Source: a virus. Taken from it: DNA of 20,884 nt. The DNA lies in IMG/VR virus record IMGVR_UViG_3300017991_002024, positions 1-20,884 of that record; one strand, given 5' to 3'. Below, piece after piece: positions 1-20,884 of this stretch (positions are counted from its first letter, which is position 1; every line of letters begins with the position of its first letter). Made by a program: the position numbers and the translations under genes. A model generated the notes under the pieces. That model saw only the letters and a list, made by a program, of their open reading frames with translations. It was not told the origin of the DNA and did not search any database.

Positions 1-1
1 A

Positions 2-1087
2 AACTACGTCACATCGGAGGGTTACGAAAAGAACCTGCAGAACCAGCGTGCCCTAAATCTCTTCGGGGCACTGGAAGAGGGCGAGTTCGCCCCGCCGACT
101 GCAGGGGCCGCATCCATGGGCCTTGGATTAGGAGGCTTGGCATTCAGCCCGTTTCTTTCAGACAACTACAAGATAGCCGGGTACCGGCTGGGCTCTGGCC
201 TGTCCCCCGCCGAGCAGCGAGCCAAAGAAGCCCTCTACTGGGACGACCAAGCTCTCAAAGGTTTCCGAGAGAATGCCTACAAAGACCCGCTATTCGGGGC
301 GTATTTCCCGCAGAACTCCAACACAAACTTCGACGGAATTGTACGGAATAACGAGGATGATAGGGCTAACTCGTACACCGATGTCAGCCAGCGGTTTTTC
401 TCCACAGCTTTGAACGCATTGTCGGATAACCCTCAGTCGTACAGCGACTGGAATCGCGACGAAGACATTCTAAGGAGACTTGTCAGGCAAGTCCCGGTTC
501 TCCTAGACAGTTCCCGGGCAAAAGAAAATGACCCTCAAAAGGGCCTGTTTACCCGGGACAAGGCCGGAAGCATCGCCAAGGGTTTGCAGGGCTACCAAGA
601 TTCTCGGGCCCGCGTGTTCCAAAGAAACATGCCCATGGCAATGCACAACATGGGCTTGAACGATTACGCCATCTACCCATCGCCAGCGATGGACACGGTT
701 GCAATGCTACCGCTGTTCAACATTGACCCGCTCAGCGTTGCTTCGGCTGCGGACGAGCTTCGGGCTGCGGGCAGCATTGTTCAATGGCTGCGGGGTAAGG
801 GTGTGCCCAAAACATGGAAGCGCAAACTTGCAGACGCTGCTGGAGAATTTGTTGACCCAACTGACGTGGCGGGCGAAATAGGTTATGCGGCACCCCAGTA
901 CGGCTCAGATTTTCAGTCTTTCTTCACCCCGGTAGAGGAAATTCAAGACATAAAGGGAAGAGCCAATGATCCAAAGTTTCCTGAAAAATACAAACAGTTC
1001 CAGCTTAACCAGCAAAACGTGCTTGCGCGGGGAAGGCAACTTTTCAAGAATAGTGATCTCACGCCCACTCCCCGAGGTGCCAAATGA
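2..1087 (+). CDS. Unrecognised phage protein, 5'-truncated by the window edge
   Basis: The frame is open from the first bases of the window, so the gene begins upstream; about 361 residues are visible. The first internal ATG is at 116, but 38 codons before it (starting Asn-Tyr-Val-Thr-Ser-Glu) look equally protein-like, so I treat the gene as partial rather than starting there. The visible part is soluble, of mixed charge, rich in Asp, Gln and Arg, with no membrane segment and no motif I recognise. It ends with an ATGA overlap onto the scaffold-like gene, so the two are translationally coupled and the protein is probably virion-associated. It lies just before the capsid genes; if the genome is circularly permuted it could be the last of the internal virion proteins, but that is inference. 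Confidence 0.75.
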   Translation, partial: NYVTSEGYEKNLQNQRALNLFGALEEGEFAPPTAGAASMGLGLGGLAFSPFLSDNYKIAGYRLGSGLSPAEQRAKEALYWDDQALKGFRENAYKDPLFGAYFPQNSNTNFDGIVRNNEDDRANSYTDVSQRFFSTALNALSDNPQSYSDWNRDEDILRRLVRQVPVLLDSSRAKENDPQKGLFTRDKAGSIAKGLQGYQDSRARVFQRNMPMAMHNMGLNDYAIYPSPAMDTVAMLPLFNIDPLSVASAADELRAAGSIVQWLRGKGVPKTWKRKLADAAGEFVDPTDVAGEIGYAAPQYGSDFQSFFTPVEEIQDIKGRANDPKFPEKYKQFQLNQQNVLARGRQLFKNSDLTPTPRGAK

Positions 1088-2127
1088 GCGACGAAGAGAA
1101 TATCGGCGACGACTCCCAGCTTGACGACGTGCCCGAGGTCGATGCTGGGGAATCTGAAGTTCAAGAACCCCAGAGCGTCGAAACCGACGCTACACCGGCT
1201 GAATCCCCGTATTCGCAATTCAAACAGCTTCCCGGGTTTGAGGATGTTCCAGATTCGGAAATCCCGAACAGGCTGATGGAGGCAGTTCAGCGGGAGCAGG
1301 AAGCCTACCGGGCCCTGCAGCAGTATCAGAGCATTGTCCCCGTCGCCTCCGAATACCTGCAGAACCGTCCCGACTACGAGCAGTGGAAGGCCAGCCGCAC
1401 CCAGACGCAGGCCCCGCAGCCCCAGCAGGCACCTGCCCCAGAAGAGACAAGCTGGTGGAGCCCGCCGCCGGTCAAAGACATCAACAAGCAGTATCTGGTC
1501 CGAGATGCCGAGGGCCGGGAGATTATTGCAGAGAACGCCCCGCTAGACGCTCGGCACGAACTGGCGAACTACCAAGCCTACAAGGCAGATTTTGCTCGCC
1601 GGTTCTTGGATGACCCGCAAGGCGCTTTGGGACCGATGGTCGAAAAGATCGTCGCCCAGCGAGCCAGCGAGATCGCCCAGCAGCAGGTCGGCCACCTCAA
1701 AGACGAAACCTTAGTCAAGACGCTGGAAGAACAAAACAGAGATTGGCTTTTTGATGAACAAGGCAATGTCTCCCGAGAGGGACTTCTTGCCCAGAAATAT
1801 ATTGAGGACGCTCGGGGCAAAGGCATCCATGGCGTTCAGGCTCGTTGGGACTATGCCGTTGCCATGGTCGAGCGGGACTTAGCGATTGCTAGGTTCATGC
1901 ACGAACAGCAGCAAATGGCTCAGGCCCAGCAACAGCCTGCCGCCCCTGCCCCAGTTGCCGAGCAGCCCTCACAGGCAGAACAGAACATGGAGTATCTGCG
2001 AAGGCAGGCTTCGCGGGCACCAACAAGGCGTTCCAGCACGGGCACCGATGCCCGGAAACCCAAACAAGCAATGTCCTTTGAAGACCGGATGCTGGCCACT
2101 CTCCAGCAAGAAGGTCTTGCGGAATAG
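1084..2127 (+). CDS. Probable capsid scaffolding protein
   Basis: This 347-residue protein lies directly upstream of the major capsid gene, the usual place for a tailed-phage scaffold. The composition fits: an acidic N-terminus (residues 1-40, many Asp/Glu), Gln/Pro/Ala-rich linkers near residues 95-120 and 275-300, long charged helices between, and a short basic plus helical C-terminus (RRSSTGTDARKPKQ, then SFEDRMLATLQQEGL). Scaffolds such as T7 gp9 and P22 gp8 are acidic, helical and use a C-terminal helix to bind the shell. There is no sequence signature for the family, so the call rests on position and composition. The start is supported by GAGGT at 1074-1078, five bases before the ATG, and by the ATGA overlap with the gene before. 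A tail or head-morphogenesis protein is the main alternative. Confidence 0.65.
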   Translation: MSDEENIGDDSQLDDVPEVDAGESEVQEPQSVETDATPAESPYSQFKQLPGFEDVPDSEIPNRLMEAVQREQEAYRALQQYQSIVPVASEYLQNRPDYEQWKASRTQTQAPQPQQAPAPEETSWWSPPPVKDINKQYLVRDAEGREIIAENAPLDARHELANYQAYKADFARRFLDDPQGALGPMVEKIVAQRASEIAQQQVGHLKDETLVKTLEEQNRDWLFDEQGNVSREGLLAQKYIEDARGKGIHGVQARWDYAVAMVERDLAIARFMHEQQQMAQAQQQPAAPAPVAEQPSQAEQNMEYLRRQASRAPTRRSSTGTDARKPKQAMSFEDRMLATLQQEGLAE

Positions 2128-2143
2128 AAAGGTTAATTGAGAC

Positions 2144-3316
2144 ATGGCGTCACCAACCGATTGGGCTCGCGCTATCGCAACGACCATAATCCAGCACACT
2201 CGGGAAGAGGAAATTGCCGTATTTCGGCGGTTCAAAGTCTTCGCGATGCTGGAGTCGAGCGGCAACATTCTGATGAACCAGTCTGGAAGAGGCTTCGACT
2301 GGAATGTTAGGTACCGCAACGCCCCAGTAACCGGCAATACTGGGGACACGCCTCGGACATTCCAGCGCATCAATATGTGGAAGCGAGCAGAGCTTCCGTG
2401 GCGTGGGTTTACAACCACTGACGCCATCTACCGTAGGGAGCTACTGGAGAACCGTGGCCAACAAGCTCTGGTGAACATCGCCAGCCAGATGGCCAGCCGA
2501 CTGCAGGAGTCTCTGGAACAGTACCTGAGCTATCAGCCCTATGTGGACGGTAACGCTCCGGGCAACGAGAACTTCTTCCACGGCGTCCAGTCGTTTCTCA
2601 ACTACTCGGGAACGATCACCGAGGGCAACGCTGCGGTGGCTTTCAAGTCCGACCCCGGCAACATCGGCGACCGGTTTGGTTTCCCCGATGACAGCTATGC
2701 CGGTCTGAAGACCAACCTCGGCTACTACGGCGGTGGCCGGATCAACACCGACACGGGCAACTGGCCCGACGTGCCGGTCGATCCGGAATTTGACTTCTAT
2801 TCCCCCGTGATCGTCAATTACAACTCCAGCGGGTTCCGTGGACAGCGGAACTGGAAGGAGAACTGTGTGGTTGCTACTCGGGAAGGCATTGTGCAGTGCA
2901 AGCGCAATGACACCCGCGAGTCGCAGATCGACATGGTTGTCCTCGACCGCAAGCTCTTCATCCAGTATCTCAACTCGCTGGAGAGCAAGGAACGGGCGAT
3001 CATTACCCGAGAGAACGGCCTGCGTAGCTACGGCTTCAGCGATGTCTTTGAACAGGACGGCGTTGAAATTAGCCACGAAGCTGCGGTTCCAGCCGGTCGC
3101 GGATTCGGGCTGTCCATCGGCAACATGGAACTCCGCTGTCTGGAGAACCAGTTGTTTATGGCAGAGGGCCCGTACTTTTCCGAGGAAACACAAGCGTACA
3201 GATACGCCTGTTCAACACTCGGGAACATGAAGTTCAAGAGTCCCCGTAATTTCTTCATGCTGGCACCGGTCACGACTTCGGACGACGGTAGCAGCGACGG
3301 CTTCTCAAACACCTGA
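2144..3316 (+). CDS. Major capsid protein (HK97-fold type, likely)
   Basis: This 390-residue soluble protein forms the shell of the head. Its length, its lack of membrane segments and its place between a scaffold-like gene and a decoration-like gene all match tailed-phage major capsid proteins. The N-terminal part (about residues 40-95) is rich in Gly, Thr, Arg and aromatic residues, like an extended E-loop. It is followed by a long helix with LVNIASQMASRLQESLEQYL (about residues 108-127) that would be the spine helix. The middle and end are mixed beta segments, ending in a Ser/Asp-rich tail. AAAGG at 2128-2132 is a weakly spaced ribosome site. No family signature was tested, so the fold is inferred. 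The strong terminator two genes on fits a highly expressed capsid transcript. Confidence 0.8.
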   Translation: MASPTDWARAIATTIIQHTREEEIAVFRRFKVFAMLESSGNILMNQSGRGFDWNVRYRNAPVTGNTGDTPRTFQRINMWKRAELPWRGFTTTDAIYRRELLENRGQQALVNIASQMASRLQESLEQYLSYQPYVDGNAPGNENFFHGVQSFLNYSGTITEGNAAVAFKSDPGNIGDRFGFPDDSYAGLKTNLGYYGGGRINTDTGNWPDVPVDPEFDFYSPVIVNYNSSGFRGQRNWKENCVVATREGIVQCKRNDTRESQIDMVVLDRKLFIQYLNSLESKERAIITRENGLRSYGFSDVFEQDGVEISHEAAVPAGRGFGLSIGNMELRCLENQLFMAEGPYFSEETQAYRYACSTLGNMKFKSPRNFFMLAPVTTSDDGSSDGFSNT

Positions 3317-3323
3317 CCTAGAT

Positions 3324-3332
3324 AGGACGGAG
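3324..3332 (+). promoter_or_regulatory. Strong ribosome binding site for the decoration-like gene
   Basis: AGGACGGAG contains GGAG six bases before the ATG at 3339, one of the best Shine-Dalgarno sites in the window. It fixes that start and fits the high copy number expected of a head decoration protein. Confidence 0.75.
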
Positions 3333-3338
3333 ATACAG

Positions 3339-3938
3339 ATGTCCACAATTTTCAGTGACCCGGGCTGGCGTCGTGGCGGCACTTTGCTGCAGGGCGAAGT
3401 TATCGACTACGACGATCACCCAACGAACTTGGTGCCGACTGCGGGCAAAGAGTTGGTGGGTCAGGTCAAAATCTTCCAAGACATCGATCCCTACTCGGGA
3501 ACCCGGAAGAGCAATCGGCTCGTCTACTGTGTTGCGGCCCGCTACACGGGTGCCAGCACCATTGAGTACGAACCGGGCGTTTCCGACGACACCGGCAAGT
3601 TCGTGGTGTTCTCCGATGGTCTGGGAGAGTTCACAACTCTCGCCGATTCTGCTGACGTGACTGCAGGTCTGATGATCGGCGTACTGGACGAGTACCTCAC
3701 TGTCGATGTCCGCAAGAACGACATTGTGTGGGTGGTGGTGAAGGGGCCGTGCGAGGTGCAGACTGTCACTGGCAGTTCACTGGCGGCCAACAAGCGGGTC
3801 GGCCTCGACACGGCTGTGGCTGGCGACACGGGACTTGCTCTGGATAGCGAGCCCGCTCTTGCCAACCAGATTGGTCTTTCGCTCGGTGCAGCTTCCAGCG
3901 ACCGGCAGCGAATCAATCTGATGAGCAGCCACCTTTAA
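3339..3938 (+). CDS. Head decoration or accessory capsid protein (probable)
   Basis: This 199-residue, mostly beta, Gly/Val/Thr/Asp-rich protein has no signal peptide or membrane segment and lies right after the major capsid gene. The C-terminal half (about residues 107-199) has the run ndivWVVVKGPCEV, then an alternating Gly/Ala/Thr/Asp stretch ending near LGAASSDRQRINLMSSHL. That pattern is common in small phage proteins that sit on the capsid or near the head vertex, and resembles DUF2190-like head proteins in style. The family was not tested. A strong GGAG site sets the start and a hairpin terminator follows within 30 bases, so this is the last gene of the head transcript. Confidence 0.6.
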   Translation: MSTIFSDPGWRRGGTLLQGEVIDYDDHPTNLVPTAGKELVGQVKIFQDIDPYSGTRKSNRLVYCVAARYTGASTIEYEPGVSDDTGKFVVFSDGLGEFTTLADSADVTAGLMIGVLDEYLTVDVRKNDIVWVVVKGPCEVQTVTGSSLAANKRVGLDTAVAGDTGLALDSEPALANQIGLSLGAASSDRQRINLMSSHL

Positions 3939-3963
3939 TTTGTTTGGCGGTGACTTCGCTCCG

Positions 3964-4003
3964 ATAACGGCTCGCCGGAAACCCCGGCGGGCCGTTATTA
4001 TTT
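3964..4003 (+). terminator. Intrinsic transcription terminator closing the capsid operon
   Basis: A 15-base-pair GC-rich stem (left arm 3964-3978, right arm 3984-3998) has one G-U pair and a five-base loop (aaacc). It is followed by ttattattt. It starts 25 bases after the stop of the decoration-like gene and is the only clear factor-independent terminator in the window. It separates the head genes from the packaging genes. Confidence 0.85.
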
Positions 4004-4007
4004 AGGC

Positions 4008-4715
4008 ATGGCTGAAAACCAACGAACCTGCCGTCACTGTGCTAGTGTTCTCCCCTCCGACCGAGAACACTTTGCGTGGCATAAACGCACTGGCCTGTCT
4101 TACACCTGTTTGAACTGCCGTCGCGCCCGCAGAGCCAAAGAGAAAGAGCGAGAGAAAGCCCGCCACGAAAAGGCTCTTGCCAAGGTCGAAGCTGCCGGTC
4201 TGGACGTGTATGCCGCTTTGGCGAGGCAGGGCGGCTCCAATATCCCGCACTCCGCTGAACTGGTGGAGAAGATCACCGAGTATTTCGGTGGCGTCTCTGG
4301 GTTAGCGGCGATTCTGGTAAAGCAGTATTACGACAGCAAACCGGGCAGCAGCACCCGCAACAAGCTCCTTGAAACCATTGTTCGCCTTATTCACGGCAAC
4401 GTGGAGCAAGGCGGGGCCCGCAAGCCAATCGAACTATGGACTGAAGAAGAGTTGGAAGCCGAACTCAACAAGCGGTTTGAGATAGCCGTCCTTGCCCAGA
4501 AGAGAATCATCAATGCCGCACCCCAAGCGATCACCGCCGAAGATTCCGCAGATACCGGCGATTACCCAGCACGAACAGAACAAGATTCGGGAACTCCACA
4601 ACGAGTTGAAGAGCCGGGAGTTGGAGGGTCTGAATCTTTACAAGCCGAGCCCGACGCAGGACCAGATTCACCAGTGCAAGGCGAGCGAGATTCTGGTGAT
4701 TGGGGGGAATCGTAG
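4008..4715 (+). CDS. Zinc-ribbon protein in the small-terminase position
   Basis: This 235-residue protein lies immediately before, and overlapping, the large terminase gene, where the DNA-recognising small subunit normally is. Residues 8-37 hold CRHC and CLNC, a four-Cys zinc ribbon of the kind often found at the front of phage HNH and DNA-binding proteins. A very basic helix follows (RRARRAKEKEREKARHEK, about residues 38-55). Residues 80-165 are helical and contain LVKQYYDSKPGSSTRNKLLE and ELWTEEELEAEL, which look like the oligomerising and terminase-contact part of small subunits. No HNH catalytic motif follows, so I do not call it a nuclease. The last 67 or so residues are acidic, disordered-looking and read over the start of terL. 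No Shine-Dalgarno site precedes the ATG. The small-terminase role is inferred from place and shape. Confidence 0.55.
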   Translation: MAENQRTCRHCASVLPSDREHFAWHKRTGLSYTCLNCRRARRAKEKEREKARHEKALAKVEAAGLDVYAALARQGGSNIPHSAELVEKITEYFGGVSGLAAILVKQYYDSKPGSSTRNKLLETIVRLIHGNVEQGGARKPIELWTEEELEAELNKRFEIAVLAQKRIINAAPQAITAEDSADTGDYPARTEQDSGTPQRVEEPGVGGSESLQAEPDAGPDSPVQGERDSGDWGES

Positions 4716-6189
4716 CGGCAAGTCTCTTTGCACGTTCGTCGAGGATGCCCGCTGCGTTTGCAACAAAGACCCCTACAAGAAATATCCCGACAAGGGCACG
4801 CTGGTCGTCATTGGCAAGGACTGGCGGCACATAGGTCTGGTCGCATACGCGATGCTCTTCAAGCCGGGAGCGTTCCGGATTATCAAAGACGCGACGACTG
4901 GGGACTGGCGCACCTACAGCCCAGAAACCGACGCTGACCGTCGCAGCGAGTCACGCCCCGCCCCGCCCCTCATTCCCGAGCGGCTTATCAAAAGCACGTC
5001 GTGGGTACTGAAGTCGGCGAACTACATCCAATCCTGTGAGCTACACACCGGCTGGACAATCTACTTCTTTAGTTCAGAGGGTGATCCGGTACAAGGCTTT
5101 CAGACAGACAGGTGCCACATAGACGAGGATATTAACAACGAGAACTGGGTACCAGAGATGCAGGCCCGCATTGTTGACCGCAAGGGTGTGCTAACGTGGT
5201 CGGCCATGCCACACTCGACCAATAATGCCCTTCTCGGTCTAAAAGAGCGTGCGGAAGAACAAGAACACCTTCACGGAGAAAAAAGCGAGATTCGGCATTT
5301 CAAGCTGCGGTTTCTCGACAATGCCTTCCTCGACGCCGACGAGAAGAAGAAGTCCATTGAAAGATGGTCGGCTGTCAGCCTAGACACCCTTCGCCAACGA
5401 GCCGAGGGCGACTTTGTGGTTGATTCGGTACTGATGTACCCGAACTTCGCCATGGATGTCCACGGGTTTTCGCTGTCTGATTTGCCGGAAAGCAGGGTGC
5501 CGAGCCAGTGGACCCGCTATGCGGTGATCGACCCGGGCCACACCGTCACTGCTGTGCTATTCGCAGCAGTTCCCCCAGACGAGTCAATGATACTGGTCTA
5601 TGACCAACTCTACATCCGCCACTGCAACGCTCGGATTTTCGGCGAACAGTTCGAGAAGAAGGTCCGGGGCAGCCATTTCCATGCCTTCATCATTGATGCC
5701 CACGGTGCCCGCATTAGGGACATTGGTTCAGGCAGGTTGCCTAGCGAGCAATACACGGAAGAGCTAGTAAACCGCAACATCCGGTCGCAGGTCACGGGGG
5801 CCAGTTTTTTAGCTGGCTGTGATGACATCCCGGCTCGGACTGAAGCCGCCCGGTCGATGCTGCATATCCGACCCAACGGAACTCCCATTCTCCGAGTCCT
5901 GCGGAACACCTGCCCCGATCTGGAGCGGGAAATAAAGCGGTATAGGAAGAAGGTCAACTACGTCTCTGGCATGCCCGTTGTCACAGACATGCCCAACACA
6001 AGGGGAGACTGCCATCTGGTCCAGTGTCTTGAATATCTTTGTGCCTATGCCCCCTCTTATCACAAGCCGCCGGTCCAGCCCGAAGCTGAGCCGTGGTGGG
6101 TTAAGGTCGTGGAGCGGCGCAAAAAGATGCTTGCGCAGGAGCAGGGCAGCTTCGTAAACTTGGGCCCGTCCTATAAAGGAGACTTGTGA
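4513..6189 (+). CDS. terL: Large terminase subunit (ATPase and nuclease)
   Basis: The motor pumps DNA into the procapsid through the portal and cuts it. From the ATG at 4513 the protein has 558 residues. The Walker A motif GGNRSGKS is at residues 64-71 and the Walker B motif HIDED at residues 202-206. The C-terminal RNase H-like nuclease shows three acidic positions: AVIDPGH (Asp340), IIDAHG (Asp395) and RGDCHL (Asp499). Length and motif order are those of intact TerL proteins. An upstream in-frame TTG at 4492 would add seven residues, but the ATG has a purine-rich AGAAGAGA six bases before it and is preferred. The first 203 bases overlap the zinc-ribbon gene in another frame. The stop overlaps the next ATG as TGATG, so downstream translation is coupled. 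Confidence 0.93.
   Translation: MPHPKRSPPKIPQIPAITQHEQNKIRELHNELKSRELEGLNLYKPSPTQDQIHQCKASEILVIGGNRSGKSLCTFVEDARCVCNKDPYKKYPDKGTLVVIGKDWRHIGLVAYAMLFKPGAFRIIKDATTGDWRTYSPETDADRRSESRPAPPLIPERLIKSTSWVLKSANYIQSCELHTGWTIYFFSSEGDPVQGFQTDRCHIDEDINNENWVPEMQARIVDRKGVLTWSAMPHSTNNALLGLKERAEEQEHLHGEKSEIRHFKLRFLDNAFLDADEKKKSIERWSAVSLDTLRQRAEGDFVVDSVLMYPNFAMDVHGFSLSDLPESRVPSQWTRYAVIDPGHTVTAVLFAAVPPDESMILVYDQLYIRHCNARIFGEQFEKKVRGSHFHAFIIDAHGARIRDIGSGRLPSEQYTEELVNRNIRSQVTGASFLAGCDDIPARTEAARSMLHIRPNGTPILRVLRNTCPDLEREIKRYRKKVNYVSGMPVVTDMPNTRGDCHLVQCLEYLCAYAPSYHKPPVQPEAEPWWVKVVERRKKMLAQEQGSFVNLGPSYKGDL
6176..6181 (+). promoter_or_regulatory. Ribosome binding site that sets the start at 6189
   Basis: AAGGAG lies seven bases before the ATG at 6189, inside the last codons of terL. 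It favours ATG 6189 over the in-frame GTG at 6186. Confidence 0.8.
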
Positions 6190-6506
6190 TGGCCAAATGG
6201 CAGATGCCCCGCCCCAACATGGGCGACATGGTGTTTTTTAGCACTGATGTCCATAATTTCAGTAACCCCTGCTTGGGTTTCGTGGTGCAAAATCCCGGCG
6301 ACAGCACCGTCAGGATTCTGACATTCACGCCAACGGGGTGGGTTGATCGACCAAGCGTTCACCACAAGGACGACCCGGACCTGAAGACCGACAACGCTTG
6401 GGAAGAACTCGGATGCTGGGCGTTTGCCCCCATCACAGAAGCCATCTACCAAGCCGCTGCCGCTTCCCGGGCCAAGGAGCGTCTAACCAGTGGCACAGCC
6501 AAGTGA
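6189..6506 (+). CDS. Small unrecognised protein between terL and portal
   Basis: This 105-residue protein is unrecognised. The N-terminal two thirds are short beta-like segments (MGDMVFFSTDV, LGFVVQNPGD, VRILTFTP) separated by Gly/Pro/Asp turns, which suggests a small SH3-like barrel. The end is an Ala-rich helix with a basic tail. It carries one of the best ribosome sites in the window and overlaps terL by one base (TGATG) and the portal start by 17 bases, so it belongs to the packaging operon. Small proteins of unknown role between terL and portal are common in podovirus-like genomes. A terminase or portal accessory role is possible but unproven. Confidence 0.75.
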   Translation: MAKWQMPRPNMGDMVFFSTDVHNFSNPCLGFVVQNPGDSTVRILTFTPTGWVDRPSVHHKDDPDLKTDNAWEELGCWAFAPITEAIYQAAAASRAKERLTSGTAK

Positions 6507-8646
6507 AATCCTTCGCCGCCTAACCCAGACGTGGGTGAAAAAGCTGGCGGCAGCGGTGAAATACAAGGAACGCTTCACCGAAGACGCCAAAGAAGCCAGC
6601 AACTTCTTCGATGGCCAGCACAATTGGATGTGGCAGGACGCCTATGCTCGGGGCGAATCTGGCTACAACCAGTCTATCGCGCCGCCCAGCTTCAGAATCC
6701 AAGTCAACAAGGTTTTTGAGCTAGTCGATATTTATGGCAGCGTTATGTACCACAGGAACCCTGTGCGTACTGTGTCTGTGATGGAGTACCCGGACCTGCC
6801 CCCCACGGCTCTGGGCATTCAGGTGCAGCCGGGCATGGTCCCCGACATGCTGCCGCCCGACCAGCAGCAAGTTCTGCAGGTTGCCGTTGCTGAGTCACAG
6901 GACAAGATTAACCGGCTCGCAGTTGCCGAGTTGATGCAGGCTTATCTGAATGTCACCCCCCAAGAATTGGACCTGAAGCGTCAGGGCCAGAAGTGGGTGC
7001 GAGAAGCCCTCATCAAAGGCATGGGGGTAATGTGGACCGAGCTAGTCCAGATTGAGGCTAGCGGGGACGAGTCCCAAGAACCGATCAACGTCGTCGGCAG
7101 TTTCTATGACAGCGTAGACAACTTTCTGATGGACGGTGACTGGGAAAACATGGACGATATCTTGTGGTGTGCCAAGCGGTGCATACAACCCATAGATGTG
7201 GTTGCCCAAGAATTTGGCATTCCGGAAGAGCAGCTTCGCAAGCACATTGACCAAACCAGTGAAATCAAACTCTACAAAGAGGGCAAGTCGGCACGGCGGG
7301 GGAAGAAGGACGGGGTTGCCCAGAGCAACGAACTGGTCACCTACTACAAGATTTGGTCCAAGTGCGGGTTCGGCGACCGGCTCAAAGACGCCCCCAAAGA
7401 GTTCCGGGGCATGTTCGACAGCCTCGGCAAATACTGCTACTTGGTCATCGCCGAAGGCATTGACTTCCCCCTAAACGTCCCGCCGTCTGTGCTAGAGCAG
7501 TATGGGGAGCAAGCTGCCAGCGAAGAGCCCCAAGCCGACTCCGAGATTCTGACCCGGGTCGCGTGGCCAATCCCGTTCTACTGCGACAACAACGGCTGGC
7601 CTTTCACCCCGCTCTATTTTCACTGGAAGCCCGGGTACGCCTACCCCATCTCCCACATTCGGCCAGCGATTGGGGAGTTGAGACTGTTGAACTGGGCCAT
7701 GTCGTTCTTGGCCACCCGAATCGCAACTTCCTGCGAAACCATCGTTGCTGTCCAAAAGGCCGCCGACGAAACCATCAAAGACCAGATTCTGGCCCCCAGC
7801 GAGGGCGGCTTCAAAATGGTCGAAATCTCCGAGCTACTGGGCCGGGGCATCGGCGATGTAGTTAGCGTGTTTCAGATGCCGCAGGTTACCAAGGACTTGT
7901 GGGACATAATCAGCGCGATTGCGCAGATGTTCGCCGAGCGCACCGGGTTGTCAGAACTGGTCTACGGCTACACCCGCTCATCCTTCAGAAGTGCCAGCGA
8001 AGCGCAGATTAAGCAAGAGAATATCTCCATACGCCCGGACAACATGGCAAACCAGTTGGAAGACGCCATGTCGTTGCTCTCGCGGCGAGAAGCCCTTGCT
8101 GCCCGCTGGCTACTGGAGCCGAAGGACTTGGTGCCGTTTGTTGGGCAGGTTGGGGCGTTAGCGTGGCAGCGGAACATTGCCACCCGCAGCATTGCCAGTT
8201 TGTCCCGCGACTTCATTTACCGCGTCGAAGCTGGCAGCGCCCGCAAGCCAAACAAAGCTACCCGGGCGGAACAAATGCAGATGGCCGTGCAAACGCTTGG
8301 ACCAATTGTGTCCAACCTCATCGGGGCAGGCATCGTCGAACCATTCAATGCCCTTATGCGAGACTGGGCTGACTCATTGGATATTGACGCTAGCCCCTAC
8401 CTAGTGCCGCCGCCTGCGCCCCCTGCTGCGCCGATCCCCGGGCCTCCCCCGAGCCTGAAGAGGAACGTGCTGCGCAGGGGGCCGGTGGCGAGCCAGAACC
8501 TGAAGAAGACGTGCCGCCTGACCAAGTGCCGCCAGAGTTGGCACCGCAGGCGTGAAGTCCCGGTCGCAGAAAAAGCGGGAGGCCAATCTTTGGGCCCGTT
8601 ACCGCGTAAGCCCCGTTCAGTGGGAGGAAATGCTACGCAATGCTAA
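6490..8646 (+). CDS. Portal protein, with a frame disturbance near its C-terminus
   Basis: The portal is the dodecameric ring at the head vertex through which DNA enters and leaves. The first ~650 residues look like a complete portal: a helical N-terminus, VNKVFELVDIYGSVMYHRNP (from residue 72), and a long stem and crown region up to PLMRDWADSL-like helices near residue 625. The size matches podovirus portals of about 600-730 residues. The start is GTG 6490 with AAGGAG ten bases upstream. From about 8451 the frame turns into a basic, Arg/Lys/Cys-rich tail out of keeping with the protein. The other frame (from 8451) instead gives a Pro/Glu-rich acidic tail ending at TGA 8553-8555, which overlaps the next gene's GTG as GTGA. 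I read the true end as 8555, reached by one extra base or a -1 slip in the C runs at 8436-8450. The range given is the frame as it stands. Confidence 0.88.
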   Translation: MAQPSEILRRLTQTWVKKLAAAVKYKERFTEDAKEASNFFDGQHNWMWQDAYARGESGYNQSIAPPSFRIQVNKVFELVDIYGSVMYHRNPVRTVSVMEYPDLPPTALGIQVQPGMVPDMLPPDQQQVLQVAVAESQDKINRLAVAELMQAYLNVTPQELDLKRQGQKWVREALIKGMGVMWTELVQIEASGDESQEPINVVGSFYDSVDNFLMDGDWENMDDILWCAKRCIQPIDVVAQEFGIPEEQLRKHIDQTSEIKLYKEGKSARRGKKDGVAQSNELVTYYKIWSKCGFGDRLKDAPKEFRGMFDSLGKYCYLVIAEGIDFPLNVPPSVLEQYGEQAASEEPQADSEILTRVAWPIPFYCDNNGWPFTPLYFHWKPGYAYPISHIRPAIGELRLLNWAMSFLATRIATSCETIVAVQKAADETIKDQILAPSEGGFKMVEISELLGRGIGDVVSVFQMPQVTKDLWDIISAIAQMFAERTGLSELVYGYTRSSFRSASEAQIKQENISIRPDNMANQLEDAMSLLSRREALAARWLLEPKDLVPFVGQVGALAWQRNIATRSIASLSRDFIYRVEAGSARKPNKATRAEQMQMAVQTLGPIVSNLIGAGIVEPFNALMRDWADSLDIDASPYLVPPPAPPAAPIPGPPPSLKRNVLRRGPVASQNLKKTCRLTKCRQSWHRRREVPVAEKAGGQSLGPLPRKPRSVGGNATQC
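8451..8555 (+). other. Alternative-frame acidic C-terminus of the portal
   Basis: In the frame one base back from the portal frame this stretch reads EPEEERAAQGAGGEPEPEED and then VPPDQVPPELAPQA before TGA. It continues the Pro-rich PPPAPPAAPIPGPPP of the portal smoothly and is typical of acidic portal ends. It contains no start codon context of its own, and a stop at 8391-8393 closes this frame upstream, so it can only be translated by a frame change within 8394-8451. Confidence 0.65.
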
Positions 8647-9055
8647 TCACGGCTGCCAGTTGTGTGGGGATGATTCAAACCTCTGTGTGGACCACTGCCA
8701 TCTCACTGGACGGGTTCGCGGCGTTCTCTGTCGCAACTGTAACATTGGCATTGCTCGCCTTGGCGACACCGCGTCTGGATTAAAGAAGGGCTATGAATAC
8801 CTCAAAAAATTTGAACGCTCCTGTTCCGTGCGACGTGCAGCGGCTCGGCCCGCAGGCCATCGCCCAGTTTCACAAATTGCTATCAAACGGCTGCACGCCA
8901 GCGCTTGCAGAGATGGTGATTTGCCGCCAACCGCCGGGGGTCAAAGGCGCAGACCGCACCTTCATGCAGGGAAGGCTAAATCAGCAGTGGTTAGACGATA
9001 TGCCGAAGGATCACGCCCAGCACATTCTCGGCGAGGCAAGACGGGCGGGGATTAA
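8552..9055 (+). CDS. HNH endonuclease, endonuclease VII type, with over-long reading frame
   Basis: The first ~86 residues form a compact zinc-bound HNH (beta-beta-alpha metal) nuclease of the phage recombination endonuclease VII family. CQLC (Cys35, Cys38) and CRNC (Cys60, Cys63) bind zinc, and VDHCH (Asp47, His48, His50) and Asn64 are the catalytic positions. The linker GRVRGVLC between them is the family hallmark. Free-standing proteins of this kind act as homing nucleases or junction-resolving enzymes in phages. The start is GTG 8552, overlapping the putative portal stop as GTGA. Members normally end near the equivalent of YEYLKKF at residue 86. Here the frame runs on for about 80 Arg/Ala/His-rich residues that simply lie across the next gene, so the real protein is probably shorter. 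An added base in the A6 run at 8804-8809 would stop it at 8812-8814. Confidence 0.82.
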   Translation: MKSRSQKKREANLWARYRVSPVQWEEMLRNANHGCQLCGDDSNLCVDHCHLTGRVRGVLCRNCNIGIARLGDTASGLKKGYEYLKKFERSCSVRRAAARPAGHRPVSQIAIKRLHASACRDGDLPPTAGGQRRRPHLHAGKAKSAVVRRYAEGSRPAHSRRGKTGGD

Positions 9056-9359
9056 CACCAGCGGGCGTTTCTATATGAGCGGGCTGGCAGACAAGCGTGG
9101 CCCCGCTGACCCCGCCGCGTGGGTCGATTCTGTCAGTGACGTTAAGAACGTCGCCAAGGCCAGAAACCTAACGGTGTCCGGCATTGTCGAACACAAGGGA
9201 GAGCCGGTGCCGAGGCCGAAGCCCAAGCGGCTGTCGGCCCGACTCACCCGCGAGATGATGGCCATTGAACGCCGGAAGAACCCCGGCCTGAAGAGAATGA
9301 AGGACGGCGACCTGAAAGAGATGGTCAAAGAAAAGTACGGGCGAAAGCATAAGAAATGA
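8793..9359 (+). CDS. Unrecognised basic protein between HNH and adaptor genes
   Basis: This 188-residue soluble protein matches nothing I recognise. It starts at ATG 8793 with GAAGGG four bases upstream, inside the end of the HNH domain. The N-terminal ~50 residues look like a small helical domain (LGPQAIAQFHKLLSNGCTPA), the middle (about residues 95-140) is mixed, and the last 50 residues are strongly basic, ending GRKHKK. It overlaps the next gene as ATGA. Its place between portal and adaptor suggests a virion or packaging accessory role. Because the HNH gene appears to be wedged against it, the original N-terminus may have been changed by that insertion. The next in-frame start is the ATG within AEMVIC, about 40 codons later. 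Confidence 0.78.
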   Translation: MNTSKNLNAPVPCDVQRLGPQAIAQFHKLLSNGCTPALAEMVICRQPPGVKGADRTFMQGRLNQQWLDDMPKDHAQHILGEARRAGINTSGRFYMSGLADKRGPADPAAWVDSVSDVKNVAKARNLTVSGIVEHKGEPVPRPKPKRLSARLTREMMAIERRKNPGLKRMKDGDLKEMVKEKYGRKHKK

Positions 9360-10612
9360 ACACAGCCCAAGACCTTATCTACTATCTGCTTTCTTCAACT
9401 GGTGGCGGTGCCCAAGACGGCGAGCATGCGGCTATTCGACAGGCAGTAGTGCATGGGGTGAGGGAAGTGTTGCAGGCCCGGGACTGGCTCTGGCACTTGA
9501 AGCAGAGTTCCTTCACATCGGGCCCCTTCAACACAAATACCTACCAGCTATCGTACCTGTCCCCCGACCGGAGCTTCTGCGCCGTTGACACATTGGACGG
9601 GCTGAAGGTCGGCGACGTGTTGGAGTGCCCCAACATTTTCGACAGGCCGCCGCGAATCTTGGCATTGAACCCATCCTTTGGGTTTCGGTCTGACGACAGC
9701 TTGGTCACCACCAGCCCCTCCATCGCACTCGACCGCCCCCCGGTCTATCGCAGCACTACCGCCACCAACGCTACCCGAGAACTAATTGCAGCAACGGTCT
9801 ACCCGTACTACCTGCTGCCTATGGATGTTCGCAGCATTGACTCACTGGTATCTGACGAAACCGGGGTGTCGCTGACGTATGTGTCGCCGCAAGAGTATCA
9901 GCGGCTGGAAGCCACCCAGACCGGCACTGCGGAGCCGTTTTTTTATACGGTGATGCGAAGCCCCGTCTTCCCTGACCACTACGAGATTCGCTTTGTCTAC
10001 ACGCCGCCGGACAACGAAACCTATCTCTACACCTACCGCTACACCCCGCCCCCCATCAAACACATGGGCTACGAGCGGCGATGCAGACAGGGGACCATCA
10101 GCTACTTTGCGTCAGGTCTGGGGGAGCAACTGCACCGGGTGGCCTACGCCTACGGCTCGGGCACTAACTTCCCCCCGCAGTGTCAGAATGCGGTGCTACG
10201 GGTCGGAACTGCAGATGAGTTCCCAGAACCCGTAGGTTCGCTGACGCCATTCCAGTACGAGTTTCGCCTGCTGGGCAAAGTCGGCACCAACGAGGTGCTG
10301 GCTCTGGAGGTGCCCGGCAGCATTGAGCCAATCCTTGGTTCGCCGTCTTCTCCGGTAAACCTCAAATACAGCATCGCGGATGAGATCGACTGCAGCCCGC
10401 AGATGTGGACCGCCATGCTCAGTGCCGTAGAGATGTGGTACGCCCGGATTGCGGGCAAAGACGCCAAGGACGTGGTGAGCCTATTCAACCGCGATCTGCG
10501 GTTAGCGATGGAGACTGACCGTATCACCTCTGTTGCCACCACCAGCCCATCTGTCACTCGGACGCCTCGGTCCATGGGCTGGCATTCAACTGTTCTGCCA
10601 GACGTGGGCTAG
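9356..10612 (+). CDS. Head-tail adaptor, tail tubular protein A-like (probable)
   Basis: This protein would form the ring between portal and tail nozzle. The N-terminal ~50 residues are helical, with a pattern (LIYYLLSSTGG, IRQAVVHGVREVLQARDWLW) that follows the layout of T7 gp11-type adaptors: a short helix, a Gly-rich turn, then a long helix ending in Gln-x-Arg-Asp/Gly-Trp. The rest is beta-rich with many Tyr and Pro, and a helix near the end (TAMLSAVEMWYARIAGKDAK). At 418 residues it is about twice the T7 protein, so it carries an extra domain. It is paired with the nozzle-like gene one base downstream, as gp11 and gp12 are in T7. The start is the ATG of an ATGA overlap. The match is by pattern only. 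Confidence 0.65.
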   Translation: MNTAQDLIYYLLSSTGGGAQDGEHAAIRQAVVHGVREVLQARDWLWHLKQSSFTSGPFNTNTYQLSYLSPDRSFCAVDTLDGLKVGDVLECPNIFDRPPRILALNPSFGFRSDDSLVTTSPSIALDRPPVYRSTTATNATRELIAATVYPYYLLPMDVRSIDSLVSDETGVSLTYVSPQEYQRLEATQTGTAEPFFYTVMRSPVFPDHYEIRFVYTPPDNETYLYTYRYTPPPIKHMGYERRCRQGTISYFASGLGEQLHRVAYAYGSGTNFPPQCQNAVLRVGTADEFPEPVGSLTPFQYEFRLLGKVGTNEVLALEVPGSIEPILGSPSSPVNLKYSIADEIDCSPQMWTAMLSAVEMWYARIAGKDAKDVVSLFNRDLRLAMETDRITSVATTSPSVTRTPRSMGWHSTVLPDVG

Positions 10613-10613
10613 C

Positions 10614-13600
10614 ATGAAGATAACCAGTTGGCTCGGCCTCTCTACGGCGATTTCAAACTACGCCTCGCCCACCGGGTCAGCCGTCGAGCAGACCAATCTA
10701 CAGCTATTGCTGCCCGGGCAGGCTACGCCCCGCCCCGCTCTGTCAACGCTAGTGAACAAGCAAGACGGCAGCTTCATTTTCGGGTTGTACCGAAAGACCA
10801 ACGGGCTGGCAGTCGAAGACACCGTTATTTCCTACATGCGGAGTTTTGATCCTACTGAGTATTATCTCACCCGCACCGGCATCGAAACGCTCGACACGAC
10901 GGACCCGAACAGTGAAGAGATTCGGATACTCCGGGTACTCACGGAACTGACCAACGGCGGCGACTACTACCCCAGTTTCTGTGAAGACCGACACGGCAAC
11001 GTCTACACGTTCTTTGGGTTTGGCATTCGCCCTCTTGTTGTTGAGTCACAGAGTTTTGCGACAAACCAAATTGGCGTTGACGCCCCTGAACAAGCACCGT
11101 CCGTGACGGCATCGGGCTCGGGCCAGTTTGTGGAACGCATCGACGTGCTAACCGGTGGCGGCAGTTATTGGGCCGCCCCCACCATTAGCATTGAGTCCAC
11201 GGCTGGCTCATTTCTGCGGCAAGCAAAAGCTCGGGCAATTGTAGAAAACGGTCTGGTTGTCGGTGTTGAGATGTTAGACCACGGCACCGGCTACACCCGG
11301 GCACCTGTGGTGACGGCAGTCGAGGGCAAAAAGGGGCGTGGGTTCAGCGCCCGCTGCGCTGTCGAGGTGGTTGCTGCGAGTTTCGGACACAGCCAGTTTA
11401 AGTTCTATGACCCTGAGCGCGATGGCGAAACCCCCGGCACCGAACTGCCAATAGCCGAAGACAACAGCCCCACCTATTCGTCCAGCATTGGGGGCATCTT
11501 AGACAATTACGATCTGCGTCTTATCGGAGACGGATCGGGGGAAACAGGATACACCGGCACTCTATCAGAAATCACCGGTGTCGCCACACATCGCGTTACT
11601 AGCTCGACGCCGTTTCCGCACATGGTCGGCGATATCGTCGAATGCGAATTTGCTCAGGCGGGGCTGGCTACGGTAACCGAGACGGTCAAAATACTGGCTG
11701 TCTCCAAAGCCGGTGCGGACTACCGGTTCGACATCGCGCCGACGCTGCTAGACGGCCACACCAATGCTACTGTGACCTTTCGGCATGCCGAGGGCAGCCA
11801 CACCCACGCATCCGTTTCCTCAACGGAATCCAACGCTAAATTCGCCCGCGTCGAATTAGCTGCTATCGCCCCACTAGCTGACGCCGACACCGGCAAGCGG
11901 TTCTTCAACGGCACCTCAATTTCGGCTATCGACACAACGACCAACACCATCACTCTGTCGCACTGGACGCAGACCGGAGAAATGGAAGTCGGCTTCAAGT
12001 CGGAAGATAGCCATTTCGCCTTGGGTGTAGGCCAGCTAATACTGACATACGACCACGACCACGACAACGACGACAGCACTGCGACCCGGCCCTACATCTT
12101 TGCCTACCGCGTCGTCGAAGAAGGTGCAAATCTCGTTGACGACAAGTTTACGGCTACCGGCAGTTTGTCTGGGGGCGGCGGCTCGGGGGCAACCGCGTTT
12201 GTTGAATTTGAAGCGGTGGACAACCAGTTCCAAGCCAGAATCGCAGAAACCGAGAACACCATACAGACGTTCTCTGACACCTATTACAGCAACGACTACC
12301 AGAACTGGGGCCTGCAGGCCCACCCCTCGCAGTTCAAGTGGGGCTGGCAAAACCGCATCAACGACCACCGGTCATGTGACTTTTATCTTTTCTTCACTAG
12401 CTGTTACTACGACGGCTGGACTTATCGGGCCTACTTCCCAGATTATCGCCGCGTAACAGTTTGGCTGCATACTGGCCCGGACGGGCAGTACGGGCAGCAG
12501 CACTGGACCCCGGTTGGCGTTCCGGTGCAGGTTGACGGCACAGGCCCTTACGCAGACGTGGAAGTGACGCCCTCGCTGCTTGCTGACGGCACATCACCCG
12601 TACCGGTGTCTGGCAGTACGAATCCCGTCGTCAGGTTGCGATTTGAATACGCACCGTCTTCGTGGGATCGCACATGGGTAGGCAGGTGGCTCGGGTCTTT
12701 CTATGCGGGAGCAGACGACGATATCGGCACTATGATCCATAGGCCAACCTACTCCGGTTCGGCAGCGCGAGCGGACTGGTGGAGAAACAAAGAGGGGAAC
12801 ACTGCTCGCCCGCTGGTGAACGTTACCAGCGCAACGCTCATCAACTCCGGGTCTGGCTTGCCCCCAGAGACGCGATTTCGCCTGCGGGTGTGTCAGGCGA
12901 AAGCCAATGCAGAACACCAAGTGGGCCCCGTTGGGGCGGGTTCCAGCCCGCCAAGAACTGTTGCCGTAAGCCATGCTGTTCGCGACTTCGCCACCTACTA
13001 CTACGATCTGCGGATTGACAACACCCAGCCTACGGCGAGCGGCCCCGGCAAGACGCTTGGCGATGTAACCGAAACCCGGGTTGTCAGTGCCGGTACGGGA
13101 TACCCGCAAGGCGGCGGCTCTGTGCTGCAGCTAGCACAACGCAGCAAGGCGGGGCAAGCCTACAAGTTCTCCCGGTACTACTCTTACAGCGTCGTGCAGC
13201 TAACCGAAGCGAACATTCTCGACAGCATTGGCACGGTTACCGTTCTATCACAGGGACAAGACTACTACGCACCCCCAACGTTATTTGAAACGCCATCACC
13301 GGGGTACGGGGTGCAAGCCGTTCCCGTGATCGACACGACCGGCAAGATTACCGCAGTCACAATTAAAAATCTGCAGGGTGGTTCGGGGTACGAACAGGGC
13401 AAAGAACCCTTTCTGGTCACGTCCGACGACGACGCAACGCTCGTCCCCGTCATGCGTCCCGTCATGCAAGGGGTTTACCGATGTACCTACCGGTTTGCCG
13501 ATCTATCCCGCACGGTTGCAGGAGAAGCAACACTTGTTGGTTCTGCGGGCAGCAAGACCGCAACGCTGGACTGGTCTGGCGAACGAGACGTTTTGCTGGA

Positions 13601-15572
13601 TGCGGTACTTGACGCCGAGGGCTTGCCTCCGGGGATCGAAGTGCGGTCAGCCCGTCTGTCCAGCGGCACGCTGTATGACATCACCCTGTCGAATGAATTG
13701 CTCGCTGATTTTTCTGGCGAGGTGATTGTCCGCGATATGTCTAAGCCCGTGTTCTACAGCAACTTTGCTCCAATTCAGGACTTGGACACTGGCCCCACTG
13801 CAGAGCGTGCCAGCACCGGCGAAATCATTTGGTCTATCCCTGCACTGAATATCCCGCCTCGCGTGGACCGGATTGAGCTTCTGCGAACCAGCGGCGACCA
13901 GAGTTTGGTGTTCTACCGCGTGCAGGCATACGGCAAAGTAACCGGCGACAGCGTTGTGGTTGTCGGCACGGACAGGCTCAACGACGAAGAGCTATTCGAC
14001 ACGTCCCGCTCGCACTATGCCGCCGTCCCAATTGTGCTGCCCAACGGGGGGCTTAATGCGTACCGGTTTGGGGTAGCCCGTGACGACTGCAGTATTTGCT
14101 GCTCTTTCCAAGATCGGCTCTGGTTCGCCGGGTCCACATCTGGCGAAGCGGTCAACACTGTGTTCTTCAGCGAGTTCGACGAGTACGAGTCCTGCCCGCC
14201 GCAGAACGAAATCCCGATCCAAAACAACCAGCGAGTCACGGACTATGTGACGGCCTTGGTCCCGTATGGCTCGGTGCTGCTGGTCATGCAGTCTTCCCAC
14301 GCCTATCAGCTTTCCTACAACACTGACCCAGCAATCGACGCTGCGGTCAATCTGATCGCAAACCGTGGGGTTCTCAACCACCGCTGCTGGGACTTGTTCG
14401 ACGACGTGCTGTATGCCGTGGACGAGCGAGGCGTCTACAAAATGCAGCGGTCGGGGCAGGTCACAGATTTGAGTGAAGCAATTGCCGACGTGTTTGTCGA
14501 AGGCCAAATTGACTTCACCAAGAGCGATGCCTGTCACCTGAAAATAGATCGCAAGCAGCGATTGCTGCGGGTGTTTGTGGTGACCAGTGACGGCGGGCAG
14601 GAGCCAGACCTCGCGTACTGCTATAGCTTGGCATACGGGACGTGGTGGAAGGAAACCTACCCCACGTCTCTGACCTGCTCCACCACCTACAAGCGCTGGG
14701 ACACTGGTCGGGAAGAGCCGCTGTACGGCACCATGGACGGTACCCTGCGGGTGTTTGAAGGCACCAAGGAACTGCCTTACCGAAGCGTCAAAACAATCAC
14801 TCTTTTGGACGGCGGGTCAGGTTACACAAGCCCGCCAAAGGTTGTTGCAGAGGGCGGCATCGGAGCCGAGTTGCGAGCCGTCATACGGGACGGCATTGTT
14901 ACCGAGATAGAAATTCTCAGTCGCGGGTTTGGGTTTGGGCAGGCACCGGATTCCGAGACATTTGCCCCCAGCATCTTTATTAGTATTGACCGGCCACCAT
15001 CCGGCGGCGAGCGGGCCAGCGCAGTTGGGTCAGCCTATTACCCAGAGTTCGTAACGCCGAAGGTCGTGGATGAAAGCGTTGTCCCCCCCGTGCTGGTCGA
15101 GAACCCCGAAACCACCCGGCTGACTGTCGGCTGGAGCTTTAAGACTCCCAACCTTGAACTCATCACCGACGCCAATGTCAAGGGCGGGGAGCAACAAATC
15201 GACCGTAGCATCACCCTGACCTACCAGCCCACCGCAGGCGCATCGGTGATAACCCTGAAGCACTTCTATAACAACTCAGAAAACCCCCGCCAAAACGTGA
15301 TGCCTCGCGACCGGGGCACGGGCTGGAAGCACATAGAGGACAGCACCCGCACCGAACTGGACATGGACACGGCCCGAGTCCCACTGGGCCATGCGACTGG
15401 CGTGGCCCAAGCCCGATTTGCAAACCGGGTATACGCCGACATGGGCGGCGCAGATCGCCATTTGGCGATAGAGCTTACCCAGCCATCGTTTGTCGTTGAG
15501 GGCGATGCGACAGTCGCCACTGCCATGCTGTATTCCTACGAAATCAATGGAGTCGTGTCGCGTGAGCAGTAA
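10614..15572 (+). CDS. Very long tail-nozzle-like protein with GSGY repeats
   Basis: From ATG 10614, one base after the previous stop, the protein has 1652 residues; in-frame TTG 10533 would start inside the adaptor gene and is rejected. The N-terminus (about residues 1-150, with LLLPGQATPRPALSTL) and the part from about residue 1040 to 1390 (RLWFAGS near residue 1170, then YGSVLLVMQSSHAYQLSY and DVLYAVDERGVYKMQ) resemble the beta-propeller tail hubs of short-tailed phages (P22 gp10, T7 gp12). Between them sits about 800-900 residues of extra sequence, including a Tyr/Trp-rich part near 560-640. Repeats centred on GGGSY, GTGY, GSGL, GQDYY and GSGY occur near residues 181, 224, 746, 827, 875, 923 and 1400. 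No enzyme motif or membrane segment is visible. A fused tail-fibre or receptor-binding role is possible. Confidence 0.72.
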   Translation: MKITSWLGLSTAISNYASPTGSAVEQTNLQLLLPGQATPRPALSTLVNKQDGSFIFGLYRKTNGLAVEDTVISYMRSFDPTEYYLTRTGIETLDTTDPNSEEIRILRVLTELTNGGDYYPSFCEDRHGNVYTFFGFGIRPLVVESQSFATNQIGVDAPEQAPSVTASGSGQFVERIDVLTGGGSYWAAPTISIESTAGSFLRQAKARAIVENGLVVGVEMLDHGTGYTRAPVVTAVEGKKGRGFSARCAVEVVAASFGHSQFKFYDPERDGETPGTELPIAEDNSPTYSSSIGGILDNYDLRLIGDGSGETGYTGTLSEITGVATHRVTSSTPFPHMVGDIVECEFAQAGLATVTETVKILAVSKAGADYRFDIAPTLLDGHTNATVTFRHAEGSHTHASVSSTESNAKFARVELAAIAPLADADTGKRFFNGTSISAIDTTTNTITLSHWTQTGEMEVGFKSEDSHFALGVGQLILTYDHDHDNDDSTATRPYIFAYRVVEEGANLVDDKFTATGSLSGGGGSGATAFVEFEAVDNQFQARIAETENTIQTFSDTYYSNDYQNWGLQAHPSQFKWGWQNRINDHRSCDFYLFFTSCYYDGWTYRAYFPDYRRVTVWLHTGPDGQYGQQHWTPVGVPVQVDGTGPYADVEVTPSLLADGTSPVPVSGSTNPVVRLRFEYAPSSWDRTWVGRWLGSFYAGADDDIGTMIHRPTYSGSAARADWWRNKEGNTARPLVNVTSATLINSGSGLPPETRFRLRVCQAKANAEHQVGPVGAGSSPPRTVAVSHAVRDFATYYYDLRIDNTQPTASGPGKTLGDVTETRVVSAGTGYPQGGGSVLQLAQRSKAGQAYKFSRYYSYSVVQLTEANILDSIGTVTVLSQGQDYYAPPTLFETPSPGYGVQAVPVIDTTGKITAVTIKNLQGGSGYEQGKEPFLVTSDDDATLVPVMRPVMQGVYRCTYRFADLSRTVAGEATLVGSAGSKTATLDWSGERDVLLDAVLDAEGLPPGIEVRSARLSSGTLYDITLSNELLADFSGEVIVRDMSKPVFYSNFAPIQDLDTGPTAERASTGEIIWSIPALNIPPRVDRIELLRTSGDQSLVFYRVQAYGKVTGDSVVVVGTDRLNDEELFDTSRSHYAAVPIVLPNGGLNAYRFGVARDDCSICCSFQDRLWFAGSTSGEAVNTVFFSEFDEYESCPPQNEIPIQNNQRVTDYVTALVPYGSVLLVMQSSHAYQLSYNTDPAIDAAVNLIANRGVLNHRCWDLFDDVLYAVDERGVYKMQRSGQVTDLSEAIADVFVEGQIDFTKSDACHLKIDRKQRLLRVFVVTSDGGQEPDLAYCYSLAYGTWWKETYPTSLTCSTTYKRWDTGREEPLYGTMDGTLRVFEGTKELPYRSVKTITLLDGGSGYTSPPKVVAEGGIGAELRAVIRDGIVTEIEILSRGFGFGQAPDSETFAPSIFISIDRPPSGGERASAVGSAYYPEFVTPKVVDESVVPPVLVENPETTRLTVGWSFKTPNLELITDANVKGGEQQIDRSITLTYQPTAGASVITLKHFYNNSENPRQNVMPRDRGTGWKHIEDSTRTELDMDTARVPLGHATGVAQARFANRVYADMGGADRHLAIELTQPSFVVEGDATVATAMLYSYEINGVVSREQ
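15549..15552 (+). promoter_or_regulatory. Ribosome binding site choosing GTG 15562
   Basis: GGAG lies nine bases before the GTG at 15562, inside the end of the nozzle gene. It favours that start over the in-frame ATG 15547 and TTG 15490, which have no comparable site. Confidence 0.55.
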
Positions 15573-16191
15573 CAAGTCTGACCTAGAGGGCTCTCTTGCT
15601 GCCGCTGGGCTGCCCCCCGCTGCGGCCAAGATTATCTCAAACGCCCTCGCAAATTTGGACTCGCCTAAGACCGCGCAAGGGGGCTCGTTAGTAGACAGTA
15701 CGCCCAAACAGGCGATGCGGCTAATTGGGCGAGACGCCCGACAGTTCCAATTTCCCAATTTGGACTATGTGCCCCAAGAGCCTCGCCGCCGCCTCAGAAA
15801 CACCAAAAACACCGCTTACCAGCCTGCCGTCAGCGAGCATCCCTACCGCGACTCTCAGCCCGTCGATACGGGAGTTCCGCTCTCACCGGAGCAGTTCACG
15901 GGCAAGAACGCGGTGCAAATCACCCGTCGCACTTCAGATGGAGTGCCGGTGTATGAAATAGGGCTGCGCGTGCAGGGGGACGGGGAGTTCCTCAAACTCA
16001 GCCCCCACCGGGAGAGCCTGCGTGCTGTTCGGCTATCTGCGTCTACCAGCAACCCCGACCGTGCCCAGCTTTTGGTCACCAACACAGACACAGAGATTCG
16101 CCTTGTTTTGCAGCTTGTTGGCCTGCAGGAAGTGACTGTCTCTTTGCCGGATGGCGGCACCAAAAACCTGTTAGCGTGGACGACAGATTGA
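15562..16191 (+). CDS. Unrecognised protein after the nozzle gene, possibly virion
   Basis: This 209-residue protein starts at GTG 15562, overlapping the nozzle stop by 11 bases; an ATG at 15547 would add five residues. The N-terminus is a short Ala-rich helix (LEGSLAAAGLPPAAAKIISN), the middle is a Pro/Arg/Tyr-rich flexible stretch (about residues 60-110), and the last ~95 residues form a likely beta domain (VQITRRTSDGVPVYEIGLRV, then LLVTNTDTEIRLVLQLVGLQ). No family is recognised. The position after the nozzle and before a row of Gln-rich proteins makes a tail or ejection-related virion protein the best guess. Confidence 0.7.
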   Translation: MSSNKSDLEGSLAAAGLPPAAAKIISNALANLDSPKTAQGGSLVDSTPKQAMRLIGRDARQFQFPNLDYVPQEPRRRLRNTKNTAYQPAVSEHPYRDSQPVDTGVPLSPEQFTGKNAVQITRRTSDGVPVYEIGLRVQGDGEFLKLSPHRESLRAVRLSASTSNPDRAQLLVTNTDTEIRLVLQLVGLQEVTVSLPDGGTKNLLAWTTD

Positions 16192-16197
16192 AAAAAT

Positions 16198-16758
16198 ATG
16201 TTCGCAAATCAAAAAAACTTTAACAGTCGCATCACTGCCTCCAATCCTTTTGGCGGATCGCAGGCTCGGGGCACCCGCGTCAAGGCACCCTACATGGGTG
16301 GCGACCAGACCCGGAGTGCCATGTCCCGGGCTCTGATGGACTCGGCCAATACAGAAATTGGTTCTGGATACGAACAGGCTCGGCGGCAATACCAGCAGGC
16401 GGGCGAAGAAGCCCGCAGCCAAGACGTGCAGCGACAGTACCAAGCCAACATGCAGGACTACGGGTTCGGCAAAGAACTGGAAGTTGGCAAGCGGCGGAAT
16501 ATGAGCCAGCGGCAGCAGGGGCTGGCCGACCTCGACTCCCAGTTATTTCGGGCGCAGCAGGACTACGGCGTTGCCCGCATGTCGAACCTAGCCAACCTTT
16601 TTCTTCAGGGAGGACTGCTCAGCTACCCAACCGCGAGCGAGATATTAGGTGGCTACAGAGCGGAGAATCCCATTACTTCACCCACCGGAGATATTATTCC
16701 CTCCCCGGCCATGCCCAACGCTGGTGACACTGGCATCCTCAGAGGGTTATTCCGTTAG
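16198..16758 (+). CDS. Gln/Arg-rich helical protein, candidate internal virion protein
   Basis: This 186-residue protein begins MFANQKNFNSR. It has a Gly/Ser-rich start, then a Gln/Glu/Arg-rich helical middle (about residues 55-130, for example YEQARRQYQQAGEEARSQD), a short hydrophobic patch (LANLFLQGGLLSYP), a Pro-rich spacer and the end GILRGLFR. It is unrecognised by name. Small Gln/Ala-rich helical proteins encoded right after the tail hub are often internal virion (DNA ejection) proteins in podoviruses, and this is my inference here. No good ribosome site precedes the ATG, and the gap of six bases to the previous stop suggests coupling. It resembles its downstream neighbour in layout and both termini. 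Confidence 0.7.
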   Translation: MFANQKNFNSRITASNPFGGSQARGTRVKAPYMGGDQTRSAMSRALMDSANTEIGSGYEQARRQYQQAGEEARSQDVQRQYQANMQDYGFGKELEVGKRRNMSQRQQGLADLDSQLFRAQQDYGVARMSNLANLFLQGGLLSYPTASEILGGYRAENPITSPTGDIIPSPAMPNAGDTGILRGLFR

Positions 16759-16760
16759 AA

Positions 16761-17243
16761 ATGTTTGCCGCTAATTCTTACAAGCCGACGTTCAGCGGCC
16801 CCATGCTGGCATCTGGCGAACAGCTACGGAGGGGCAAAAACTCAGCGATGCAGCAGTCTGCATTTGCTGGCAATCAGCGGGCCTATTTACCCCGCAACAC
16901 GGGAGTGCGGGCCGGTAGCAAGATGGCCGACTACCAAAGCGGCCTGCAGGCTGATGCGGCCATGGCCAAGGGGTATGCAGAGGCCCAGCGCCTTGCCCAA
17001 GCCGATCAACTTTACAACGCTGGAGCCACGCAGCGTTATCAACAGAACCGTGCTGGCGAAGACGCTTTCTTGCAAAACCTGCTACTGGGCCAGAGGCGCA
17101 TTGACGAAGGGTCCGCTCTGGACATGGCAGGAATTGACACGTCAGAAATGCTGTCGCAGCGGCAGCGTCAGGTTCAGGAAGAGGCTGCCCGCCTTAACCG
17201 ACAGGCGTCTGTCGGAGGCATTCTGGCTCGGCTATTTGGTTAG
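16761..17243 (+). CDS. Gln/Ala-rich helical protein, possible sister of the preceding gene
   Basis: This 160-residue protein starts two bases after the previous stop. It opens MFAANSYKPTFSG and runs through a long helical, Gln/Ala/Arg-rich stretch (about residues 50-140, with GYAEAQRLAQADQLYNAGA and LSQRQRQVQEEAARLNRQ). It ends in a short hydrophobic GGILARLFG. The start (Met-Phe-Ala), the helical core and the Gly-Ile-Leu-x-Arg-Leu-Phe end recall the preceding protein, so the two may be tandem copies that have diverged. The amphipathic C-terminus would suit membrane or tail-lumen contact by an ejection protein, but that is inference. Confidence 0.7.
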   Translation: MFAANSYKPTFSGPMLASGEQLRRGKNSAMQQSAFAGNQRAYLPRNTGVRAGSKMADYQSGLQADAAMAKGYAEAQRLAQADQLYNAGATQRYQQNRAGEDAFLQNLLLGQRRIDEGSALDMAGIDTSEMLSQRQRQVQEEAARLNRQASVGGILARLFG

Positions 17244-17246
17244 GAG
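17242..17246 (+). promoter_or_regulatory. Strong ribosome binding site for the gene at 17255
   Basis: AGGAG, eight bases before the ATG at 17255, overlaps the TAG stop of the previous gene. The site confirms the start of a small gene that would otherwise be easy to doubt. Confidence 0.75.
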
Positions 17247-17254
17247 TAAATACA

Positions 17255-17545
17255 ATGGCCCTCATTATCAACGTCGCTTTCGACGAGATGCGCGACGATA
17301 GCGTCAACAAGATGCTGAAGGACGCCTACCGCGAAGACAAGAACAAAGGCAAGCCTCTGCATCTCCGCAAGCAAAAGTCGGAGCCAGACGACGATGACGA
17401 CGACGAGCGCGACAACCCGGCTGACTTGGACCAGAAACTGACGGCCAGCAAGCCGCCCACGGTAACTACTGCTGACATGCCGCATGCCGTGGCAGCCAAG
17501 ATGAGCAAGAAAGACCTGAAGCCTAAGTCTCGCAAGGGTAAGTAA
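17255..17545 (+). CDS. Small highly charged protein with an Asp run
   Basis: This unrecognised 96-residue protein starts at a well-supported ATG. A short hydrophobic beta-like start (MALIINVAFDEM) is followed by a charged helix, a run of six Asp (in SEPDDDDDDERDNP, about residues 43-56) and a strongly basic end (KMSKKDLKPKSRKGK). The split of acidic middle and basic tail suggests a flexible, nucleic-acid or partner-binding protein. Its stop overlaps the next start as TAATG, so the two are expressed together. No enzyme motif is visible. Confidence 0.72.
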   Translation: MALIINVAFDEMRDDSVNKMLKDAYREDKNKGKPLHLRKQKSEPDDDDDDERDNPADLDQKLTASKPPTVTTADMPHAVAAKMSKKDLKPKSRKGK

Positions 17546-19779
17546 TGGCTGGCGGAAAGCGCGGCGGTCGCAAGACCCCCCGAAAAAAGACAAGGGGTAC
17601 AGCCTCTGCAAAAGCGGCTGCCACTCGCATTACGCCGCTGACAGATGTCAGCACCTACAGTGATCTTCTGCGCAAACTAGACAGCAAGTCGCTGAAAGAG
17701 GTGATGTCGCGGCTTACGCCTGCACAGCAAGCCCGGGTTCAAGCCATTATTGGTGCCGAGCCACCAAGAACCGCAGCAGACAGTCACCCAATTTACGCCC
17801 TTCCGGCAAAGACAGGCAAGTCTGCAGCCAAGCCCCCAGCGCCACCACCAACAGATTTGCCGCTGGTGACACAACGGGTGGACCCGAGGTTACCGCTCTC
17901 GCGTGGCACACAGCCCACGGTTAGGCACCTAGTGAGCGGCTCGGTGCCTTTGGACCCGTCAGCGCCTACCCAAGAGCAGATTCCCAAGGCGGTCGAGGTC
18001 AAGAGGGCCAAGACCAGACGGGACAAGCCATCTGCGGACGAGCTTGACCGGCCAGAAGATTACATCGACCCCGCACAGGCTCGCACCGAATACTACATGG
18101 ATGGCGTTGACCGCATGCTGCTAAAGCAGTTTGAGGAAATGCCGCCGACAAAAACCAACTTTGCCCGAATCAAAGAGATTGCCGAAAGGGTGCTAGAAGA
18201 GCAGTCAAGGGCTCCCAACGAAGACATTGTTGGGCCCTATGCCCGCGTCCTGCGGCGCATGGCAAAGAGCAATCCCACGCGGTTCGTCGATATCGTTTCG
18301 GCTATGGGGTATGACCCCGGCGATCCGAAGAGCTACAAACGATTCCAGCAGGACTTTGGCCCCGAGCGCGCCCGTCGCCCCGCAGGAGCTTTTGAGCGGC
18401 CAGAACTGGAAGATGAGCCCCCTTTGGACAAACAGCGGCAAGACTATGAAATGCCGCCCCGGGTCGTTTTCGGCACAGAGATCGGCAAGAAATTTGAACC
18501 CAGCACCAGTGCCAGCGGAATTGAAGGCTCTGTCTTCCCGATGGTGCAACAAGTTCGCGACATTGATTTTATTAACGCATTGATGCAAGACGCCGGGATT
18601 CAGAGCCAGATTTTCCCAGAGTCTGGACGGCGAACGTACACGAATGAAGGGCAGTTAATAACCCGCCTGCTTTCCGTAATCGAAGACATGCGTCGTCGCG
18701 GTGCCAAGATTCAGCCGCGTGATTCTACCAAGTTTCAATACAAACGAGTCTTCGATCCGGTTAAGCAAGAGTTTGTAGTTCAAGCGGAGCCCAAAGGTTT
18801 TGTCGATGACCCACAGACATTTGGGCCGAACGAACAATTCAGCTATAGCCCCGGTGTCGCCAACATCATTCGCGATCTTTTGGTTGGTGGCGACGGCAAC
18901 GTGAAGGGTCTTGCTGAATTAGGCTATACGGGCCCAAAAGCCCCACGCAGTGGCCTTGGGTTTCGTTACACCCCTAGCACGTTGGTTGAGCCAACTACTG
19001 GAATGGGGATGCGTCGAGCGGACCTCAAAATGCAGCGAAAAACCCAAAAGCGGGACAATCTCGCTCGGGAATTGCTGATGGATTTTGTGGACGAGCGGCG
19101 GCGCGGGTTTATCCCAAAGGACATACAAAGCTATAGAGAGCAGTTCCCGTTTTTGATTGACCCAGAAACGAGCGAGGCTATCTCTCGGGTGTCCAGAACT
19201 ACGGGCATTTTTCCGTTGGACAGTGTGCTGCAAGGCTTGCGGGTAAATGTTCCGTACCGAGATGGCAAACTATTGGCCGTAGGCCGGATGCCAAGCGAGG
19301 ATGCCGCCAAGGTATTGTCTGCAAGCCGCATGACACCAGAGTCTTTCATTCCGGCCCTGCAACAGCTTATTTCGGACAGTCGCAAGATTTACGACAGACT
19401 TCCTCCCCACCCCACGCTTATCGGCAGCAAGATTGCCAAGGACTTGGAGGGCAAGACCGTGATGAGCGGCGACAATGTAGCCCGCATCAATGCCGAGTTT
19501 GCCCGCAGCGGCCAAGCCATGGAAGACGTGGTGGACCGCACACGGGGACCAAGGTTCTTTGAACTTTCCCCTGACCAGCAAGCTGAAATGATTGAAGTGA
19601 TGAATCGCCGCAAAAGGGGGAGCGGCGAGGCGTACCGCCGCCAAATGGAGAAGCAGCGTGATGCCGACCAGATTACCACAGACCCATCTAAGGGTTACTT
19701 ACAACGGATCGAAGCTACTGGTGGACGCAGCCCGTCTGCTGCCGTCCCGCAATCTATTCTCTACGGACTGATGGTGTGA
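17545..19779 (+). CDS. Large unrecognised protein with basic N-terminus, ejection-protein candidate
   Basis: This 744-residue protein has no family I can name. The first ~28 residues are very basic (GGKRGGRKTPRKKTRG) and look able to bind DNA. A Pro-rich linker follows around residues 75-165, then long charged, mostly helical segments. Two regions look folded: about residues 260-420 and 500-650. There is no membrane segment and no lytic motif that I can see. The start is ATG 17545 in a TAATG overlap, with AAGGG upstream. Size and position match the large internal virion proteins of podoviruses, but sequence support is lacking. A structural role in the tail is the alternative. Confidence 0.72.
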   Translation: MAGGKRGGRKTPRKKTRGTASAKAAATRITPLTDVSTYSDLLRKLDSKSLKEVMSRLTPAQQARVQAIIGAEPPRTAADSHPIYALPAKTGKSAAKPPAPPPTDLPLVTQRVDPRLPLSRGTQPTVRHLVSGSVPLDPSAPTQEQIPKAVEVKRAKTRRDKPSADELDRPEDYIDPAQARTEYYMDGVDRMLLKQFEEMPPTKTNFARIKEIAERVLEEQSRAPNEDIVGPYARVLRRMAKSNPTRFVDIVSAMGYDPGDPKSYKRFQQDFGPERARRPAGAFERPELEDEPPLDKQRQDYEMPPRVVFGTEIGKKFEPSTSASGIEGSVFPMVQQVRDIDFINALMQDAGIQSQIFPESGRRTYTNEGQLITRLLSVIEDMRRRGAKIQPRDSTKFQYKRVFDPVKQEFVVQAEPKGFVDDPQTFGPNEQFSYSPGVANIIRDLLVGGDGNVKGLAELGYTGPKAPRSGLGFRYTPSTLVEPTTGMGMRRADLKMQRKTQKRDNLARELLMDFVDERRRGFIPKDIQSYREQFPFLIDPETSEAISRVSRTTGIFPLDSVLQGLRVNVPYRDGKLLAVGRMPSEDAAKVLSASRMTPESFIPALQQLISDSRKIYDRLPPHPTLIGSKIAKDLEGKTVMSGDNVARINAEFARSGQAMEDVVDRTRGPRFFELSPDQQAEMIEVMNRRKRGSGEAYRRQMEKQRDADQITTDPSKGYLQRIEATGGRSPSAAVPQSILYGLMV

Positions 19780-19780
19780 C

Positions 19781-20884
19781 ATGGGAAAAAGAGGACGCCC
19801 ACGCAAAGCCGCTAAGATGACCGCCGATGGGTTGCGCAAGGCTCTAATCGCTCGGAGATTTACCGATGGCGACACCCCAGTCAGCACAAAAGAGCTAGAA
19901 AGCCTCGTTGATGCCGGTAAAGACAAGGGCGGCCACGGGCTGGACGTGAACAAACTGCGCGAGTTGCTTGCTGCTGAAGGCTTTGCCGTAGAGGGCGGTG
20001 CGCCAGTTGCCCGAACGGCAGAGATGCTCGGCAAAGAGATCGACGACCTGCAGACGGCACAGCAAAAAATCGAAATCGCGATGGACCCGGATAACCCGGA
20101 GCCATCTGATGTTAAAAAGCTGCAGCAGATTCAGGAACGCTACACAAGACTTGTCAAAGAGCTTGACGCCCTGCAAGCCGAAAATGCCCCCCAGAACATT
20201 AGCCCAGACGCCGTTACGTCAGCCGATGATTCTTTGCCTCCGGTTGAAGCTGCTGCAGAAACCTCTGGCCTTACTCCAGAAGCGCAGCAGTTTCTGGCAC
20301 AAGCATCATCTTCTGGTGCGATGCCAGCGTTTATCACAAAAAACCTCCGAAAGATCGCTGCCGACAACAACATTCCTGTCACAAAGCAAACTACTGCTGC
20401 AGATATTGTTGAGGTGCTAAAAAGCCGAATGGGTGGCGAGTCGGCACCTCCCGCCCCAGCAGCACCATCTCCTGCCGTCACAGAGCCACCATCGATGCGG
20501 GTGCGGCGTCAGGACTATGCTCCCAACATTGGGAGAGAAGAGCCCGGGAACTATACTGGCTCGCCTAATCGCACCCCGTTGGTTAGGCCAGAGCCCGGCG
20601 AAACGCTTGGAGGGCTACGGGCTATGCCAGAGCCAGCCGCCGCAACGGCGAGGAATGCTGGTGTGCCAACGCCCGAGGAGGACGCCGCCGCAGTGCAGCG
20701 GATTCAGCGAGAAGCCCCTCCCCCACCGCAGATGGCGGCACAGTATGAGCCGCTTGAACTAGACACGGATGCAGTAGACGATGCGCTGCTTAGAACGCAG
20801 GGGGTAGCGCAGGGGGGTGAGCCGCTGGGTGGCCTAATGGACAACGACCCCGCTCCGGTAGACCCAACTCTGTATGTGGACCAA
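19781..20884 (+). CDS. AT-hook protein, unrecognised, 3'-truncated by the window edge
   Basis: The gene starts one base after the previous stop and stays open to the end of the window (368 residues visible). Residues 1-12 read MGKRGRPRKAAK: KRGRPRK is a perfect AT-hook, a short motif that binds the minor groove of AT-rich DNA. Next come a helical segment (LRKALIARRF, then LNKLRELLAAEGF-like helices to about residue 70), a coiled-coil-like stretch near residues 80-135 (IDDLQTAQQKIEIAMD, KKLQQIQERYTRLVKELDAL), a small helical patch (residues ~165-220) and then a long Pro/Ala/Glu-rich disordered tail. It follows a protein with a basic N-terminus, so a virion protein that rides on or with the packaged DNA is a fair guess. 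The family is unknown. Confidence 0.75.
   Translation, partial: MGKRGRPRKAAKMTADGLRKALIARRFTDGDTPVSTKELESLVDAGKDKGGHGLDVNKLRELLAAEGFAVEGGAPVARTAEMLGKEIDDLQTAQQKIEIAMDPDNPEPSDVKKLQQIQERYTRLVKELDALQAENAPQNISPDAVTSADDSLPPVEAAAETSGLTPEAQQFLAQASSSGAMPAFITKNLRKIAADNNIPVTKQTTAADIVEVLKSRMGGESAPPAPAAPSPAVTEPPSMRVRRQDYAPNIGREEPGNYTGSPNRTPLVRPEPGETLGGLRAMPEPAAATARNAGVPTPEEDAAAVQRIQREAPPPPQMAAQYEPLELDTDAVDDALLRTQGVAQGGEPLGGLMDNDPAPVDPTLYVDQ

Follow-up and report, generated by a model that had tools for sequence, protein, structure and literature searches.

Downstream of genes for a portal and an adaptor-like protein, a 20,884-base IMG/VR virus record (here called the window, meaning the whole stretch of DNA that was analysed) carries an uninterrupted open frame of 1652 residues, running from an ATG at position 10614 to a stop codon ending at 15572. 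The question raised by this locus is what kind of tail protein has reached such a size, and what the additional residues do. An earlier note, made from the sequence alone, had proposed a nozzle-like hub split by 800-900 extra residues that carry repeats, and had suggested that the enlarged protein took on fibre or receptor-binding work and replaced separate fibre genes. Based on the evidence described below, we consider it very probable that this frame encodes the nozzle, or hub, of a short phage tail, with a split propeller and an insert of about 790 residues at the slot for tip domains, where it would shield the tail tip and may touch the cell, and that specificity resides mainly in fibre genes.

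Gene context and relatives

The order of the portal, adaptor-like and nozzle-type genes (Table 1) agrees with that of nozzle proteins, with the caveat that the SU10-type portal and adaptor matches from Pfam are both below cut-off in the window. The portal is weakly similar to that of Microcystis phage Mae-Yong1326-1 (E 2e-5), and the terminase gives a weak match to that of Roseobacter phage CRP-9 (E 9e-3). An endonuclease-VII-like frame (8552-9055; PF02945, E 1.8e-15) overlaps the portal gene at its 3' end as well as the gene that follows, and a frame of equal length occupies the equivalent position in one relative (L003). To the right of the fibre-base gene, the window codes for proteins of 186, 160, 96, 744 and at least 368 residues, after which the record ends. 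The last two of these (17545-19779 and 19781-20884) are long basic or proline-rich proteins without a family match, and are possibly internal virion proteins; similarly placed proteins in four relatives (G006, G010, G031 and G034) have at best marginal similarity to them (E 4e-4 to 0.012 for the first).

Table 1. Coordinates of features in the window, with the parts of the nozzle-type protein given by residue number
Feature	Coordinates	Strand	Basis or remark
Major capsid protein	2144..3316	+	phrog_9953, E 6e-8; 84 relatives; query for relatives
Large terminase subunit	4516..6189	+	36 relatives in viral contigs; query for relatives
Portal protein	6490..8646	+	phrog_156, E 4.4e-7
Small protein	8793-9359		After endonuclease-VII-like frame (which overlaps it), before adaptor-like gene
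Adaptor-like protein, upstream of nozzle	9356..10612	+	PF24175 SU10_adaptor, E 0.0042, 18 bits (curated cut-off 27)
Nozzle-type tail protein, 1652 residues	10614..15572	+	Open frame; relatives in 29/33 records; predicted fold of a short relative resembles nozzles
Residues 1-152: first blades of the propeller and N-terminal strands of the platform	10614..11069	+	Alignment to L156 model (42 to 40, 136 to 152)
Residues 153-941: insert of about 790 residues that separates the propeller halves (tip-domain slot)	11070..13436	+	Alignment, conservation, L156 model
Residues 164-250: two-unit repeat module A, kept in short relatives too	11103..11363	+	PHROG 154-251; conservation; shuffles
Residues 251-850: fast-varying insert part, wholly or mostly absent in short relatives	11364..13163	+	Model of low confidence, with a small barrel near 309-395
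Residues 868-945: repeat module B, far insert edge	13215..13448	+	PHROG 866-934; conservation
Residues 942-1384: remaining propeller blades; 1049-1375 most conserved	13437..14765	+	Alignment, conservation; hub profile against 9nwi_Y, E 5.1e-5
Residues 966-1048: second addition, missing from short relatives	13509..13757	+	Up to 407 residues in L196
Residues 1385-1450: repeat module C, after the propeller and before the C-terminal platform	14766..14963	+	PHROG 1390-1449; absent in L156-L159
Residues 1506-1652: C-terminal platform part	15129..15569	+	Conserved in short and large relatives; L156 833-960 to window 1511-1644
Fibre-base protein, 209 residues, GTG start	15562..16191	+	Base domain without the C-terminal tip of relatives

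Relatives were found via the terminase (36) and the capsid protein (84), and 29 of the 33 of their records that were searched contain a nozzle match. Direct scans of viral contigs with the whole nozzle, the 744-residue protein and the fibre base recovered no relative, and therefore the window could not be extended rightwards. Searches of phages by tblastn matched the whole nozzle through a repeat module only, in six Synechococcus phage records (37% identity over 99 residues to Sf-FP1), and gave only seven weak matches (E 3-5) for the hub part. With a hub alignment of 21 sequences (A1), 287 relatives were uncovered in IMG/VR and one more in a genome collection. The loci examined comprise 80 of these 287 hub relatives and the one genome-collection contig, together with 80 of the 84 capsid relatives, and the hub is present in all 81 loci from the hub search.

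Closed frames of the large class of nozzles span 1579-2293 residues before start trimming and 1520-2266 after it, and the closed main frames of the small class span 821-1132 residues (809 in L155 and 689 in L240); no closed frame between 1132 and 1520 residues occurs in the set of 81 loci. The window nozzle is an ordinary member of the large class. Its enlargement is common to its close relatives (1520-2266 residues), and the nozzles of the sister group are short.

A predicted nozzle fold with a broken propeller

The fold was modelled for L156, a full-length relative of 967 residues, from an alignment of 57 sequences (A2), and the model reached a pLDDT of 83.9 and a pTM of 0.66. L156 is 31% identical to the window protein overall and 38% in the hub, and the layout of the window protein was carried over by alignment, such that residues 42, 136, 458, 820, 833 and 960 of L156 correspond to residues 40, 152, 942, 1384, 1511 and 1644 of the window protein. 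The best structural match found with VIA-align was the Pa223 tail protein (9nwi_Y, Z 29.6 over 438 residues), and the nozzles of SU10 (7z4b_DW, Z 26.0 over 439 residues) and P22 (8eap_D, Z 25.1 over 422 residues) and the crAss001 muzzle (7qol_P, Z 24.7 over 541 residues) were matched as well, in alignments that cover approximately residues 15-962 of the 967. Foldseek placed the cyanophage A4 nozzle first (E 4.7e-17), then SU10, Pa223, Pan3, P22, crAss001 and others, with T7 listed too. The sole PDB sequence match of hub profile A1 was likewise the Pa223 tail chain.

When single seven-bladed propellers, among them virginiamycin B lyase, are aligned to the model, about 272 residues match across residues 42-819/820 of L156, which indicates that the propeller of the model is complete but broken. 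This propeller (42-820) maps with a long break to residues 40-1384 of the window protein, and thus the window propeller is predicted to consist of residues 40-152 and approximately 942-1384, with the break at about 153-941. First and later blades are accordingly apart in sequence, on the L156 model and, by alignment, in the window; how many blades lie within residues 1-152 is judged from the layout of SU10, T7 and crAss001. Both termini belong to the core of the model and both are conserved in 27 large relatives.

The split of the hub is confirmed by sequence conservation, given that the mean identity of 27 non-redundant large relatives to the window protein is 41% at residues 1-50 and 52-60% at 1101-1300, and drops to 16-32% with many gaps at 251-850. 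The proposed 800-900 extra residues are also a fair description, composed of about 790 residues at 153-941 and about 80 at 966-1048 that are without counterpart in short relatives. The sizes used for comparison, 794 residues for T7 gp12 and 472 for P22 gp10, are those of the record coordinates. Structure prediction, which had been recommended as a check, bears out the nozzle-type assignment in that L156 matches nozzles end to end with a broken propeller; for the insert, the model is weak and its fold is without assignment.

No Pfam family matched the nozzle frame, and its PHROG matches fall at three places (approximately residues 154-251, 866-934 and 1390-1449), plus phrog_33544 at 1160-1277. 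The labels of these PHROG families include 'tail fiber protein', and the record of SU10 gp17 (NC_027395 16027-19044) names that nozzle 'tail fiber protein; host specificity', so that public labels of nozzle genes can mislead. Both labels would fit a tail fibre or adhesin that resembles a nozzle by chance. However, apart from phrog_33544, the labelled matches lie on repeat modules only, and the fold matches nozzles over its whole length. We therefore rejected this reading, which we regard as extremely improbable, and return to the nozzle assignment.

Comparison with known nozzles

Nozzles of considerable size have been described previously, and with 1005 residues in SU10 gp17 and 1371 in crAss001 muzzle gp44 (record coordinates), the 1652 residues of the window protein are less exceptional than they would otherwise appear. 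The crAss001 muzzle shares the propeller core, and its published description (PMC10172136) places a first Ig domain at residues 163-292, between blades 2 and 3, followed by a second domain together with the distal part at 318-1021, where length varies by insertion and a role in touching the cell surface is considered likely. Its insert at 163-1021 (about 860 residues) corresponds in place and size to that at about 153-941 in the window, and repeat modules are absent from the portion of the description consulted. The phages also differ, since crAss001 has a genome of 102.7 kb and the relatives of the window found here reach approximately 63 kb. No confident match was obtained when crAss001 gp44, as a single sequence, was compared by hhalign (probabilities of 1.6, 0.2 and 0.6).

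The SU10 nozzle carries four Ig-like domains, which separate blades 2 and 3, and docks short fibres by a loop on blade 1 (PMC9509320); the window insert is about twice as long and is edged by repeats. According to PMC6702177, the tip domain of T7 gp12 arises from blade 3, and a fibre dock joins its propeller to the platform. T7 gp12 and P22 gp10 share the core with the window nozzle, but their insert is far smaller or lacking, and the Pa223 tail protein, with 513 residues, is a third of the window nozzle in length and has little room for an insert. As judged from the L156 model, the window insert occupies the slot of the SU10 and crAss001 tip domains and resembles that of crAss001 in size.

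Repeat modules at the edges of the insert

The window nozzle contains four copies of G[ST]GY. When its composition was shuffled 5000 times, the mean was 0.098 copies, and no shuffle gave as many as four. Among pairwise comparisons of the modules in Table 1, those of A with C (score 93) and B with C (58) exceed all of 1000 shuffles (maximum 53 in each case), and that of A with B (46) is not above the shuffles (maximum 50). All three modules are matched by PHROG profiles (best E 3.9e-17). The repeats reported in the earlier note are hence real, and its module near residue 1400 is module C, outside the insert; A and B sit at the insert edges as two-unit modules, and repeats do not make up the insert throughout.

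Nearly the whole equivalent of window residues 301-825 is missing from the three short relatives L150, L152 and L155, and yet these carry modules A and B, which indicates that these modules belong to the family core and that the enlargement lies between them. In another relative (L153), a repeat module occurs at an extra place, a hub loop after approximately window residue 1110, and such modules therefore can be added at several points. T4-like cyanophages have the same modules in structural proteins of the neck, baseplate and tail (phrog_460 and others); the T4-like Synechococcus phage proteins concerned, with their neck, baseplate wedge and tail fibre labels, share the module only and are otherwise different from the window nozzle.

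This distribution could be taken to mean that separate fibres or decoration proteins attach to the repeat-rich insert, which would serve as their scaffold or docking surface without host contact of its own. Module C appears to lie at the position of the T7 gp12 fibre dock (PMC6702177), the fibre-base gene adjoins the nozzle in the window and its relatives, and the occurrence of the modules in several structural proteins of cyanophages fits such a use. Nevertheless, the presence of A and B in short relatives leaves the enlargement unexplained by docking, and the fastest-changing part (251-850) is outside the modules. We consider a pure docking role unlikely, if still worthy of some attention, and favour an insert at the tail tip that can meet the cell, with the modules as general structural decoration at the insert edges and at the putative fibre-dock position.

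Variation and structure of the insert

Compared with one another in 378 pairs, 28 large proteins are on average 27% identical over residues 251-530 and 30% over 531-850, versus 58% over the hub, and identity falls below that of the hub in 99.7% and 100% of pairs, respectively. Among close pairs, with hubs 86-93% identical, the values are 66-95% for 251-530 and 77-86% for 531-850, except in pairs with L174. Sequence comparison thus shows that the insert drifts, gains or loses blocks and follows ancestry, and wholesale exchange was not seen between close pairs. The fast variation that had been proposed as a check is present relative to the hub, but it tracks descent, and swapping is located in the neighbouring fibre gene (see below).

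A model of the insert (window residues 140-1062, 28 sequences) reached a pLDDT of 67.9 and a pTM of 0.41, and gave no PDB match at E <= 0.001. Its best Z, 8.5 over 79-84 residues, belongs to a small barrel common to unrelated proteins (model residues 169-257, approximately window 309-395), and in BFVD it has low-TM matches to cyanophage tail proteins. The crAss001 muzzle and the SU10 nozzle are absent among its structural matches, an absence that excludes nothing. With a model this poor and no PDB match at that threshold, we assign no fold to the insert, and infer its placement at the tip from known nozzles. The slot in question forms the tail tip in known nozzles, and on this analogy contact of the insert with the cell surface is plausible.

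Fibre genes beside and beyond the nozzle

In the large group, the gene that follows the nozzle begins with approximately 200 conserved N-terminal residues, here called the base. In G010, the base is followed by a tail-collar domain (PF07484, E 1e-15), which was also found in G006 and G036 (3 of 26 records searched), and in other large relatives by quite different tips. One such pair is L170 and L187, whose hubs are 87%, nozzle inserts 80% and fibre bases 60% identical, and whose tips are without similarity; the more distant L163 carries a tip of the L170 type (45% identity over 177 residues, E 5e-46). Unrelated tips thus stand beside nozzle inserts that are 78-80% identical in these relatives, which assigns module swapping to the fibre gene rather than the nozzle. 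Such behaviour is typical of the specificity modules of fibres. The exchangeable tip that is characteristic of a tail fibre or receptor-binding protein was accordingly not seen in the nozzle insert of the L170/L187 pair of relatives.

We compared the next gene with the dock segment of the nozzle, defined as the equivalent of window residues 1376-1505, which is either compact (108-133 residues) or expanded (245-545 residues). Among 28 large nozzles tabulated, three (L161, L003 and L176) were left out of the contrast because their next gene is truncated. The other 25 consist of ten with a compact dock and a tipped fibre, 13 with an expanded dock and no tip, and two, the window and L175, in which a compact dock is followed by a bare fibre base. 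The next gene is hence tipped in 10 of 12 compact-dock nozzles (window included), and the tip is missing in 13 of 13 expanded-dock nozzles, although the latter are not 13 independent cases, in that the expanded group requires two changes on the hub tree and one or two in bootstraps. Given so few origins, the apparent link between dock expansion and tip absence is suggestive only. Four expanded-dock nozzles scanned with PHROG profiles yielded repeat-module families only, and their dock insertions showed no fibre domain.

Genes further downstream also bear on this issue. At least one gene with the PHROG label 'tail fiber' follows in five of seven large-nozzle records (G010, G006, G008, G040 and G041), where the label is an annotation rather than a test of function and the scans covered selected proteins per record. 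Three of these records (G008, G040 and G041) are without a tip in the next gene and carry their 'tail fiber' genes further downstream, with best E-values of 1.5e-9, 1.4e-17 or lower (two genes in G040) and 2.4e-7. The genes at 26576-27730 in G010 and 8369-9673 in G006 have mixed labels ('tail fiber', 'head decoration' and unknown), and both records also have the collar-domain fibre. The downstream genes scanned in G034 and G031 received 'minor tail' and 'head decoration' labels only and no 'tail fiber' label; the gene next to the nozzle in G034 has a tip. In G031, which has a bare base like that of the window, the base is followed by proteins of 189, 567 and 322 residues, two of 115-117 residues and an adhesin-like frame of at least 527 residues. 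The 186- and 160-residue proteins of the window have relatives in G031 (E 1.4e-14 and 2.2e-30). The window ends just before the fibre region of its relatives, and thus the absence of fibre genes there means nothing. In G019, the sole short-nozzle record scanned, none of four downstream proteins had a PHROG or Pfam match.

These observations bear on how the enlargement should be read. If the enlarged nozzle were the receptor-binding protein and had replaced separate tail fibres, as the earlier note suggested, a fast-varying insert at the tip slot would be expected, and the insertions of up to 407 and 545 residues that relatives accept at 966-1048 and in the dock would find an explanation, as would the bare base in the window and L175 and the missing tips of the expanded-dock group. 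However, most large relatives with a compact dock keep a tipped fibre gene beside an equally enlarged nozzle, three records with tip-less next genes (G008, G040 and G041) have 'tail fiber' genes elsewhere, inserts remain alike where tips are unrelated, dock insertions contain no recognized fibre domain in the four nozzles scanned, and the short-nozzle G019 result is the opposite of what replacement predicts. Replacement is consequently quite improbable, and this part of the proposal is abandoned; what is retained is a fast-changing insert at the tip slot for which surface contact is plausible.

It is also conceivable, if improbable, that attachment is a single task divided between the nozzle and the fibre gene that follows, with parts traded from one to the other, in which case the enlarged tip insert may be the main host contact of the window phage, which has neither a big dock nor a tip. 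In our favoured reading, the main seat of receptor specificity in this clade is most likely the separate fibre gene next to the nozzle, together with additional fibre genes.

A split nozzle gene in the short sister group

In 38 of 40 loci of the short-nozzle sister group (L201-L240), a separate frame upstream encodes the first 90 or so residues of the nozzle, as in L208, where this frame spans 4367-4643 and the main frame is open from 4641. The gene is also split in L147-L155, and is unsplit in L156-L159 and in the large class. A programmed frameshift was considered as the cause and rejected: all 38 split loci have the main frame out of register with the upstream frame, but the offset varies between them. 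In L155, both pieces are in one frame with a TAG between them, and a Shine-Dalgarno-like sequence of four or more nucleotides precedes 22 of 35 second frames examined. Two genes fit better than a programmed frameshift, and two polypeptides may together make up the short-group nozzle. No published description of a split nozzle gene surfaced in the literature, as judged from result entries.

Two further observations concern this group. One hub relative (L240, 35% identity) is on a contig of a Pirellulaceae metagenome-assembled genome, with a main frame of 689 residues and a split N-terminal piece, which is a hint of a planctomycete host or else a binning error. In addition, genes labelled 'minor tail protein' in Arthrobacter phages (Jasmine, Brad, Adat and others; H16-H23) show weak similarity (E 5e-4 to 8e-4) to the short-group hub.

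Discussion

The hub fold, the place of the insert, its variation and the exchange of fibre tips come from sequence and structure prediction; for the hexameric state, orientation, docking and triggering we follow SU10, T7 and crAss001. With these caveats in mind, the N- and C-terminal parts are predicted to form one nozzle core, a body of the seven-bladed-propeller type with a platform, and six copies beneath the adaptor ring would form the end of the tail tube. Propeller loops would close the DNA channel and hold the DNA in place. The inserted domains would project from the tail end, shield the tip and meet the cell surface, and the insert may help to pass the opening signal to the propeller. 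The fibre-base protein would attach near the dock and either carry or recruit a specific tip.

Literature searches, which also covered nozzle inserts and were judged from result entries, surfaced no published description of nozzles in connection with receptor binding and insertion. We expect specialists to be only modestly surprised by the insert, since crAss001 has one of such size at the same place, and the window protein represents a strongly enlarged, new branch within a type of protein that is already known. What we expected least was the split nozzle in the short sister group. More broadly, a large uncultured family, with 287 hub relatives in IMG/VR and two clear size classes, joins the nozzle proteins. 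This family reveals which positions of the core tolerate large additions, and allows the question to be asked how enlargement of the tip and the fibre genes evolve together.
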